Notes under the pieces: model-generated
What the model was told of the DNA's origin: nothing
The model's database searches: none
What the model saw: the letters and a program-made list of their open reading frames with translations, nothing else
Shown here: positions 1 through 64,000 of the stretch, piece by piece
Layout: the number at the start of each line of letters is the position of its first letter
How positions within the stretch are numbered: the stretch's first letter is position 1
Source: Planctomycetota bacterium
Lineage (GTDB): Bacteria; Planctomycetota; Planctomycetia; Pirellulales; Pirellulaceae
Assembly (NCBI GenBank): GCA_016872775.1
Contig: VGZA01000001.1
Span: 1-64,000 of the forward strand
Direction: 5' to 3'
Length of the DNA stretch: 64,000 nt
Program-made: the position numbers and the translations under genes

Positions 1-405
1 CTTGATCCCCGTGATCGTAATCGTGCGTGCCTTTCCAGTTGTTCCGCCAATAGGCGTAGTCCTGCCAGGTGCCATTGATGGCGGGGTAGGTCTTGTCCTT
101 CCAGGTGGCCCAGTTGAACCAGAACTTACCCTTCTGGTCGTAGAGCTTCAGCCCCCACGGGTCGGGCTTGCCTTTGTCGAGCAGGGTGTTGCAATAGAAC
201 CCCTTGACGTTGGGGATGACCGCTTTCTCCTTGTCGGTCAACTTCGACGCCGTGTTGGACGTACCCTTGCCTTCCATGTTGGACTGACCAGCGAAGATCA
301 ATAGAAGGTGCTCGGGTTCTTGAGACTGCGACCATGAACTCCCAAATATCAAGAGGAAAACCCACGCCAAGCCCCACCGTGAACGGGTCAGTACTTTTAA
401 GAAGA

Positions 406-409
<4 letters not shown>
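1..409 (-). CDS. SASA-family (sialate O-acetylesterase-like) secreted esterase, 3' end outside window
   Basis: The reading frame runs off the left edge of the window, so only the first ~136 residues are visible. They begin with a hydrophobic signal segment (about residues 8-28) followed by the motif IFAGQSNMEGKG. GQSNM is the nucleophile-serine motif of the SASA/DUF303 carbohydrate-esterase family, which removes acetyl groups from sialic acids or plant polysaccharides, usually in the periplasm or outside. The ATG at 409 overlaps the stop of the upstream broken DUF1592-type gene (ATGA), with GGAG just before it, so the two were translationally coupled. The rest of the SGNH domain, with the catalytic Asp/His, lies outside the window, so activity cannot be judged. 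Family call is firm; substrate is unknown. Confidence 0.8.
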
Positions 410-2117
<1,708 letters not shown>

Positions 2118-2143
<26 letters not shown>

Positions 2144-3506
2144 CCGCGTCGCGCAGATGGAGTACGGTGGCCTCGAAGATCTCGGTCGAGCGGTCGATAT
2201 CCTCGGCCGTGTGTGCCGCCGAAAGCACGCCGCCAGTGCAACTCATGTTGTCGGCGCCGAAAGAGCGCAACGCGCGCTGGTAGGTTGCCACCAGTTCACC
2301 TGGCATGCCTTTGAGCCGGGCCGGGTCGACGGTATACAGATCGCTCCGCGTGGATGCGGCGTCGAGCCGTCGCGGGTCGGTTTCAAAGTAAACGTGAAAC
2401 GTGGAGCTGACTCCGTAAACATATCCCGCCACGCCATGCCGCTCCAACACTTCCTCCCACCGTTCGCGCAGGTGCGCGGCGGCCGAGTCCGCCTGCCGTG
2501 TCGGTTCACCGCTGGCGATGCGGCGCAGTGTTGCCAGCCCGGCGGCCACGGACAACGGCGCCGCATTGAACGTACCCTGATGGGCCACGCGCTCAAAACG
2601 GTCATGGTGCGTTACTCCCGTTAACTCGAAAGCCGCCATCAGGTCGGCGCGGCCGGCCAACGCACCACCCGGCATCCCTCCGGCAACGATTTTTGCGAGG
2701 CAGGTCAGGTCGGGCCGAACACCGTACAACTCCTGGGCTCCACCGGGACTGTACCGAAATCCGGTAATCACCTCGTCGAAGATCAGCAGTCGGTTCCTGC
2801 GGGCAGTTATCTCGCGCAGCCCGTGCAGAAACTGGGGATCAAGTGGCTGCCGCCCCCACGATCCGCCCGAAGGTTCGATGAGGATGCCGGCGATATCGTC
2901 GTCGGTAGCCAGCGCGTGCTCGACGCGATTCAAATCACCATCGGCAATCAGGATCGATTCGGTTCGCACCCCGGCGGGCACGCCGGTCGATCCGTCCGCT
3001 TCGAACGGCGGTTGAAATCCGTGCACGACACCGTCGTGCCAGCCATGGAAGTGGCCGGCGAATCGCAAGATCCTGGTTCGCCCCGTACAGGCCCGCGCCA
3101 CACGCAGGGCAAGATGCGTCGCCTCGGTGCCGGAATTCACAAACCGAATCCGCTCGGCGGAGGGCATCAGTCGACGAATCTGCTCGGCCCACTCGATCTG
3201 TGGCAGGTGATCGTTGCCGAAGTGCGTGCCGTGGGCCAGAGCTTCCTGAATGGCCGCCACCACCTCGGGTGCCGCGTGGCCGAGCAACAACGCGCCATTG
3301 CCCATCAGAAAGTCGATATATTCGTGACCGTCCAGATCCCACTTGCGGCTACCTTTCGCCCGAGCGATATAGAGCGGCATCGGCCGAGCGAATCTCAGGT
3401 CGTGCCCGGCGCCACCCGCCAGCACGCGTTGGGCGCGCTGGAATGCCGCCTGCGATGCCGGCCTGGCGGCGGCATACGCTTGCTTGAGGTCGAGTTCGGT
3501 TTGCAT
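2118..3506 (-). CDS. Glutamate-1-semialdehyde 2,1-aminomutase-like class-III aminotransferase
   Basis: PLP-dependent fold-type I enzyme of about 462 residues. Visible landmarks from this start are the substrate/PLP loop VNSGTEAT (~123-130), the GHFHGWHD segment (~151-158), the PLP-pyridine Asp in FDEVITGFR (D244) and the Schiff-base Lys in CLAKIVAGGMPGG (K272). These match the HemL branch of class III aminotransferases. The neighbours are a ceramidase-like hydrolase and a SASA esterase rather than tetrapyrrole genes, so an amino-sugar or other amino-transfer role is as likely as haem synthesis. I chose the ATG at 3506 because AGGGAG lies about 8 nt upstream; a GTG at 3560 would overlap the upstream stop and add 18 atypical residues. 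Catalytic residues are intact; substrate unassigned. Confidence 0.85.
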
Positions 3507-3556
3507 GGTGCGACTCCCTGCGCGGCAGGCATTACTCCGCGCGGCGAAAAAAGCGT

Positions 3557-5005
3557 TCACGTCTCGGGGCGCGACGTTTCGTCCAGCAGTTCCAGCGCGG
3601 TGTCGACGACCGCCGGGCCCCAGGCCGGCGTGAACTGGGCCGGCAACAGGTAATTCTGATACGACTCAAATACTTCCATCCCGCCCTCCTGAAACGCTTC
3701 GGGGGTAGGGAAATAACCGAGGCATCCGTTGCTGTAGCCGAAAAAAAACGTCTGCAGCTGCGAACGTCGTTTGATCTCGATCGCCAATTCCGCAAACGGC
3801 TCGCCATTCACGGCCACGATGCCGATGTCGTCGATTCGCAATGCCCAGCATCGCAGATCGCGCGTGACCGGCTGGGCAGCGTCGATCGCGCTCAGCACAA
3901 GTTCCGCCCATTGCGTCAAGCGGCGCGCCACTTGCCGCGCGCCGACGGCTTGCGCCGCGGCAAATTGTTCGCGGTATTGTTGCAGCAGCAATTCGATCGA
4001 TCGTCGCTCGGGTAACGGCGCCATCGGCAACGTGCGCGTGCGCGTCGCCAGCGCGAAAGGCCGCGGCGGTAACAGGGGCAGCGGTTCGTAGTCCCAGGTC
4101 GACAGCGCCGCAACCGACTGGACGACACTCCGAGGCCCCCGACGGTGATGTGTGCGGACCTCGGAATGGACTTTTAGTACCTCGCCCGCCAGCATCATGC
4201 CGATACGCTGCATGTCGTCAAATTGCTCGGCGTCGCCAGCGCCGATTCCAGTCGCCGGGCAGACGTTTCCGGCGGCCCCCTGAAAGAACAGCGAGAGCGC
4301 TCCGGTCGCCCTTTCGACGATTTCCCGCGCCGGGCCAACATAGTCGGGGGAAAGTAGGGGGGTTTTGGGACCAAGCACAATCGGGTGCGCTGCCGCGGTC
4401 ATCAGTGTGGCGATCGGCCGTCCACCAGAATCGTCAATCCGAATCACGCCCACCTCGCGGTCCACAGCGCCGCGCGGATTCTCGCCGATGATGACTCGAC
4501 CATCCGCAAGACGCTCGCGCCGATTCATTCCGATCGGCGCTTCCCCTTTGCCCGCGCCGATTCGTGCCGGACGCAGATCGGCTTTCGCCTTCGCGACGAC
4601 CTCCACAAGGGAATTCTGCAGGGATTGCGCATAGGCCGATTGAAGTGATCCCTGTTCCGGTGAATCGCCTGGCTGCCAACCAGGCAACATCGGTCCAAGA
4701 TGCGTGTGGCTGCCATGCATCAATAGATGATCGAATGGAATCTGCGATTGGACCGCGATCCGCGCACGCAATTGATCGACGAATGGGCTCTGCAGGAACA
4801 ACAGATCGCAGGAGATCAGCCCTACCGTCAATGGCCCCGAGGAGAGCACCAATGCGGTCGCCGTAAGTTCCCGCTCGACCGCCTCGGCGACGCACTCCTG
4901 AACGGTGTACCCCATCATACGGATTCCGAGCGGCGGAGTAATGATCACGCGCGCCACGCCGGCCAGCAGCTGTCGGGACTCGAGGGATTCGACCATGGAC
5001 CACAT
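3557..5005 (-). CDS. Neutral/alkaline non-lysosomal ceramidase-family hydrolase
   Basis: About 482 residues resembling the N-terminal catalytic domain of neutral ceramidases. The domain opens with AGVARVIITPPLGIRMMGY, the canonical family start, and contains the metal-site region LLMHGSHTHLGPMLPG and a later AAHPIVLGP segment. Family members hydrolyse amide-linked lipids, but many planctomycete homologues have unknown substrates and lack the C-terminal ceramidase domain, as here. No convincing signal peptide is seen. Start choice is uncertain: ATGs at 5005 and 4996 both precede the domain without a strong ribosome site, and an extended frame to 5089 would read through a low-complexity GCC repeat that encodes only Ala/Arg. 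It appears to head the minus-strand unit leading into the aminomutase-like gene. Confidence 0.85.
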   Translation of the reverse strand: MWSMVESLESRQLLAGVARVIITPPLGIRMMGYTVQECVAEAVERELTATALVLSSGPLTVGLISCDLLFLQSPFVDQLRARIAVQSQIPFDHLLMHGSHTHLGPMLPGWQPGDSPEQGSLQSAYAQSLQNSLVEVVAKAKADLRPARIGAGKGEAPIGMNRRERLADGRVIIGENPRGAVDREVGVIRIDDSGGRPIATLMTAAAHPIVLGPKTPLLSPDYVGPAREIVERATGALSLFFQGAAGNVCPATGIGAGDAEQFDDMQRIGMMLAGEVLKVHSEVRTHHRRGPRSVVQSVAALSTWDYEPLPLLPPRPFALATRTRTLPMAPLPERRSIELLLQQYREQFAAAQAVGARQVARRLTQWAELVLSAIDAAQPVTRDLRCWALRIDDIGIVAVNGEPFAELAIEIKRRSQLQTFFFGYSNGCLGYFPTPEAFQEGGMEVFESYQNYLLPAQFTPAWGPAVVDTALELLDETSRPET

Positions 5006-5040
5006 TCTGACAGAAGTCCGCGGAATTGGACACCGTATGG

Positions 5041-5109
5041 CCGCCGCCCTCGCCGCCGCCGCCCTCGCCGCCACCGCCCTCGCCGCCACCGCCGCCGCCC
5101 CGTCCGCCG
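5041..5109. repeat. GCC/CTC low-complexity repeat upstream of the ceramidase-like gene
   Basis: About 70 bp built from imperfect GCCGCC(G/A)CCCTC units, roughly 12 bp each. It lies just outside the likely start of the ceramidase-like gene, in its leader region. It would encode only Ala/Arg or Pro/Ser runs, and no protein is supported here. Confidence 0.8.
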
Positions 5110-5302
5110 GAATTTCCGCTCTCTAAGGCATCCCCGTTACCATCCTCCGGATCGTCGCAGGAGGACCGACATTGCGGGCGCGGTTCCCCGATCGTTTTTT
5201 TTCCATGGGGGAGCGCCGCGGGTAACCGCCGTCGATTTGCGATCTAGAGTTGCTATAGGTGCGCATCTCGCTTCGGGCAACTTTCACGCACAGGCGCCAA
5301 CC

Positions 5303-5455
5303 ATGTGGAACACGATTTGTTACAAGGTAACTCAAACGCTTGGGGCCATTTCTTCGATGCATCTGTCCCGCGAGCAATGGATTGCCGTCTCGGTCGTGAT
5401 GCTTGTACTGGGACTTTTCTTCATGCGGGGATTCGGTTCGCGAACCGGCTACTAA
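5303..5455 (+). CDS. Small single-pass membrane protein, 50 aa (hypothetical)
   Basis: A 50-codon frame starting with ATG at 5303. The C-terminal half is a clear transmembrane helix (about residues 26-42, WIAVSVVMLVLGLFFM) followed by RGFGSRTGY. A second ATG at 5357 would give a 32-residue protein that keeps the whole helix. No strong ribosome-binding site precedes either start. Support comes from the clean membrane segment with a polar flank on each side, and from its position in an otherwise empty 380-bp gap between the divergent ceramidase-like gene and trmB. Function unknown. It could be a chance frame. Confidence 0.45.
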   Translation: MWNTICYKVTQTLGAISSMHLSREQWIAVSVVMLVLGLFFMRGFGSRTGY

Positions 5456-5470
5456 CCGATACCGCCACGA

Positions 5471-6202
5471 TCAATCCGCGGCGTCAAAGTCGGGGCGGGG
5501 CAGTGTGCGAGCCAATTCCTCCAACTGCGCCGCGTCCGCGAAATACCGTGCTGTCGCCGTCGCACGGTAAACGCGCAACCGCTTGCTTCGCGCAATGATC
5601 TCCCGTCGAGTGCGCCCTCGAGGATCCTCGGGCCATGGCTGCGGGTGCGCTGCGAAGTCGAACAGCGCCGGCACGACCATCTGAAAGTACCGCCAGTACC
5701 TCGGATTGTCGGTCTGCAGAAACAGCCGCCCCTGCGGCTCCAGTGCGCGGTGGACGGCGACGAGGAATTCGGGGGTGAGGAGTCGCCGTTCGCGCTGCGC
5801 GGCATCCTTGAACGGCTGCGGATGGTAAATATGGAACTCCCGCGTCGATTGCGGGGACAGCCAACGGGTCACAAACTCGAAGCCGCCGCATACCGCGAAT
5901 CGAGTATTGGAAAGGCCGCGCTGATTGCCGCGTCGCGTGGCATATCGAATCACAACCGGGAGAATGTCGATGCCAATATGATCGTGTTCGGGATGCCGTA
6001 CGGCATTCGCCACGACAAATCGGCCATTCCCACAGCCGATATCAACGACAACCGGTGCATGGCGTCCGAACAGTCGCTGCAGATCGAGCGGAGGGGGTTC
6101 TGGAAGCCGCTTGACCGCCGTTTGAACCCATGCTTCGCGCGGCAGGATTCTGCCGGGAATCGGCACCCCAAATTCGACCTCGATTTCACCGGGACGGTTC
6201 AA
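5471..6202 (-). CDS. trmB: tRNA (guanine-N7-)-methyltransferase
   Basis: Rossmann-fold SAM-dependent enzyme that makes 7-methylguanosine, usually at position 46 of tRNA. The SAM-binding motif VVVDIGCGNGRFV is followed by GIDI, and the TrmB substrate motif appears as HPQPFKDAAQRERRLLTPEFL. The usual form is FPDPWPK...RRL..PEFL, so the first part diverges (HPQPF for FPDPW) while the R-R-L..PEF core is kept. The frame has no early ATG. Of two TTG codons (6208 and 6202) the second sits 7 nt after AAGGA and is preferred. It is transcribed divergently from the NYN-domain gene. Confidence 0.88.
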   Translation of the reverse strand: MNRPGEIEVEFGVPIPGRILPREAWVQTAVKRLPEPPPLDLQRLFGRHAPVVVDIGCGNGRFVVANAVRHPEHDHIGIDILPVVIRYATRRGNQRGLSNTRFAVCGGFEFVTRWLSPQSTREFHIYHPQPFKDAAQRERRLLTPEFLVAVHRALEPQGRLFLQTDNPRYWRYFQMVVPALFDFAAHPQPWPEDPRGRTRREIIARSKRLRVYRATATARYFADAAQLEELARTLPRPDFDAAD

Positions 6203-6333
6203 GTACAATTCCTTCTAGGGGCCGGGGTGGCGTTCTCCTCACTATAACGCCGCGCCTGGCGGGAAGGGGAGACGGATCGCGCGCGGCGAGCCGAAGGGCC
6301 GAAGTGCGACACGTCGCACGACGCGGAGTCACG

Positions 6334-7035
6334 ATGGCCATTTTGATCGACGGTTACAACCTGTTGCATGCCAGCGGCATTTTCGCCGCCCCAGCGGCTC
6401 GACCTTCGTTCCGGCGCAACCGGGAGGCACTGGTTCGGTTTCTGGCGGAGCGACTTGCCGATCAAACCGCTTCGACGCAAATCGTCTTCGACGCCAGCGA
6501 GGCGCCGCCCGGCCTGCCGCGGCAAACAACCCTATTCGGCATCACCATCTTTTTTGCGTCCGACCACGACAGCGCAGATCAACTGCTGGAAGAACTCATC
6601 CAATCCAACCACGCGCCACGTCGATTGACGGTCGTGTCGAGCGACCATCGCGTGCAGCGCGCGGCGCGGCGGCGCCGCGCGACGGTCGTCGATAGCGACG
6701 TCTGGTTCGCGCAACTTCAAGCGCAGCCGCGGAACTCCGGCGACGATGCGATCCGCTCGGAAACAAAACCCGAAGCGGAACTCGAACCGGGCGCCGTCGC
6801 TTATTGGCTGCGGGAATTTAACCTGCCATCCCCTGGCGAAACGGTGCCTGAACCATGGTGCCCCTGGTCAAACCCTCTTCCCGTCAAGGACGCCCTGGAG
6901 GAGGACGACTCGTTCGCGGACGAACTGCCTGGCAGCCCGCCCCATTCCACGCGCCGAATCCGCGGTCGACCGCCAGCAACAAAACGCGGTCGACGCAATT
7001 CCGAACGTCACCGTGGGAACCCCGATTCCGACTGA
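6334..7035 (+). CDS. YacP-like NYN-domain (PIN-like) RNase-fold protein
   Basis: About 233 residues. The N-terminus MAILIDGYNLLHASG and the downstream VVSSDHRVQRAARRRRATV with a following Asp are the acidic-residue signatures of the NYN_YacP family (PIN-like nuclease fold, related to B. subtilis Rae1/YacP, a ribosome-associated endonuclease). The catalytic-type acidic residues D6, D125-type and D138-type appear present. The last ~70 residues are charged and Arg/Pro-rich, probably disordered, possibly for RNA contact. GGAG lies 6-9 nt upstream of the ATG, which fixes the start; a longer in-frame extension to 6130 overlaps trmB and is not credible. It converges on purD with an 18-bp gap. Confidence 0.75.
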   Translation: MAILIDGYNLLHASGIFAAPAARPSFRRNREALVRFLAERLADQTASTQIVFDASEAPPGLPRQTTLFGITIFFASDHDSADQLLEELIQSNHAPRRLTVVSSDHRVQRAARRRRATVVDSDVWFAQLQAQPRNSGDDAIRSETKPEAELEPGAVAYWLREFNLPSPGETVPEPWCPWSNPLPVKDALEEDDSFADELPGSPPHSTRRIRGRPPATKRGRRNSERHRGNPDSD

Positions 7036-7053
7036 ACCCAATCGAGCCGTCGA

Positions 7054-8352
7054 TCAACGGCTGCCCGACAACGCCTTGTCCGAAATGTCCTTGCGGCACC
7101 AGGCGCCCGGCCAGCGAATGCACTTTACCGCCGTGTACGCCTGCAACTTCGCCGCCGAGATCGACGAACCGAGCGCCGTCACCGCCAGCACTCGCCCGCC
7201 CTCGGTCAACACCTGGTCCTGCTGCAGCCGCGTCCCCGCGTGGAATACCTTGACGTCTGGAATCTGGGCCGCCTCCTCTAAACCACGAATCGGGAACCCT
7301 TTCTGATAACTGCCCGGGTAACCTTCGCTGGCCATCACCACGCAAACCGACGGTCGCGGATCCCATTCCAACGGCGGTAATTCATCCAAACGCCCCTCGA
7401 TCGTGGCCAACAACAGCTCGGCCAGATCGCTCTTCAGCCGCATCAACAGAGGCTGACACTCGGGATCGCCAAATCGAACGTTGTATTCGAGCACTTTCGG
7501 GCCCTGATGAGTGACCATCAGGCCCGCATAGAGGACGCCCTGGAACGGAAATCGCATCCGCTTCATGCTATGCACCGTCGGCACCAGGATATGCTCCTCA
7601 ATCCAGTGCATCATCGTCGCGCTGACCAGGGGTGTCGGAACGTACGCTCCCATGCCTCCCGTATTCGGCCCGCGATCGCCGTCGTGGGCCGGCTTGTGAT
7701 CCTGCGCCGGCGGCAGCGGCAGAATGGTGCGGCCATCCGTGATCGCCAACACGCTGGCCTCCTGGCCGTCCAGACGCTCCTCGATGATCAGTTCCTTTCC
7801 GGCGTCGCCAAATTCCCTCTGCCTCGCGATGCGATCAATCGATTCCAACGCCTGGATGCGGTTCGAGCAGACAAACACGCCCTTTCCCGCCGCAAGCCCG
7901 TCCGCCTTGACCACAACCGGACACGACTGATGGTCGTCGAGATAACGATCGGCGATGAAGCGCGAGGCGCTTTCCGCGTCCCGGAATACCTGGTGGTCCG
8001 CGGTCGGCACGTCGGCATTGTGCAGCAGTCGCTTGCAAAAGACTTTGCTTCCCTCCAGTTGTGCTGCGGCTCGGGTCGGTCCAAAAACCCGCAATTTGGC
8101 CTGCTGGAACGCGTCGACAATCCCTTCCGTCAATGGCAATTCGGGGCCGACGACCGTGAGTCCCACAGACTGCTCCCGCGCGAATCGGATCAGCCGCGCG
8201 AAGTCAGTGACCGGAATCGCGATATTTTCCGCGTCGAGTGCCGTGCCGGCATTGCCAGGCGCTACAAAGACGCGGTCCACCATCGGGCTCTGACCCAGCT
8301 TCCACGCCAGAGCGTGTTCGCGGCCGCCGTTGCCGACTACCAAAACATTCAT
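7054..8352 (-). CDS. purD: Phosphoribosylamine--glycine ligase (GARS)
   Basis: ATP-grasp enzyme of 432 residues, the family's normal length, catalysing the second step of de novo purine synthesis. The N-terminal signature VVGNGGREHALAWKL, the central GLAAGKGVFV and the ATP-grasp segment LEYNVRFGDPECQPLL are all intact. It is a stand-alone gene with no other pur genes nearby. The ATG at 8352 has no strong ribosome-binding site but starts exactly at the family N-terminus. Confidence 0.96.
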   Translation of the reverse strand: MNVLVVGNGGREHALAWKLGQSPMVDRVFVAPGNAGTALDAENIAIPVTDFARLIRFAREQSVGLTVVGPELPLTEGIVDAFQQAKLRVFGPTRAAAQLEGSKVFCKRLLHNADVPTADHQVFRDAESASRFIADRYLDDHQSCPVVVKADGLAAGKGVFVCSNRIQALESIDRIARQREFGDAGKELIIEERLDGQEASVLAITDGRTILPLPPAQDHKPAHDGDRGPNTGGMGAYVPTPLVSATMMHWIEEHILVPTVHSMKRMRFPFQGVLYAGLMVTHQGPKVLEYNVRFGDPECQPLLMRLKSDLAELLLATIEGRLDELPPLEWDPRPSVCVVMASEGYPGSYQKGFPIRGLEEAAQIPDVKVFHAGTRLQQDQVLTEGGRVLAVTALGSSISAAKLQAYTAVKCIRWPGAWCRKDISDKALSGSR

Positions 8353-8762
8353 AGGAACGATATCCTGTCTGCTTCTTTCCGGGTCTTGGCCGACCTTCGG
8401 TTGCCGATTCTAGAACAGGTCCGGCGGCGAGGATAGCGGCGAGGGTGGATGGCAGCAACGGAGGGAACCCCGGTCCGATCGCGAGGTCGGCTGCCGTTGG
8501 GGTAGTTGACAAGCCAAGGAGAATGGTTCAGACTTCCCGAGGCTTCGTGAAAAATATCACAAGCTACTGTTTTTCGATCGCAAACCTTTGGTGTACTTTG
8601 GTTTACGAATTTAAACTTCTTCGAATCCTGCCAAGGTGTTGCGGGCCCAGTACGTCGATCTGTCGGATTGGGAATCGGTCTGGTTAATGACGGAGAACGG
8701 TCACGGGACGGAAATAAACGGGGCGTAGTTACCTAGAACTTCAACGCAGAGTTTTCGGGAAT
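8353..8762. other. 410-bp divergent intergenic region, presumed promoter of the respiratory cluster
   Basis: No credible frame is present. The right half (about 8560-8640) is noticeably AT-richer than the surroundings. A TTGACA hexamer lies at 8506-8511, but no good -10 box follows at the expected spacing. Because it separates purD (leftward) from the long rightward respiratory run, it must carry the main promoter of that run. Exact elements are not resolved. Confidence 0.4.
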
Positions 8763-9881
8763 ATGGCTGACAAAAAGAAGCTGTCGGTCGAGGAAATGCT
8801 GGCTGCCTGCCGCAAGCAGGACGGTGGAGGTGGTGCTGGAGCTACGGCGCCGCAAGCCCAGGAGGATCCCTCGTCGCAAGTAACTCCGCCGACCGAATCG
8901 ACGCCAACCAAGGCTACGAAAGCAACCCCTGCGGCGGCAGCCAAGCCGGCGGATCGGGCGAAAATGAGTGTGGCGGAGATGCTTGCAGCGGCTCGCGGAG
9001 AGAGATCGGAGAGCGCCAAACCGACTTCGCCCGCAGTGCCGGCGCGATCCGAAAAGGAAGCGGGGGCAGTTGAAAAAGCTGTGGTAGCGAAGGGTGCCGA
9101 GAAGGCGGCCGCGGTGAAAACCGCCAAGCCTGCCGCACCTCCGGTGGGCTCGCCATCGACAAAATCACCCGGCACGCTCGATACGGCGAGCATTCTCTCG
9201 GCGGTCCGATCGGCCGCAAAGCCGGGCCCCGTCTCCAAGTCCGAGGCCCCCGCGCGGACGAAGCCCGTCGAAGAAAAATCGAAGAAGATCGTTGTGCCGC
9301 CGATGCCGGAAAAGCCGGCCTACGCGGTCGCGCGGCCGATGAGCACCGCCGCCACCACCGAAACACGTCGCGGCTTCTTCGCCAGCGTCAATGCGAAAAT
9401 CGTCGGTTCGTCGCTCGCCCTGGGCTTCGCCTCGTTGACCGTCACCCATATCCTCTGGGTTCTTGGTCTGGCACGATTCATGTTTCCGAATATTCTCACC
9501 GAGCCGCCAACCCGATTCAAAGTCGGCTTCCCGGATGTGCTGGGGCTGGGTCAGGTTGACGAACGCTTCAAGGCCCAATTCGGCGTATGGATTGTCAAAG
9601 CCGAGTACGAAGGGCAGCCACAGATCTTTGCGATCAAATCCGTCTGCACCCACCTGGGTTGTACACCCAACTGGCTGGAGGCCGAGCAAAAATTCAAGTG
9701 CCCCTGCCACGGCAGCGGTTTTTACAAGGACGGTGTGAACTTCGAGGGCCCGGCCCCCCGACCGCTGGAACGCTACGCGATCCGGATCTCCGACGATGGG
9801 CAGCTGGAAGTCGACAAAAGTCGCGTATTCCACGAAGAGTTAGGCCAATGGAAAGACATTTCTTCGTTCGTTCCGGTGTGA
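8763..9881 (+). CDS. Rieske [2Fe-2S] protein with a long repeated N-terminal extension
   Basis: Quinol:cytochrome c/b6f-type Rieske subunit, 372 residues. The C-terminal Rieske fold contains both cluster motifs, CTHLGC (295-300) and CPCHGSG (313-319), supplying two Cys and two His ligands. A membrane anchor lies at about 213-240. Residues 1-200 are unusual: an Ala/Lys/Pro-rich low-complexity stretch with three related helices, LSVEEMLAACRK (7-18), MSVAEMLAAARGER (68-81) and LDTASILSAVRS (139-150). Typical Rieske proteins have only ~30 residues before the anchor, so this extension is cytoplasmic by topology and probably disordered apart from the short helices. It is the first gene of the respiratory cluster, 46 bp before cytochrome b. 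Confidence 0.95.
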   Translation: MADKKKLSVEEMLAACRKQDGGGGAGATAPQAQEDPSSQVTPPTESTPTKATKATPAAAAKPADRAKMSVAEMLAAARGERSESAKPTSPAVPARSEKEAGAVEKAVVAKGAEKAAAVKTAKPAAPPVGSPSTKSPGTLDTASILSAVRSAAKPGPVSKSEAPARTKPVEEKSKKIVVPPMPEKPAYAVARPMSTAATTETRRGFFASVNAKIVGSSLALGFASLTVTHILWVLGLARFMFPNILTEPPTRFKVGFPDVLGLGQVDERFKAQFGVWIVKAEYEGQPQIFAIKSVCTHLGCTPNWLEAEQKFKCPCHGSGFYKDGVNFEGPAPRPLERYAIRISDDGQLEVDKSRVFHEELGQWKDISSFVPV

Positions 9882-9927
9882 AGTCCTCTTGGAAGTTCGT
9901 AGTCGCACGACTTGATTCGAGACCCCT

Positions 9928-10704
9928 ATGCCATCGCTCAGCGAAATAATTCGTGAGTCGCAGATCTGGAAGAGCATCTTTCGTCATCCGATGCCGGTCG
10001 ACCGCCGCAATCGGATCGTGGTGATGCTGACCAATTTCTTTCTCCATCTGCACCCCGTTTCGGCTAAAAAGCAAGGGATTGCGCTGAGCTATACCTGGTG
10101 CATGGGCGGGGTGACATTCTTTCTTTTCCTGATCGAGACGATCACGGGCGTGCTGTTGATGTTCTACTACCGTCCGACGCTGGAGTGGGCCTATAGCGAT
10201 ATCCTGGCTCTGCGCGACGTCACGTCGCTCGGACTGATGCGGGAGTTACATCGTTGGGGTGCCCACGCGATGGTGATCACGGTATGGCTGCACATGTACC
10301 GTGTTTTTCTGACGGGTAGTTACAAGCCCCCGCGTGAGTTCAATTGGGTCGTTGGGGTGATCCTGCTGTTATTGACGCTCCTGCTGTCGTTCACGGGGTA
10401 CCTGTTGCCCTGGGATCAACTGGCAATCTGGGCGATCACGGTGGGTTCGAACATGGCCCGCGCCCATCCGGTGCTGGGGCACGAGGGCCCCGGCGCGGCG
10501 CTGTTGACCGTCGACGGAATCGACATGATCACCAATGCCTCGGACGCTCGCTTCGGGCTGTTGGGCGCGCGTTTTGTCGGCGAAGAGACGTTGAACCGTT
10601 TTTACGTGCTGCATTGCGTGGCGATTCCTTTGGCGGCTTCGCTGTTAATCGCGATCCATTTCTGGCGGGTACGAAAGGACGGCGGGATCAGCGGACCGCT
10701 GTAG
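9928..10704 (+). CDS. Cytochrome b N-terminal half (PetB/QcrB-like)
   Basis: About 258 residues with four predicted transmembrane helices, equivalent to cytochrome b6 or the N-terminal half of bc1 cytochrome b. The b-haem ligand region [20 protein letters not shown] and the later [21 protein letters not shown] carry the paired His ligands, and the helix-C/quinol region TGYLLPWDQ is the family hallmark. It oxidises quinol together with the Rieske protein. The second half of cytochrome b is encoded by the next gene 15 bp downstream, so this is the split, b6f-like arrangement. The ATG at 9928 has a weak ribosome-binding site. Confidence 0.95.
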
Positions 10705-10719
10705 TGGGAAACAACAAAC

Positions 10720-12105
10720 ATGCATGGGCATCTTCCCCTGGACGAATTCCTGGTTCAAATACGCGGCTTCCTGGGCTCCTACTACGTCGCATTGGCCACG
10801 ATGAATGCGATCGCGGCGCTCTACCTCTGGCAGACCGGCAAGTCGAAAATCTGGTTGAGGGTGGGGCCGATCGAACTGAGCAGTTCGCTCGCCTGCCTGG
10901 CCGCGTCGGGTCTTTTTCTGCTGGTCAGTCCGATCGCCTATTCCGTCGATCCGTCCCTGGTGGATGTCATCTCAATTCCCAAACCGTTGCGGGCGGGGCT
11001 CGACAAAGCGATGACGCCGGTCAGTTATTCGATCGGCACTTTTTTCGTGCTGGCGGTACTGTTCGTGGGGCGTCGCTGGTTTTCGCGGCCGGAAATCGCC
11101 TGGACCGGTCTGAACCTGAGCCTGCTGCTCATGGGTTTTTCGATGACCGATCAGAACTTCGCATCGGTGGTCACCAAACCCGATAATGTGCCGATTGTGG
11201 GGCTTGTTTTTCTGCTTGGATTTTTCACCTGGCTGGCGACGCGACGGGCGGTGCTGAACGACGAGCGAGCCGCGCGGGGTGAGCCGCCGCTGGAAGCCCT
11301 CGACTCGGAAAAAGTCCTGGTCTGGCCCGACCTGGTCTACACGGAGTTGATCTGCATGGTGGCGCTGACAGCTCTGATGTTGCTCTGGGCGATCGGCCTG
11401 CAAGCGCCGCTGGAGGAACCGGCCAGCGCCATGAAAACCCCCAACCCCTCGAAAGCACCCTGGTACTTCCTCGGCCTGCAGGAGATGCTCGTCTACTACG
11501 ATCCTTGGATGGCCGGAGTCGTCCTGCCCGTCACCGTCATTGGCGGGCTGATGGCAATTCCTTATCTGGATTTCAACAAGCTGGGGAACGGGTATTACAC
11601 GATCACGCAACGCCGATTCGCGTACGTGACGTTCCAATTCGGATTCCTCGTGCTTTGGATCACGCTGATCGTCATGGGAACGTTCTTGCGCGGGCCGAAC
11701 TGGAACTTCTTTGGCTTCTACGAAACCTGGGATGCTCACAAAGTGGAGGCCCTGAACAATGTCGACTTATCGCAGCACTTCTGGATCTCGCTGCTGAATC
11801 GCCCGATGCCGAAGGCCCCGGAAAACTCCGATCTGCTCGTGAAGATCGTCTACGTCGTCTTCCGCGAACTGCCCGGAATCGCGCTGATCGCCGGTTATTT
11901 CACGGTCCTCCCACCGCTGCTGGTGATCTTCCCGCCATTCAGCGCGCTGTTCCGGAACATGTATCTGAAGATGGGCTTCCTGCGCTACATGGTGATGTCG
12001 AACCTGTTGCTGACGATGGCATTGCTGCCGATCAAAATGGTGCTGCGTTGGACCATCAACCTGAAATACTTTATTGCGATCCCTGAGTACTTGCTGAATT
12101 TCTGA
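10720..12105 (+). CDS. Cytochrome b C-terminal half (subunit IV-like) with an extra N-terminal membrane domain
   Basis: 461 residues, versus ~160 for ordinary subunit IV (PetD). The recognisable core begins near residue 205 (VWPDLVYTELI) and includes TPNPSKAPWYFLGLQEMLVYYDPW, the conserved PetD/cytochrome b C-terminal segment containing a PxxW-type quinone-site motif, then three or more helices. Before it come about 200 residues with four or five transmembrane helices and no family I recognise. After it are two further helices (about 375-440). The whole has around ten membrane spans. Its place between cytochrome b N-half and the octahaem cytochrome shows it belongs to the bc-type complex. Confidence 0.88.
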   Translation: MHGHLPLDEFLVQIRGFLGSYYVALATMNAIAALYLWQTGKSKIWLRVGPIELSSSLACLAASGLFLLVSPIAYSVDPSLVDVISIPKPLRAGLDKAMTPVSYSIGTFFVLAVLFVGRRWFSRPEIAWTGLNLSLLLMGFSMTDQNFASVVTKPDNVPIVGLVFLLGFFTWLATRRAVLNDERAARGEPPLEALDSEKVLVWPDLVYTELICMVALTALMLLWAIGLQAPLEEPASAMKTPNPSKAPWYFLGLQEMLVYYDPWMAGVVLPVTVIGGLMAIPYLDFNKLGNGYYTITQRRFAYVTFQFGFLVLWITLIVMGTFLRGPNWNFFGFYETWDAHKVEALNNVDLSQHFWISLLNRPMPKAPENSDLLVKIVYVVFRELPGIALIAGYFTVLPPLLVIFPPFSALFRNMYLKMGFLRYMVMSNLLLTMALLPIKMVLRWTINLKYFIAIPEYLLNF

Positions 12106-12141
12106 CAGTTTTTTTCGACGGATTGACGTCGGAGTTTTCCC

Positions 12142-15100
12142 ATGCCGGCAACGGAACAAACCTGGCGAGACCAGAAGCGCTTGCACTCGATTTTCATGGC
12201 AAGCGCCCTGGGGTTACTTGGCGCGACACTTTGGATGTTGAGCGCCGACCACAACCGCGAATGGAAACGGTTTCAAGACCAGGCGCGGGATGTCGAACAG
12301 GCGAATAACGAATGGACGCAGCTGCAGTTCGAAACCGACGAGCAGTTTCGCGAACACGAACAACTATCGCTGGCCTGGGACCTGACTCGATCCCAGCCGG
12401 TGTCCGACCGTGATCTGGAAGCATTCGCATCCGAATTGGCGGACCAGGCCCGTCGGGAAACCGATGCGCTGCGGGCCGTTCAGCCGACGGCCGCCGCGAT
12501 CACTCCGACATCGATCGAAAAAATTCGCAAGAGAAACGATGAGCTCAAGGATGCGGCCGCCGCCGTCCTCGATGCGCTCACCGACGAAGGCGCGGCCTCG
12601 CGCCGCAAGGCGATCGACCTTCGCGAACAGGTGCTGAACCAGCTGCGGACGATCGCAAGTCAGGTCCAGTTCCGCGAGAAGGTTACGCTCGATGCCCGCA
12701 AGAAGCGTAATGCCGATCTGGACGCCGCCAAAGCGAATGTCGACATCGCGGTCCGCGACGGCCTCAGCGAAGCCCGAACACGCCAGCTCCAATTGGATGC
12801 CGACACGATCAAAGCCGATCTCGACGGCATCACTTTGAACTACCAGCGACTCAACGATCACCGCAAGGCCCTGGACAGCATCGTGCGCCGCGTCACCGCG
12901 GGCGAGGACGAATCGAAGAAGAAACTGGATGCCAGCAAAGCTTCCCTGAAGTCCTTGGAGTCGGCATACAAGCAACGCGATCTGGCCTACATTAACTGGG
13001 TCGGTCCATTTCCGATGCCTGGCAAGCGACTTTTGACTTTGCCGATCATCGACGCGTTCCAGTCGCCGCGGAAGATCGATAACTTGTGGAGCGACGACAA
13101 TACGATCAATTACAACTTCCGCTATGTGCGCCGCTTCGACCGGTGCACCACCTGCCATCAACTCATGGAAAAGTCGATGGCCGGAGCCGCCGACAAGCCG
13201 GCGTTTATCCGCGCGTCGAATGTCGATTTTCGCCTCGACGTTCCCGATCGAGCGCGGCGCGAAGAAGTCTTGAAGTCGACCGACGATGTCGAGCAACAGC
13301 TGTACCAGCTCTATGGCGTTCGATTCGCCGAGCAGGGGTTATTGTCCAAGGACGACGTCACGGTCACTCTGGTTCGCCCGGAATCGCCCGCGGCGCTGGC
13401 GACCGCTGGTGGCGACACTACAAAGCTCACGGGAGCCGGTATCCGCGACGCCCTGGTCGCCTCGAATGTTGCGCAGTCGGTCGACAGTTACCCCATCCGC
13501 CCCGGGCTCGCCACAGGGGACGTGATTACCGAGATCGATGGAAATGCAATTCGCTCCCGAGATCAGGCCGAAAGGCTGTTGCTGCAGTCGGTGAAATGGG
13601 GCTCGCCGCTGCGACTCACCGTCCGCCGTGGCGTACCCAACCCTTTTACCTCGCATCCGCGGCTCGATCTTTTCGTCGGTTCGATGAGTCCCCACAAGCT
13701 GGCCACATTTGGTTGCACAACCTGCCATGAAGGCCAGGGCAGCTCAACGTCGTTCCAATGGGCTTCGCATACGCCCGACGGCGTGAATGATCGCAAGGAG
13801 TGGGTCCAGGAGCATCACTGGCACGACAACGCCCACTGGATTTTTCCGATGTTCGCCAGGCGATTCGCCGAAAGCGCCTGCCTGAAGTGCCATCATGAAG
13901 TGGTCGAATTGGAAGCCAGTGAAAAGTTTCCGGAAACCCCCGCGCCGAAGGTCACCCACGGCTACCATCTGATCCTGAAGTACGGCTGCTTCGGCTGTCA
14001 TGAAATCAATGGCTTCGATGGACCCGCGAAACGGATGGGGCCGGATATGCGCCTGGAACCGAACTTCTTTGCCGCCGCGCAGCAGCTCAAAGCCTCGGTC
14101 GACTTTGCCGGATTCGACCCGCAGGATCGAGCCTGGATTGATGAGTTGATCGAGCACCCGGAACGCAATGAAGTGCGACACAGGCTCTATGAATCCCTGG
14201 CAAAACGAAACGAGGGCGCGTCCCCGTTGTCCACGACCAGCCAGAAACTGCTGCCAGTCCTCAAGGATGTCGAGGCTCCAGGCGTGCAGCGCAAGGCTGG
14301 GCCGAGCCTGCGGTTCGCCGGCTCCAAGATGGATGACCAGTTCCTGTTCGACTGGATCGCCGATCCTACCCATTTCCGCCCCAGCACCCGCATGCCGAAG
14401 TTCTTCAGCCTGCATAAACATCTCGACAATGAACCACACTCCAAGGAGTTGGCGCAGAAATACGAACAGATTGAGATTCTCGGAATCGTCGAATATCTGC
14501 GTCAACGCTCCCAGCCGTTTGAGTATCTTCCGGCGGCCGCCGGGATCACTCCCAGTACCCGGGACGATCAGATCGCCCGCGGCAGAGTCGCATTTGAAGA
14601 GCGAGGTTGTCTGGCCTGCCATACCCATAAGGATTTCGCTGAGGTCGCCCGTTATCGCAAGACCGACCAGATCGTCCAGGGGCCGGATCTTTCGGAACTC
14701 GCCGACAAATTCGCCGAGGGTCGACACGCTCACGGCGCCCAGTGGCTCTACAGCTGGATTCGCCAACCAAGTCGCTATCACGTACGCACCGTAATGCCCG
14801 ATCTGTACCTCGATCCGATCGAGAAGCGCGATGAGTCGGGAAAAGTGATCGAAATCACCGACCCGGTCGCCGACATTGTCACCTATCTGCTCGACCGCCC
14901 CGCGGACTCGACGCAGGCCTCCTGGTCGCCACGTGGCAATCAACCGAGCCTGAAAGACCGCGACACTCGAAAGGTGCTGGACGAACTCGTCCGCGACAAT
15001 CTGCGCGAAGTATTCTCCGTGGCAGCCTCGGACCGCTATCTGCAGTCAGGAATTCCTGACGCGATGGCAAACGACCTCAAAGGCGCCGAAACCGAACTCG

Positions 15101-16911
15101 TGGCCGCGGCGGACCAGAAATCGCTTTCGGAGGAACAAAAGCTCCTCTACATCGGCCGCAAATCGATCGGCAAGTATGGCTGTTTCGGCTGCCATGATGT
15201 TCCCGGTTTCGAAGACGCCAAGCCGATCGGTACCGCTTTGGCCGATTGGGGGCGGAAAGATTCCTCGAAGCTCGCCTTTGAACATATCACGCATTATCTC
15301 GAGCATGGTCATGGGGGCGGCCATGCTGCGGGCCATCACGAGGCAGTCCACGGACCCGACGACGATCAATCCGCCGGTGCCCACGCCGACAACGGTCAGG
15401 ATCCGGACACCGTCTACTACCACCACCAGATTGAATCCGGAAACCGCATCGGATTCCTGTGGCAGAAATTGAAGGAACCCCGCAGTTACGATTTCCGTAA
15501 GACAGAGAACAAGCGGTACAACGAGCGGCTCAGGATGCCGCAGTTCCCGTTCAATGCGCACGAGCGTGAAGCGGTGATGGCATTCGTACTGGGACTCGTT
15601 TCCGATCCGCCGCCGGCCAAGTACCTGTTCAAGCCGGACGCATCGACCGCGGCGCTGATCGAGGGACGCAAGGTATTGGACAAGTACAATTGTGCAGGCT
15701 GCCATCTGCTTGCGCCGCAGAAATGGGAATTGGGATTCGCCAAGGATGCCTTGCAGGCGCCGGAATTCCAGGGATTTCCGTTCATGAAGACCCATTTCAA
15801 CAACGATTCAGTGCAGGCGTCGCTTAAAGTCGACCATCAAGGACGGCGTCATTCCACCGTCTTGGGCATGCCCACAGTTACCGACGACGACGCTCGACCG
15901 CTGGTGGAGGACGATCAGGGCGACCGCCTGGAAGGCGATGGCGTTTATGACCCTGCTAAGCTCACCTACCGTATCGACCTGCTGCGGCCATCGCTGGTAA
16001 ATGGAGCGGCTTACGAAGTGGGAGTCATGCCGCTGGCGGTCAGCAGTGCGCAACTCGAGTCGCGATCGCCGGCCGAAGGCGGCGTATTGGCCAGGTATTT
16101 GCTGTCCTCGGTAACCCGGCGTGAAAAGCTGTCCAATCCGGCTGCCAAGGGAAGTGAGTCGTGGGGCTGGGTGCCGCCTCCCCTGGTGGGCGAAGGGGAG
16201 AAAGTACAATCATCGTGGTTGCACGATTTCTTGCTGAATCCATTCCCGATCCGGCCTGCCGTCGTCCTGCGGATGCCTCGTTTTAATATGACGTCCGAGG
16301 AAGCGGCCTCGCTTGCTCGCTATTTCGCGGCGGTCGATCAGGTCGATTATCCGTACGACCTCAACAATCGACGCCGGACGGAGTATCTCGCGCGAGCCGA
16401 GTCGGAATATCAGTCCGAACTGCGCGAGTCCGACCCGCAGCGGAAAACGACGCGGCTGGACGATGCGATGCGAATCGTCACGAACAACAATTATTGCGTG
16501 AAATGCCATATCGTGAACGACTTTGAACCGAAAGGCAGCGAGCGGGCAAAGGCTCCCAATCTGGCCAAAGTCTACGAGAGATTGCGACCGGATTACGTTC
16601 GCCGCTGGATCGCCAATCCGAAACAACTCCTGCCGTACACGAGCATGCCACAGAACATTCCGTTTCCGGCGGGAATCGACAAAAAGCTCTATCATGGTGA
16701 CAGCGTTCAACAGGTCGACGCACTGGTCGACCTTTTAATGAACTTTGACGAATATGCGCAGCGGCAGAGTCGTATAGCGCCACTCGTCCAGCAGAATCCG
16801 GCACCGGCGGCTGCTGGCGCTGGTTCCGCATCGACGACCGCCCCGGGCGCGGGTGCGGTTCAGGGGCAAGGTTCGGGACAAGTTTCCGGGCAGGGCGGCC
16901 AGAGTAATTAA
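12142..16911 (+). CDS. Giant membrane-anchored octahaem c-type cytochrome with PDZ-like segment
   Basis: 1589 residues. One N-terminal transmembrane helix (~18-37) anchors a very large periplasmic part. Residues ~40-290 are charged, helical and coiled-coil-like. Eight CxxCH haem-binding motifs start at residues 335, 525, 580, 616, 823, 1014, 1184 and 1452. Between the first two is a PDZ-like segment (GLATGDVITEIDGN, ~455, followed by PLRLTVRRG). A His-rich loop lies near 1050-1080, and the C-terminus is an Ala/Gly/Gln tail. Several haem modules share the pattern KYGCFGCHEI/DVPGF, suggesting internal duplication of a cytochrome c domain. Directly downstream of split cytochrome b, it is positioned to replace or extend cytochrome c1 as electron conduit to the oxidase. 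I know of no standard family name for the whole architecture. Confidence 0.9.
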   Translation: MPATEQTWRDQKRLHSIFMASALGLLGATLWMLSADHNREWKRFQDQARDVEQANNEWTQLQFETDEQFREHEQLSLAWDLTRSQPVSDRDLEAFASELADQARRETDALRAVQPTAAAITPTSIEKIRKRNDELKDAAAAVLDALTDEGAASRRKAIDLREQVLNQLRTIASQVQFREKVTLDARKKRNADLDAAKANVDIAVRDGLSEARTRQLQLDADTIKADLDGITLNYQRLNDHRKALDSIVRRVTAGEDESKKKLDASKASLKSLESAYKQRDLAYINWVGPFPMPGKRLLTLPIIDAFQSPRKIDNLWSDDNTINYNFRYVRRFDRCTTCHQLMEKSMAGAADKPAFIRASNVDFRLDVPDRARREEVLKSTDDVEQQLYQLYGVRFAEQGLLSKDDVTVTLVRPESPAALATAGGDTTKLTGAGIRDALVASNVAQSVDSYPIRPGLATGDVITEIDGNAIRSRDQAERLLLQSVKWGSPLRLTVRRGVPNPFTSHPRLDLFVGSMSPHKLATFGCTTCHEGQGSSTSFQWASHTPDGVNDRKEWVQEHHWHDNAHWIFPMFARRFAESACLKCHHEVVELEASEKFPETPAPKVTHGYHLILKYGCFGCHEINGFDGPAKRMGPDMRLEPNFFAAAQQLKASVDFAGFDPQDRAWIDELIEHPERNEVRHRLYESLAKRNEGASPLSTTSQKLLPVLKDVEAPGVQRKAGPSLRFAGSKMDDQFLFDWIADPTHFRPSTRMPKFFSLHKHLDNEPHSKELAQKYEQIEILGIVEYLRQRSQPFEYLPAAAGITPSTRDDQIARGRVAFEERGCLACHTHKDFAEVARYRKTDQIVQGPDLSELADKFAEGRHAHGAQWLYSWIRQPSRYHVRTVMPDLYLDPIEKRDESGKVIEITDPVADIVTYLLDRPADSTQASWSPRGNQPSLKDRDTRKVLDELVRDNLREVFSVAASDRYLQSGIPDAMANDLKGAETELVAAADQKSLSEEQKLLYIGRKSIGKYGCFGCHDVPGFEDAKPIGTALADWGRKDSSKLAFEHITHYLEHGHGGGHAAGHHEAVHGPDDDQSAGAHADNGQDPDTVYYHHQIESGNRIGFLWQKLKEPRSYDFRKTENKRYNERLRMPQFPFNAHEREAVMAFVLGLVSDPPPAKYLFKPDASTAALIEGRKVLDKYNCAGCHLLAPQKWELGFAKDALQAPEFQGFPFMKTHFNNDSVQASLKVDHQGRRHSTVLGMPTVTDDDARPLVEDDQGDRLEGDGVYDPAKLTYRIDLLRPSLVNGAAYEVGVMPLAVSSAQLESRSPAEGGVLARYLLSSVTRREKLSNPAAKGSESWGWVPPPLVGEGEKVQSSWLHDFLLNPFPIRPAVVLRMPRFNMTSEEAASLARYFAAVDQVDYPYDLNNRRRTEYLARAESEYQSELRESDPQRKTTRLDDAMRIVTNNNYCVKCHIVNDFEPKGSERAKAPNLAKVYERLRPDYVRRWIANPKQLLPYTSMPQNIPFPAGIDKKLYHGDSVQQVDALVDLLMNFDEYAQRQSRIAPLVQQNPAPAAAGAGSASTTAPGAGAVQGQGSGQVSGQGGQSN

Positions 16912-17033
16912 TCGACAGGCCGTCGTGGTGGCAAGCACGTTCGCTTCCACGGCATCGTTGAAAATAGTAAAGCAAGGAAAACCGGCGTGGCCCACGGCAT
17001 CTGCCACGCAATTTGAAAGACAAGGGGTTTGCA

Positions 17034-17813
17034 ATGGTTCGCCAAATCGCATTGAGTCTGGCATGCGTCTGCCTTTGCTCGCGTCTACTGGCCGCCGATT
17101 TCGGAGATATTACGGCGACATTTGTTCTGGACGGAACGGCTCCGGCTCCAAAAAAACTGGATACCGCGAAAGAACCGCTGTGCGTTAAAGAAGGTGAGGC
17201 CATGTATGACGAGCGACTCACCGTGAATAAGGAGAACGGCGGCGTCAAGGACGTCGTGGTTTACCTGTTTCTGAAGCCGGGCGAGAAGGCCCCCGAAGCG
17301 CATCCCGACCAGAAAAAGCAGGCCGAAACGCCCGTGGAGCTGGACAACGCCGGCTGCCGGTTCGTACCGCGGATCGCCCTGGTGATGACCAACCAGCAAC
17401 TGGTGGTGAAGAACAGCGACAAGTTCGGCCACAACACCAATTTGTCGTTGATCGACAACCCGGCCCAGAATCCCAACCTGCCGTCGGGCGGCAAAGTTGA
17501 ATTCAAGTTTGCCAAGTCGGAGAAAGTGCCGATTCCGGTGGCCTGCAACATTCATCCCTGGATGGGTGGCTATGTGGTGGTGAAGGACCATCCGTTCATG
17601 GCGGTGTCGGACGCAAACGGTAAATTGACGATCAAGAACGTGCCGACCGGTTCCCGTACGTTTCAGTTATGGCATGGATCGTTCATCTCGGAAGGCAAGC
17701 AGAACGGTAAAGCGGTAAAGTGGGAGCGTGGCCGTGTGACCCTGGACGTCAAGGCTGGCACCAACGACCTCGGTGAGATCAAGATTCCGGTCAAGCATTT
17801 TCAATCCAAGTAG
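17034..17813 (+). CDS. Exported cupredoxin-like protein 1
   Basis: About 259 residues with a signal peptide (MVRQIALSLACVCLCSRLLAA). The C-terminal half has the spacing of a type 1 copper site: His133 in KFGHN, then Cys171, His174 and Met177 in CNIHPWMGG. This is the plastocyanin/azurin C-xx-H-xx-M signature, in a plastocyanin-like family sometimes annotated as methylamine-utilisation-like. A small periplasmic copper electron carrier between the octahaem cytochrome and the oxidase is the natural role; copper chaperoning is possible. ATG 17034 is preferred over 17013 because AAGGGG precedes it at proper distance and the signal peptide starts there. It is a paralogue of the next gene. Confidence 0.82.
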   Translation: MVRQIALSLACVCLCSRLLAADFGDITATFVLDGTAPAPKKLDTAKEPLCVKEGEAMYDERLTVNKENGGVKDVVVYLFLKPGEKAPEAHPDQKKQAETPVELDNAGCRFVPRIALVMTNQQLVVKNSDKFGHNTNLSLIDNPAQNPNLPSGGKVEFKFAKSEKVPIPVACNIHPWMGGYVVVKDHPFMAVSDANGKLTIKNVPTGSRTFQLWHGSFISEGKQNGKAVKWERGRVTLDVKAGTNDLGEIKIPVKHFQSK

Positions 17814-17845
17814 TCCAAACGCCTCCCTAGAGGATGAGGTTCCCG

Positions 17846-18775
17846 ATGCGGTTTAATTTCGGTCGATCGTCGAGCGTGTTTTGCCGGTGTTGGCTGTTGT
17901 CGGCAGCCGCATTGGCGATCGGTCCTGGTTGCGGCAATGCTCCGCTGCCGGTACAGGTCGACATGCGCCGCGCGGCGGCAATGCGGGCTGACCTCGAAGC
18001 CGGAGCCGCGCAATCGGCCGGCGCCGAAACAGCAACAACGGAAACTCCGGCCGGGTGGGCCACGCTCAAAGGGAGTTTCAAAATCAACGGATCGGCGCCC
18101 GATCGCAAGCCTCAGGCGGTCGACAAGGAACGGGAGGTCTGTGCGCCGGGCGGCAAGACGCCGCTCAGCGAGGAAATTGTCGTTGGCGCCAACGGTGGAA
18201 TTCGCGACGTGGTCATCTTCCTGTCCTCCGTGATTTCCGACGACGAACCGTGGACGCACCCCGACGCGAAGCCAGGCAAATCGGATGAAGTCCTGTTCGA
18301 CCAGAAGGGTTGCCAGTTTCTCACGCATGTGCTGGCGCTACAGCCGACACAATTGCTGAGAATCAAGAACAGCGACCCGGTGGGCCACAACACCAGCCTC
18401 AAGCCCAAGAAGAACCGCCAGGATGACCAGACCGTGGCGAGCGGATCGACGACGACTTACCAGGCGAAAGCCGAAGAGGCCGACCCGTTCCCGGTGTCGT
18501 GCGCCATTCATCCATGGATGAAGGCCTGGGTCGTGATGCGCAAGAATTCCTACATCGCGGTCAGCAAGGACGACGGATCGTTTGAGATCCCGAATCTGCC
18601 GGCGGACGTCAACTTGGAATTCCGCGTATGGCAGGAAAAGACAAATTATGTGCAGGCGGTTTCGGTGAACGGCCAGCCGCAGAAATGGGCCAAAGGCAAG
18701 TTCAAAATGAAACTGGAGCCGAGCTCGACTCAGGAACTGAATGTCTCGATAGACAGCGGCCTGTTTTCGAAGTAA
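17846..18775 (+). CDS. Exported cupredoxin-like protein 2 (paralogue)
   Basis: About 309 residues. The N-terminus is hydrophobic and ends at a Cys (GPGC), so it could be a lipoprotein, although the -3 and -2 residues are not canonical lipobox residues. A ~40-residue Ala-rich linker follows. The core aligns by eye with the preceding gene: both have an NSD..GHN segment and the copper-site pattern, here His181, Cys219, His222 and Met225 (CAIHPWMKAW). The tandem pair looks like a local duplication followed by divergence, 32 bp apart. The start at 17846 is favoured over 17834 because the GAGG element is only correctly spaced for the second ATG. Confidence 0.8.
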   Translation: MRFNFGRSSSVFCRCWLLSAAALAIGPGCGNAPLPVQVDMRRAAAMRADLEAGAAQSAGAETATTETPAGWATLKGSFKINGSAPDRKPQAVDKEREVCAPGGKTPLSEEIVVGANGGIRDVVIFLSSVISDDEPWTHPDAKPGKSDEVLFDQKGCQFLTHVLALQPTQLLRIKNSDPVGHNTSLKPKKNRQDDQTVASGSTTTYQAKAEEADPFPVSCAIHPWMKAWVVMRKNSYIAVSKDDGSFEIPNLPADVNLEFRVWQEKTNYVQAVSVNGQPQKWAKGKFKMKLEPSSTQELNVSIDSGLFSK

Positions 18776-18802
18776 TCACGGTGACCTTGTTTGGGTGGTG
18801 AA

Positions 18803-20098
18803 ATGCGATTTGATCGAGGATGCAAAAATACGACGGCTGCGTTCCTGTTGCTCGCCGTGACGCTGTGCGGATGCGCTGACCCTCCGGCCGTCTTTGTCTT
18901 GAACGATGCTTACTACGCTCATATCGAACGCAAGACGCAGACGACATTCGACCCGCGCAGTCGCGACGATATCGGCCTGATCCTGGCTTCGTCTTTTGGC
19001 GAACCGGACGATCCCTACGTCCCACTCATCGCGGATCTTGACGCGACCGAAATTCTGGACCTTACCCGCGTCAAGCAGTCGTCCGGCCGCGTCTGGAGCG
19101 ACAAAATCGGGATCGCACGCGGGTTGTATCGCGAGCATTGCATCCACTGTCACGGCATGAGCGGCGATGGGCTGGGGCCCACTGCGTCATTCCTCAATCC
19201 GTATCCTCGCGATTATCGAATGGGAATCTTCAAGTTCAAGTCGACCGGGAAGGGGCTCAAGCCTACCCACGACGATCTGGTGAGGATTCTGACCGAGGGC
19301 ATTCCTGGAACCGCCATGCCATCGTTCAAAGTCCTGGACAAAGACGAGATCGAATCGCTGGTCCATTATGTGCGGTATCTGTCGATACGCGGCGAACTCG
19401 AAAGGAAGCTGATCGAACTGCTCCCGGACGTCGAAGACCGATTGCTCGATGATGCCTTGCGCGGCAAACAGGACGACAAGTACAAGGCCCAATGGGACAC
19501 GATCCGCGGGACGGCTCGCGAAGTGATGGAAAAGTGGGTTCAGGCCGAACAGGAAGTCCTGCCGGTGCCGGCGCGCCCCGACGGCTGGCAGGATCCCGAG
19601 ACGATGCGGGCATCGGTGGAGCATGGCCGCAAGCTATTTTATGGAAAGGTCGCTAACTGCTTCAGTTGCCACGGAGATTCCGCGCTTGGCGACGGCCAGA
19701 CCCAGGGCGTCGACGCATGGACTCGCGAGCTGCTGAACGATAAAGAACAGTTTCTGGGACTGGCGAAAATGACGCCTGAGGAGCGGGATCGCTTCGAGTA
19801 CCTCAAAGCGCGCGACCCTCGCATATTGCCTCCGAGAAACATCCGCCCGCGCAACTTGCGGCAAGGTATCTTCCGCGGCGGGCGGCGTCCGATCGACGTT
19901 TACTTGCGAATCGTCAACGGGATCGATGGCACTCCGATGCCGTCGGCGCCGTTGCTTAAACCGGGTGAAGCGCCCAATCCGGGAAAGCTCTCCAGCGACG
20001 ATGTCTGGAGCCTGGTGGATTATGTACGCAGTCTGCAATACGAATCGATCAGCAATCCGAACGATCACGAACCGGTAGTGACCAGGGAGCGACTGTAG
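18803..20098 (+). CDS. Dihaem cytochrome c lipoprotein
   Basis: About 431 residues. The N-terminal signal with lipobox-like LCGC suggests a membrane-tethered lipoprotein. Two class-I cytochrome c modules carry CIHCH (residue 113) and CFSCH (286), each followed at a distance by a Met-containing segment (IPGTAMPSF; IDGTPMPSAP) that would provide the axial Met. It lies immediately before oxidase subunit II, which itself lacks a fused haem c domain, so this protein is the likely electron donor to the CuA centre. The TTG at 18791 is rejected in favour of ATG 18803, preceded by GGTGG. Confidence 0.9.
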   Translation: MRFDRGCKNTTAAFLLLAVTLCGCADPPAVFVLNDAYYAHIERKTQTTFDPRSRDDIGLILASSFGEPDDPYVPLIADLDATEILDLTRVKQSSGRVWSDKIGIARGLYREHCIHCHGMSGDGLGPTASFLNPYPRDYRMGIFKFKSTGKGLKPTHDDLVRILTEGIPGTAMPSFKVLDKDEIESLVHYVRYLSIRGELERKLIELLPDVEDRLLDDALRGKQDDKYKAQWDTIRGTAREVMEKWVQAEQEVLPVPARPDGWQDPETMRASVEHGRKLFYGKVANCFSCHGDSALGDGQTQGVDAWTRELLNDKEQFLGLAKMTPEERDRFEYLKARDPRILPPRNIRPRNLRQGIFRGGRRPIDVYLRIVNGIDGTPMPSAPLLKPGEAPNPGKLSSDDVWSLVDYVRSLQYESISNPNDHEPVVTRERL

Positions 20099-20140
20099 GG
20101 GCCCGTTGTTGCGAACGGTTGTTTAGCGCGGAGACGAACT

Positions 20141-20983
20141 GTGGGACGTTTTTGGAGCATACTTTTTCTGCTCGTGCCAGTGCTGGGGGTCTTGACCTTC
20201 GTACTGGCGATCAACGAGGTCGGACCGTTTTACCGACATTGGCTGCCGGTCAATATCAACGATCACGGTGGTATTATCGACAGCCTGTTCATGTTCATAC
20301 TTTATCTGACAGGCGTGATTTTCGTCGCCACGGGGCTGGTGCTGTTCTGGTTCCTCTGGAAATATGACGTGGCGAAGAACCGGGCGCCGGTCAAGTTCTC
20401 GCACGGCAGTCACACACTGGAAGTCATCTGGTCGATCCTGCCAGCGGCCACGCTGCTGTTTATCGCCATCTACCAGATGAACGCCTGGGCCGATGCCAAG
20501 CTTCGCCGGCCTCTGCTGTCGACAGGTCCCGACAAGACCGCCGGAACGCGAGACGACGTCGTTCAACCGCCTCTGGTGGAAGTCACCGCACGGCAGTTTG
20601 AGTGGCGGATTCGCTACGCCGGCTCCGACGGGCAGATTGGCACTCCCGATGACGTTTATACCGTCAACGACCTGCACATACCTGTCGATGAAGAGGTGGT
20701 ACTGCAACTGAAGAGCATGGACGTGCTGCATAGCTTTTTCCTGCCCCACATGCGGGTGAAACAGGATGCCGTGCCTGGAATGAAGCAGTTTCTCTGGTTC
20801 CGCGCAAATCGCACGGGCACGTACGATCTGGTTTGTGCCGAACTGTGTGGCTGGGGTCACTACAAGATGCGAGGCAGGTTGTACGTCGAATCGCGGCAGC
20901 AGTTCGACAAGTGGTTGAAGGAAAAGTTTCAAGAACAAGAGCAGACGGAACTCAAGGGTCCTCCGGCGGAGAGTGCGGAATGA
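20141..20983 (+). CDS. ctaC: Cytochrome c oxidase subunit II (CuA)
   Basis: 280 residues. Two or three N-terminal hydrophobic segments anchor a periplasmic CuA domain with ligands His197 (DVLHSFF), Cys232 and Cys236 (CAELCGWGH), His240 and Met243, all intact. The CuA centre accepts electrons from cytochrome c. A 20-30 residue insertion around residues 127-145 (PLLSTGPDKTAGTRDD and later SDGQIGTPDDV) contains Asp/Gly-rich loops resembling calcium-binding turns. The start is GTG at 20141 with GGAG upstream. The stop overlaps the subunit I start (ATGA). Confidence 0.96.
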   Translation: MGRFWSILFLLVPVLGVLTFVLAINEVGPFYRHWLPVNINDHGGIIDSLFMFILYLTGVIFVATGLVLFWFLWKYDVAKNRAPVKFSHGSHTLEVIWSILPAATLLFIAIYQMNAWADAKLRRPLLSTGPDKTAGTRDDVVQPPLVEVTARQFEWRIRYAGSDGQIGTPDDVYTVNDLHIPVDEEVVLQLKSMDVLHSFFLPHMRVKQDAVPGMKQFLWFRANRTGTYDLVCAELCGWGHYKMRGRLYVESRQQFDKWLKEKFQEQEQTELKGPPAESAE

Positions 20984-22812
20984 GCGGTACCACAGTAGAT
21001 TCACATCAATCGGCGGCGGATCATGCGCATGGCCATGCCCATAGCGGTTCGCACAGCGGAATCGGACATTTTCTCAATACCTACGTCTTCTCCCGCGACC
21101 ACAAGATCATTGGCCTGCAGTTCCTGTTTTCCACCCTGCTCTGGTTTCTGGTCGGCGGACTGTTGGCACTGGGAATCCGCTGGCAGGTGGCATTCCCCTG
21201 GAAGACCATGCCGGTGATCGGTCCAGCGTTGTTTTCCGCGGAAGGTGGACAGATCTCTCCGGAGTTCTACACCACGTTGGTGACTATGCACGCCACCGTT
21301 ATGATTTTCTTCGTCATCATTCCGATCCTGGCGGGCGCGTTCGGCAACTATCTGATTCCGCTGATGATCGGCGCCGACGACATGGCGTTCCCGGTCTTGA
21401 ACATGCTGAGTTATTGGTTCATGTGGCCGGCATTCATCTGCATCGGCAGCGCCTTTTTTCAGCAACCGTATGGTGCCGGCGCGGGATGGACTTCGTATCC
21501 TCCTTTGTCGGCGATTCCCGAAGCGGCTCCCGCAAGCGCCACCGCGCAGACCATGTGGCTGATCGGTATCACGTTCGTCGGCGTCTCCTCGATGATGGGG
21601 TCGGTCAATTATCTGACGACCATCATCCAGATGCGAGCGCCGGGGATGACGATGTTCCGATTGCCGCTGACGATCTGGGCCATGTTTATTACCGCGATCC
21701 TGCAGGCATTCGCGCTGCCGGTGCTCACCGCCGCGGGGTTCATGCAGGTAACGGACCGCTTGCTGGGCACGGGCTTTTTCCTGCCGGAAGGTCTCTCGGT
21801 CAATAACGCGGAACCGGTCAGCGGCGGCGGACAGCCACTGCTCTGGCAACATCTGTTCTGGTTCTATTCCCATCCCGCGGTCTACATCATGATCCTGCCG
21901 GCGATGGGAATGGTGTCGGACATCATTGCCTGTTTCTCACGCAAGCCGATCTTTGGATACAAGCCGATGGTCTATTCGATCTCCGGCATTGCCGGGCTCG
22001 GATTTATCGTCTGGGGTCACCATATGTTTGTTTCCGGCATGCACCCGATGCTGGGAATGACGTTCATGGTCGCAACGATGATGATCGCGCTGCCCAGCGC
22101 CGTGAAAGTGTTCAACTGGTTGGGAACGATCTGGGGCGGAAAAATCCAGTTCACCACACCGATGTTGTTTTCTCTTTCGTTCGTCTCGATGTTCATCATC
22201 GGCGGCTTATCCGGTATTTTCATGGCCGCAACGCCGGTCGACATTTTTATCCACGACACCTACTACATCGTGGCCCACTTCCATTACGTCCTGTTTGCGG
22301 GTACGGCGATGGGCGTCTTCGGCGCCATCTACTTCTGGTACCCGAAGATGTTCGGCCGGATGATGAATGAGTTCTGGGGTAAGTGGCATTTCTTCCTGAC
22401 GTTTGTGTTTTTGAACGGGACATTTTTCCTGATGCATGTGTTGGGCGCCGTCGGTTTTCCGCGGCGGTTGGCCGATCCGTACGAGTACGACATCTTTCGG
22501 CCGCTGCAGCCGATGAATCAATTCATCACGATCTGCGCGATCGGCATGGTAGCCAGCCAGGTGATTTTCGCCGCCAACTTCTTCCTCAGCATGTTTTTCG
22601 GATCGCGCGTCGGACGCAATCCCTGGAATGCGAATTCGTTGGAGTGGATGGCGCCTTCGCCGCCCGGACATGGCAACTTCGATTTTCAGCCGGTCGTTTA
22701 TCGCGGTCCTTATGAATACGGATCACCGGAGGTCGACATCGATTACTATCCGCAGACGATGCCGCCGCCTGCCGGAGTCTCACCGATTGCCGGGAACCGC
22801 GGCGCGCATTAA
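20980..22812 (+). CDS. ctaD: Cytochrome c oxidase subunit I
   Basis: About 610 residues of a haem-copper oxidase catalytic subunit (type A). Conserved segments are visible: the low-spin haem His region TTLVTMHATVMIFFV, the CuB/haem a3 region FWFYSHPAVYIMILPAMGM (His-Pro; the E/V-Y cross-link helix), HHMFVSGMHP and HFHYVLFAGTAMGVFGAIYFW. It reduces oxygen to water and pumps protons. The first ~30 residues are His/Gly-rich (HAHGHAHSGSHSG), as in subunits III and IV of this cluster. The start is fixed by the ATGA overlap with ctaC; an in-frame upstream extension inside ctaC is rejected. Confidence 0.97.
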   Translation: MSGTTVDSHQSAADHAHGHAHSGSHSGIGHFLNTYVFSRDHKIIGLQFLFSTLLWFLVGGLLALGIRWQVAFPWKTMPVIGPALFSAEGGQISPEFYTTLVTMHATVMIFFVIIPILAGAFGNYLIPLMIGADDMAFPVLNMLSYWFMWPAFICIGSAFFQQPYGAGAGWTSYPPLSAIPEAAPASATAQTMWLIGITFVGVSSMMGSVNYLTTIIQMRAPGMTMFRLPLTIWAMFITAILQAFALPVLTAAGFMQVTDRLLGTGFFLPEGLSVNNAEPVSGGGQPLLWQHLFWFYSHPAVYIMILPAMGMVSDIIACFSRKPIFGYKPMVYSISGIAGLGFIVWGHHMFVSGMHPMLGMTFMVATMMIALPSAVKVFNWLGTIWGGKIQFTTPMLFSLSFVSMFIIGGLSGIFMAATPVDIFIHDTYYIVAHFHYVLFAGTAMGVFGAIYFWYPKMFGRMMNEFWGKWHFFLTFVFLNGTFFLMHVLGAVGFPRRLADPYEYDIFRPLQPMNQFITICAIGMVASQVIFAANFFLSMFFGSRVGRNPWNANSLEWMAPSPPGHGNFDFQPVVYRGPYEYGSPEVDIDYYPQTMPPPAGVSPIAGNRGAH

Positions 22813-22841
22813 GCGAAGGCAACTCGGCGGAACGGGAACAC

Positions 22842-23894
22842 ATGCACGTTGGTTCGCCAAACTCGATTTCACCTTGGCCCGCGCGGTGGGCGATCGTACT
22901 GGCGTGCGCTACGTTTCCGTTAATCTGGGTCGGTGGACTGGTCACGACCTATGACGCAGGAATGGCCGTACCCGATTGGCCGACCACTTACGGCCACAAC
23001 ATGTTCGCCTACCCCGTGCTGGACTGGCTGCGCGGACCGTGGGATATGTTCATTGAGCACGGTCATCGATTGCTAGGTTCCCTGGTCGGCATGATCGCCA
23101 TCGGGTTGAATGTCAGCGTATTTCGAAATGAGCGGCGGGGTTGGCTGCGTGTACTCGCAGTGGTGGCACTGCTGGCGGTGATTTCCCAAGGGGTCCTGGG
23201 AGGCATGCGGGTCCGTTTTGACAATCGGCAACTGGCGATGATCCATGGCTGTTTCGGTCCGGCCTTCTTCGCTTTTGCAGTAGCCTACGCTTGCTTCCTG
23301 TCGCCCGACTGGTCGAAGGTCTCGGCGGGCCGCCTCGATCGATCCGGGCAACGCATCCTGCGACTGTCGGCGGTTCTGGTTGTGTTGACCTACTTGCAGT
23401 TGATTCTGGGCGCTTCGATGCGGCATCTCACGTCGCAGATTTCACCCGACTTTTTCCGGATCCTGGTTATCTTCCATCTGATCAATGCGCTCGCCATCGC
23501 GGCACATATCGCCGTCCTCCGTGTCCGAATCGCGGCGAATTTCCCGCGCGTGTTGGGATTGCTGCTGCCGGTGCGTGGAGTTCTGTATCTGGTCAGCGTC
23601 CAACTGGCACTGGGGGTCGGTACCTGGGTCGTCAAATACGGTTGGCCGGAATGGGTATCGAACTGGGACTTTGCCGCCGGCTATCTGATCGCGGCCAAGA
23701 GCCATTCGCAGTCGATGACGGTCACCGCTCACGTCGCAATCGGCTCGCTGATCCTCGCGGCAAGCGTGTTGCTGCTGGCCCAAACGGCCCGGCGCTTTCT
23801 CCCGACCGGCGCCAGCCCGTCGCGTCCCTATTCCGCCGACCGTCGCGACGGCGCCAACCGCCCGTCCGGCCTGGCGATGGAGGCGGTCCGATGA
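22842..23894 (+). CDS. ctaA: Haem A synthase (COX15/CtaA family)
   Basis: 350 residues with about eight transmembrane helices. It oxidises haem O to haem A for the aa3 oxidase. Haem-ligand His motifs are present: EHGHRLLGS, MIHGCFGPAFF, VIFHLINALAIAAHI and VTAHVAIGS. The segment AVPDWPTTYGHNMF is the periplasmic-loop signature of the family. It sits directly after ctaD and overlaps ctaB by ATGA, making a haem A assembly pair. The last ~45 residues are Arg/Pro-rich and likely cytoplasmic. Confidence 0.95.
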   Translation: MHVGSPNSISPWPARWAIVLACATFPLIWVGGLVTTYDAGMAVPDWPTTYGHNMFAYPVLDWLRGPWDMFIEHGHRLLGSLVGMIAIGLNVSVFRNERRGWLRVLAVVALLAVISQGVLGGMRVRFDNRQLAMIHGCFGPAFFAFAVAYACFLSPDWSKVSAGRLDRSGQRILRLSAVLVVLTYLQLILGASMRHLTSQISPDFFRILVIFHLINALAIAAHIAVLRVRIAANFPRVLGLLLPVRGVLYLVSVQLALGVGTWVVKYGWPEWVSNWDFAAGYLIAAKSHSQSMTVTAHVAIGSLILAASVLLLAQTARRFLPTGASPSRPYSADRRDGANRPSGLAMEAVR

Positions 23895-24796
23895 GCGTTT
23901 CCACGACGGCCATTCGTCCCGGATTGACTCTCGGCTCGCGCGCGGCGGATTGGATCGAATTGTGCAAGCCGCGAATCAGCCTGATGGTCCTGGTGGCCGT
24001 CGCCATGGCCGCGTTTCTGGCGCGCTGGGGCGACATCGAATTTGTGGTCTTGGCGCACACGTTGTCTGGAGTAGCGTTGGTCGCGGCGAGCGCCAGCGCG
24101 ATCAACCAGTTGCTGGAGATCGAAACCGACGCACGGATGGATCGGACCCGCGGACGCCCGCTGCCGTCAGGGCGGCTCTCCGTTCGCGCCGTTCGCCGAT
24201 TCGCGCTGATCGCAATCGTGGTCGGGTTGGCCCAATTCTTGTGGTTCGTAAATTCCGCCGCGGCGGCCTGGGCATTCGCAACATGGCTGATCTACGGCTT
24301 CATCTATACGCCCCTGAAGCGCCGCTCGGCGTTCAATACGGTGGTCGGCGCCGTTTCCGGCGCAACGCCGATCCTGATCGGCTGGACTTCGATGGGCGTT
24401 CCGCTCGACCTGCGGGCGATCGCATTGACCATGATCCTGTTTCTCTGGCAATTTCCGCACTTCATGGCGATCGCTTGGCTCTACCGGCAGCAATATGCCG
24501 ACGTCGGAATCCGCATGCTGACGGTGATCGATCCGACAGGCACGCGCGCCGCGATTCAAGCGGTGGCCGCGGCGCTTGCCTTGCTGCCGGTCAGCTTTGT
24601 CCCGGCGCTTTACGTTGCCGCTCCCGGCGCATCCCTCTACGTCGTCCTGGCATTCGTACTCGGCGTCGCGCAACTGATCTTCGCCATCCTGTTCTTCGCG
24701 ATCCGCAGCCGCTGCACGGCGACCTGGCTGCTGAAAGCGTCGTTGATCTACCTGCCGTTGTTGCTGGTACTTTTGATGTTACTCCCCTGGTTCTAA
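23891..24796 (+). CDS. ctaB: Protohaem IX farnesyltransferase (haem O synthase)
   Basis: 301 residues of the UbiA prenyltransferase superfamily. The first Asp-rich motif appears as [21 protein letters not shown], in which the usual N-x-x-x-D becomes N-x-x-x-E; the [10 protein letters not shown] signature of CtaB is exact. The second motif is in the [13 protein letters not shown] segment. It transfers a farnesyl group to haem B, giving haem O, the substrate of CtaA encoded just upstream. Start fixed by the ATGA overlap. Confidence 0.96.
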
Positions 24797-24824
24797 CTGT
24801 TGCAATTGCGAACGGATCTATCCC

Positions 24825-26177
24825 ATGTCGGAATCTGATACTCACCACGGCGATCACGGACACGGTCACATCAAGCTGGTCTACCAGCCGGCCTTGCCCA
24901 TCCCCAACGGAAAGACCTGTTTGTGGTTGTTCCTTTCGACGGAGATCATGTTCTTCGCGGGATTGATCGGCACCTACATCGTATTGCGATTTGGTGCACC
25001 TTCGGGGACCTGGCCGCTGCCGCACGACGTGCACCTGTCGGAACCGATTGGAGCATTCAATACGTTCGTTTTGATCTGCTCCAGCGTGACCATTGTGCTG
25101 GCGTTGGAAATGGCCAAGGCCAATCGCACCGGCGCGGCCAAAGGGTTGTTGTTTCTGACGTTTATTCTGGGCGGCGTATTCTTGAGCGTAAAAGCTTACG
25201 AATACAACGCGAAGTTCGCTCACGGAATTTATCCGTCAATGCCGCACAGCCTGATTTATGACAAGGCCGATATCCATTACGTGGCAGCCGTCCGGCAACG
25301 GCTGGCGACATTAATCAGCGATCTCGACAAAGATCGCGCCGACTACGAAACGATGCCTGGCGAGCGCGACCAGTTGTCTGCGGAACGCACCGACACCGAA
25401 ACGCGACAGAAAGATCTGCGTGCCGAACGGTCCAAAGCGGATGCCGGTCGCCGTAAGGAAATCGACGGCGACCTGGAAACCAATGAGAAGTCCCTGCAGC
25501 GCATCAGTCGCCGATTGGCGGAGATCGAAACGCGGTTACCGGTGCTCAAAGCCAGCGAACAGGAACGCAATACGCGACTGGCGATCTGCAAGGATCTGCA
25601 GCGCTACGTCGTGCAGGCCGCGGAAATCAACGCCGCGACCGATTCGGACCGAGCGGATCGCGAAGCGGCCATGGAATTACTCGCCGACCTGATCTATCCC
25701 ATTGGCGGAATGCGCCCGCTGGCGTATCTCGACGACTACGCGAGTAAACTCCGCGTCCGTCGCGGCGATTTGGCCGGATCGGTCGATTCGGCCGCGAATG
25801 ATGAGTTGGCCAAAGCGGCGTTGACCGACCAGGTCGACCGGATTGACGGCTGGCTCCGTCTGGTGCCGGGCGTCAGCCTTACTTCGGCGCCCGCCTCGGA
25901 AAAGCCGCTCGTCAAGCTTGAACAAGGGCTGAACGAGGAATACCATTGGCTGCGATTGCCAATCCGCATCCCCAGCGGAAATATGTGGGCCAGCACTTAT
26001 TTCCTACTGACCGGGTTTCACGCAATCCACGTTGTTGTCGGGCTGATTCTCTTCATTGTCGCGCTGCCCCGAAATCTTGACAGCTCCCAAGCCTACTTTT
26101 TGGAAAACAGTGGTTTGTACTGGCACTTTGTGGATCTGGTCTGGATTTTTCTGTTCCCCTTACTGTACTTGTTCTAG
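24825..26177 (+). CDS. ctaE: Cytochrome c oxidase subunit III with a ~245-residue helical insertion
   Basis: 450 residues where about 200 are normal. Residues 31-125 are three ordinary CtaE helices ([31 protein letters not shown]). Residues 386-450 are the last two ([37 protein letters not shown]). Between them, where most homologues have a short loop, are residues ~135-385: a highly charged stretch with heptad-like Glu/Arg/Leu patterning ([18 protein letters not shown]) typical of a long antiparallel coiled coil, then a compact helical part. The frame is continuous and codon use matches the neighbours, so it is not an assembly fusion. The N-terminus is His-rich (HHGDHGHGH). Catalysis does not depend on subunit III; the insert may scaffold the complex. 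Confidence 0.93.
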
Positions 26178-26186
26178 AGGTTGGCA

Positions 26187-26660
26187 ATGGCAGAACATCA
26201 ATCGTCGCAGCACTTGGGCCACGGGGGCTCGGATTCCGCTCACGGCCACGCCGGACATGGGGGATTGGCGAAATACGGAATCGTCTTCGGCTGTCTCTGC
26301 CTGCTGACCGGGGCTTCGTTTTTCACCTATTCCGAACTCTGGCCGTTCAAGAGCACACCAGCCGTCGGTTGGGCGTTCATGATGGCGGTATCCTGCACCA
26401 AGGCAATGCTCGTCATCTGTTTCTTCATGCACCTGTTGTGGGAAGCGAACTGGAAATACGTGCTGACGATTCCCGCCAGCGTGATGTCGATCTTTCTCTG
26501 TTTGGCGCTGGTCGGCGATATCGGCATGCGCACTCGGTATTACGCGGAAGAGCGCTGGCTGCATTCGTCGGAGCCGCGCCGTCGTGAACCCGGCCACCAT
26601 GGGGCAAATCATCCGCAGGAGCCGGAACATGCCAAGGACCGATCGGGCCAGTCGAAATAG
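26187..26660 (+). CDS. Cytochrome c oxidase subunit IV (prokaryotic type)
   Basis: About 157 residues. Three hydrophobic helices (about 31-49, 61-80 and 93-113) match bacterial subunit IV (COX4_pro/CyoD-like), with the signature SCTKAMLVICFFMHLLWE. The N-terminus is rich in His/Gly (HGHAGHGG), and the C-terminal ~40 residues are charged and His-containing. ATG 26187 follows GAGG by 6 nt; the upstream TTG is rejected. Structural subunit that closes the oxidase gene block. Confidence 0.88.
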   Translation: MAEHQSSQHLGHGGSDSAHGHAGHGGLAKYGIVFGCLCLLTGASFFTYSELWPFKSTPAVGWAFMMAVSCTKAMLVICFFMHLLWEANWKYVLTIPASVMSIFLCLALVGDIGMRTRYYAEERWLHSSEPRRREPGHHGANHPQEPEHAKDRSGQSK

Positions 26661-26696
26661 GACGCCCATTGAATTGCCGCCTCCTCAGGAGCGCTG

Positions 26697-27674
26697 ATGC
26701 TCCCCCATCGATTCGCCATCGAAATTGAGGGCGTCTCTTACGCCTACAAGGAGCGGTTGGCACTGCGCGACGTATCGCTCCAGGTTTCAGCCGGTGAGGT
26801 GTTTGCATTCCTGGGCCCGAACGGCGGCGGCAAAACCACCCTGTTCCGCATTCTTTCGACGCTGTTGACCGTGCAACGCGGTTCGGTGCGTGTCGCGGGT
26901 TTCGAACTACCCCGGCAATCGAGCGAAGTTCGGAGGAAGATCGGAGTGGTGTTTCAATCTCCAAGCCTGGACAAGAAATTGACGGTACGGGAGAACATTC
27001 GCCATCAGGCGACGCTCTACGGAGTAAGCGGCCAGCGGCTTGCGGATCGCGAAGCGGAGATGATGGAACTGTTCGGAATCGCCGATCGCGCGGGGGACCG
27101 CGCGGAGTTCCTCTCGGGAGGATTACGCCGGCGCGTCGAACTGGCCAAGGGACTGATTCATGAGCCGCCGATTCTGCTGCTGGATGAACCGACAGTGGGT
27201 CTCGACCCAGGTGCCCGCAGCGACCTCTGGCGCTGCCTTCTCGACCTGCGTAAGCGGCGCGGAACCACGGTGATCCTGACGACACACCTGCTCGACGAAG
27301 CCGACAGGGCCGACCGGCTGGCGATCTTGGACCAGGGCGGTCTGGTCGCACTTGACACCCCGGAAAAACTGCGCGCATCGATCGGGGGCGACACACTGCT
27401 GCTGCGATCCACTTCGCCCGACCGCCTTCTGCGCGAACTCCAAGAGCGTTTCGGATTGACCGGCCGCGCGATCGACGGGGAAGTTCATATCGAAGTCGCG
27501 GATGGTTATCGCTGGGTCGCTCGGCTTTACGAAGCGTGTGGCGAATTGATCACGGGAGTGACGATCGGCAAACCGACTCTGGAAGACGTTTTCATTGCCA
27601 GGACCGGACATCGCTTCCGGGCCGAGTCGAATGGCGGGGGAAATCCGGTTCGACAGGGCAGTTCACATTCCTGA
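26697..27674 (+). CDS. ABC transporter ATP-binding protein (DrrA/CcmA-like)
   Basis: 325 residues. Walker A GPNGGGKTT (Lys46), Q-loop VVFQSPSLD, signature LSGGLRRR (139-146), Walker B ILLLDEPTVGL and the switch His in LTTHLLDEA are all intact. The C-terminal ~100 residues form the extra domain common in ABC-2 exporter ATPases (VTIGKPTLEDVFIARTG). It pairs with the permease 53 bp downstream. Placement between oxidase subunit IV and SCO suggests a function in oxidase maturation, for example export of a copper- or haem-related factor, but the substrate cannot be read from sequence. Confidence 0.93.
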   Translation: MLPHRFAIEIEGVSYAYKERLALRDVSLQVSAGEVFAFLGPNGGGKTTLFRILSTLLTVQRGSVRVAGFELPRQSSEVRRKIGVVFQSPSLDKKLTVRENIRHQATLYGVSGQRLADREAEMMELFGIADRAGDRAEFLSGGLRRRVELAKGLIHEPPILLLDEPTVGLDPGARSDLWRCLLDLRKRRGTTVILTTHLLDEADRADRLAILDQGGLVALDTPEKLRASIGGDTLLLRSTSPDRLLRELQERFGLTGRAIDGEVHIEVADGYRWVARLYEACGELITGVTIGKPTLEDVFIARTGHRFRAESNGGGNPVRQGSSHS

Positions 27675-27727
27675 GCAGCGGTCTACAGTAAATTGTCATA
27701 GGAACGTTGGCAGTGTCGGGTGAATGA

Positions 27728-28606
27728 ATGACGGTGTTGACGGACGAGTACGGGGCGCGGCAGGATCACGAGCGGGACCGTGAAAGCGGTCGGCCACCGC
27801 TTTTCGCCGCCGTGATGGCCCTTTGTTGGCGGGAAGTGATCCGCTTCCTGCGTCAGCGGCATCGTGTCATCGGAGCCCTGGGACAGCCGGTCCTGTTCTG
27901 GCTGCTCTTTGGCGTGGGACTCGATCGGTCATTTCGGCTGGAGAGCCAAGGATCCGAAGGGGCGTTTCTCGAGTATTACTTTCCCGGCACCTTGATTCTG
28001 GTGGCTTTGTTTACGGCAATCTTCGCAACCATTTCGATCATCGAGGATCGCAAGGAGGGCTTCTTGCAGTCGGTCCTGGTGGCGCCGATTCCACGCTGGG
28101 TAATGGTTTTGGGCAAGGTAAGCGGTGCGACGCTGATTGCCGTCCTGCAGGGTGTCGTCTTTCTTTGCCTGGCGTTCTGTTTTCGCTGGGAATTGAGCCT
28201 GCCGCGATTTCTGGCCATTACCCTGTTGCTGACCGTGGCCTCGATCGCGATGACTTCTCTTGGCTTTGTCATCGCCTGGCGGATGGACTCGACCCAGGGC
28301 TTTCATGCGATCATGAACCTCGCATTGATGCCGATGTGGTTGCTGAGCGGTGCGTTTTTTCCGGTTCCGGCGATCACCCCGGACACAAACTGGCGGCAGG
28401 CAGCGATGCATTGGGCGATGCGCCTCGATCCACTGACGTATGCCGTGGCTGGCGTGCGGAGGATGCTCTCCGCAAGCGCGCTGCCGGACCCGTTTTTTGA
28501 GCCGGGGGTCGTAGCGTGCTGGACCGCGACGCTGCTGTTCGCGGTGGGAATGTTTGGCTTGGCTTGCTGGACGGCGTCGCGCGGCGCGGGAGGAGAATCG
28601 GCATGA
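27728..28606 (+). CDS. ABC-2 type transporter permease
   Basis: 292 residues with six predicted transmembrane helices and the ABC-2 domain layout (IGALGQPVLFWLLFGVGLD; ATISIIEDRKEGFLQSVLVAPI; LMPMWLLSGAFFPVPAI). It forms an exporter with the ATPase encoded just upstream. Its stop overlaps the SCO start by ATGA, so exporter and copper chaperone are probably translated together, which strengthens the link to oxidase assembly. Confidence 0.9.
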   Translation: MTVLTDEYGARQDHERDRESGRPPLFAAVMALCWREVIRFLRQRHRVIGALGQPVLFWLLFGVGLDRSFRLESQGSEGAFLEYYFPGTLILVALFTAIFATISIIEDRKEGFLQSVLVAPIPRWVMVLGKVSGATLIAVLQGVVFLCLAFCFRWELSLPRFLAITLLLTVASIAMTSLGFVIAWRMDSTQGFHAIMNLALMPMWLLSGAFFPVPAITPDTNWRQAAMHWAMRLDPLTYAVAGVRRMLSASALPDPFFEPGVVACWTATLLFAVGMFGLACWTASRGAGGESA

Positions 28607-29397
28607 GAACATGGGTGATCGCGATACTGGCAGGATCGGCAAGCCTGATCTTTTTGACCACCTGGATCGTCATGAAAAGGCGACCTTCGTTCGAAGTCCG
28701 GCCCGCGGGACCGTCTGTTCCCGACTCCAGTGCGTCGGCTGGCGCCCGCGCCGGCGGCGACGACTGGCTCGAAAACTATCGATTAACCGACCAGAGCGGT
28801 CGGCCGTTCGATTCCACCACGCTGAACGGCAAGGTGCATGTCGTGAGTTTCTTTTTCGCATCCTGCCCTGGACCGTGTTTTAAACAAAATACGAAACTGC
28901 GCGAGATCTGCGCCGAATTAGCGCCGCATGGCGTGACCTTCGTGAGCATCACCTGCGATCCGGAAACCGACACTCCCAGCGCACTGAACAGCTACGCCCG
29001 CAAACTGGAAGCTCCCGCCGACGGCTGGCATTTTCTGACCGGCACGCTCGACTACATTCGCCGTGTGGCCGCGGAGGTCTATTCGGTCCCCTTGGACAAG
29101 GGGACGCATGTCGAGTCCTTTCTGGTGATCGATAAGTGGGGAGTCCGCCGCGGCAAGTTTCACTGGAACAGTGTGGAGGAAATTAAGGCGATGCGCAAGA
29201 TGTTGCCGGAACTCGAAAGCGAAACCAGCGCGCCTCCGCCACCCAAGCCGCAGACGTCGGCCGCCGATGGCGACGAAGCGGAGACACGCGAAGAATCGTC
29301 CGATGAGGGGATGGCAAATCCGGGGGACAACGGGGAAGGGGAAGGGGAAGGGGAAGGGGAAGGGGAAGGGAGCAGGGTCGCACCTGATTGCCGATGA
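28603..29397 (+). CDS. SCO1/SenC-family copper chaperone
   Basis: 264 residues. N-terminal membrane anchor (~4-24), then a thioredoxin-fold domain with the copper ligands Cys88 and Cys92 (CPGPC) and His169 (THVESFLVIDKWG). SCO proteins deliver copper to, or reduce, the CuA site of oxidase subunit II. The C-terminal ~45 residues are Pro- and acid-rich, ending in a Gly-Glu repeat encoded by a GGGGAA microsatellite. Length without the tail is normal. It overlaps both neighbours by ATGA (permease upstream, DUF420 gene downstream). Confidence 0.93.
   Translation: MRTWVIAILAGSASLIFLTTWIVMKRRPSFEVRPAGPSVPDSSASAGARAGGDDWLENYRLTDQSGRPFDSTTLNGKVHVVSFFFASCPGPCFKQNTKLREICAELAPHGVTFVSITCDPETDTPSALNSYARKLEAPADGWHFLTGTLDYIRRVAAEVYSVPLDKGTHVESFLVIDKWGVRRGKFHWNSVEEIKAMRKMLPELESETSAPPPPKPQTSAADGDEAETREESSDEGMANPGDNGEGEGEGEGEGEGSRVAPDCR
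29332..29370 (+). repeat. GGGGAA hexanucleotide microsatellite inside the SCO gene
   Basis: Six perfect tandem copies of GGGGAA plus a partial seventh. In the SCO frame they encode a run of alternating Gly-Glu near the C-terminus. The unit length is a multiple of three, so copy-number change would lengthen or shorten the tail without a frameshift. Confidence 0.95.
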
Positions 29398-29909
29398 AGC
29401 TGGCTTACCTGTTTCCGCATGTCAACGCCAGCCTGAACGGGCTGTCAGGACTTCTGCTGGTCCTAGGCTATTGGCTGATTCGCCGGGGGCGCGTTCGCGC
29501 TCATCGCAACGTAATGCTTGCCAGTTTCTCGGTATCGATCCTGTTTCTGATTTCGTACTTAACCTATCACTTTGGCTTTAAGGACGGCGTCAGCACGTCG
29601 TTTCCTAAATACCCACCGCTATGGGCCCGTTACGGATACTACGCAATTCTGCTGTCGCATACGATCCTGGCGTCGTTGGTTCCGTTTCTGGCCTTGCGGA
29701 CCATCTATCTTGGACTCAAAGATCGACGATCGGACCACCGTCGTTGGGCACGTATCACCTGGCCGATTTGGCTCTATGTGTCGGTAACAGGCGTCATCGT
29801 CTATTTGCTGCTGTATCATGTCTACCCGCAGCCGACGTCAGCCGATAAGATAATAGTCCCAGCAGCGAGTTCCGCGGAGGATGGCGAAAATGGCCGAACG
29901 GGCGTTTGA
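29394..29909 (+). CDS. DUF420-family membrane protein (CtaM-like)
   Basis: 171 residues with four transmembrane helices (starting near residues 13, 38, 76 and 114). The pattern FPHVNASLNGLSGLLL, the YLTYHF segment and ILLSHTILA with spaced His residues match DUF420. Members of this family in Bacillus/Staphylococcus (CtaM) are needed for maturation of haem A-type oxidases, which fits the position after SCO. Start ATG 29394 overlaps the SCO stop; the TTG two codons earlier is rejected. Confidence 0.85.
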   Translation: MKLAYLFPHVNASLNGLSGLLLVLGYWLIRRGRVRAHRNVMLASFSVSILFLISYLTYHFGFKDGVSTSFPKYPPLWARYGYYAILLSHTILASLVPFLALRTIYLGLKDRRSDHRRWARITWPIWLYVSVTGVIVYLLLYHVYPQPTSADKIIVPAASSAEDGENGRTGV

Positions 29910-30249
29910 TCCAAACGAGGCACCCAGCGGTGCTTCGAAGGAACCGGGACGGTGGTTCCGGCGGATTCTCCGTTCGGCGGCCTGGCTTTTGCTTTTGATC
30001 GGGCTGTTGTTGGTGACGGACGTGGCGATGGCTTGTCCTAATTGCAAGGACTCACTGGCGCAAAACGATCCTGCCAGGTCTGGCCTGTCGCGCGGGTTCT
30101 ATTGGAGCATTCTGCTGATGCTCTCGACGCCGTTCGTTGTGACCGCCGGTCTGGGAACCTATTTTTATCTGTTGGTACGGAAGGCCAGGCGAGCAGCTCC
30201 GCAGGTTCCGAGCTGGCAGATTCACGAGCGGCTGTCTTCGGCCGGCTGA
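29890..30249 (+). CDS. Small two-helix membrane protein with a CxxC motif
   Basis: About 119 residues. A hydrophobic segment (~28-46) ends in MACPNCKDSLAQ, placing a CxxC pair just outside the membrane, and a second transmembrane helix follows (~72-96). It ends with a short basic tail. CPNCK just after a membrane segment suggests a redox or metal-binding role on the periplasmic side, consistent with copper handling for the oxidase, but I recognise no family. ATG 29890 lies 9 nt after GGAGG and overlaps the end of the DUF420 gene by 20 bp; ATG 29881 is too close to the ribosome site. It is the last gene of the respiratory run. Confidence 0.7.
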   Translation: MAERAFDPNEAPSGASKEPGRWFRRILRSAAWLLLLIGLLLVTDVAMACPNCKDSLAQNDPARSGLSRGFYWSILLMLSTPFVVTAGLGTYFYLLVRKARRAAPQVPSWQIHERLSSAG

Positions 30250-30339
30250 TCTTGCACGGTTGTTCGTCAGCGTTTCGGCCACGCGATTAATTTGGCTGCC
30301 CGTTCACCTGTGGATTGGCCCTTCGAGGAGCACGTGGAG

Positions 30340-31161
30340 ATGGACGCACTGCAAGTAAGGCAAGCGCTGCGCGACGGCAGCCTGGTATTCGCGACCGCGG
30401 CGATTGCACCGTCGTCCAATTGGCCACGGGCCTATCAGCGCATCGGCGGAATCGACTTCGTATTCATCGACTCGGAACACACGCCGCTCGACCGCGGCAC
30501 ATTGTCGTGGATGTGCCAGGCGTTTTCCGCGATGGGTATTCCGCCGGTTGTGCGGATTCCCAGTCCCGATCCGTTTGAGGCGTGTAAGGTCCTGGATGGC
30601 GGCGCGTCCGGCTTCATTGCGCCCTATCTCGAGACCGTCGATCAGATCCGCCAGTTGATCGGCGTGGCGCGCTATCGGCCGTTGAAGGGGGCGCGGCTGC
30701 GCAACGCATTGCACGATCCGAACACACTGGAACCAAAGCTGCGCAGTTACTTGGAGCAGCGCAACGCGTCGACGATATTCATCGCCAACATCGAGAGCGT
30801 TCCGGCCATTGAGAACCTGGACGACATGCTGTCGATTCCGGGAGTCGACGCGGTGCTGATCGGCCCCCACGATCTTTCGTGCAGCCTGGGGATCCCCGAG
30901 GAGTACGAACATCCGCGTTTTGCGGAAGCAGCGAAAACGATTTTCGGCAAGGCCAGGGCACGTGGCTGCGGCGCGGGACTGCATTGGTGGCAGGGAGTCG
31001 GCAGCGAAGCGAACTGGATCGAGTCGGGAGCAAACCTGATCATGCACAGTACCGATATCACGCTGGTTGTGCAGCACTTGCAGCGGGAAATCGCAGAATT
31101 GCGATCGCGTTTCGCCGCGCCCCAGGAACGCCCATCCTCCGGCACATCCGAAAGCGTCTGA
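30340..31161 (+). CDS. HpcH/HpaI aldolase/citrate lyase family protein
   Basis: About 273 residues of the class II (metal-dependent) HpcH/HpaI aldolase fold. Seen are FVFIDSEHTPLD near the N-terminus, the VRIPSPDP strand, metal-site Glu in IANIESVPAIENLDD and Asp in VDAVLIGPHDLSCSLG, all typical of 2-keto-3-deoxy acid aldolases such as GarL/YfaU. It would cleave a 4-hydroxy-2-oxo acid to pyruvate or a relative plus an aldehyde. The substrate is unknown and no pathway partners are adjacent. ATG 30340 is preferred to TTG 30292, with a GAGGAG upstream. Confidence 0.88.
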   Translation: MDALQVRQALRDGSLVFATAAIAPSSNWPRAYQRIGGIDFVFIDSEHTPLDRGTLSWMCQAFSAMGIPPVVRIPSPDPFEACKVLDGGASGFIAPYLETVDQIRQLIGVARYRPLKGARLRNALHDPNTLEPKLRSYLEQRNASTIFIANIESVPAIENLDDMLSIPGVDAVLIGPHDLSCSLGIPEEYEHPRFAEAAKTIFGKARARGCGAGLHWWQGVGSEANWIESGANLIMHSTDITLVVQHLQREIAELRSRFAAPQERPSSGTSESV

Positions 31162-31318
31162 ATCGGCGACGCCTCGCGGCCCATCTGCCCCTAAACGTCT
31201 TACGCGAGGCTCCGTGCCCTCCGCGGTAAAAAGCCCTCCTCGGTCGTAACCGATTTGATTTGCCCGCCCAAGCCGGCTACGATCGTGCGAAAGATCGTTG
31301 TCGTAGGAACCGCAATCC

Positions 31319-34300
31319 ATGCAACTGCGATTTGGACATTGTGATCCCCGTTGGCTCGCCCGCGCCCTGGCGGCCGTACTGGCATCGCAATGTGCTGCGA
31401 CCGCAGTGGGTGCGATCGAACCGGGTGAGGCTTTTTTTGAGCGACAGATTCGTCCTTTGCTTGTGCGTCATTGTTACGAATGCCATTCGGGAGCGGCGGG
31501 CGGCGCGAAAGCCGCATTGAGGCTCGACAGCCGGGCTGGGCTTCGCCGCGGCGGAGAATCGGGGCCGGCCATCGTTCCCGGGAATCCTGATTCGAGCAGG
31601 CTTTTCGCCATGATCGAATCGGATTCGATGCCTCCCGACGAGCACGCGAAACTGAGCCCTTTGGAGAAGCGGCACGTTCGCGAGTGGATCGCGATGGGTG
31701 CGCCCGATCCCCGCCAGGACAGCGAATCGAGCCCTCGTCAGGCGTCCAACCACGAACCGCTTCACGAGTCCGGATCGGTGATCGATTGGTGGAGCCTGCG
31801 CCCGGTGCGACCGCCGGCGCAAACACCCAGCGTTGCCGACCGTGCCTGGCCGGCGTGCGCTACAGACAGTTTCATCTTGGAGTCACTCGAACGCAACCAG
31901 TTGAAGCCGGCTCCCGTCTCTGAACCACGCTCGCTGCTGGTGCGACTCCACCAGATCGTGACCGGACTGCCGCCGAGCGAAGCTGCGATGGCCGACTTTC
32001 TCGTCGCGGCCGCGGAGGATCTGGATCGAGCGTGCGCCGACGAGGTGGATCGGTTGTTGGCTTCCGTGAGTTTTGGCGAGCATTGGGCGCGGCACTGGAT
32101 GGACGTCATTGGCTACTCCGACACACACGCTCTGGAGGAGGATTTCGACCACCGCGGCGCATGGCGTTACCGCGACTATCTGATCCGGGCGTTCAATGCC
32201 GACCTGCCGTTCGATCAGTTGATACGCGAGCAAATCGCGGGAGACCTTGTCGTTCCACAACGCTGGCACCTCGAGGGAAAATTCAACGAGAGCCTGATTG
32301 GTCCGGCGATGTTGCAGATGGGTGAGATCAGCGGCGACGACGACCTTTTCATGGACGGCCTCACGTTCAACTTCGTCGACAAACAGATCGAAACGGTATC
32401 GCGGGCTTTTCTGGCAACGACCGTCGCTTGCGCCCGGTGCCACGACCACAAATTTGATCCGATCTCGACGGAAGACTATTACGCCATGGCGGGAGTCCTG
32501 CATGGCACACGCTGGACGTCGCGGACGATTGACGACCCGGCGATCAATCGGCAATCGGAGATTGAGATCGACGCGGCGAAGGGGCTGCTGCGGGCGCGGC
32601 TCGGCGAGCAATGGATGGAAGAGCTTCGTTTGTGGATCAGGGCTGACGACGCCGCGCTGGCCCGCATGGACGCTGCGGTGGACGCCAAACGTAACGGAGA
32701 TGGAAAGAGCGAGGTTGGCGGGAAAGCCGCTGGCGATGGGAACAGCGGCGCAGTTCCCGCGCCGCTTGAGGATCTGCTGTCGCCTTGGATCTTGCTGCGA
32801 ACTCAAGAAGACGGGGCCCCCTTGATCGCGGCATGGGGCGAACTGGTGCGACGCGTCGCGCGGGAGGCCGAGGAGCGAAGCGAACACAATCGACAGCATT
32901 ACACCGTCTGGCAGGACTTCCGGGATGGTGGCACGGGCGGTTGGCAGCAGGATGGACTTGGATTAAAGCACGTTACCAGCGGAGACTTTGCGATTGCGAC
33001 GGACGGCGACGGCATTCTGACCGCGCTGTTGCCCGCCGGACTTGCCACGTGCGCCTATGCCGACAATCTGAACGGGCTGCTGCTCTCGCCCCATTTACCT
33101 AAGTCGCACGCGCACTACAGCGTCGAGTTGGTCGGAGGAGCCCACGCCGACCTGCGGACCATCGTCAACAGCTGTTTTCATGCCGGGCAGCGGAAGCCCG
33201 CGAACAGCCTGCAGCCGGTCTGGGTGACGATGACAACTCATGCGCACGAAGGCGAGCGATATCGGATTCATCTGGAGTTGTCAACGAAATGGAGCAACCT
33301 GGCGTTTCCCCGCAAAGCATCGATTTTCACTCCAACCCTGGTCGAATCCGATTACGTCAGCGAAAGATTTGCATTCCTGCGTAACGATCGCTCTTGGTTT
33401 GGCGTGACGCGCGTGGTGCTGCACGACATCGGCGATGGGCCGCGCGCCAGCCTGGATCATATGCTGCCGCTGTTCGCGAGAGACGCTGCGCCGCGCAGCC
33501 GATCAGAGCTCTGCATGGCGATGGTCGAACAGTGGGTGGCCGCCCTGGAGCGGTGGAGCAACCATCGATGTTCCGACGCGGATGTTCGGCTGTTGCAGTC
33601 GTTGCTCGAGAGGTCAATCCTGTCAAATTCCCTGAAGTCATCGTCTGCGGGAGTCGTCGCCGCGGTGGAGCAGGCACGTCGGGCGCAGCGACGGATTTCC
33701 GCGCCGCGGATTGTCGAAAGTCGCATGGAATTCGCCGCGGGCGGCTGGAACGAGCACGTTCACGAGCGTGGCGACATCCTGCAACTTGGCGCGGAGGTCC
33801 CGCGCGGGTTCATCAAGGTACTGAGCGAAACGGAGCGAGCGTTTCCGACGGCACAAAGCGGCCGGCTGGAACTGGCCGACTCGATTACCGCGGTCGGCAA
33901 TCCGCTCACGGCGCGCGTGATCGTCAATCGTATCTGGCACTGGACCTTCGGCGCGGGACTAGTGCGAACCGTCGACGATTTCGGCCGGTTGGGTGAGCCG
34001 CCCAGCCATCCCGAGTTGCTCGATGACCTTGCCGATCGGTTCGTGCGCAGTGGCTGGTCGATCAAGGCACTGGTTCGCGCGCTGGTGAGTACCCGTACAT
34101 TTCGTCAGAGCGGAATTGGCGACGATCGAGCCCGGAATCGCGACGCAGAAAACCGGCTCCTGCATCACTACTCCTCGCGTCGACTCGAAGCGGAGGCGTT
34201 GCGCGACGCGATGCTCTTCGCAGCCGGGCAGCTCGACCGTTCGCTTTACGGTCCACCGATCGAGCCGTACCGGACGCCGGGGGAATTTCGCGCCGACCGG

Positions 34301-34741
34301 GCAATATTCAGCGGACCGCTGAACGGCGAGCATCGCCGGAGCCTCTACACGAAACTCAACATCATGGCGATGCCACGTTCCCTAACCGTTTTTGACCTGC
34401 CGCTGCCTAAAGTGGGACGCGGCGCCCGCGACCTTACGTCAACCCCGGCGCAGGCACTGTTCCTGCTGAACGACCCGTTCCCACGCCGGATGGCGGCGGA
34501 GTGGGCCGCCGCAATTGTCGCGGCGCCCGACCGCGATCCAGCCGGTCGCCTTTCGGCGATGTTTCTTCGGGCCCTGCATCGCCCGCCGGACGCGGAGGAA
34601 CTCTTGCAGTTCACGACGATGATCGATCAAGGGAAAGCCGCTCGCTCGCTTCCCGACACACAAGTAATGACGGACGTTATACTCTGGGCAGATGTGGCTA
34701 GCGCGATTTTCTGCCTCAGTGAGTTCAGTCTGATTCCGTGA
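31319..34741 (+). CDS. PSD1-type planctomycete protein (cytochrome c-like, DUF1549, DUF1553)
   Basis: 1140 residues. A signal peptide is followed by the planctomycete cytochrome c domain with CYECH (Cys52, Cys55, His56) and the phrase MPPDEHAKLSPLEKRHVREWI. DUF1549 then covers about 170-400 (FGEHWARHWMDVIGYSDT; ACARCHDHKFDPISTEDYYAM, a second CxxCH). A divergent central region of ~400 residues follows, and DUF1553 closes the protein (NPLTARVIVNRIWHWTFGAGLVRT; HPELLDDLADRFV; LEAEALRDAML). These secreted proteins are abundant in planctomycetes and nearly always pair with a DUF1501 gene, as here (GTGA overlap). Function is not established; catabolism of complex glycans or sulfated compounds is proposed. 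Confidence 0.93.
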   Translation: MQLRFGHCDPRWLARALAAVLASQCAATAVGAIEPGEAFFERQIRPLLVRHCYECHSGAAGGAKAALRLDSRAGLRRGGESGPAIVPGNPDSSRLFAMIESDSMPPDEHAKLSPLEKRHVREWIAMGAPDPRQDSESSPRQASNHEPLHESGSVIDWWSLRPVRPPAQTPSVADRAWPACATDSFILESLERNQLKPAPVSEPRSLLVRLHQIVTGLPPSEAAMADFLVAAAEDLDRACADEVDRLLASVSFGEHWARHWMDVIGYSDTHALEEDFDHRGAWRYRDYLIRAFNADLPFDQLIREQIAGDLVVPQRWHLEGKFNESLIGPAMLQMGEISGDDDLFMDGLTFNFVDKQIETVSRAFLATTVACARCHDHKFDPISTEDYYAMAGVLHGTRWTSRTIDDPAINRQSEIEIDAAKGLLRARLGEQWMEELRLWIRADDAALARMDAAVDAKRNGDGKSEVGGKAAGDGNSGAVPAPLEDLLSPWILLRTQEDGAPLIAAWGELVRRVAREAEERSEHNRQHYTVWQDFRDGGTGGWQQDGLGLKHVTSGDFAIATDGDGILTALLPAGLATCAYADNLNGLLLSPHLPKSHAHYSVELVGGAHADLRTIVNSCFHAGQRKPANSLQPVWVTMTTHAHEGERYRIHLELSTKWSNLAFPRKASIFTPTLVESDYVSERFAFLRNDRSWFGVTRVVLHDIGDGPRASLDHMLPLFARDAAPRSRSELCMAMVEQWVAALERWSNHRCSDADVRLLQSLLERSILSNSLKSSSAGVVAAVEQARRAQRRISAPRIVESRMEFAAGGWNEHVHERGDILQLGAEVPRGFIKVLSETERAFPTAQSGRLELADSITAVGNPLTARVIVNRIWHWTFGAGLVRTVDDFGRLGEPPSHPELLDDLADRFVRSGWSIKALVRALVSTRTFRQSGIGDDRARNRDAENRLLHHYSSRRLEAEALRDAMLFAAGQLDRSLYGPPIEPYRTPGEFRADRAIFSGPLNGEHRRSLYTKLNIMAMPRSLTVFDLPLPKVGRGARDLTSTPAQALFLLNDPFPRRMAAEWAAAIVAAPDRDPAGRLSAMFLRALHRPPDAEELLQFTTMIDQGKAARSLPDTQVMTDVILWADVASAIFCLSEFSLIP

Positions 34742-36288
34742 TCGGCCAGGGGGCGCGGCCTTCCCGCGATTCGATGATGTCCCAGATATCACGCCATGCG
34801 GCAGCCGGTTGTCCGGGTCGCTCGACCGCACGATCGCGACGCGCATTCCTGCGAAACTCGGCGATCGGATTCGGGCAGATCGCGTTTGCAGCCCTGGGGG
34901 CCGTGTCGAGCCCCGAACAATGGTTGCGATTGAAGGCGGACGAGGGTGCAACCGCTGCCACCGACGACATCGGGGAACCCGCGCCCTGGTCCGATCCTCG
35001 TACGGCACGATTACACCCGACACGAGCGCGGCGTGTCATTTTCTGCTTCATGGAAGGAGGAGTTTCCCAAGTCGACACCTTCGATCCGAAACCGAAGCTG
35101 GACGAACTCGATGGCAAGGCGGTCGTCATTCGCCGCCAGGAGAGCCCGAACGGAGCCGGTCAGCGAAAGTGGCTGCGCAGCCCCTGGCCGTTTCGTCAAC
35201 ACGGACAATCCGGGATCGCGGTGAGCGACTTGTTTCCGTATCTCGCGCAGCAGGTCGACGAACTGGCTGTCATACGCTCGTTTACCGGCCTCAGCCCGCT
35301 GCATCCTCAGGGCGGATTGTTTTTGCACCAGGGGCGATCTTTCGGTGGCCTTCCCAGCATGGGCTCGTGGATCAGCTATGGCCTGGGCAGCGAGAACGAG
35401 AACCTCCCGGGGTATGTTGTGCTCAGCAACGACTGGCTCTCGAATACCGGCCTGCAGGCGTTTTCAAACGGGTTCTTGCCGGCCCGCCACCAACCCACGG
35501 TCTTTCGTGCGGACAAGCAAGCGGTCGATAACGTCGTTCCAGCGGAAGGCAGTCTCGATCGCCAACAATCGCTGCTGAATCTGGTCATGCGCCGCAATGC
35601 GGAATTCGCAAGGCAACGGGGGAACGACGACGCACTCGAAGCGGTCGTGCGAAACTTTGAAGTCGCCGCGCGCATGCAGCTCGCCGTTCCCGACACACTC
35701 GACCTGGATCGCGAGCCTAACTACATCCACGAACTCTACGGCACCCGACGCGATGATCCCAAGGCGGCCTTTTACGCGGTGCAATGCCTGCGTGCCCGGC
35801 GATTGATCGAATCCGGCGTGCGCTTCGTCGAAATCACCTGTCCCCTGACGACGAACCCCACTTCACCCTGGGACCATCACAGTGGGCTCAAGAGCGGTCA
35901 CGAGCATCTCGCGCGGATCACCGATCAGCCGCTGGCCGCGCTGATCACCGATCTGAAAGCGCGTGGCCTGTTCGACGATACGTTGATCGTTTGGGCCGGT
36001 GAGATGGGCCGCACTCCCCACACGGCGAACGGCGACGGCCGCGATCACCACACCACCGCCTACAGCATTTGGCTCGCCGGCGGCGGAATTCGCGGCGGCA
36101 CCATCTACGGTGCCAGCGACGAATTGGGAATGCATGTCGCCGAATCCCCCTGCGATCCGCACGATCTGCACGCCACAATGCTCTACCTGCTGGGCTTGGA
36201 ACACCAACGGCTGACCTATCGCCATAGCGGTCGCGACTATCGCTTGACCGATGTCCACGGCAACGTATTGACGCCCCTCGTGGCCTGA
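34738..36288 (+). CDS. DUF1501 protein with Tat-like signal
   Basis: About 516 residues from GTG 34738, which overlaps the upstream stop; ATG 34774 is an alternative start, 12 codons in. A twin-arginine-like signal RRAFLRNSAIGFGQ precedes a domain of the alkaline-phosphatase-like superfamily: FCFMEGGVSQVDTFDPKP near the start and IVWAGEMGRTPHTANGDGRDHH near the end are DUF1501 hallmarks with likely metal-binding Asp/His. It is the standard partner of the preceding PSD1 protein and is probably exported folded. Activity unknown. Confidence 0.92.
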   Translation: MIGQGARPSRDSMMSQISRHAAAGCPGRSTARSRRAFLRNSAIGFGQIAFAALGAVSSPEQWLRLKADEGATAATDDIGEPAPWSDPRTARLHPTRARRVIFCFMEGGVSQVDTFDPKPKLDELDGKAVVIRRQESPNGAGQRKWLRSPWPFRQHGQSGIAVSDLFPYLAQQVDELAVIRSFTGLSPLHPQGGLFLHQGRSFGGLPSMGSWISYGLGSENENLPGYVVLSNDWLSNTGLQAFSNGFLPARHQPTVFRADKQAVDNVVPAEGSLDRQQSLLNLVMRRNAEFARQRGNDDALEAVVRNFEVAARMQLAVPDTLDLDREPNYIHELYGTRRDDPKAAFYAVQCLRARRLIESGVRFVEITCPLTTNPTSPWDHHSGLKSGHEHLARITDQPLAALITDLKARGLFDDTLIVWAGEMGRTPHTANGDGRDHHTTAYSIWLAGGGIRGGTIYGASDELGMHVAESPCDPHDLHATMLYLLGLEHQRLTYRHSGRDYRLTDVHGNVLTPLVA

Positions 36289-36333
36289 ATTCTGCGGTCG
36301 CCGTGTGCCACACAGTGCCACACGACGCCCTGA

Positions 36334-36908
36334 TCAGTCGTTCAAGTGGTATTTCTTGAGCGACTCGCCTTTCGTGGCTGCCCTGTTGCGTTTTGCACGC
36401 TCGGATTCCAACATCTGCTTCGTGTAATACACATCCAGCGGATTGTTGCCGGTGCCACCGACAATTTCCAGCAAAATCGACCGTTTGAGATCGACCCCGA
36501 TCAGTTGCCATGAAAGCGAGTGACGGCCGATCCCAAATTGCAGCAATCGTTCGCCCGGATATCGATCGACGGCCCGCCCCGAGTCACCCCGGCCATCGAT
36601 CGCTATCAAGGGGCGGATCTCCGAATTCGCCAGCCAGGAATCGGGCAGTTCCAAACCCCGGAATTCGCCGGACGGCGTTTTCGGTTCGGCGCGGGAGCGG
36701 CGATCATGCACCTGTCCAGCACGCGAACATAGGCGATATCGAGCCAACTTCCGTCAACGGCATGGGCCGAATCACCGATCTTCAGCGGTGACCCCGTTGC
36801 GACGTCCGACAAGAATCCTTCATCCAGCAGGTGCATCGCATTGCTGTTAATCGCAATGAAGATGCGGAGGCCATCGCAGGCGAGCAGAAGGTGCGGCCAA
36901 GTTCCAAT
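36334..36908 (-). pseudogene. Degenerate coding remnant downstream of the FG-GAP gene
   Basis: Two minus-strand frames look coding but do not join. Nearest the FG-GAP stop and in the same frame as that gene is a stretch reading HLLLACDGLRIFIAINSN...MHLLDEGFLSDVA up to about 36690. The second frame (36747 to 36334) continues with WLANSEIRPLIAIDGRG...LSWQLIGVDLKRSILLEIVGG, which resembles beta-sandwich carbohydrate-binding modules of planctomycete secreted proteins. A frameshift near 36700 and an in-frame stop separate the parts. It may be the eroded C-terminus of a separate secreted protein, or of the FG-GAP protein itself. Function cannot be given. Confidence 0.4.
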
Positions 36909-39773
36909 TCAACGGGGTAACTCGAGATCGACTCGATCAACAACCGGATAACGATCGCCGTTATCGGACCGGAGTTCCAGTCGGTACTGCAGATAGCGGT
37001 CATTCGGACGCGTACGGTACGCGCCACGCGCCGCATCTGTCCAATCGCAGCTCCGCAGGGAATCTCTGTCGGGTGCTGACCGAGCACTGAGGACGATCGA
37101 TGTTCCGGGGGGGATCGACGAATTTGTGGCGATACGAGCGCCCCCGACCGGGCCTTCCCAGGAGAACACCCGGGACTCGTACGCCTGCCGATACGATCGG
37201 TGATAGATATGTCCCACATCCTGGGCCCAGATGAGATGCGGACCGTTCGTCGGCAGGCGTTGGATCCGCGGCTGCTCGAAGCGCCGACCATCGTTATAAA
37301 GCACGCGGGACTGCGTGCGGTGGTCGCCGTGCCGGGTATGCGCGTTGACGGCGAGATCGATCTTCCCGTCACCGTCGAAGTCCGCAGCCATCGTATCGTT
37401 GACGGAATCGGAGAAAAACGTCGTACGTCGACGGGTCGCAAATCCGGTATCGCTCCCCCAGTAGATGTGGCACGCAAGATCTTCCCGGGTCAACTCGCCG
37501 CTGTGCTGTGGAGAAACCAGATCCAGATGCCCATCGCCGTCCAAATCGGCGACGGTACGGCCCAGCGGCGCGAACCCGGGCAGCCACTGCGCGTCGGCAT
37601 GCCGATAACCGTTCTTGCCTCCCCAGAAGATGAGCGAGCCCATATCGCGGTGTCCGGAAATCGGATCGTTGTAGCTGCCGGAGAGCAGATCAAGCCAACC
37701 ATCGTTGTTGAAGTCGGCGGCGTCAACGCCCAACGCACCCGAGATCTTCAGTCTCTGCTCCTGGTGCGTCTTGAATCCGTCAGGACCGCCCCAGAGGATG
37801 CGTACGCAGTCCAGCGTGCGGGATGTGACGGCGATGTCGAGCCATTGATCGCGGTTGAAATCAGCGACGAGGTGTTCCTGCGCATAGCCGTCCATCTGCA
37901 GCGCGACGCGGCGCCCTGGGGCTGCGACGAATCCGTCCGCCCCGCCGTAGTAAATGAAAAGTTGTTCCTTCTGACCGCTCTCCTCCGCGCCAAACGGTTC
38001 CAGTACAAGGTCGAGCCAACCGTCGCGATTCAGATCGGCCACGCTGCTCGTTCCCAGGAAATGTTCGTGCAGCACGGTACGATTCGAGGACTTTTCCAGC
38101 CCCTCGGGGCCGCCCCAGAGGATGTTGGCCCCCAGTGTCGGATCGGCATGAGCGTGCGCGCCCGCGTGGCCCGAGTTCAGTACGATCAGATCGGCAAAGC
38201 CATCCGCGTTGAGGTCGCTGGCCGACGCTTCGTAGCCGCTGTGAAACGGCAGTTTCCAGACCTTCTCGGGATCAAATCCATTCCGTCCTCCCCAGTAGAG
38301 ATGCAGCGGGACCGCCTCGTCGAGTTCTCCGCCGATGCTGTTGCAGAAGACAACGCGCGTCGGCAGTTCGCGTTCCGCCGGAACCGCCGCGACATGCAAG
38401 GTGCCGGACGTCGGAAATGCCGCTTCGCCCTTGCGAAATCCACGATGTCCGTCACCGAACCAGACGAAAGAGTCACTTTGAAACGTCGTGGCGACCTGGT
38501 GAATCGCAACCACCAGATCCGAATGGCCGTCGCCATTCAGATCGGTCGCCGCAGTGGCTGCGGCAAACGGTGCGTCCAGTTGCGTCGACCGCTCGGGAGT
38601 GAATTTCCCTTGTTCGCCCCACAGAACGCGCACCGCATCCTTGTTGCGATGGCCCGCTCCCGCCTGCTCGCCACCTGCCGCGCGCGCCTGATCGAAATCG
38701 ACAAGTGTCAGGTCCGACTGATGGTCCCCGTCGAGGTCCGCAATGGTAATCTGCGTCGCGGGAAAAGCGGGCAGACGTTCGGGGGGATGCCAGTCCCGGC
38801 GCGACGCCGCGCGGAGAATAGCAATCTCGGCCGTCCGCCGACCGATGACCAGATCGGGGCGCTGGTCGCCGTTCAATTCGCCTACGGCAATACAGGCGGC
38901 ATCGTCCAGGTTCAGTTCGATCTGGGTCTGCTGCGGCTGCCATTGCTTCTCGCCGGCGGCGGTGCCCCAGAAAAAAGTGATCCTGTGGTCCGAGCCCAAA
39001 ACGATCAGATCGCCCGCCCCATCCTGATCGAGGTCCGCCGAGGTCACCGCCTGCGCTGCGACCACCGCCAGATCACGCATGTCGACGACCGAGTAACCGG
39101 TGGCGCTTCCCCAATAGACGCGAATAATCCGGCCTTCGGGCTGCGACGGCAACCAGCGCGAGGCACCCAGCACGGCAACGTCGGGCCATCCGTCCGCGTT
39201 GACGTCCGCAATGGCAACCGCAACCGCCGCGTTCATCGGTAATGGCGAGTTGACCCTCTGCGGCGACCAGCCATCCGGACCGCCCCAGGCGATCATGACG
39301 AATCGACGGTCATGGTGCACACCGATCGGGTTCGGACAAAAAACCAGATCGGTGTAACCGTCGCGGTTGAGGTCTCCCGTGGCAACCTGTTGCGAGCCTT
39401 CGACGGCAATCTCACGACTCACGGCCCGCCCCTCCGGCGCCAGCCATCCCGCGGTGGCGGGCAACATCTGGAACGTATTGTGCGTGCAGTTGAAAATCAG
39501 ATCGAGATGGCCATCGGCATTCAGATCAAATCGGTGGATCGTCCGCAGCGTACCGTCGTGGGCAGCGTACAGATTCTGTCCTCCGTCATCAAATGTCCCC
39601 CGCGCAAAATCGCGGAAAGAATCATCGACGAATCGCAGGGGGCCCTCGGCCGAAGCAGTGCCCGCCACCAAGAATGACCCGGCCATCGCCAGGGCGATGC
39701 CCAACTTCAAACTGAACGATTTCCATGAATACCAGCCCGAAGACGGGCGTCGACGTCGTCGAATGATCACCAT
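36909..39773 (-). CDS. Large secreted FG-GAP/VCBS-repeat protein
   Basis: About 954 residues. An Arg-rich N-terminus precedes a signal segment ending in ...GTASAEG. The rest is a series of FG-GAP/VCBS repeats with DxNxDGxxDL calcium-loop cores, for example FDLNADGHLDLIF, GDLNRDGYTDLVF, ADVNADGWPDVAV, SDLNADGFADLIV and ADFNNDGWLDLLS; I count more than twelve, spaced ~60 residues, interspersed with WGG or YWG strands. Such repeats fold as integrin-like beta-propellers, here probably two. Role is likely extracellular binding. ATG 39773 is supported by AGGAGG 6 nt upstream; the longer frame to 39902 is rejected. Confidence 0.9.
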   Translation of the reverse strand: MVIIRRRRRPSSGWYSWKSFSLKLGIALAMAGSFLVAGTASAEGPLRFVDDSFRDFARGTFDDGGQNLYAAHDGTLRTIHRFDLNADGHLDLIFNCTHNTFQMLPATAGWLAPEGRAVSREIAVEGSQQVATGDLNRDGYTDLVFCPNPIGVHHDRRFVMIAWGGPDGWSPQRVNSPLPMNAAVAVAIADVNADGWPDVAVLGASRWLPSQPEGRIIRVYWGSATGYSVVDMRDLAVVAAQAVTSADLDQDGAGDLIVLGSDHRITFFWGTAAGEKQWQPQQTQIELNLDDAACIAVGELNGDQRPDLVIGRRTAEIAILRAASRRDWHPPERLPAFPATQITIADLDGDHQSDLTLVDFDQARAAGGEQAGAGHRNKDAVRVLWGEQGKFTPERSTQLDAPFAAATAATDLNGDGHSDLVVAIHQVATTFQSDSFVWFGDGHRGFRKGEAAFPTSGTLHVAAVPAERELPTRVVFCNSIGGELDEAVPLHLYWGGRNGFDPEKVWKLPFHSGYEASASDLNADGFADLIVLNSGHAGAHAHADPTLGANILWGGPEGLEKSSNRTVLHEHFLGTSSVADLNRDGWLDLVLEPFGAEESGQKEQLFIYYGGADGFVAAPGRRVALQMDGYAQEHLVADFNRDQWLDIAVTSRTLDCVRILWGGPDGFKTHQEQRLKISGALGVDAADFNNDGWLDLLSGSYNDPISGHRDMGSLIFWGGKNGYRHADAQWLPGFAPLGRTVADLDGDGHLDLVSPQHSGELTREDLACHIYWGSDTGFATRRRTTFFSDSVNDTMAADFDGDGKIDLAVNAHTRHGDHRTQSRVLYNDGRRFEQPRIQRLPTNGPHLIWAQDVGHIYHRSYRQAYESRVFSWEGPVGGARIATNSSIPPGTSIVLSARSAPDRDSLRSCDWTDAARGAYRTRPNDRYLQYRLELRSDNGDRYPVVDRVDLELPR

Positions 39774-39914
39774 GCCGAACCTCCTGGCGGTTACTGATGG
39801 CCGGCCCTCGTTGCCGCCGGCCCAGGGCGCTCGCCGCCGAAACAAGACGCAAACGGGCTGCGCGTCGTCGTCGAAAATCCCGATCGGCAAAAGGACGCAC
39901 ACTGCCGGCGGCGT

Positions 39915-41312
39915 CTACTCTCCAATCAGATGCTCGATATCCTCGCGGCTGACAGTAAACAGATCCATATCCTTGCAAATCGCGCCGAGACTTACCAGGC
40001 ACTCGGTGAACAGCTCACGCGTGCGCAGTTCAAGTGCCTGGGAATCGAGCGAAGTCATGACCTTCAGAATCGTCCGGCCTTTCCGCACGTGCGTGCGTTC
40101 ATCCGATCGAATGAAGTCCGCGATGTGTCGCAGCAGTTCGTCGTTCCGGTCCGCCGCGGTATCGATCAGGTTATTGATCGTTTTCAATACTCCGACCTCG
40201 CCGAAAAGGTTGATTTCCGCCATCGCGAACGCCGGTTCCATCGGGCCACGGCAGGTCGAACCGGTGAGTCGATTCCGCAGTTCAAACGGATCGTAACCGG
40301 CCGCCAGCAAGGCGCGATGCCCGATCTCGGTATGCCGCGCCTCGTCCCAGGTAATCCTCGCCAGATCATATTCGGACTGAAAGTCGCGGAAGCGAATGTC
40401 CCAGATAAACGTCCCGAACGCCTCGATCGCATCGACCTCATCGCGCTGCGTGCGGATGAAACGTAGACGCAGGCTCTCGTACGAGTCGGCGGGAAATCTC
40501 GGCTGACCATCGGCCAGGTCGTAGTCACCCGTGTCTTTAAACGTATCGAAACGCGAATCGCGACGCGGAACCGTGCCGCGCTGAAACGGCTCGGATTGTG
40601 AGCGTAACGGTTGGGGCGCGGTCCCGCGCGGATCGGCGCCGGTTACGCCGCCGATCGATGCCAGGAGCCGCTGCAGGTGCCATCGCCATTGGGCCAATGG
40701 CGCCTCCTCCAATCCGCCCTCAACATAGGCGGCGATCGCCGCATCCGCCCAGTCGAGCATCGGTTCGTAGTCCACCAAAATTCGTCGCAGGCAACGAATC
40801 GTGGGCGCATCCGCGACGGGATCGGTGTCATCGATGTGGTGCCGGTAAGCCGTCGCCAGCGTCTGGCCGACAACCTGATGGATGCCGGCCAGCAACGCAA
40901 CCGAGGAATCCGCCATCAGCAGCTCGTCGATGAAGCCGTCAATTTCCGCATCGCGAAAGTCATCGATTTGCGGCAGCCGCATTTCTTGTTCGGCGAGCCG
41001 CTCCCGAAGCATGCGCGCGGCATCGGCATGGTAGAAGATGTGCCTGCCCGTTTCCAATTTCACTTCGAATTCGGGAATCGACAAGGTCCAAGCACCCAGC
41101 CCCTGCATCAAGCGACGTTCGAAATAGAAGTATCGCAGCAGCCTGCGGGAATTTTCCGCGACGGTAAACTTACCGCCCAACTGCCGCTTGTCACGAGGAA
41201 AACGATAGCGGAACTCGCGCCGTCGCTGCTCCGCCGCCAAACGTTGGTCCGGCAACGACACAGCGGGTATCGGATCGGCGTTCGACCGATCGTTAGATTG
41301 CTGACTGTCCAT
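39915..41312 (-). CDS. Ferritin-like diiron-type protein (DUF455-like)
   Basis: 465 residues. The C-terminal half is a four-helix-bundle with the carboxylate/His pattern of ferritin-like proteins: TQRDEVDAIEAFGTFIWD, TWDEARHTEIGHRALLA, MAEINLFGEVGVLKTINN and RSDERTHVRKGRTIL, giving E, ExxH, E and ExxH-type ligands. This resembles DUF455-type proteins and AurF-like diiron enzymes. The N-terminal half is helical with no family I recognise. GGAG lies ~9 nt before the ATG. A diiron oxygenase or rubrerythrin-like role is likely; substrate unknown. It stands alone, 140 bp upstream of the FG-GAP gene on the same strand. Confidence 0.72.
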   Translation of the reverse strand: MDSQQSNDRSNADPIPAVSLPDQRLAAEQRRREFRYRFPRDKRQLGGKFTVAENSRRLLRYFYFERRLMQGLGAWTLSIPEFEVKLETGRHIFYHADAARMLRERLAEQEMRLPQIDDFRDAEIDGFIDELLMADSSVALLAGIHQVVGQTLATAYRHHIDDTDPVADAPTIRCLRRILVDYEPMLDWADAAIAAYVEGGLEEAPLAQWRWHLQRLLASIGGVTGADPRGTAPQPLRSQSEPFQRGTVPRRDSRFDTFKDTGDYDLADGQPRFPADSYESLRLRFIRTQRDEVDAIEAFGTFIWDIRFRDFQSEYDLARITWDEARHTEIGHRALLAAGYDPFELRNRLTGSTCRGPMEPAFAMAEINLFGEVGVLKTINNLIDTAADRNDELLRHIADFIRSDERTHVRKGRTILKVMTSLDSQALELRTRELFTECLVSLGAICKDMDLFTVSREDIEHLIGE

Positions 41313-41419
41313 CGGTTTCGCTCCAACAAATCCGGGGGAAAGTGAAGGGTGAAGGGCTCCTCACCTGTGACACAAAGGGTACCCGTTGTCTGTTTTTGAA
41401 CGTTGAAACGCGGTCAACG

Positions 41420-41842
41420 TTAGCTCGAAAGATAGTGTATTGGCTGGGCAGAGTCTACGAGCAGAAAGGCCCCGTAACCCGTAACCCCGTTCACCGCGGG
41501 AACTTTCAACCGCAGCCAGCGTTCGTAAGACAGCGGCAGCGATGCTTCGATGTCCGATGGCGGCTCGCCTTGGTTTGCCGATGGCTCCATGAACCGTCGG
41601 GCCCGTTTCCAAAGTCCGGCAGGTAAGTCCTGGATCTCGGCCAGCGGATCGTTCTTCGGGTCGGATTCGGGGTAGGCCAGAAAATAGTAGTTGAACTCCA
41701 GTTCGTCCGGCGCGCGATTCGATGGGAGATCCCAGCGGATCGTGGCAGGCGAATCGGCGGCCCGCAGATGTTGCACGATCTTCGGTTCAACCTGATCTTT
41801 GTCGACGCTTCTGGCCAGTTCACGACTGTCGGAAGTTCCCAC
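41420..41842 (-). CDS. Hypothetical protein remnant, 140 aa, unrecognised
   Basis: A 140-codon frame with plausible composition ([38 protein letters not shown]). The N-terminal ~20 residues overlap, in another frame, the tail of the kinase remnant, and no ribosome-binding site is visible. It may be the surviving 3' end of a gene whose 5' part was lost in the same event that truncated the kinase. I recognise no family. Treat as a possible fragment. Confidence 0.35.
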
Positions 41843-41871
41843 GCAGGAATCGCAGCGAGAACTGAATGCCA

Positions 41872-42117
41872 GGCGGGCGTCCCCGAAATGTGGCGCATTG
41901 CATCGTCGTCCTGAGCGACCGCAAGTCCAAAATCAACGATCCGTGGCCGGCCGTCTTCGGCGAGAATCATGTTCGATGGTTTCAAGTCGCGGTGCAGGAG
42001 TCCGCACTGGTGGATCGCGCGAAGACCGTCGGCCACCTGACCGACAATCTCCAACGCCCGCGCCGCGTGCCGTGCCCGTTTCGGGTGAGCGATGTGCGGC
42101 CGGAACGGGCCAGCGAT
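41872..42117 (-). pseudogene. Serine/threonine protein kinase fragment (catalytic loop only)
   Basis: Starting immediately after the HTTM stop and in the same frame, the sequence reads [18 protein letters not shown], then the kinase catalytic loop [11 protein letters not shown] and DFGLAVAQ, ending near HISGTPA where the activation loop and APE motif should follow. The N-lobe (Gly-rich loop, Lys, Glu) and the rest of the C-lobe are missing: about 80 residues of a ~270-residue domain remain, with no start codon. Homology to bacterial Hanks-type kinases is unambiguous, but the fragment cannot be an active enzyme. Confidence 0.8.
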
Positions 42118-43212
42118 TCATCCATTCGCGCTGCAGCTGGCCAGTCGGGACGCATTGGCCGGCGAAGAGCCAGAATTGCCAGCGGTCGCGGACTTCCCGA
42201 TGCGAAGCCACTTCCACCGCCTGCCAAGATACTCCACCGCCGCCCGCATCAACGGCGACGGAACGAAGGCCAGATTGCCGATGAGCATTGCCAGCCCAAA
42301 CGTTGGCATGCCGAGCGCAACGGCGATTCCGCCATGCACCATCACCGCCATCGCCAACATGATCCAACGTGTTGCCCGCGGCCAGACCAGGACACAATAG
42401 AATGTCTCCCAAATCACTGTCAGGTGGGTCAGCAGTGCGATCAAGGCGGGAAAACGAATCAGCCATGTCAGGTCCAAAGACTGGTAATCATAGTTCGAAA
42501 GGGCCATCCACAATGCGCTGCCGTCCCACCAATCGGTGCCCTTGAGTTTACTGATGCCGCCAAAAAAGTAGATCACGCACATATGGATCTGCACCAGGCG
42601 CACCGCCACGGTGGCCCAGGCCGATGATGGCGGCTGCAGGCTATCGCGCGATTCGGGATCACGCCTGGCGGCGCGCAGGCTGTCGATCGACCAGACCGCA
42701 CCGCTCGGCCCAAGCATCAAGTACGTTGCCAACAGAGCATTGACCTGATCCAGTCCATAAAGGGCCCCTTGCAGACGGTGGCAATAGCTGAGCGTCAGGA
42801 TCCAGGCCAGAACCGCCACCGTTCGCGTGAACAGTCCCGCCGTCAGCATCGCGTAGACCACCAGCGCTGCGATATGGATCAACCAGAGCAGCCAGGCCGA
42901 GTCGACATGCCAGAACAGGCTCCAGGCGCCCGGCGCATTCGCTTGGTTCATCTCACGGGAAAGTTCCGTACTGATCCAGGCATTGGGTCCAAGGAAGCTC
43001 TGCAGGTCCAGCGTCCAGACGGCGTGGGAATAGAACAGCATCGCCCCTCCGAGGATCCGCAACATCGCCAGAGTGTGGGGAGAGGAAGGGGCAAACCAAA
43101 AATCGTTCCAGAGCGGACGGTCGAGCACGTTTGTCCAGACCGATCCCGGACTGCGATCCGACCGGATCGGCACGGAACGGGCAACGTGGGGGGCACCGCT
43201 TTTCGATTTCAT
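42118..43212 (-). CDS. HTTM-domain (vitamin K-dependent gamma-carboxylase-like) membrane protein
   Basis: 364 residues with several transmembrane helices. The opening LAMLRILGGAMLFYSHAVW followed by FLGPNAWIS is the HTTM (horizontally transferred transmembrane) signature, and VRLVQIHMCVIYFFGGISKLKG with its conserved His and Lys is the central motif. The HTTM family is related to eukaryotic gamma-glutamyl carboxylase, but bacterial members mostly lack known substrates. ATGA overlap with the preceding gene makes a two-gene unit. The 3' end directly abuts the kinase fragment, and the last ~25 residues (SSPANASRLASCSANG) look atypical, possibly read-through into rearranged DNA. Confidence 0.88.
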   Translation of the reverse strand: MKSKSGAPHVARSVPIRSDRSPGSVWTNVLDRPLWNDFWFAPSSPHTLAMLRILGGAMLFYSHAVWTLDLQSFLGPNAWISTELSREMNQANAPGAWSLFWHVDSAWLLWLIHIAALVVYAMLTAGLFTRTVAVLAWILTLSYCHRLQGALYGLDQVNALLATYLMLGPSGAVWSIDSLRAARRDPESRDSLQPPSSAWATVAVRLVQIHMCVIYFFGGISKLKGTDWWDGSALWMALSNYDYQSLDLTWLIRFPALIALLTHLTVIWETFYCVLVWPRATRWIMLAMAVMVHGGIAVALGMPTFGLAMLIGNLAFVPSPLMRAAVEYLGRRWKWLRIGKSATAGNSGSSPANASRLASCSANG

Positions 43213-43859
43213 GGGGATGTAACTCGCGACGTCGGCGGCGAGGCGGGAACGTCGTCCAGATCCGAATACGAACGGGGATCGGTCAAGGACGGACTTTCGC
43301 GCAGCAGGACATCGTAGGGAATCATGCGATGTTCGACCCGCGTAATCGATGCGGCCGGAACTCCGTAGGCAGTACGCAGGTGATTCTCAAACGAACCGCG
43401 GATCCGAAAATAGTTGGCCAACGCGTCGGCATGCCGCGACCTCGAAATCGAGTCGGCATCGTCCGGCAACGGATCGGGGTAGGCGCCGTGCAGAAACTCC
43501 GTGAGCATGAAATGGCGGTGATACATCAGCCGAGGCCGGTGCAGTGCGCGATCGGGATACGTGATCGCGGTCGGTGGACGATCGTCATCGGCGTCCAGTG
43601 AAGCGCGCATCAGGTGGTTGGCGGCCGGCGGATTCGGAGCAAAAAACGCATATCCATGATTGAGAAACATGAAATTGATATACGGCCGAAGCCACGGCAT
43701 CACGATCTCCGCGTCCGGCGCGGGATTTCCGCCAGGTGGAATCGTGTTGAAGTGAAACGGGCTCAGGAACATCGCAAAGATATGCAGCAACAAAAGGCTG
43801 CTCGCGGCCAAACGCCCCAGACGACCGATGCCCCAACGCTCAACGGAATCCGCGGACAT
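43209..43859 (-). CDS. Conserved membrane-anchored protein, HTTM partner
   Basis: 216 residues. One N-terminal membrane helix (~18-36, AASSLLLLHIFAMFLSPF) and then an extracytoplasmic region with NFMFLNHGYAFFAPNPP, a motif I associate with proteins encoded next to HTTM genes in planctomycetes, and RLMYHRHFMLTEFL. The C-terminal 35 residues are Pro/Ser-rich. Translated just before and overlapping the HTTM gene, it is a likely stable partner. No enzymatic motif is seen. AGGAAG lies ~8 nt upstream of the ATG. Confidence 0.75.
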   Translation of the reverse strand: MSADSVERWGIGRLGRLAASSLLLLHIFAMFLSPFHFNTIPPGGNPAPDAEIVMPWLRPYINFMFLNHGYAFFAPNPPAANHLMRASLDADDDRPPTAITYPDRALHRPRLMYHRHFMLTEFLHGAYPDPLPDDADSISRSRHADALANYFRIRGSFENHLRTAYGVPAASITRVEHRMIPYDVLLRESPSLTDPRSYSDLDDVPASPPTSRVTSP

Positions 43860-43971
43860 ACGGAGAGCTTCCTGGTTCGGAAAAAATGAACGGGCCGGCC
43901 AAGTCTGCTATCGGCCATCCGCACCCACGGCGAAAGATATTCCGGTGCGGCTGGATTTGTCGATACAAAAC

Positions 43972-44006
43972 GAAAAACCCCGCGTCGCATAACCGCGACG
44001 CGGGGT
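43972..44006 (-). terminator. Rho-independent terminator of the TIGR03000-like gene
   Basis: Perfect 11-bp inverted repeat (43978-43988 with 43995-44005), CCCCGCGTCGC with a 6-nt loop, followed on the minus strand by a five-T run (TTTTTCGTTTT). It lies ~60 bp past the stop of the minus-strand gene ending at 44065 and upstream of the HTTM pair, so it separates the two units. Confidence 0.85.
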
Positions 44007-44064
44007 ATATTTATCCCCTCGGGATCGTCGACAATCGGTCGTGTCGGATCGGATCCGCAGCGGC

Positions 44065-45027
44065 CTACCGTGCGTTGGCGACCTTGGCTCCATCGAGTTG
44101 GAAATCCAAGGTGCGGCTTTCGCCAGCGCGGAGCGTAATCGTTTTCTCCTGCGTCAGCGTGCGGCCGTCCTGCTGGTATTCAACCATCACCGTGTAGTTT
44201 TCCCACTCGGCGCCGTCGTCCAGGGTCGTGGTGGTAAAGGTACGAACACCGCCGATTGTCTTCGTTTCGTGTCCGGCAAGAACGACCTTGGCGCTGTGCG
44301 GAACATAGACGGTCAACGAGGTCTCCGGACGGGACTCCAGATCGAACGCGATTTCCGTGTTCTCGCCGGCACGCAGCATTACCGTCTTGGTTTCCTCAAT
44401 CTTGCGCCCGTTGCGAGTAATTTCCGCTCGCACTTCATACGTATAATCGAAACCATGATTCAGATTGCGCGACACAAACTGTCGATGGGCTCCCGTACTG
44501 GTCGTCGCCACGCCGTTCACAAAGACCTTGGCGTCGGTCGGAACATCCACCGCCAGCAACGCGTGAGAGGCTCGGTACTGCGTGTTGCCGCCTGGAGCAG
44601 GCAACGGCGCTTCCCCGCCTTCGGCCGGAGGCGATTCGCTTTCGGGTGCTACCCGATAAATCGTGCTCGAACCGCCGTTAGAGCCGCCGCCCGACGAGCC
44701 GCCACTGCTGCCGTGGTAACGAACAACCGCGTGACCACCGCTCGATCCCCAACTACCGCCACTGGAGCCCCACGATCCGTGGGAGCGATGACTGTGCCAG
44801 CGATCGTGAATCCGAGCGAACAATCCGCGGCGATAATGGCCGCTGCTGCCGCCGCTCGAACCCCAACTGCCACCACTCGAGCCTCGCGACCAACCTCCGC
44901 TGGATCCCCCGCTCGATCCCCAACCCCCACCGCTCGACCCATATCCCCAGCCAGCATAAGCCTGTCCGGCAAACAGGACGACAGTCGTCACGGCAATTAC
45001 CGCCGTGAGTCGTTTCGATCGACGCAT
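44065..45027 (-). CDS. Secreted Gly/Ser-rich protein with two TIGR03000-like domains
   Basis: 320 residues. Signal peptide ending ...AGQAYAG, then ~100 residues of Gly/Ser/Trp repeats (GGSWGSSGGS-type units) with an embedded basic/His patch, then two copies of a planctomycete-specific domain. Copy 1 (~160-225) reads LLAVDVPTDAKVFVNG...TYEVRAEI; copy 2 (~232-305) reads LTVYVPHSAKVVLAGHETK...TVMVEYQQ. TIGR03000-type domains are known only from planctomycetes and have no assigned function. A cell-surface role is likely. The start is fixed by GAGGGGG 6 nt upstream. Confidence 0.88.
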   Translation of the reverse strand: MRRSKRLTAVIAVTTVVLFAGQAYAGWGYGSSGGGWGSSGGSSGGWSRGSSGGSWGSSGGSSGHYRRGLFARIHDRWHSHRSHGSWGSSGGSWGSSGGHAVVRYHGSSGGSSGGGSNGGSSTIYRVAPESESPPAEGGEAPLPAPGGNTQYRASHALLAVDVPTDAKVFVNGVATTSTGAHRQFVSRNLNHGFDYTYEVRAEITRNGRKIEETKTVMLRAGENTEIAFDLESRPETSLTVYVPHSAKVVLAGHETKTIGGVRTFTTTTLDDGAEWENYTVMVEYQQDGRTLTQEKTITLRAGESRTLDFQLDGAKVANAR

Positions 45028-45296
45028 CGAAATACCCCCTCAATTTGAATGGAAAAATGGTCCATTGGCGACGGAATAGTCTTCTCAAACTTCCTATCTA
45101 GCCACAACATAGCAACCTTAGCATGTAAATCAAGAACTATGGGATGACTTTTATACCAGGGAAGCATGGGATTACTAGGTAAAATACAGCGATTGTAACG
45201 GTGATCAGGACAGGCAAAACGCACCTCGAAGCCCGGGTTTGGACTGGGAACGTCGGCGTCACGACGGTTTATCGATTTGGACTCGTCCCGGTACTA

Positions 45297-46175
45297 TCAG
45301 GAGAGGGAGGGATTGGAGCGTCGCGTTGCAACGCTCCGGCTCGGTCCTAGCTCTCGGATCGGTAGTCGACCGTCTTGTGCGTAAACGTTGAGTGCTGGCC
45401 AGTGATTGCGCAGGTAGTTCAGTGCCTTACCGAGCTTGCTGGACGGGAGTAGCGCCCTGGCCACCACACCGTCGAGCCATTGGCTGAAACGGTCCAGGAT
45501 CAATCGCGATTCCTTCTGACGAACTTCCGTTCGCGCGTCATTCGTCCAGTCCGACGCGCGACGCTCGATGTCAAACAACTGACCGGTCAGCCCTAGCGGT
45601 AACGCGCTCGTCCGCAGATCCTCGTCCTTGGCCTCAAAGACATGACGGCACGCATGCGACCAACAGGCCATGCGCGTCATGGAGCTGCCTGGTGCCAATA
45701 CCACGCTCAAATTGCCTGAGAACAGGAACAATCCCCCTTGTCGCCCATCCATCGAGAGCTCGTTCTTGACGATTCCAAATAGCCCATCGAAACTTTTTCC
45801 CATGTCGACTGCCGCGCGATGTAAATAGACTTGCATCCAGGTGGCAAGCTGAGCATCAGGCAACTCGCTGTGTATGTCGCAGAACAACTTCCAAGGCCGC
45901 CAACGCATCGACCGGAATCGAATCGATGCTCCATCTTTCGTGCGAACGCGGATACAGTGCAAACCGCTGCCACGCACAACCACGGGAACGAATGCCGACG
46001 GTCTCTCGCGTGACTCCGACGATGGCGAAGTTGCCAATTCGATATTGCGCTTCCAGTAATAGGACGTCGCCACCGAACAACCGACCGACTGGCAAAACTG
46101 CGCGATCGTCTGCTCGCTCTGACGGAACTGCTCGAATCGCTCCGTCTAGAGTTGAAGCGAGCTGGGATCAGACAT
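45297..46175 (-). mobile_element. Collapsed IS66-family element (TnpA'-TnpB'-TnpC' remnant)
   Basis: Three IS66 proteins are compressed into ~880 bp. From 46175 an accessory TnpA-like start (MSDPSSLQL, amber stop at 46148-46146, then TERFEQFRQSEQTIAQFCQ and SYYWKR) runs on to AFVPVVVRG. Without a new start it becomes TnpB-like (YLHRAAVDMGKSFDGLFGIV, QGGLFLFSGN), then abruptly TnpC-like (MACWSHACRHVFEAKDEDL, PLGLTGQLFDIERRA, GKALNYLRNHWPALNVYAQDG). The TnpC catalytic N-terminal half and most of TnpB are deleted, and the stop codon replaces a usually aromatic position, so the element is dead. No terminal inverted repeats were identified. Confidence 0.85.
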
Positions 46176-46288
46176 TCGAGACATTGACTCGGCCTCCAAA
46201 ATCGGTGAAAAGTTCTGTGACCACGTCACAAAACTACACCCGGATTCCAAGCCAGGTCGCCGAAAAAGTGGGCGAGGTCTATGTACGC

Positions 46289-46507
46289 TTACGAACGTTC
46301 AATGACTGGGCTTCGGGACGAGTACGCATAGACCGCGCCAAAGAGAGCGATGAACAGAGCGAGCAGCCAAGAATAGAAGCGAGATTCAGAGCGGGGGAGG
46401 TCAGCAAAGCGGCCGATCGAATTTGGAAACAAGATTACCTCCGCCATGAAAAAATTGAAGCATGCTCCGACAACGAGCACAGCGCGAAAAAAGCGATCTC
46501 GAGTCAT
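46289..46507 (-). CDS. Small two-helix membrane protein, possibly truncated
   Basis: About 72 residues: MTRDRFFRAVLVVGACFNF, a second helix YSWLLALFIALFGAVYAY, and a short end SSRSPVIERS. The shape recalls small four-helix bacterial membrane proteins of ~130 residues in which two more helices follow. The gene ends ~110 bp before the IS66 remnant, so its 3' half may have been lost with that insertion. A longer frame to 46630 overlaps the pcm gene and is not favoured. Function unknown. Confidence 0.45.
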   Translation of the reverse strand: MTRDRFFRAVLVVGACFNFFMAEVILFPNSIGRFADLPRSESRFYSWLLALFIALFGAVYAYSSRSPVIERS

Positions 46508-46613
46508 CTGATGTTTCTTATCTGGCGCGGGTCTCGTGACACCGATGCAGGAAGCCACAGACCGCACAAAGTCCACAGAGGTTATGCCCGCAACGTGAAC
46601 GAACCCGCCAAGT

Positions 46614-47843
46614 TCATTTGTCACTGGCATTGATGCGAATATCGTCGCAGCAAAATTCCCCGGTTGCGCCGAACAGGCCGACGCGAAGAATGGCTTCGCG
46701 GGTCCCTAGTGGGACTCGAAATTTTTTGGACTGATTCCGCCATGAAAGTGTTCCGGAAATCGGATCGAGCCACTGCGTGCCAAGGTCCTTGCGGTTCTCG
46801 TCAAAAAAGGAAATGGCAACCGTGGCAAATTCATCGGGGTTACCTCGCGTGACGTTGGTCGCCTTAACGCGAGCGGAAATCTCCATCGACTTGACCCGAC
46901 TCCCGTCGAGCGGTATCCCCTGCAACATATGCGAGCTGCGGCCGGCGACATCGTTGCGGAAGGCCACGTAGTGTTTACCTTGAGGGGCGGCGTTCGACTC
47001 CCAAAAGGCCAGCCGTTCATAGAACCAGCCCGGGATGTACTTCAGGTCGGTCGCGTCCTCCTCGAAATCTCCATTGACGACTTTCGGGCGCAGGGGATCG
47101 GGCTTGACGCGGCGATTTTCTTCCGCGCGGCCGGTCATCGGTACAAACAAAGTGGGGCGCAGGGCGGCCATATCGAGTTTCCCGTCTTTCTTGCGCATCA
47201 GGTACATCGTCTGCTGGTACCGTTCGCCGACCGGGATCACCATCAAACCGCCCTCGGCCAGTTGGTCTACCAGAGGTTGCGGGACGTTTTCCGGCGAACA
47301 GGTCACAACGATCTTGTCGAAGGGGGCATGTTCGGGCCAACCCTGGAATCCATCGCCGATTTTCACATGCACATTTTCGTACTTCAGTCGACCCAGGACA
47401 GCCTCCGCGGACTTGCCGAGCGGTTCGACGATTTCGATCGTGTAGACCTCTTTGACGAGCGGGCTGAGCACGGCGGCCTGAAAGCCGCTGCCGGTTCCGA
47501 TTTCGAGCACCTTGTCGGACGGCTGTGGATCGAGCGATTGGGTCATGTAGGCGACAATGAACGGCGATGAAATCGTCTGTTTGTCGCCGATCGGCAGCGA
47601 CATATCCATATAGGCCTTGGGGCGTAATTCCCTGGCGACAAATTCGTGCCGCGGCGTTGTACGCATGGTACGGATCACGCGCGGGTCGCTGATCCCGCCG
47701 GTTATCAGTATTTCGTCGACCAGTTTGTTGCGCGCGATTTCGTAGGGATCGACGGCCGCAGCAGAACGCGTGAGGCCCGCGAGCAGAACGATTCCGGGCA
47801 ACAGGAAACGAAAACCGGCCATTCGACGGAGGAGCACTGCCAT
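46614..47843 (-). CDS. pcm: Exported protein-L-isoaspartate O-methyltransferase with C-terminal beta-sandwich extension
   Basis: About 409 residues versus ~210 for ordinary Pcm. A hydrophobic signal segment (FRFLLPGIVLLAGLTRSAAA) is followed by the methyltransferase: the substrate loop LPIGDKQTISSPFIVAYMTQ, SAM motif VLEIGTGSGFQAAVL and post-motif IVVTCSPENVPQPLVDQL, all typical. The last ~155 residues begin VVNGDFEEDATDL and look like a galactose-binding/CBM-type beta-sandwich (WFYERLAFWES; DDIRINA). Pcm repairs isoaspartyl residues using SAM and is normally cytosolic, so the signal segment is odd unless a periplasmic role or a non-standard acceptor exists. Start at ATG 47843, weak ribosome site. 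Confidence 0.85.
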   Translation of the reverse strand: MAVLLRRMAGFRFLLPGIVLLAGLTRSAAAVDPYEIARNKLVDEILITGGISDPRVIRTMRTTPRHEFVARELRPKAYMDMSLPIGDKQTISSPFIVAYMTQSLDPQPSDKVLEIGTGSGFQAAVLSPLVKEVYTIEIVEPLGKSAEAVLGRLKYENVHVKIGDGFQGWPEHAPFDKIVVTCSPENVPQPLVDQLAEGGLMVIPVGERYQQTMYLMRKKDGKLDMAALRPTLFVPMTGRAEENRRVKPDPLRPKVVNGDFEEDATDLKYIPGWFYERLAFWESNAAPQGKHYVAFRNDVAGRSSHMLQGIPLDGSRVKSMEISARVKATNVTRGNPDEFATVAISFFDENRKDLGTQWLDPISGTLSWRNQSKKFRVPLGTREAILRVGLFGATGEFCCDDIRINASDK

Positions 47844-48220
47844 CAGAGTCTCGCAGAATATGAGGTGCGTGGACCGAACCAAAACCGCTCCGGTCCAGAA
47901 TAACCGATTCTGTCGAATTGCGGGATCAGGAAAACCAGTTTGACAACCGCCGCGCGTCGAACGGTTCTGGGGGGATCATGGCGGGAGACATTTTGGGTCG
48001 CCGCACCAGGGGTCACACCGGGCGAATTGGGGGTGTCGGACCCTTTCGACGGTTGTGTTGCGAGCCAAATTGGGCTATTTTCATCGGAGACCTGCCTCGC
48101 GCTCCCCGTGCTGCCGGGCATGATGCCCGCCCCCTGCAGCCCGTGACCGCGCCGCCATTTTCACTCCAAACTCGCTCGAACTACTTTTCCACCGCAAACA
48201 ATGTCGAAAAGGAAACCCGC
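47844..48220. other. 377-bp divergent intergenic region before the ligase/radical-SAM cluster
   Basis: No credible gene. It separates the leftward pcm gene from the rightward seven-gene cluster, so it should hold promoters for both. A 13-bp palindrome, GGGCATGATGCCC, lies at 48116-48128 about 100 bp before the first ATG and could be an operator or a small hairpin. A TTGACA hexamer at 47940-47945 has no matching -10. AAGGAAA precedes the downstream ATG. Confidence 0.4.
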
Positions 48221-49348
48221 ATGAGTTCTGTGACCGCCCCGGACGCGTTGTCGGACAAGATCCGAGCCGCCAAGGAGCTGCTGGATGCCCAGGTGCGAGA
48301 GACGATCCAATGGCACTTTCACGAGTCGACCGGGAGTCCCTTCTGGCTGGCGAAAAAGTCGGAGTTGAAATTCGATCCTTTAAAGGAAGTCAACTCGTTC
48401 CAGGATATTCAGAAATTCCCGCTGTTCGAGGACGAGTGGTTGCGCGGCGGTCCGGTGAACCGTTGGTTGCCCAAGGGACTGGCAGGCAAACCGGCCTACG
48501 TGTTCGAGACAGGCGGTACGACAGGCATACCGAAGAGCCGGGTCGTGGTCGAGGATCATTGGATCGATTACGAAAATTTCAGCCATACGCTGCCCGACCG
48601 CTATTTTCCTCCCGGTGCCAACTGGTTGATGCTCGGCCCTTCCGGGCCACGCCGATTACGGCTGGCTGTGGAACACCTTTGTCAGTATCGAGGCGGCATC
48701 TGTTTCTGCGTCGATCTTGACCCGCGGTGGGTCGTGAAGCTGATCAAGAAGGGCTGGATGGAGCATCTGGAAGCATATAAGACGCACTGCATCGATCAGG
48801 CTTTGACGATTCTCTCCGCCGGCCACGACGTCAAATGCATGTTCACGACCCCCAAACTGCTCGATGCGCTCTGCATCGCCCTGGAAAAGCAAGGCCGTTC
48901 GCTGCGCGACACCGGCATCACCGGAATCTTCTCCGGAGGCACGGAATTCACACCGCAGTTTACGCGGTTCTGCATCGAGGAGTATTTCGGGGGTCCGCCG
49001 GAGGTCAGCGGCATCTATATGACGCCCACGTACGGCAATACGCTGATGGGTTTGGCTTGCAGCAAGCAGGTCGGTGCCTCCGACGGTTACAAAATAAGCT
49101 ATTACGCACCGCAACCCCGCGCGGTGATCGAGGTCGTCGATTTCGACGATCCGATGAAAGTCGTGGGGATGGGCGAAAGCGGACGCGTGAAGCTTACCAC
49201 GTTAACCAAAGAACTGTTCATCCCGGGATTCCTGGAACGGGATGAAGGCGAACGCGAGCCGCCGTTCGATACTTATCCGTGGGATGGGATCAGCGGCGTC
49301 AAGCCGTTCCGAGGCATCGCGTCGCAGACGACGGTCGGCGTCTACTAG
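48221..49348 (+). CDS. Adenylate-forming ligase, LuxE/phenylacetate-CoA-ligase-like
   Basis: 375 residues of the ANL (acyl-activating) superfamily. The P-loop-type ATP motif is ETGGTTGIPKSRVV; a second conserved patch is TGIFSGGTEFTPQF, and the later ESGRVKLTTLT matches the core of PaaK/LuxE-like enzymes. Length is close to LuxE acyl-protein synthetases (~370) and shorter than PaaK (~430), and the small C-terminal domain is reduced. It would activate a carboxylic acid as acyl-AMP and hand it to a thiol. It is the first gene of a seven-gene plus-strand cluster, followed 46 bp later by the aldehyde-dehydrogenase-like gene. Acid substrate unknown. Confidence 0.8.
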   Translation: MSSVTAPDALSDKIRAAKELLDAQVRETIQWHFHESTGSPFWLAKKSELKFDPLKEVNSFQDIQKFPLFEDEWLRGGPVNRWLPKGLAGKPAYVFETGGTTGIPKSRVVVEDHWIDYENFSHTLPDRYFPPGANWLMLGPSGPRRLRLAVEHLCQYRGGICFCVDLDPRWVVKLIKKGWMEHLEAYKTHCIDQALTILSAGHDVKCMFTTPKLLDALCIALEKQGRSLRDTGITGIFSGGTEFTPQFTRFCIEEYFGGPPEVSGIYMTPTYGNTLMGLACSKQVGASDGYKISYYAPQPRAVIEVVDFDDPMKVVGMGESGRVKLTTLTKELFIPGFLERDEGEREPPFDTYPWDGISGVKPFRGIASQTTVGVY

Positions 49349-49394
49349 GCAAAAACGAGTATACCGATTCCGAATTCCGAAAGGGGAACAGGGC

Positions 49395-50816
49395 GTGTTG
49401 AACATTCCGGTCATCCGCTGGGGAAAAGCGTACGAGTCGCTGGAGAATGATAACGTAGTGCACTTCAATACGGGCGAGCCGATCGCCCGCGTGGGTCAGG
49501 CCAACGGCGGCATCATCCAGCGCGACATGCGTACGGCGCAGCGCGCTCGAGAAATTCTCTGCGGTATTCCTCAGCAGGAACTCGTCGAGCGCATCTGTAA
49601 GGCTGCCGAATTGTATGAATCGGCGACACTCCCCATGGGCGATGGCCAGCAGTCCCCCGCCGATTTCGCCCGCCAGCAGTCGGCCAGCACCGGTCTTCCC
49701 GAACACATGTGCCGCGCCAACATGCCGAAGAACTCGTTCGTGCTGAAGAACATGGGCAAGATTCTGGACTGCCTCACGCGCGGTCTCGACTTGAATATCC
49801 TGACCACGGGCTACGGTACGGAGAGTCGCGGTGTCACGGTCAGTTACCAGTCCCAGGCGCCGGTATTGAGCGCCGTCTTGCCATCGAATTCTCCGGGGGT
49901 GCACACATTGTGGCTGCCGGCGATTCCGTTGCAGTTAGGGTTGGTGCTCAAACCGGGCCCCCAAGAACCCTGGACGCCGTATCGAATGTTTGCGGCTTTT
50001 ACCACCGCCGGGATTCCCGCCGAAGTCTGGTCGATTTACCCCGGGGGACCGGAAGCGGGCGCTGCGGTGCTGGCGGCGGCCGATCGCGCGATGATTTTTG
50101 GCGGCACGGCGACCGTCGAACAGTACAAAGGCAATCCCCGAGTTCAAGCGCATGGGCCGGGCTTTTCCAAGATCCTGCTCGGCGATGACGTGGTCGACGA
50201 CTGGCAGAAGTATCTCGACCTGATGGTCGAGAGCATCTACATCAACAGCGGACGGGGCTGCATCAATTGCTCCGGCGTCTGGGCCTCGCGCCATACGGAA
50301 GCGATCGCGGCAGCACTTGCCGAACGTATCGGACCGATCGAGGTCAAACCGCCAGACGACCCGCAGGCGGGCCTGGCGGCGTTTACCGTTCCCGGTCAGG
50401 CCAAGGGCGTCTGGAACCTGATCGACGCCGACCTGAAGGAATCGGGCGTGCAAGATCTGACCAGCCGCTTTGGACCTCGGCTGGTCGAAATGGAGCGTTG
50501 CGCCTACCTGAGACCGATGATCGTCCATTGCGAATCGCCGGATAACGCCATCGCGCGCAAGGAATACATGTTCCCGTTCAGCACCGTCGTGAAATGTCCC
50601 CAGGAGCAGATGCTGGCCAAGATCGGACCGACCCTGGTTTGCTCGGCGATCACTCGTAACGAGCAGTTCAAGGCCCAGCTGGTCAATGCCACGCATATCG
50701 ACCGGTTGAATCTCGGAGCGATTCCCACGACGCGATTGAACTGGCTCCAGCCGCACGAGGGGAACATCATCGATTTCCTGTTCCGCAATCGTGCGCTGCA
50801 GGTCGCCGATGTCTAG
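49395..50816 (+). CDS. Aldehyde-dehydrogenase-fold acyl reductase (LuxC-like?)
   Basis: About 473 residues of the ALDH superfamily. The nucleophile region is INSGRGCINCSGVWASR (Cys289, with a second Cys at 292), and the nucleotide-binding part is seen around LGLVLKPGPQEPWTPYR and IFGGTATVEQY. It lacks the usual cofactor-binding E-L-G-G motif in clear form, as do acyl-CoA/acyl-enzyme reductases. With the upstream ligase it could reduce an activated acyl group to an aldehyde, as LuxE plus LuxC do. I start it at GTG 49395, preceded by AAGGGG; an in-frame extension inside the ligase gene is Arg/Ser-rich and rejected. Confidence 0.78.
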   Translation: MLNIPVIRWGKAYESLENDNVVHFNTGEPIARVGQANGGIIQRDMRTAQRAREILCGIPQQELVERICKAAELYESATLPMGDGQQSPADFARQQSASTGLPEHMCRANMPKNSFVLKNMGKILDCLTRGLDLNILTTGYGTESRGVTVSYQSQAPVLSAVLPSNSPGVHTLWLPAIPLQLGLVLKPGPQEPWTPYRMFAAFTTAGIPAEVWSIYPGGPEAGAAVLAAADRAMIFGGTATVEQYKGNPRVQAHGPGFSKILLGDDVVDDWQKYLDLMVESIYINSGRGCINCSGVWASRHTEAIAAALAERIGPIEVKPPDDPQAGLAAFTVPGQAKGVWNLIDADLKESGVQDLTSRFGPRLVEMERCAYLRPMIVHCESPDNAIARKEYMFPFSTVVKCPQEQMLAKIGPTLVCSAITRNEQFKAQLVNATHIDRLNLGAIPTTRLNWLQPHEGNIIDFLFRNRALQVADV

Positions 50817-50872
50817 TGCCGCCGACGACCTGGGCGCCGCACAGGCCGATGGTCTAAGGGAGACGTTGGCGG

Positions 50873-52021
50873 ATGGTTCCGTTTGATTTTCAGTCGCGAA
50901 CGCGGATCGTTTTCGGTCCCGATCGGATCGATTCCCTCGGTGAGCTGGCCGCGGAACTTGGAGCGCGCCGGGCACTCGTCGTCAGCGATCCCGGCATCGT
51001 TGCGTCGGGGCATACCGAGCGAGGCATGCGTTCCCTGCAGACTGCGCATGTGGAGTCCCACCTTTTCGCGGACGTGCGCGAGAACCCGACGACCGACGAA
51101 GTCGATGCAGGCCTGAAGGTCGCGCAACGTTACGACGTCGAATTGCTGATCGGCTTGGGCGGCGGCAGTGCCATGGACTGCGCGAAAGGGATTAACTTCC
51201 TGTTCAGCAACGGCGGCCGCATGCAGGACTACTGGGGAGTCGGTAAGGCGCTTAAACCAATGCTGCCGATGATCGCCGTCCCGACCACGGCTGGCACGGG
51301 AAGTGAAACCCAGTCGTTCGCCCTGATCTCCGACGCGCGGACCAAGGCCAAGATGGCCTGTGGCGACAAAAAAGCTGCGTGTCGCGTGGCGGTTCTTGAC
51401 CCGAAGCTGACGCTCAGTCAACCGCAGCGGGTTACGGCGCTGACCGGAATCGATGCGATCGCACACGCCCTGGAGACCTATGTCACCACTCGGCGCAACC
51501 CGGCCTCCCTGGCATTTAGCCGCGAAGCATGGCAGTTGCTGGCGACCAATTTCGCTACGGTCCTGCAGCAGCCGCAGGATCTCGAGGCCCGTTCGGGGAT
51601 GCAGCTGGGAGCCTGCTTCGCCGGCCTGGCGATCGAAAACTCGATGCTCGGCGCAACCCATGCCCTGGCAAATCCGCTTACCGCGGAGTACGGCATCGCG
51701 CACGGCCTGGCGATCGGCATCCTGTTGCCACACGTGATCCGGTTCAACGGCCGGGATGTGGACTCGTGGTATATCGAACTGCTCGAAGTTTGCGTAGCGC
51801 CCGGATTGCCGACTGTCGGCTCGGGAGTTGCAGGATTAGCCGATTTCGTACAATCCCTGGTTCCACTCGCCGGCCTGCCGGTAAGATTGAGGGAGTGTGG
51901 GGTCGACGAGCGGCGTCTGGAGCAACTGGCAGCTTCTGCGGCGAAACAATGGACCGCCAGTTTCAATCCTCGCCGAGTCAGCGAACCCGAGTTGCTCGAG
52001 ATTTACCGTCAAGCCTACTGA
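50873..52021 (+). CDS. Iron-containing (group III) alcohol dehydrogenase
   Basis: 382 residues. NAD(P)-binding LIGLGGGSAMDCAKG and TTAGTGSETQSFALI, and the metal-site region GIDAIAHALETYV, ...MLGATHALANPL and GIAHGLAIGILLPH provide the Asp and His ligands of Fe/Zn-type alcohol dehydrogenases. It would interconvert an aldehyde and an alcohol, following on from the upstream ALDH-type enzyme. GGGAG lies ~10 nt upstream. The gene is separated from its neighbour by ~55 bp, consistent with one transcript. Confidence 0.93.
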   Translation: MVPFDFQSRTRIVFGPDRIDSLGELAAELGARRALVVSDPGIVASGHTERGMRSLQTAHVESHLFADVRENPTTDEVDAGLKVAQRYDVELLIGLGGGSAMDCAKGINFLFSNGGRMQDYWGVGKALKPMLPMIAVPTTAGTGSETQSFALISDARTKAKMACGDKKAACRVAVLDPKLTLSQPQRVTALTGIDAIAHALETYVTTRRNPASLAFSREAWQLLATNFATVLQQPQDLEARSGMQLGACFAGLAIENSMLGATHALANPLTAEYGIAHGLAIGILLPHVIRFNGRDVDSWYIELLEVCVAPGLPTVGSGVAGLADFVQSLVPLAGLPVRLRECGVDERRLEQLAASAAKQWTASFNPRRVSEPELLEIYRQAY

Positions 52022-52062
52022 CCGCCGCGGCACTTGCCGCACCTACCACAAGGGACAACGAT

Positions 52063-53235
52063 ATGTCGAATTCAGCGCGTCTCTGGAAGGCCTGTTTGGC
52101 AATCGGTCCAGCATGCGTCTTGATTCTTGCCGTCTCGATCGTCTTTCGTGCGACGGCGGCCGACATTGCCGATCGCGTGGCGGCGGATTGGCCGCTGTTC
52201 CGAGGCAACGTGGTCGCGTCGGGTGTCGCGACCGCCGAATTGCCCAAGGTGCTTGACTTGGCCTGGAAGTTCACCGTCAAGAACGGCGCCTTCGAGGGTA
52301 CTCCCGCGATCGTTGGCGGACGAGTTTATCTCGGGGATATGGACGGCAAGCTGTACGCACTGGATTTGACGACGGGCAAGCCCGTCTGGGAACGAACCTC
52401 GACCGCCGGCTTCATGGCTTCACCCGCTTGCAAGGACGGCCGGATTTATCTCGGCGACATTGATGGAAAATTCCATTGTTTCGATATGATAACCGGCGAA
52501 CCGCGATGGAGTTTCGAGACCAACGGCGAAATTGACTCGAGCGCGAACTTCCACCGCGATCGCGTTCTCGTCGGTTCCCAGGACGCGACGCTCTACTGCC
52601 TCAACGCCGACGACGGCAAGTTGATCTGGAAGTTTGCGATCGAGGATCAGATTCGCTGTTCTCCCACCGTCGTGGAAGACCGCGCGTTCGTGGCGGGCTG
52701 CGACGGCAAGCTGCATATCATCGATCTGGAAAAGGGAACCGAGCTGCAGTCAGTACCGATCGAGTCCCCGACCGGAGTCACGCCGGCCTGCCTGGGCGAT
52801 CGCGTCTTTTTCGGTACCGAAGCCGGCAAGTTTTTCGCGATCGATTGGCGCGAGGCGCAGGTCCGCTGGACGTACTTGCCGGAGCAAGGCGCGCCCCAGG
52901 CGTTTCGAAGCTCCCCGGCGGTCACGCCCGAATTCGTCGTCTTCGGCGGTCGCAACAAACGCGTGGTGGCGCTCGATACCCGCTCGGGCGAACTGAAATG
53001 GGAGTTCACCGCGCGGCATCGCGTCGATTCATCACCCGTGGTGGCCGGCGATCGGGTCTACGTCGGCTGCGGGGACGGTCGGATCCTGGGGATCAACCTC
53101 CGAACCGGTGAACAGGAATTCAAGTTCGAGGCTGGAGGGGGGTTCAGTGGGTCGGCGGCGGTGGCGAACGGCCGACTGGTGATCGCCAACGATCGAGGAG
53201 TGATCTTCTGCTTTGGCGGCGAGGGGGAAAAATGA
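52063..53235 (+). CDS. Exported PQQ/BamB-like beta-propeller protein
   Basis: 390 residues. An N-terminal signal or anchor (~7-30) is followed by about seven propeller blades of the PQQ-like repeat type, e.g. GRVYLGDMDGKLYALDLTTG, RIYLGDIDGKFHCFD, RVFFGTEAGKFFAID and RVYVGCGDGRILGINLRTG. No Cys pair or complete PQQ-enzyme active site is visible, so it is more like BamB-type structural propellers than a quinoprotein dehydrogenase. It overlaps the radical SAM gene by ATGA, a surprising coupling of a periplasmic protein with a cytosolic enzyme. AAGGGA precedes the ATG at 52063. Confidence 0.88.
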   Translation: MSNSARLWKACLAIGPACVLILAVSIVFRATAADIADRVAADWPLFRGNVVASGVATAELPKVLDLAWKFTVKNGAFEGTPAIVGGRVYLGDMDGKLYALDLTTGKPVWERTSTAGFMASPACKDGRIYLGDIDGKFHCFDMITGEPRWSFETNGEIDSSANFHRDRVLVGSQDATLYCLNADDGKLIWKFAIEDQIRCSPTVVEDRAFVAGCDGKLHIIDLEKGTELQSVPIESPTGVTPACLGDRVFFGTEAGKFFAIDWREAQVRWTYLPEQGAPQAFRSSPAVTPEFVVFGGRNKRVVALDTRSGELKWEFTARHRVDSSPVVAGDRVYVGCGDGRILGINLRTGEQEFKFEAGGGFSGSAAVANGRLVIANDRGVIFCFGGEGEK

Positions 53236-54542
53236 CCACCGAGGCCGTAAAAACCGAAGTCGGCAGTTACTTCATTTCCAACTACCCGCCGTTTTCGCAA
53301 TGGAAGCGGGAAAACCTGGACGACATTCGCAACGCCTTTTCCCTTCCGCCACGCGATGTGCCGCTGGGGCTGTATCTGCACATCCCCTTCTGCCGCAAGC
53401 GATGCAAATTCTGCTACTTCAAGGTCTTCACCGATAACAAGGCCAGCGAGATTGAAACGTACGTTTCCGCCTTGTCCCGCGAAATCGAACTGGTCAGCCA
53501 GTTGCCGGTGATGGGAGATCGGTCGTTTCGATTCGTCTATTTCGGAGGCGGCACCCCGTCCTACCTCAGCGTCCGACAGCTCGCCACACTCGCCGAACGG
53601 ATGCGGGCGCATATCAACTGGGCCCCCGCCGAGGAAGTGACGTTCGAATGCGAACCGGGAACGTTATCGGAACCGAAAGTGCAGGCGCTGCGGCAGGAGA
53701 TCGGCGTAACGCGACTGAGCCTGGGCGTGGAGAACTTCAGCGACGCCGTGCTGGAGGAGAATGGGCGAGCGCATTTGTCCGCGGAAATTTTCCGCGCCTG
53801 GGAATGGATCGTTCGAGCCGGCTTTGACAATGTGAATATCGACTTGATCGCGGGCATGATCGGTGAAACCTGGGAGAATTGGCGCGACAACATTCGCCGC
53901 ACCCTCGAGCTTTCGCCGGACAGCGTGACCATCTACCAGCTGGAGTTGCCGTTCAACACGGTCTATTCCCGCGACATCCTCGGCAATCAAATCGAATTAC
54001 CGGTCTCCGATTGGCCCACGAAACGCGCCTGGGTCGACTACGCCTATGCGGAACTTGCCGCCGCGGGCTATCACGTCTCGTCGGCCTATACCATGGTGAA
54101 AGATCCGCGACGCGTCAATTTCAGTTACCGCGACAATCTCTGGAGCGGTGCCGACCTGCTGGCGACCGGGATCGCCAGTTTCGGGCATGTCTCCGGGGTC
54201 CATTATCAAAATCTTCCGGAATGGGACGACTATGTCGCAGCGCTGCTCGAGCGGGGTGAACTGCCGATGGGCAGGGCCTTGGCCCCGACAGCGCACCAGT
54301 TGCTGATTCGCGAATTGATACTCCAATTCAAGAAAGGGTATCTCAGTGTCGGCTACTACCGCGCGAAATACGGCGTCGACATCCTCGAGCATTGGTCGGA
54401 CGTCTGGAACCGGTTCGAACGGGACGGTTGGATCACGCGTGGCGACGAGCGCATCGAACTGACACGGCAGGGTTTACTGCGCGTCGATGGTCTGCTGCCC
54501 GAATTTTTCGAACCGCAACATCAGGGAGTCCGCTACACATGA
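53232..54542 (+). CDS. HemN/HemW-like radical SAM enzyme
   Basis: 436 residues. The radical SAM triad is Cys54-xxx-Cys58-xx-Cys61 in PFCRKRCKFCYF, with the GGGTPSYL and E/SAM-binding EVTFECEPGTL segments, then RLSLGVENFSDAVLEENGRAH and the C-terminal HemN_C-like domain. The usual HemN/HemW phrase is CxYCDF; here CKFCYF and ...GVENF rather than GVQSF mark a divergent subgroup. Coproporphyrinogen oxidase is therefore unlikely. It is embedded with an H-protein-like lipoyl protein (ATGA overlap) and a ferredoxin-type protein, which suggests it modifies a carrier-bound substrate. Confidence 0.85.
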   Translation: MTTEAVKTEVGSYFISNYPPFSQWKRENLDDIRNAFSLPPRDVPLGLYLHIPFCRKRCKFCYFKVFTDNKASEIETYVSALSREIELVSQLPVMGDRSFRFVYFGGGTPSYLSVRQLATLAERMRAHINWAPAEEVTFECEPGTLSEPKVQALRQEIGVTRLSLGVENFSDAVLEENGRAHLSAEIFRAWEWIVRAGFDNVNIDLIAGMIGETWENWRDNIRRTLELSPDSVTIYQLELPFNTVYSRDILGNQIELPVSDWPTKRAWVDYAYAELAAAGYHVSSAYTMVKDPRRVNFSYRDNLWSGADLLATGIASFGHVSGVHYQNLPEWDDYVAALLERGELPMGRALAPTAHQLLIRELILQFKKGYLSVGYYRAKYGVDILEHWSDVWNRFERDGWITRGDERIELTRQGLLRVDGLLPEFFEPQHQGVRYT

Positions 54543-54994
54543 GCGGGCCCTTGGTGTTCATGATGGGGACGTTCGCCGCCGAGATTCCGATCGACCGAAT
54601 GTACGCGAAGAATCATATGTGGGCCATGAACGCCGGTACGGTCCACCGTTTCGGGTTTACCGCCTATGCCGTGCGGCTGTTGCAGGATGTTTACTTTCTC
54701 GACTGGAACATCGACACGCCATGCCATCTGGCGGCCCGGCAGGAGATCGGGAATATTGAAAGCAAGAAGGCCGAGAGCGCCTTGTATGCCCCAGCAGCGG
54801 GCGAACTGCTGCGATTTAATCCGGACTTGATGAAGGACCCGTCGGCAATCAATCTGGATAAGTATGCCGGAGGATGGTTGTTCGAAATGAAGCTCGCCGA
54901 ACCGCTGCTGCTCAGCCCCCACGAATATCTCGACCATCTGACCGCCGTCTGGGAAATCACACAACGAACGATCAAAGGTCAACTCAACGACTAG
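54539..54994 (+). CDS. Orphan GcvH-like lipoyl-carrier protein
   Basis: 151 residues of the glycine-cleavage H-protein fold. The motif IESKKAESALYAPAAGEL contains the lipoyl-lysine position (Lys77 in ES-K-K-A), and YAKNHMWAM...HRFGFTAYAV matches the family start (Y-t-k-d-H-e-W). A C-terminal GGWLFEMKL also fits. It is ~20 residues longer than usual, and the canonical ESVKA reads ESKKA. No gcvT or gcvP is near, so it is not part of a normal glycine cleavage operon; stand-alone H-like proteins serve as lipoyl carriers elsewhere. Its ATGA overlap with the radical SAM gene ties it to that enzyme. Confidence 0.82.
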   Translation: MSGPLVFMMGTFAAEIPIDRMYAKNHMWAMNAGTVHRFGFTAYAVRLLQDVYFLDWNIDTPCHLAARQEIGNIESKKAESALYAPAAGELLRFNPDLMKDPSAINLDKYAGGWLFEMKLAEPLLLSPHEYLDHLTAVWEITQRTIKGQLND

Positions 54995-55005
54995 CGAGCG
55001 GAACC

Positions 55006-56223
55006 ATGGCCAAACGGATCAGCGTTGTGGTGTCTCAGGGACAAAGCAACCACCCCGCCAAACGCGAGATGGAGGAATCGATCGTCGCCTCGCTGCTGGG
55101 CGAGCGAGGTGTGGACGTCGTCGTCATTCCCCATCTTTACGACCTGGCGAACGACGGAACCGGCGTCCTCGCGCTGCAGGGCCTGTCCGGACATATCGTC
55201 GTGCTCTCCTGGCTTTACGAACGGGCGGCCCGCTGGACGCTCGATCGGCACGGGATCTGCGGCCAGATCGGTGCGACGACGATCAAGCCTCCGGAGGATG
55301 ACGAAGATGATGAAGATCTCCAGGACGATGCGGACGAAAGCGAGTCGAACCAGGAAGCGAAAATGCGCGTCTGGGACTCCCGCCCCGTGCCGGCTCGGAA
55401 GATTTATTGCCTCGACCTGCGGATCCACGATGCGATCGGTCCGTACCTGGCGGAAATCCGGCGGATCGTCGACGAGAACCAGGTGGAGCTTGTCGATTTG
55501 ATGAGCTGGATCGGGGGCAGCCCGTCGCCGGAGCAACTTGAACGCTACCGCAATCCCCAGGCTGCCGCCGTGGCGCACGCTCCTTCGATCGCCAACCCGA
55601 CGCGCGTCGACGACGGCAGCGAACGGCGCTGGTATCCGGTGATCGACTACACGCGCTGCACCAATTGCATGGAGTGCATCGACTTCTGCCTGTTTGGCGT
55701 TTATGGAGTCGATCGCGCGGAGACGATTCTGGTCGAGCAGCCGGACAACTGCCGCAAGGGCTGTCCGGCCTGCAGCCGCGTTTGCCCCGAAAACGCGATC
55801 ATTTTTCCCCAGCACAAGACGCCGGCGATCGCCGGCGCCGACGTTGCCGCGAGCGGTCTTAAGATCGATCTCTCCCGCCTGTTCGGAGCGCCCGACGGAA
55901 CGGAAGATGCCGCCGCCGTCGCGGCTCGCGAACGCGATGAACAGCTGCTGCTGGCGGGGCGATCCGCCCTCGGCGGCGCCACACAACCGCCGACCGGAAA
56001 CGGCGCGGCGGCCGTGGCCTCCGTGCCTGCTGTATCGCCTGCTACCCCGCCTACTGCTTCTACTGCTGTCCCGCCTGCTGCTTTAACTGCCGCTCAGCCT
56101 GTTCTCCCGCCTGCGCCTGCTGCCCAAGCACCGCCGACCGCCAACGTATCCCGAGCCGCCTCACGCGTGGTGAAGGACGAGTTGGATAGTTTGATCGATG
56201 CGTTGGACGAGATGAACCTGTAG
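55006..56223 (+). CDS. Two-[4Fe-4S] ferredoxin-type protein with acidic insert and Pro/Ala tail
   Basis: 405 residues. The N-terminal ~90 residues are an alpha/beta domain (KRISVVVSQGQSNHPAKREM). An acidic stretch (~96-118) follows, then two cluster motifs: Cys218-221-224-228 (CTNCMECIDFCLFGVY) and Cys249-253-256-260 (CRKGCPACSRVCPENAI); the first ends in F-C rather than Cys-Pro. Next is a Pro/Ala/Val-rich low-complexity linker (~335-385) and a conserved-looking terminal helix (VVKDELDSLIDALDEM). It is probably the electron-transfer partner of the radical SAM enzyme. It begins 12 bp after the lipoyl-protein stop and closes the cluster. Confidence 0.78.
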   Translation: MAKRISVVVSQGQSNHPAKREMEESIVASLLGERGVDVVVIPHLYDLANDGTGVLALQGLSGHIVVLSWLYERAARWTLDRHGICGQIGATTIKPPEDDEDDEDLQDDADESESNQEAKMRVWDSRPVPARKIYCLDLRIHDAIGPYLAEIRRIVDENQVELVDLMSWIGGSPSPEQLERYRNPQAAAVAHAPSIANPTRVDDGSERRWYPVIDYTRCTNCMECIDFCLFGVYGVDRAETILVEQPDNCRKGCPACSRVCPENAIIFPQHKTPAIAGADVAASGLKIDLSRLFGAPDGTEDAAAVAARERDEQLLLAGRSALGGATQPPTGNGAAAVASVPAVSPATPPTASTAVPPAALTAAQPVLPPAPAAQAPPTANVSRAASRVVKDELDSLIDALDEMNL

Positions 56224-56298
56224 CAGGCTGTCATTTCCGCGCGAAGGACCGCCGTCCGGTTCGTCGATCGTTCACCGTTAAGGAATCGGTGAGTCGAC

Positions 56299-58806
56299 AT
56301 GGGAAGCGAGTCGAATTGTGTCCGCTACCAGCCCCTGGTCGTGGTGGCGGCGGCGTTGGCGCTTGGGATGGTGCTCGATCGCACGGGAAACATCCCTATG
56401 GCGGCCTGGTGGATCTTGTTCGCCGGCCTGCTTCCCGTCTGGGCCGTGTTCTGGCGGCAAGGGTATTTGCGTCCCGCGGGCCTTTGCCTGCTTGCGGCGG
56501 TCACATCGCTGGGCGGCGCCTGGCATGGTTGGGCCTGGCGCTGGTTCCCGCGCGATGAACTGGGTCGATTCTGTACGGCCGAACCCCAGGGGATGGCGAT
56601 CGAAGCTCGCGTGGAATCAGCGCCGCGGCGACTGGCCGCTCCCGCGCCCGATCCGTTGACCAGTGTGATGCGAGGCGAAAGGACGCGATTGCGGCTCACC
56701 CTGCTGGGAATGCGTCGCGGAGGTCGCTGGCAATCGGCCTCCGGACGCGTGGCGATGACCGTCGAGGGACAGGTGGTGGGCATTTTCGCCGGGGACCGCA
56801 TACGGGCACGGGTTCGAGCTGCGCGCATTGGGCGACCGATGAATCCGGGCGAACTGGATTTTGCCGAGCAAGCGCGGAGTGAACGAAGACTGTGCTGGCT
56901 CTTCGCGGAGTCGCCCGACGCGCTCTCGCTCGTTGAACGCGACGCGGGGTGGCGATGGCGCCACGGCATTCGCTGGTTACGCGAACTGGGAGAATCGCGG
57001 CTGGCACGGCATGTGGATGCCGATCAGGCCGCTCTGGCGACCGCGATGCTGCTGGGAGCGCGCGAGCAGCTGGACGAACAACTGCAGGACGCCTATTTCG
57101 AAACCGGTTTGTCGCATCTGATCGCCATCTCCGGCCTCAACGTAGCGATTTTCGCGTTCGGGTTCTGGACGGTTGCACGTATGGGCTGGCTATCCCGTCG
57201 ATTCGCTTTGCTGATCGCCATCGCGCTGGCGATCACTTATGCGATACTCACCGATTCCCAGTCGCCCGTGGTACGAGCGGCGGTCCTGCTGGTCTGTGTC
57301 TGCTGGGGACGTTACCAGGGTCGCCGCGGACTGGGGATGAATACATTGGCGGCTGCCTGGATCGTCATCTTGATTGCGCAACCCGCCGCCCTGTTCCAGG
57401 TGGGCACCCAACTCTCCTTCCTGGCAGTGGCGGTGCTGGGGACCGTGACTTTCGAGCACGGCGGCGTCGACGAATCCGATCCGCTGGATCGGCTGATCGC
57501 GCGCCATCGGCCTTGGGGCGTTCGTCTGATGATCACCGCTTACCGCATGTTGGCGCGGTCGTTTTGGGTCAGCGCGGCGGTCTGGTGGGCCGCGTTGCCG
57601 CTGGTCTGGTATCGCTTTCAACTGGTCTCGCCGATCGCGCTGCTCCTGAATCCGTTGGTCGTGTTGCCAATGGCGCTGGCACTCTATGGCGGTTTTGCGG
57701 TGTTCATCACCGGATTTTTCAGTGATACGGCGGCCGACTTCTGCGGTTCCATCTGTGCAATGAACCTCCGCTGGATTGAATGGCTGCTGCATGCCGCTCG
57801 GAAAGTCCCGGGAAACCATGTCTGGCTGCCGGCGCCCGACGGGAGGTGGGTTGCGTGCGCGTACGTCGGATTGGCGCTCTGGACGCTCTACCCCGGACTC
57901 CATCCGCCGCGGCGCTGGCAGGCGGCTCTGCTGCTGCTGTTCAGCGCGGTCGGCGTCTGGAGCGCCGGACTCACGCCGCTGCCGCGCTCACCGGCCCTCG
58001 ATGGTGACCTGGTCTGTACGTTTGTCGCCGTGGGACATGGTACCGCCGTGATCCTGGAATTTCCCGACGGACGCACGATGCTGTACGACGCGGGGCATAT
58101 GGGGGCGCACCAGGCGGGAACGCGCAGCGTGCTGGCCGCGATTCGCTCGCGCAAAATCTCGCACCTGGATGCGATTGTCATTTCCCACGCCGACCTCGAC
58201 CATTACAACGCCGTGCCCGGGATTCTGGATCAGCTGACGGTGGGCGTCGTTTACGTGACGCGCGAGATGTTCCGTCAACCGAGCCCCGCACTGATGCGGC
58301 TTCGACAGGCAATCGACGCACATCGCGTCCGCCTGGAGAGGCTGCGTACCGGCGATCGATTCCGTTTCCCCGAACGGGAATTCGGAAGCCGGCTTGCGGT
58401 CGAGATCCTGCATCCGCCGGCCTCAGGCATCGCGGGCAGCGACAATGCCAACAGCGTCGTGATGCTCGTGGAACATTCCGGATACCGCCTGCTGCTTCCC
58501 GGCGATCTCGAGGAACAAGGCATGGAAGCACTGCTGGCGAATCCCAGACTGAACTGCGATCTGGTCATGGCGCCCCATCACGGCAGTCGAGGGAGCCGGC
58601 CCGCCTGGTTTCTGAATTGGTGTCTCCCCGAATGGGTCATCATCAGTTGCGGTCCCCGAGGTGCCGCCCCATCGGTGGCAGAGGCTTATGGTCCGGAACA
58701 GCGCGCGGTGATCACGACCCACGCGCGGGGCGCGATCGAAGTGCGGATCGGTCCGCAAGGAGTTCGCGTGCGGCCGCATTGCGCGGCGCCGCCGGACAGG
58801 CACTAA
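56299..58806 (+). CDS. comEC: ComEC/Rec2-type DNA internalisation protein
   Basis: 835 residues. An N-terminal region with membrane helices and a DUF4131-like segment is followed by the competence domain (LLGAREQLDEQLQDAYFETGLSHLIAISGLNVAIF, the family signature) with about ten helices, and a C-terminal metallo-beta-lactamase domain (HGTAVILEFPDGRTMLYDAG; VISHADLDHYNAVPGI; LLLPGDLEEQG; APHHGSRGSR). The HxDxDH-like site reads SHADLDH. It forms the inner-membrane channel for single-stranded DNA uptake. The stop overlaps the oppositely oriented neighbour's stop by 4 bp (CTAA). No other competence genes are adjacent. Confidence 0.93.
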   Translation: MGSESNCVRYQPLVVVAAALALGMVLDRTGNIPMAAWWILFAGLLPVWAVFWRQGYLRPAGLCLLAAVTSLGGAWHGWAWRWFPRDELGRFCTAEPQGMAIEARVESAPRRLAAPAPDPLTSVMRGERTRLRLTLLGMRRGGRWQSASGRVAMTVEGQVVGIFAGDRIRARVRAARIGRPMNPGELDFAEQARSERRLCWLFAESPDALSLVERDAGWRWRHGIRWLRELGESRLARHVDADQAALATAMLLGAREQLDEQLQDAYFETGLSHLIAISGLNVAIFAFGFWTVARMGWLSRRFALLIAIALAITYAILTDSQSPVVRAAVLLVCVCWGRYQGRRGLGMNTLAAAWIVILIAQPAALFQVGTQLSFLAVAVLGTVTFEHGGVDESDPLDRLIARHRPWGVRLMITAYRMLARSFWVSAAVWWAALPLVWYRFQLVSPIALLLNPLVVLPMALALYGGFAVFITGFFSDTAADFCGSICAMNLRWIEWLLHAARKVPGNHVWLPAPDGRWVACAYVGLALWTLYPGLHPPRRWQAALLLLFSAVGVWSAGLTPLPRSPALDGDLVCTFVAVGHGTAVILEFPDGRTMLYDAGHMGAHQAGTRSVLAAIRSRKISHLDAIVISHADLDHYNAVPGILDQLTVGVVYVTREMFRQPSPALMRLRQAIDAHRVRLERLRTGDRFRFPEREFGSRLAVEILHPPASGIAGSDNANSVVMLVEHSGYRLLLPGDLEEQGMEALLANPRLNCDLVMAPHHGSRGSRPAWFLNWCLPEWVIISCGPRGAAPSVAEAYGPEQRAVITTHARGAIEVRIGPQGVRVRPHCAAPPDRH

Positions 58807-59888
58807 GGTCCGTTACGCGGAATGATCCGTGGCTCCCACGATTGATCGATCGGCGCGCGCGCGACGACGACTTGCCGTACACCGAGGCGATTCGCCTGTT
58901 CCACCTGCGCCCGCAACTGCTCCTCGCTGACGTCCCAGCCCTGAACGACCGCCGCCAGCCTTTTTGCGGGGACGGCCTCGCCGTCCCGGATCGGGGGCAT
59001 CGACTGCAGCGATTCCAGGGCATGGCCAACCCAACCGGCCGGTGGGCCGTAACGTGGTCGATCCCGGTCAAACAGCCGATACAGCGCCAACACGCCGATC
59101 GTTGGCGAGACTTCCGCCAGGGGCGCAAGCTGTTTGCTGAAGGCCCGCCAGCAGATCCCGTCGAAGCAACCCACACCCCCGCACACTTCTTCCTTGTCAG
59201 CCTGCTCGCACTCCGTCGCCAGCACCGGCACGACACGCGCGGCGGGCACCATCTCCTGTATGGCATTGACGAATCGGGCGGCGGCCCGGTCATCGAGGCG
59301 CGTGGCAGTGCGCAGCGGCCCGTAATCGGTCGTCCAGCGGCAGAGCGAATGGCCGCAGCCGCAGGCCGACGGAGCCGCCTGAAGATCGTTTAGATAGATC
59401 GTGCGCGGCGGCGGCAAACCCTCGAGCAGCTGGCGAACGCGTTCTCGATGCGCGTCAAACGCCTCCTGGTACCCGATCGGCACCCAGGGATAGTTCTTGA
59501 CGATTTCGTCGTCGCCCGGCTTGGGAAATCGGGGAAACAACCTCCGCCACTCCGAATGCCCCTGCAGGCTCGCCATCCAGCGCGGGTTCGAGTCCGCCAG
59601 TTCGACACAGCGACCAATCTCAATCCAGTATGCAAGCTCCAGGCGGCTCCCGGCGACCCGTTCCGCCGCTGACTTCTGCACGTGTCGCCCTTCTCCGTCC
59701 CGCTGCGTCAGTGGGATCGCAACGGAGAAATAACCCTGACGATGCACGGCGTCGAGTTCCGTATCCTGGAGCTGGTCCGCCAAAGCCAGCAGCACGCGAG
59801 GTGCTTCATCACCGATCGCGGTGGGGCAAACGGCTCCGATCCAGACACACGACCAAACGCCAATCATCACGATGACGGGCTGCATCAT
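58803..59888 (-). CDS. Exported Cys-rich protein of unknown function
   Basis: 361 residues with a signal peptide (VIVMIGVWSCVWIGAVCPTAIG). It has the cysteine motifs APSACGCGHSLCRW and EEVCGGVGCFDGICW, and strands reminiscent of a TIM-barrel (RVLLALADQL; VVPVLATECEQADKEEV; KRLAAVVQGWDVSEEQLRAQVEQA). CxCxHxxxC may bind a metal or haem. I do not recognise the family. It starts in ATGA overlap with the DUF3179 gene upstream, forming a two-gene unit of exported proteins. Confidence 0.7.
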   Translation of the reverse strand: MMQPVIVMIGVWSCVWIGAVCPTAIGDEAPRVLLALADQLQDTELDAVHRQGYFSVAIPLTQRDGEGRHVQKSAAERVAGSRLELAYWIEIGRCVELADSNPRWMASLQGHSEWRRLFPRFPKPGDDEIVKNYPWVPIGYQEAFDAHRERVRQLLEGLPPPRTIYLNDLQAAPSACGCGHSLCRWTTDYGPLRTATRLDDRAAARFVNAIQEMVPAARVVPVLATECEQADKEEVCGGVGCFDGICWRAFSKQLAPLAEVSPTIGVLALYRLFDRDRPRYGPPAGWVGHALESLQSMPPIRDGEAVPAKRLAAVVQGWDVSEEQLRAQVEQANRLGVRQVVVARAPIDQSWEPRIIPRNGP

Positions 59889-60922
59889 TCACCTGCCGTA
59901 ACCAGACGCGTCCGAGGATATTCCGCGCTCCATGCATACCAGCGGCATTGAATCGAATCGACCCAGGTCAGCTCCTTTCCGCGCAGCGGCCCGTCCACGG
60001 CGCGGCCTGCGAGCGTCCAGCGCGTCCCGGTCTCCTCGTCTTGGAAAGGCGCCGATTCCGGCGAGATTTCGTCCGCGACAAACGTGAGTTGCCGGTCATC
60101 GAGCATGCAATGATACGCAACCGCGGTGCGGGTGGGTCCATACCAGAACACGGCGATCGGCCGTCCGCCGACTTCCTCGAGAATACAGGCGCGCTCCTTC
60201 GCGACGGGCAACTCGATCGCGACCGATTCCGCAGCCGATTCCACACCGAGGATCTCCGTCATCGCGTCACGCCGCGCATCGACCGGGCCGAGCGACGCCT
60301 TGGCTTCCTCGCTCATTTCCTTCGGCAACGGCACAACGGGGTACTTCCGCCCGTCGAAAAGGTCGTAGGCGGTCGATTCCGGATGCAACATCAGCCAGTA
60401 ATTCCAGTCGGTCAACAGGCTGGGAATACGTTCGAGCTTCCGGCCTTTGCCCGGGCCGTCGAAGCCGATGCCGGTGAGCGCCGAGTACAACGTGCCATCC
60501 TTCGCTCGGACCATCATCACTCCATTGCGCCAGCCGTGGAATCGATACCCGTAGTCCTTGCGAAACGCCGCGACATAACCACCGTCCGGATCGTAGAAAA
60601 AGAGGCCGTAAGTGTCGTTAATGACTCGCGGTCCCGACAAGAAATGCCGCAACGGAACGGCACCGCCGTTGTGATTGGCGCGAATCCAGGCCAGGACACG
60701 ATCGTCGGGGACAATCAGGCCCTTGCGGTTCTGCGTTGAACAATAGGAGCAGGGCGGCTCGGTCAATGCCGGAAACAGGTCCGGTTTGAGCGTAAACCGA
60801 TCCTGCTTTGGCCGGCCGTCCCGAGGCTCCTCACCCGAAACGGACGGGTGTGCCCAAAAAAAGACACCTCCTGCAAGCAAAACCAGGGCACGAACCGGTC
60901 GACTTCTCGCGATCAGCAGCAT
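59885..60922 (-). CDS. Exported DUF3179-family protein
   Basis: About 345 residues. The signal peptide LVLLAGGVFFWAHPSVSGEE ends near residue 30. The body contains PPCSYCSTQNRKGLIVPDDRVLAWI and the DUF3179 signature FQDEETGTRWTLAGRAVDGPLRGKELTW...AWSAEYP. DUF3179 proteins are secreted, with unknown function. ATG 60922 has GGAGG 8 nt upstream; a frame extending to 61030 would overlap the divergent gene start and lacks a signal peptide at its N-terminus. It is first in a two-gene unit and diverges from the DUF1569 gene. Confidence 0.85.
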   Translation of the reverse strand: MLLIARSRPVRALVLLAGGVFFWAHPSVSGEEPRDGRPKQDRFTLKPDLFPALTEPPCSYCSTQNRKGLIVPDDRVLAWIRANHNGGAVPLRHFLSGPRVINDTYGLFFYDPDGGYVAAFRKDYGYRFHGWRNGVMMVRAKDGTLYSALTGIGFDGPGKGRKLERIPSLLTDWNYWLMLHPESTAYDLFDGRKYPVVPLPKEMSEEAKASLGPVDARRDAMTEILGVESAAESVAIELPVAKERACILEEVGGRPIAVFWYGPTRTAVAYHCMLDDRQLTFVADEISPESAPFQDEETGTRWTLAGRAVDGPLRGKELTWVDSIQCRWYAWSAEYPRTRLVTAGE

Positions 60923-61023
60923 GATCGAACCCTCCTTTTTGCATCGATGTCCATCCACGGTCGTTCCGGCATTGTAAACTATTTCTCGCGTTCCGCAGGC
61001 AACGACCCCCGGCGAACAATTCC

Positions 61024-61506
61024 ATGGCAATCAATACCAAACATGTCGATCAACGCAGGAAGCTCCATTTTGACTCCTACGAGCAACTTCTGGCCGAAGC
61101 CGAACGCCTGGCGGCGGCTGAACGAGTGCGAAACCTGGGCAATTGGAGCCTGGGACAGGTGCTGAAACACCTGGCGATCGTGATGCACAATTCGATCGAC
61201 GGGTTCCGCAATCGGCCCCCTTTGCCGATACGGCTGCTGCTTCGAATGATGAAAAATCGCTTTGTCCGTAGACCGCATCCATCGGGTATTCAGCTTCCGA
61301 AATCAACCTCCGCCGAAATCATCCCCGGGCCCGAAACGACGACGCAGGACGGCCTGATCTCCCTGCGCGACGCAATTCGAAGATTGCGGACCGACTCACG
61401 GCGCGTCAACCACCCGGCATTCGGGAAATTGACGCGCGAGGAATGGGATCAGATGAACTTTCGCCACGCGGAACTTCATTTGAGCTTTATCGAAATTACC
61501 GAATAA
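61024..61506 (+). CDS. DUF1569 protein (DinB-like fold)
   Basis: About 160 residues. RNLGNWSLGQVLKHLAIVMHNSID is the DUF1569/DinB-like opening with the first His, and NHPAFGKLTREEWDQMNFRHAELHLSFIE gives the C-terminal F-G-x-L...W...H-x-x-x-H motif. DinB-like proteins are four-helix bundles that bind a divalent metal with three His and often act as thiol-dependent transferases. Substrate unknown. It is divergent from the DUF3179 gene across a ~100-bp gap. Confidence 0.85.
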   Translation: MAINTKHVDQRRKLHFDSYEQLLAEAERLAAAERVRNLGNWSLGQVLKHLAIVMHNSIDGFRNRPPLPIRLLLRMMKNRFVRRPHPSGIQLPKSTSAEIIPGPETTTQDGLISLRDAIRRLRTDSRRVNHPAFGKLTREEWDQMNFRHAELHLSFIEITE

Positions 61507-61561
61507 AATATAAGGTCGGCATTCCCACGTACCTTTTCACTTTCGCGGAAACTTGACACCT

Positions 61562-62635
61562 ATGTTGCATGCCGTGATCATGGCCGGCGGGTCCGGAACC
61601 CGTTTCTGGCCAGAGAGCCGCACGAATCGCCCCAAGCAGTTGCTGAAACTGGCCGGGGATCGCACGATGATTCAAGCCACGGTCGATCGGCTTGCCGACC
61701 TGGTGGCATCCGACCGAACCTACGTGGTCACCAATCGTCAGCTGGTCGAGCAGGTGCGGTCCCAGTTGCCGCAGCTTCCGGCGGATGCCGTCGTGGGCGA
61801 ACCGTGTAAACGGGATACGGCGCCCTGCGTGGGGCTGGCGGCCGAGATGATCTGTGCCCTCGATCCCGACGGGGTGATGGTTGTTCTGCCGGCCGATCAT
61901 GTGATCTCGCCGACCCCGACCTTTCAAACCGCCTTGTCGTCCGCCGCGGAACTGGTCGCGGCCGATGCTCGGCGATTCGTTACCTTCGGGATTCGGCCGA
62001 CCTATGCCGCCGAATCGTTCGGATACATTGAGCGAGGCGACGCGATCCCGGCGCCGTTGCCGGCATTCAAGGTCGTGCGATTCCGTGAAAAACCAGACGC
62101 GGCAACCGCCGAACAGTACCTGGCCACGCAACGATTTTACTGGAATGCGGGTATCTTCGTATGGAAGGCTGCCGCCGTTCGCGCCGCACTGGCGAAATTC
62201 GAACCGGAGATGGCGAGTCGGTTGGCACAGATCGGATCCGCGTACGGTAGTTCCCGTTTCCTTGCGACGCTGGACGAACAGTTCCAGGCGATCCAGGGGA
62301 AATCGGTCGACTATGCCATCATGGAGCGTTACGATCACGTGATCGTGGTCGAAGCGCCGTTCCGTTGGGACGACGTCGGCAGCTGGCAATCGATGGCGCG
62401 CATTCAAGGCGCGGATGCCGATGGCAACACGGTGGTAGGAAAACATGTCGGTTATCGCAGTGAAGGCTGCATTGTGAAGACAGATGACGATCACCTGGTC
62501 GTCACCCTGGGGATGAAGGACTGCATCGTCGTCCGCACTCCCGACGCAACCTTGGTGGCCAACAAGCACGACGAGGAGTCGATTCGGAAAATCGTGGAGA
62601 TAGTCCGGGAGCGCGGCTGGACGGAGTATCTTTAG
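61562..62635 (+). CDS. manC: Mannose-1-phosphate guanylyltransferase
   Basis: 357 residues, the single-domain form without the phosphomannose isomerase fusion. AVIMAGGSGTRFWPESR is the nucleotidyltransferase signature with pyrophosphorylase Lys in RPKQLLKLAGD, and FREKPD and the PFRWDDVGSW motif complete the family pattern. It makes GDP-mannose for glycans. ATG 61562 is favoured over the TTG at 61553. Confidence 0.93.
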   Translation: MLHAVIMAGGSGTRFWPESRTNRPKQLLKLAGDRTMIQATVDRLADLVASDRTYVVTNRQLVEQVRSQLPQLPADAVVGEPCKRDTAPCVGLAAEMICALDPDGVMVVLPADHVISPTPTFQTALSSAAELVAADARRFVTFGIRPTYAAESFGYIERGDAIPAPLPAFKVVRFREKPDAATAEQYLATQRFYWNAGIFVWKAAAVRAALAKFEPEMASRLAQIGSAYGSSRFLATLDEQFQAIQGKSVDYAIMERYDHVIVVEAPFRWDDVGSWQSMARIQGADADGNTVVGKHVGYRSEGCIVKTDDDHLVVTLGMKDCIVVRTPDATLVANKHDEESIRKIVEIVRERGWTEYL

Positions 62636-62689
62636 CGTACCGGACCTGGCGTGGCATTCGGTCGAAGTGGCTTCGGATGGAGGAGTTCA

Positions 62690-63718
62690 ATGAACATGGT
62701 TGACAGCAACCTGGGCCGCGGCCCGTTGTCACTTGCCTTGCTGGCGTTGCTGCAGATATTCCCCTGGCTGAACACGGAGCAGGCCGCCGCCGCCGAACCA
62801 CTCGTCGGCATCGTGTCGCGCTACCTAAACGTCGAAGCACCAACGATGGGAGGCATGCAGGTCTGGTCGGATATTCGCGTTCGCCACGACTGGCGCATCC
62901 AGCGCAACGTACTTACCGGACATTGCCGGTTGTTGGACGAGCACAATGTCCGGCGGCGCTGGGGCACAAAGGAACAGTGCCTCCAGGAACTGGACCTGCT
63001 CGCCGCGAAGCAGTCGATTCCCGCCGTGCGAGGGCGCGTGGTGATTACACTGCACGGACTCGGATCGACCCGACGAGGACTCGAACCGATCGGCGAGAAG
63101 ATCCGCGAGCAGGGCGACTTCACCGTGCTGAACGTATCGTACGCCAGTACGCGCGGCGACTTTGCTGCCCATGCCGCGACACTTCGCGAAGTGCTCGACG
63201 GTCTGGAAGATGTCGAGCAGTTCAACTTCGTCTGCCACAGCATGGGAAACCTCGTCCTGAGATATTGCCTGGGCGAATGCCGCGAGGACGAATCGGGCCG
63301 ACGGATTCTGGCTCGGTTGAACCGCATCGTGATGCTCGCGCCGCCCAACAACGGTGCGCAGTTGGCGGAACGCTTCAAGAATGTCACCATCCTGGAGCCG
63401 CTAGTGGGCGCCGCCGCGACGCGTCTGGCAAGAGAGGGAAAGGAGTTTACCACTCAGCTCGCGCGGCCCGACTGCGAATTCGGCATTATCGCCGGCGCCG
63501 TGGGCGACGATGCGGGCCACAATCCATTGCTCAGCGGCGATGACGACTTGATCGTTCGAGTCGAGGAAACTAGGCTGCCGGGTGCCCGCGATTTCGTTAC
63601 CGTCCCCACCCGGCATCGGTCGCTGCTTTACGACGAAAAGGTGCATGCCTACACCCTGCGGTTCCTCACCAGCGGATTCTTCGTCGGCGAATCCGAGCGA
63701 GCCCCGATTTCCAAGTGA
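62690..63718 (+). CDS. Exported alpha/beta-hydrolase, lipase-like
   Basis: About 342 residues. Signal peptide (SLALLALLQIFPWLNTEQAAAAEP), then an alpha/beta-hydrolase core: oxyanion-loop LHGLGSTRRGLEPIG and nucleophile elbow FVCHSMGNLVLRY, with Ser in HSMG (G-x-S-x-G variant CHSMG). Downstream HRSLLYDEKVHAY could carry the His, and GDDDLIVRVEET the Asp. It resembles triacylglycerol-lipase/PGAP1-like secreted esterases. ATG 62690 has GGAGG 5-6 nt upstream, so it is preferred over 62651. Confidence 0.82.
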   Translation: MNMVDSNLGRGPLSLALLALLQIFPWLNTEQAAAAEPLVGIVSRYLNVEAPTMGGMQVWSDIRVRHDWRIQRNVLTGHCRLLDEHNVRRRWGTKEQCLQELDLLAAKQSIPAVRGRVVITLHGLGSTRRGLEPIGEKIREQGDFTVLNVSYASTRGDFAAHAATLREVLDGLEDVEQFNFVCHSMGNLVLRYCLGECREDESGRRILARLNRIVMLAPPNNGAQLAERFKNVTILEPLVGAAATRLAREGKEFTTQLARPDCEFGIIAGAVGDDAGHNPLLSGDDDLIVRVEETRLPGARDFVTVPTRHRSLLYDEKVHAYTLRFLTSGFFVGESERAPISK

Positions 63719-63729
63719 AGAGGCAACCT

Positions 63730-64000
63730 GTGAATGACCGCGTTCCGTCGCGCGGGCGGCTCGCCGCGTTCGACTTCGGCACGGTTCGGATCGGAGTGGC
63801 GGTAACCGATCCCGATCAGCGTATCGCTTCGCCCCTGGAAATTCGCCAACGCGGCAGCGTGAACGCGGATTGCCAGTGGTTAATGGACCTGGTCGAGCGG
63901 GAGAACATCTGTGGTATCGTGGTTGGCCTGCCGATCCACGGGAATGGACGCGAAAGCATTAAGTCGCTGGAGTCGCGCCGTTTCGCCATCTTGATACGCG
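63730..64000 (+). CDS. ruvX: RuvX/YqgF-type Holliday junction resolvase-like protein, 3' end outside window
   Basis: A frame starting with GTG at 63730 (AGAGG just upstream) and running to the window edge, about 90 residues. LAAFDFGTVRIGVAVTDPD gives the first catalytic Asp region of the RNase H-like YqgF fold, with SPLE after it, and IVVGLPIHGNGRES is the second family motif (normally VVGLPLxMdGs.g). YqgF/RuvX is involved in 16S rRNA 5'-end processing and possibly recombination. The remaining third is beyond the window. Confidence 0.88.
   Translation, partial: MNDRVPSRGRLAAFDFGTVRIGVAVTDPDQRIASPLEIRQRGSVNADCQWLMDLVERENICGIVVGLPIHGNGRESIKSLESRRFAILIR

Follow-up and report, generated by a model that had tools for sequence, protein, structure and literature searches.

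The window analysed here, a 64,000-nucleotide stretch (positions 1 to 64,000 of contig VGZA01000001.1) from a Planctomycetota bacterium, carries an operon whose genes all lie on the forward strand, in the order Rieske protein, cytochrome b6, subunit IV, octahaem cytochrome, two cupredoxin-like proteins, dihaem cytochrome, COX2, COX1, CtaA, UbiA-family protein, and COX3. The octahaem c-type cytochrome (12142..16911) starts with an ATG and is 1589 aa long. Its eight CxxCH motifs, at residues 335, 525, 580, 616, 823, 1014, 1184, and 1452, extend over ~1120 residues and account for all 16 Cys of the protein. Among 20,000 shuffles of the same sequence, the mean was 0.006 motifs, and none had two or more. 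The octahaem ORF that the first-pass annotation had described is therefore borne out, as is its position after Rieske, b6, and subunit-IV-like genes, where a cytochrome c1 or f gene would be looked for.

The Rieske protein (8763..9881; Pfam Rieske, 35.8 bits) has an Ala/Pro/Lys-rich N-terminal extension of ~180 aa. Among 100 neighbouring Rieske ORFs of relatives, the cluster boxes CTHLGC and CPCHGSGF are present in 100 and 92, respectively. The extension (window positions 8763-9300) repeats a short motif like SVEEMLAA, and 23/100 relatives' ORFs have two or more such motifs in their first 220 aa. The next two ORFs are separate and match Cytochrome_B/Cytochrom_B_N_2 and Cytochrom_B_C, respectively. 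The cytochrome b6-type subunit (9928..10704; Pfam Cytochrome_B, 140 bits) has His108, His122, His229, His244, and Cys58. A PDB search found b6 proteins at E 7.9e-43; the top-scoring bc1 cytochrome b reached 1.5e-25. Only three hydropathy peaks exceed the threshold, so the four helices of this subunit are assigned by homology. Cys58 aligns with residue 35 of spinach b6 (6rqf chain I), which we take to be the site of covalent haem cn, and its column holds Cys in 92/101 rows, Gly in seven, and a gap in two. A haem cN is also named for the b6-type cytochrome by Hauser et al. 2025 (PMC12954380). Downstream lies a 461-aa subunit-IV (petD)-like membrane protein (10720..12105; Pfam Cytochrom_B_C, 25.5 bits). 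It carries KAPWY, a motif shared by 104/106 relatives' ORFs, at the place of the usual PEWY. The protein has nine hydropathy peaks, and relatives range from 277 aa (in presumed anammox bacteria) to about 500 aa; together, these suggest that several helices were gained in the window's lineage.

The octahaem protein itself is modular. Its single hydrophobic stretch, residues 17-35 (12190..12246), is a predicted N-terminal transmembrane helix (residues 11-37 in the AlphaFold2 model). A helical arm follows (residues 40-283; 12259..12990), modelled as helices 40-65, 68-83, 89-110, 122-142, 148-205, and 210-283, and variable in length among relatives. Where the first-pass annotation had proposed ~250 residues of coiled coil, ~240 residues of predicted helical arm thus precede haem 1; the helical part of that claim holds. 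Haem 1 (CTTCH, 13144..13158) and haems 2 and 3 (CTTCH at 525 and CLKCH at 580; 13714..13893) make up a c7/c3-like module. Between haems 1 and 2 lies a DegP-like PDZ domain (residues 445-497; 13474..13632), a lineage-specific insert that scores 31 bits with Pfam PDZ_2 (cut-off 27) and 3.6e-8 in a profile comparison with DegP; a PDZ-like interruption of the haem region had been correctly recognized at first pass. Haems 4-8 (616, 823, 1014, 1184, and 1452; 13987..16761) belong to five class I domains, assigned from Met conservation and mutual hhalign matches. AlphaFold2 was confident overall for residues 500-1589 (mean pLDDT 85.1, pTM 0.86). Residues 1-640 scored lower (pLDDT 79.8, pTM 0.70), with weak stretches near haems 1-3, so the fold of these haems rests on sequence models.

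Comparisons with known structures found similarity to single domains. Foldseek with both AlphaFold2 models returned nothing at E <= 0.001, and the matches listed by a PDB sequence search were to PDZ and single cytochrome c domains, with no full-length homologue among them. In a VIA second look, SoxX reached Z 9.3 over model positions 293-422 (octahaem residues 792-921), and cytochrome c1 chains reached Z up to 7.4 over model positions 907-1042 (residues 1406-1541). Since a Z under 8 may reflect the common class I fold alone, we refrain from identifying the haem-8 domain as c1. That part (residues 1451-1534), one of eight haem parts, also matches the SoxX model at 68.2 bits (cut-off 61), which we read as domain likeness only.

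Conserved residues divide the haems into two groups. Met751, Met885, Met1132, Met1378, and Met1502, one per domain for haems 4-8, are Met in 101/101 octahaem sequences. His505 and His518 are conserved in 100/101 and 101/101, respectively, and a His between haems 2 and 3 is present in all 101, at the position of His543 in 87. From this conservation, haems 1-3 are probably bis-His and haems 4-8 His/Met ligated. C7/c3-type models match haems 1-3 of the window protein and its relatives, and the same region in one relative (L053) also matches an MtrC/MtrF domain model (E 1.3e-9). The haem modules had been thought to be internally duplicated, and for haems 4-8 this is upheld: nine of the ten internal hhalign pairs among class I modules score E 3.6e-10 or better, and the pair 6-8 scores 2.6e-8. 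However, the ten pairs formed with modules of the neighbouring dihaem cytochrome range from 1.5e-9 (module 5) down to 2e-4, so the best outside pair exceeds the weakest internal one and counts partly against duplication. Modules were cut around the CxxCH and the conserved Met, which itself favours a match.

Downstream, two cupredoxin-like proteins (17013..17813, with CNIHPWM and without a Pfam family over the cut-off; 17834..18775, with CAIHPWM) share a C..H..M motif with 131/143 relatives' ORFs, and we take this C-x2-H-x2-M spacing to be amicyanin-like. The dihaem cytochrome c (18791..20098) matches Pfam Cytochrom_C in two stretches (60.6 bits), and 56/61 relatives' ORFs have two CxxCH. Oxidase subunit II (20141..20983; Pfam COX2) has a CuA motif, as do 61/61 relatives' ORFs. 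Subunit I (20833..22812; COX1 model match) probably starts near residue 49 of its ORF, and an ORF scan placed the CtaA, UbiA-family (CtaB-like), and COX3 genes at 22842..26177. Encoded between the octahaem and CuA proteins, the cupredoxins and the dihaem cytochrome could serve as mobile carriers.

We then considered the whole genome, whose stated completeness is 99.91%. A search for a separate cytochrome c1 gene (PF02167) found none, with a positive Caulobacter control, in agreement with the earlier claim that no ordinary c1 is present. Cytochrome f (Apocytochr_F_N, PF16639; Synechococcus control positive) and bd oxidase likewise gave zero matches in the genome. PF02167 is not among the eight families matching the octahaem protein, and family models rule out its identity as cytochrome c1 or f. 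An octahaem of the HAO/OCC type was also rejected: the protein is not matched by Multi-haem_cyto (PF13447), yet this model finds an eight-haem ORF in L053. Alternative complex III was dismissed on zero NrfD (PF03916) matches in the genome, with controls positive in 4/14. COX1 has one match in the whole genome, inside the octahaem operon. Rieske proteins are encoded at six places, two of which, one in the window and one on contig C47 (L084:7716-11287), adjoin a cytochrome b. The C47 locus, overlooked by the first-pass annotation, encodes a second Rieske/cytochrome b complex with a 958-aa fusion of cytochrome b and c-haem domains (three CxxCH, one CxxxCH; Pfam Cytochrom_C in four stretches). Hence, the octahaem-linked complex is not the sole b complex of this genome. 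Kuenenia, too, is described as having, in addition to its multihaem b complexes, one whose cytochrome b carries a fused c domain (PMC12954380).

Octahaem relatives are widespread in the phylum. With the single window protein as query, matches at 1e-10 occurred in 82/199 sampled genomes (67/157 genera). A cytochrome b model matched 122/199 genomes, including all 82 octahaem-positive ones (Fisher p 1e-25, uncorrected for kinship); 40 of the 122 had no octahaem match at this threshold. One of these, from the window's own family (G121, 99% complete), indicates that closely related genomes can differ by loss or replacement of the octahaem. Cytochrom_C1 matched 7/199 genomes, five over the cut-off, each over a stretch of 30-55 of the model's 219 positions. 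A report of no bc1 and alternative complex III in Phycisphaerales (PMC11266412) agrees with the absence of an octahaem match from many genomes of the phylum. A plasmid collection searched in protein mode had no match to the octahaem, and none of 14 pattern stretches in viral contigs was confirmed as one.

The gene company of these relatives was followed in two sets. First, among 40 phylum regions that we chose from the 82 positive genomes, Rieske, b6, subunit IV, and octahaem occur together in 33; in four others (L051, L052, L059, and L060), Rieske adjoins the octahaem and b6 and subunit IV are outside the region. COX1 lies within only 16/40, so the oxidase is not the octahaem's constant partner. 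Second, a scan of named contigs gave 529 relatives, of which the best 80 were kept (78 titled planctomycetes). The scan relied on haem-2 and haem-4/6 motif patterns and could therefore miss relatives that have lost such motifs. The stretch from Rieske to COX1 is complete in 40 of the best 80 of 529 loci, and all 40 share the order Rieske-b6-IV-octahaem-cupredoxin(1-3)-dihaem-COX2-COX1; 29 of these 40 are identical through COX3.

Haem number is fixed, whereas the parts outside the core vary. Exactly eight CxxCH are present in 101/101 sequences (40 from the phylum regions, 60 complete ones from the best 80 of 529, and the window), a count that omits 20 of the best 80 loci cut by contig ends (4-8 motifs) and retains L055 (cut by a contig end) and L037 (first motif off haem 1, and omitted from the tree). 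Between 74 and 778 residues (median 295) precede haem 1; mis-called starts may inflate the largest values. The haem 1-2 spacing exceeds 120 residues in 50/101 sequences, and phmmer detected the PDZ in 44/101, window included. On a 100-row tree, the long spacer requires seven changes versus 33.7 in shuffles, which marks it as a lineage trait outside the core. We conclude from these comparisons that the helical arm and PDZ domain are lineage extras and not defining features of the octahaem family. Some record titles look wrong: a "Nealsonbacteria" bin (L161) and "Candidatus Kuenenia"-titled bins (L093, L100, L107, L109, L122, and others) contain the long PDZ-bearing or oxidase-linked planctomycete form. 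We therefore gave titles no weight for taxonomy below phylum.

Four phylum regions (L053, L054, L072, and L073) have a different arrangement: Rieske, b6, an ORF of 566-570 aa, subunit IV, and an octahaem of 945-954 aa. In L053, the one scanned, the 566-570-aa ORF is a Pyr_redox/Fer4 oxidoreductase. Their octahaems match the window protein at phmmer E of about 1e-62 to 1e-64, have eight CxxCH each, and align with it at all eight haem columns. We presume from gene order, the oxidoreductase, and His62 numbering that these are anammox bacteria with an operon of the Kustd1480-1485 type. In Kuenenia stuttgartiensis, the Kustd1480-1485 and Kuste4569-4574 complexes have a multihaem c subunit at the place of cytochrome f, and subunits of the latter comigrate (Hauser et al. 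2025, PMC12954380). As in the published description of Kustd1480-1485, the window encodes a b6-like cytochrome b, a subunit-IV-like protein, a Rieske protein, and a multihaem c protein (octahaem in the window, hexa- or octahaem in Kuenenia) that replaces cytochrome f. Unlike it, the window operon is joined to cupredoxins, a dihaem cytochrome c, and an aa3-type oxidase, and no NAD(P) oxidoreductase gene is present among the ORFs scanned from 8763 to 26177; in addition, the window protein has 1589 aa and a PDZ insert. Long helices of Kustd1485 wrap the complex in an AF3 model (PMC12954380).

Residues 40-43 of the window b6 are HLHP. His40 and His42 are present in 99/99 rows with a residue there, and His42 and Pro43 are as well conserved as His40. 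His40 aligns with a His at position 62 in L053, L054, and L073; the PDB b6 alignments begin after His40, so the comparison with ordinary b6 proteins stops short of this residue. In a published AF3 prediction, two His62 of Kustd1481 flank an additional b haem at the dimer interface, and the proposal made there ties this haem to the NAD(P) oxidoreductase (PMC12954380). As the window operon does without that enzyme, the putative haem-b ligand His40 does not follow it. Other causes, such as structure or lipid, may also account for the conservation of His40.

The c subunit of Rieske/b complexes usually carries one or two haems; the actinobacterial bcc-aa3 supercomplex, for example, has a membrane-bound dihaem QcrC. 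The window operon resembles this supercomplex in gene adjacency, with a membrane-anchored multihaem c protein encoded next to an aa3 oxidase, and differs in its b6 plus subunit IV and its eight haems. With cytochrome b6f it shares a split b6 and subunit IV, a Cys at the haem cn place, and a Rieske protein, and departs from it in having an octahaem instead of cytochrome f, KAPWY instead of PEWY, and a far larger subunit IV.

We consider it likely that the octahaem is the c-type subunit of a b6f-like Rieske/cytochrome b complex and relays electrons from the Rieske protein towards the oxidase. Several features read from sequence converge on this proposal: the gene set, the membrane anchor, haem number, ligand conservation, duplication, co-occurrence with cytochrome b, and the single oxidase. 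A complex is supported by operon order, the conserved loci, cytochrome b in 82/82 octahaem-positive genomes, the fixed haems and Met ligands, the b6 character of cytochrome b, and a genome with one COX1 and without c1, f, bd, or NrfD matches, as well as by the published Kuenenia complexes. Evidence for the oxidase link comes from the operon, the single COX1, and the lack of bd and NrfD matches. Four observations count against the proposal. First, 40/122 cytochrome-b genomes have no octahaem match at 1e-10. Second, COX1 lies in only 16/40 regions. Third, b6 and subunit IV are outside the region in four of the 40 with Rieske beside the octahaem. Fourth, the C47 complex could feed the same oxidase.

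We infer the physical complex, the docking haem, and the direction, order, and potentials of electron transfer as follows. The N-terminal helix would anchor the octahaem in the membrane, with the remainder on the positive side. Quinol would be oxidised at the b6/subunit IV site and one electron passed to the Rieske cluster, which would dock on one high-potential His/Met haem among class I domains 4-8. The electron would then be relayed along the class I domains, through the cupredoxins and/or the dihaem cytochrome, to CuA and finally to O2. The c7-like, probably bis-His haems 1-3 would form a lower-potential part near the anchor, with a structural role or as a side entry or buffer.

A bolder form of this reading, raised by the first-pass annotation as an idea, is that the octahaem might be a direct wire in a III-IV supercomplex, with COX2 contacted by its distal haem domain and mobile carriers dispensable. 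The operon, conserved as far as COX1 at 40 of the best 80 of 529 loci, the single COX1, the long helical arm, and the linear set of five class I domains are all consistent with such a wire, and Foldseek listed a chain of the Corynebacterium III2-IV2 supercomplex, its dihaem subunit (7q21_C), at a non-significant E of 2.1. However, the two cupredoxin genes and the dihaem cytochrome of the operon look like carriers, the arm is nearly absent in relatives with 74-90 residues before haem 1, and many relatives have no oxidase nearby. We regard a direct wire as possible and rather doubtful.

The remaining alternatives fare worse. The C7/c3/MtrC-like matches and conserved His of haems 1-3, set against the Met-ligated haems 4-8, would also suit a periplasmic hub, in which haems 1-3 take electrons from periplasmic dehydrogenases, the class I domains pass them to the oxidase, and much of the traffic by-passes quinol; no donor was identified, however, and linkage to Rieske and cytochrome b is tight, which makes a hub unlikely. 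That the octahaem belongs to the oxidase and not to the b complex is highly improbable: the window has cox genes next to it, as do 40 of the best 80 of 529 loci, but Rieske, b6, and subunit IV accompany it in 33/40 phylum regions versus 16 for COX1, and the presumed anammox operon keeps it without oxidase genes. The Geobacter ext cluster also combines Rieske, cytochrome b, a membrane protein, and multihaem cytochromes, and ExtP and ExtQ of its ExtOPQ set supply the nearest NCBIfam models for the b subunits; its cytochromes have 4, 5, 10, and 12 haems and are accompanied by an outer-membrane porin (PMC5877670). An analogous export of electrons for extracellular transfer can scarcely be credited here, as ExtP on b6 (258.5 bits, cut-off 290) and ExtQ on subunit IV (55.7, cut-off 150) both fall short of their curated cut-offs, the scanned ORFs around the operon include none named as a porin or an outer-membrane cytochrome, and cox genes come next.

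Returning to a b6f-like complex with an octahaem subunit, this kind of replacement of cytochrome f in a b6-type complex is already published for anammox bacteria. What is new here is an oxidase-linked form without the oxidoreductase gene, the phylum-wide breadth, and the fixed haem number. Among the open-licence papers listed for the subject, none described a Rieske/b complex with an octahaem subunit from organisms other than anammox bacteria, a weak negative. An aerobic planctomycete appears to swap the usual one-haem cytochrome for a membrane-anchored eight-haem protein, whose haem number is constant in 101/101 sequences across the phylum and which in many genomes is joined to an O2-reducing oxidase. 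The anammox work calls the need for so many haems not entirely clear (PMC12954380). The aerobic form makes this question testable, since its operon lacks the oxidoreductase and still encodes both the haem arm and the putative ligand of the interface b haem.

A broader and more speculative idea, which we hold tentatively and think improbable as a whole, is that a third type of quinol:acceptor b complex, next to bc1 and b6f, is established in Planctomycetota, made of b6, subunit IV, Rieske, and an octahaem arm of fixed haem number. Its aerobic form would wire quinol oxidation straight to an oxidase, and the extra interface b haem (His40) would be a general inter-monomer electron bus and not part of an NAD(P)H-making device. 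At the far end of the operon, COX3 (24825-26177, 450 aa) contains an insert of ~200 charged residues with a helical or coiled-coil look, and so shares its operon with the helical arm of the octahaem.
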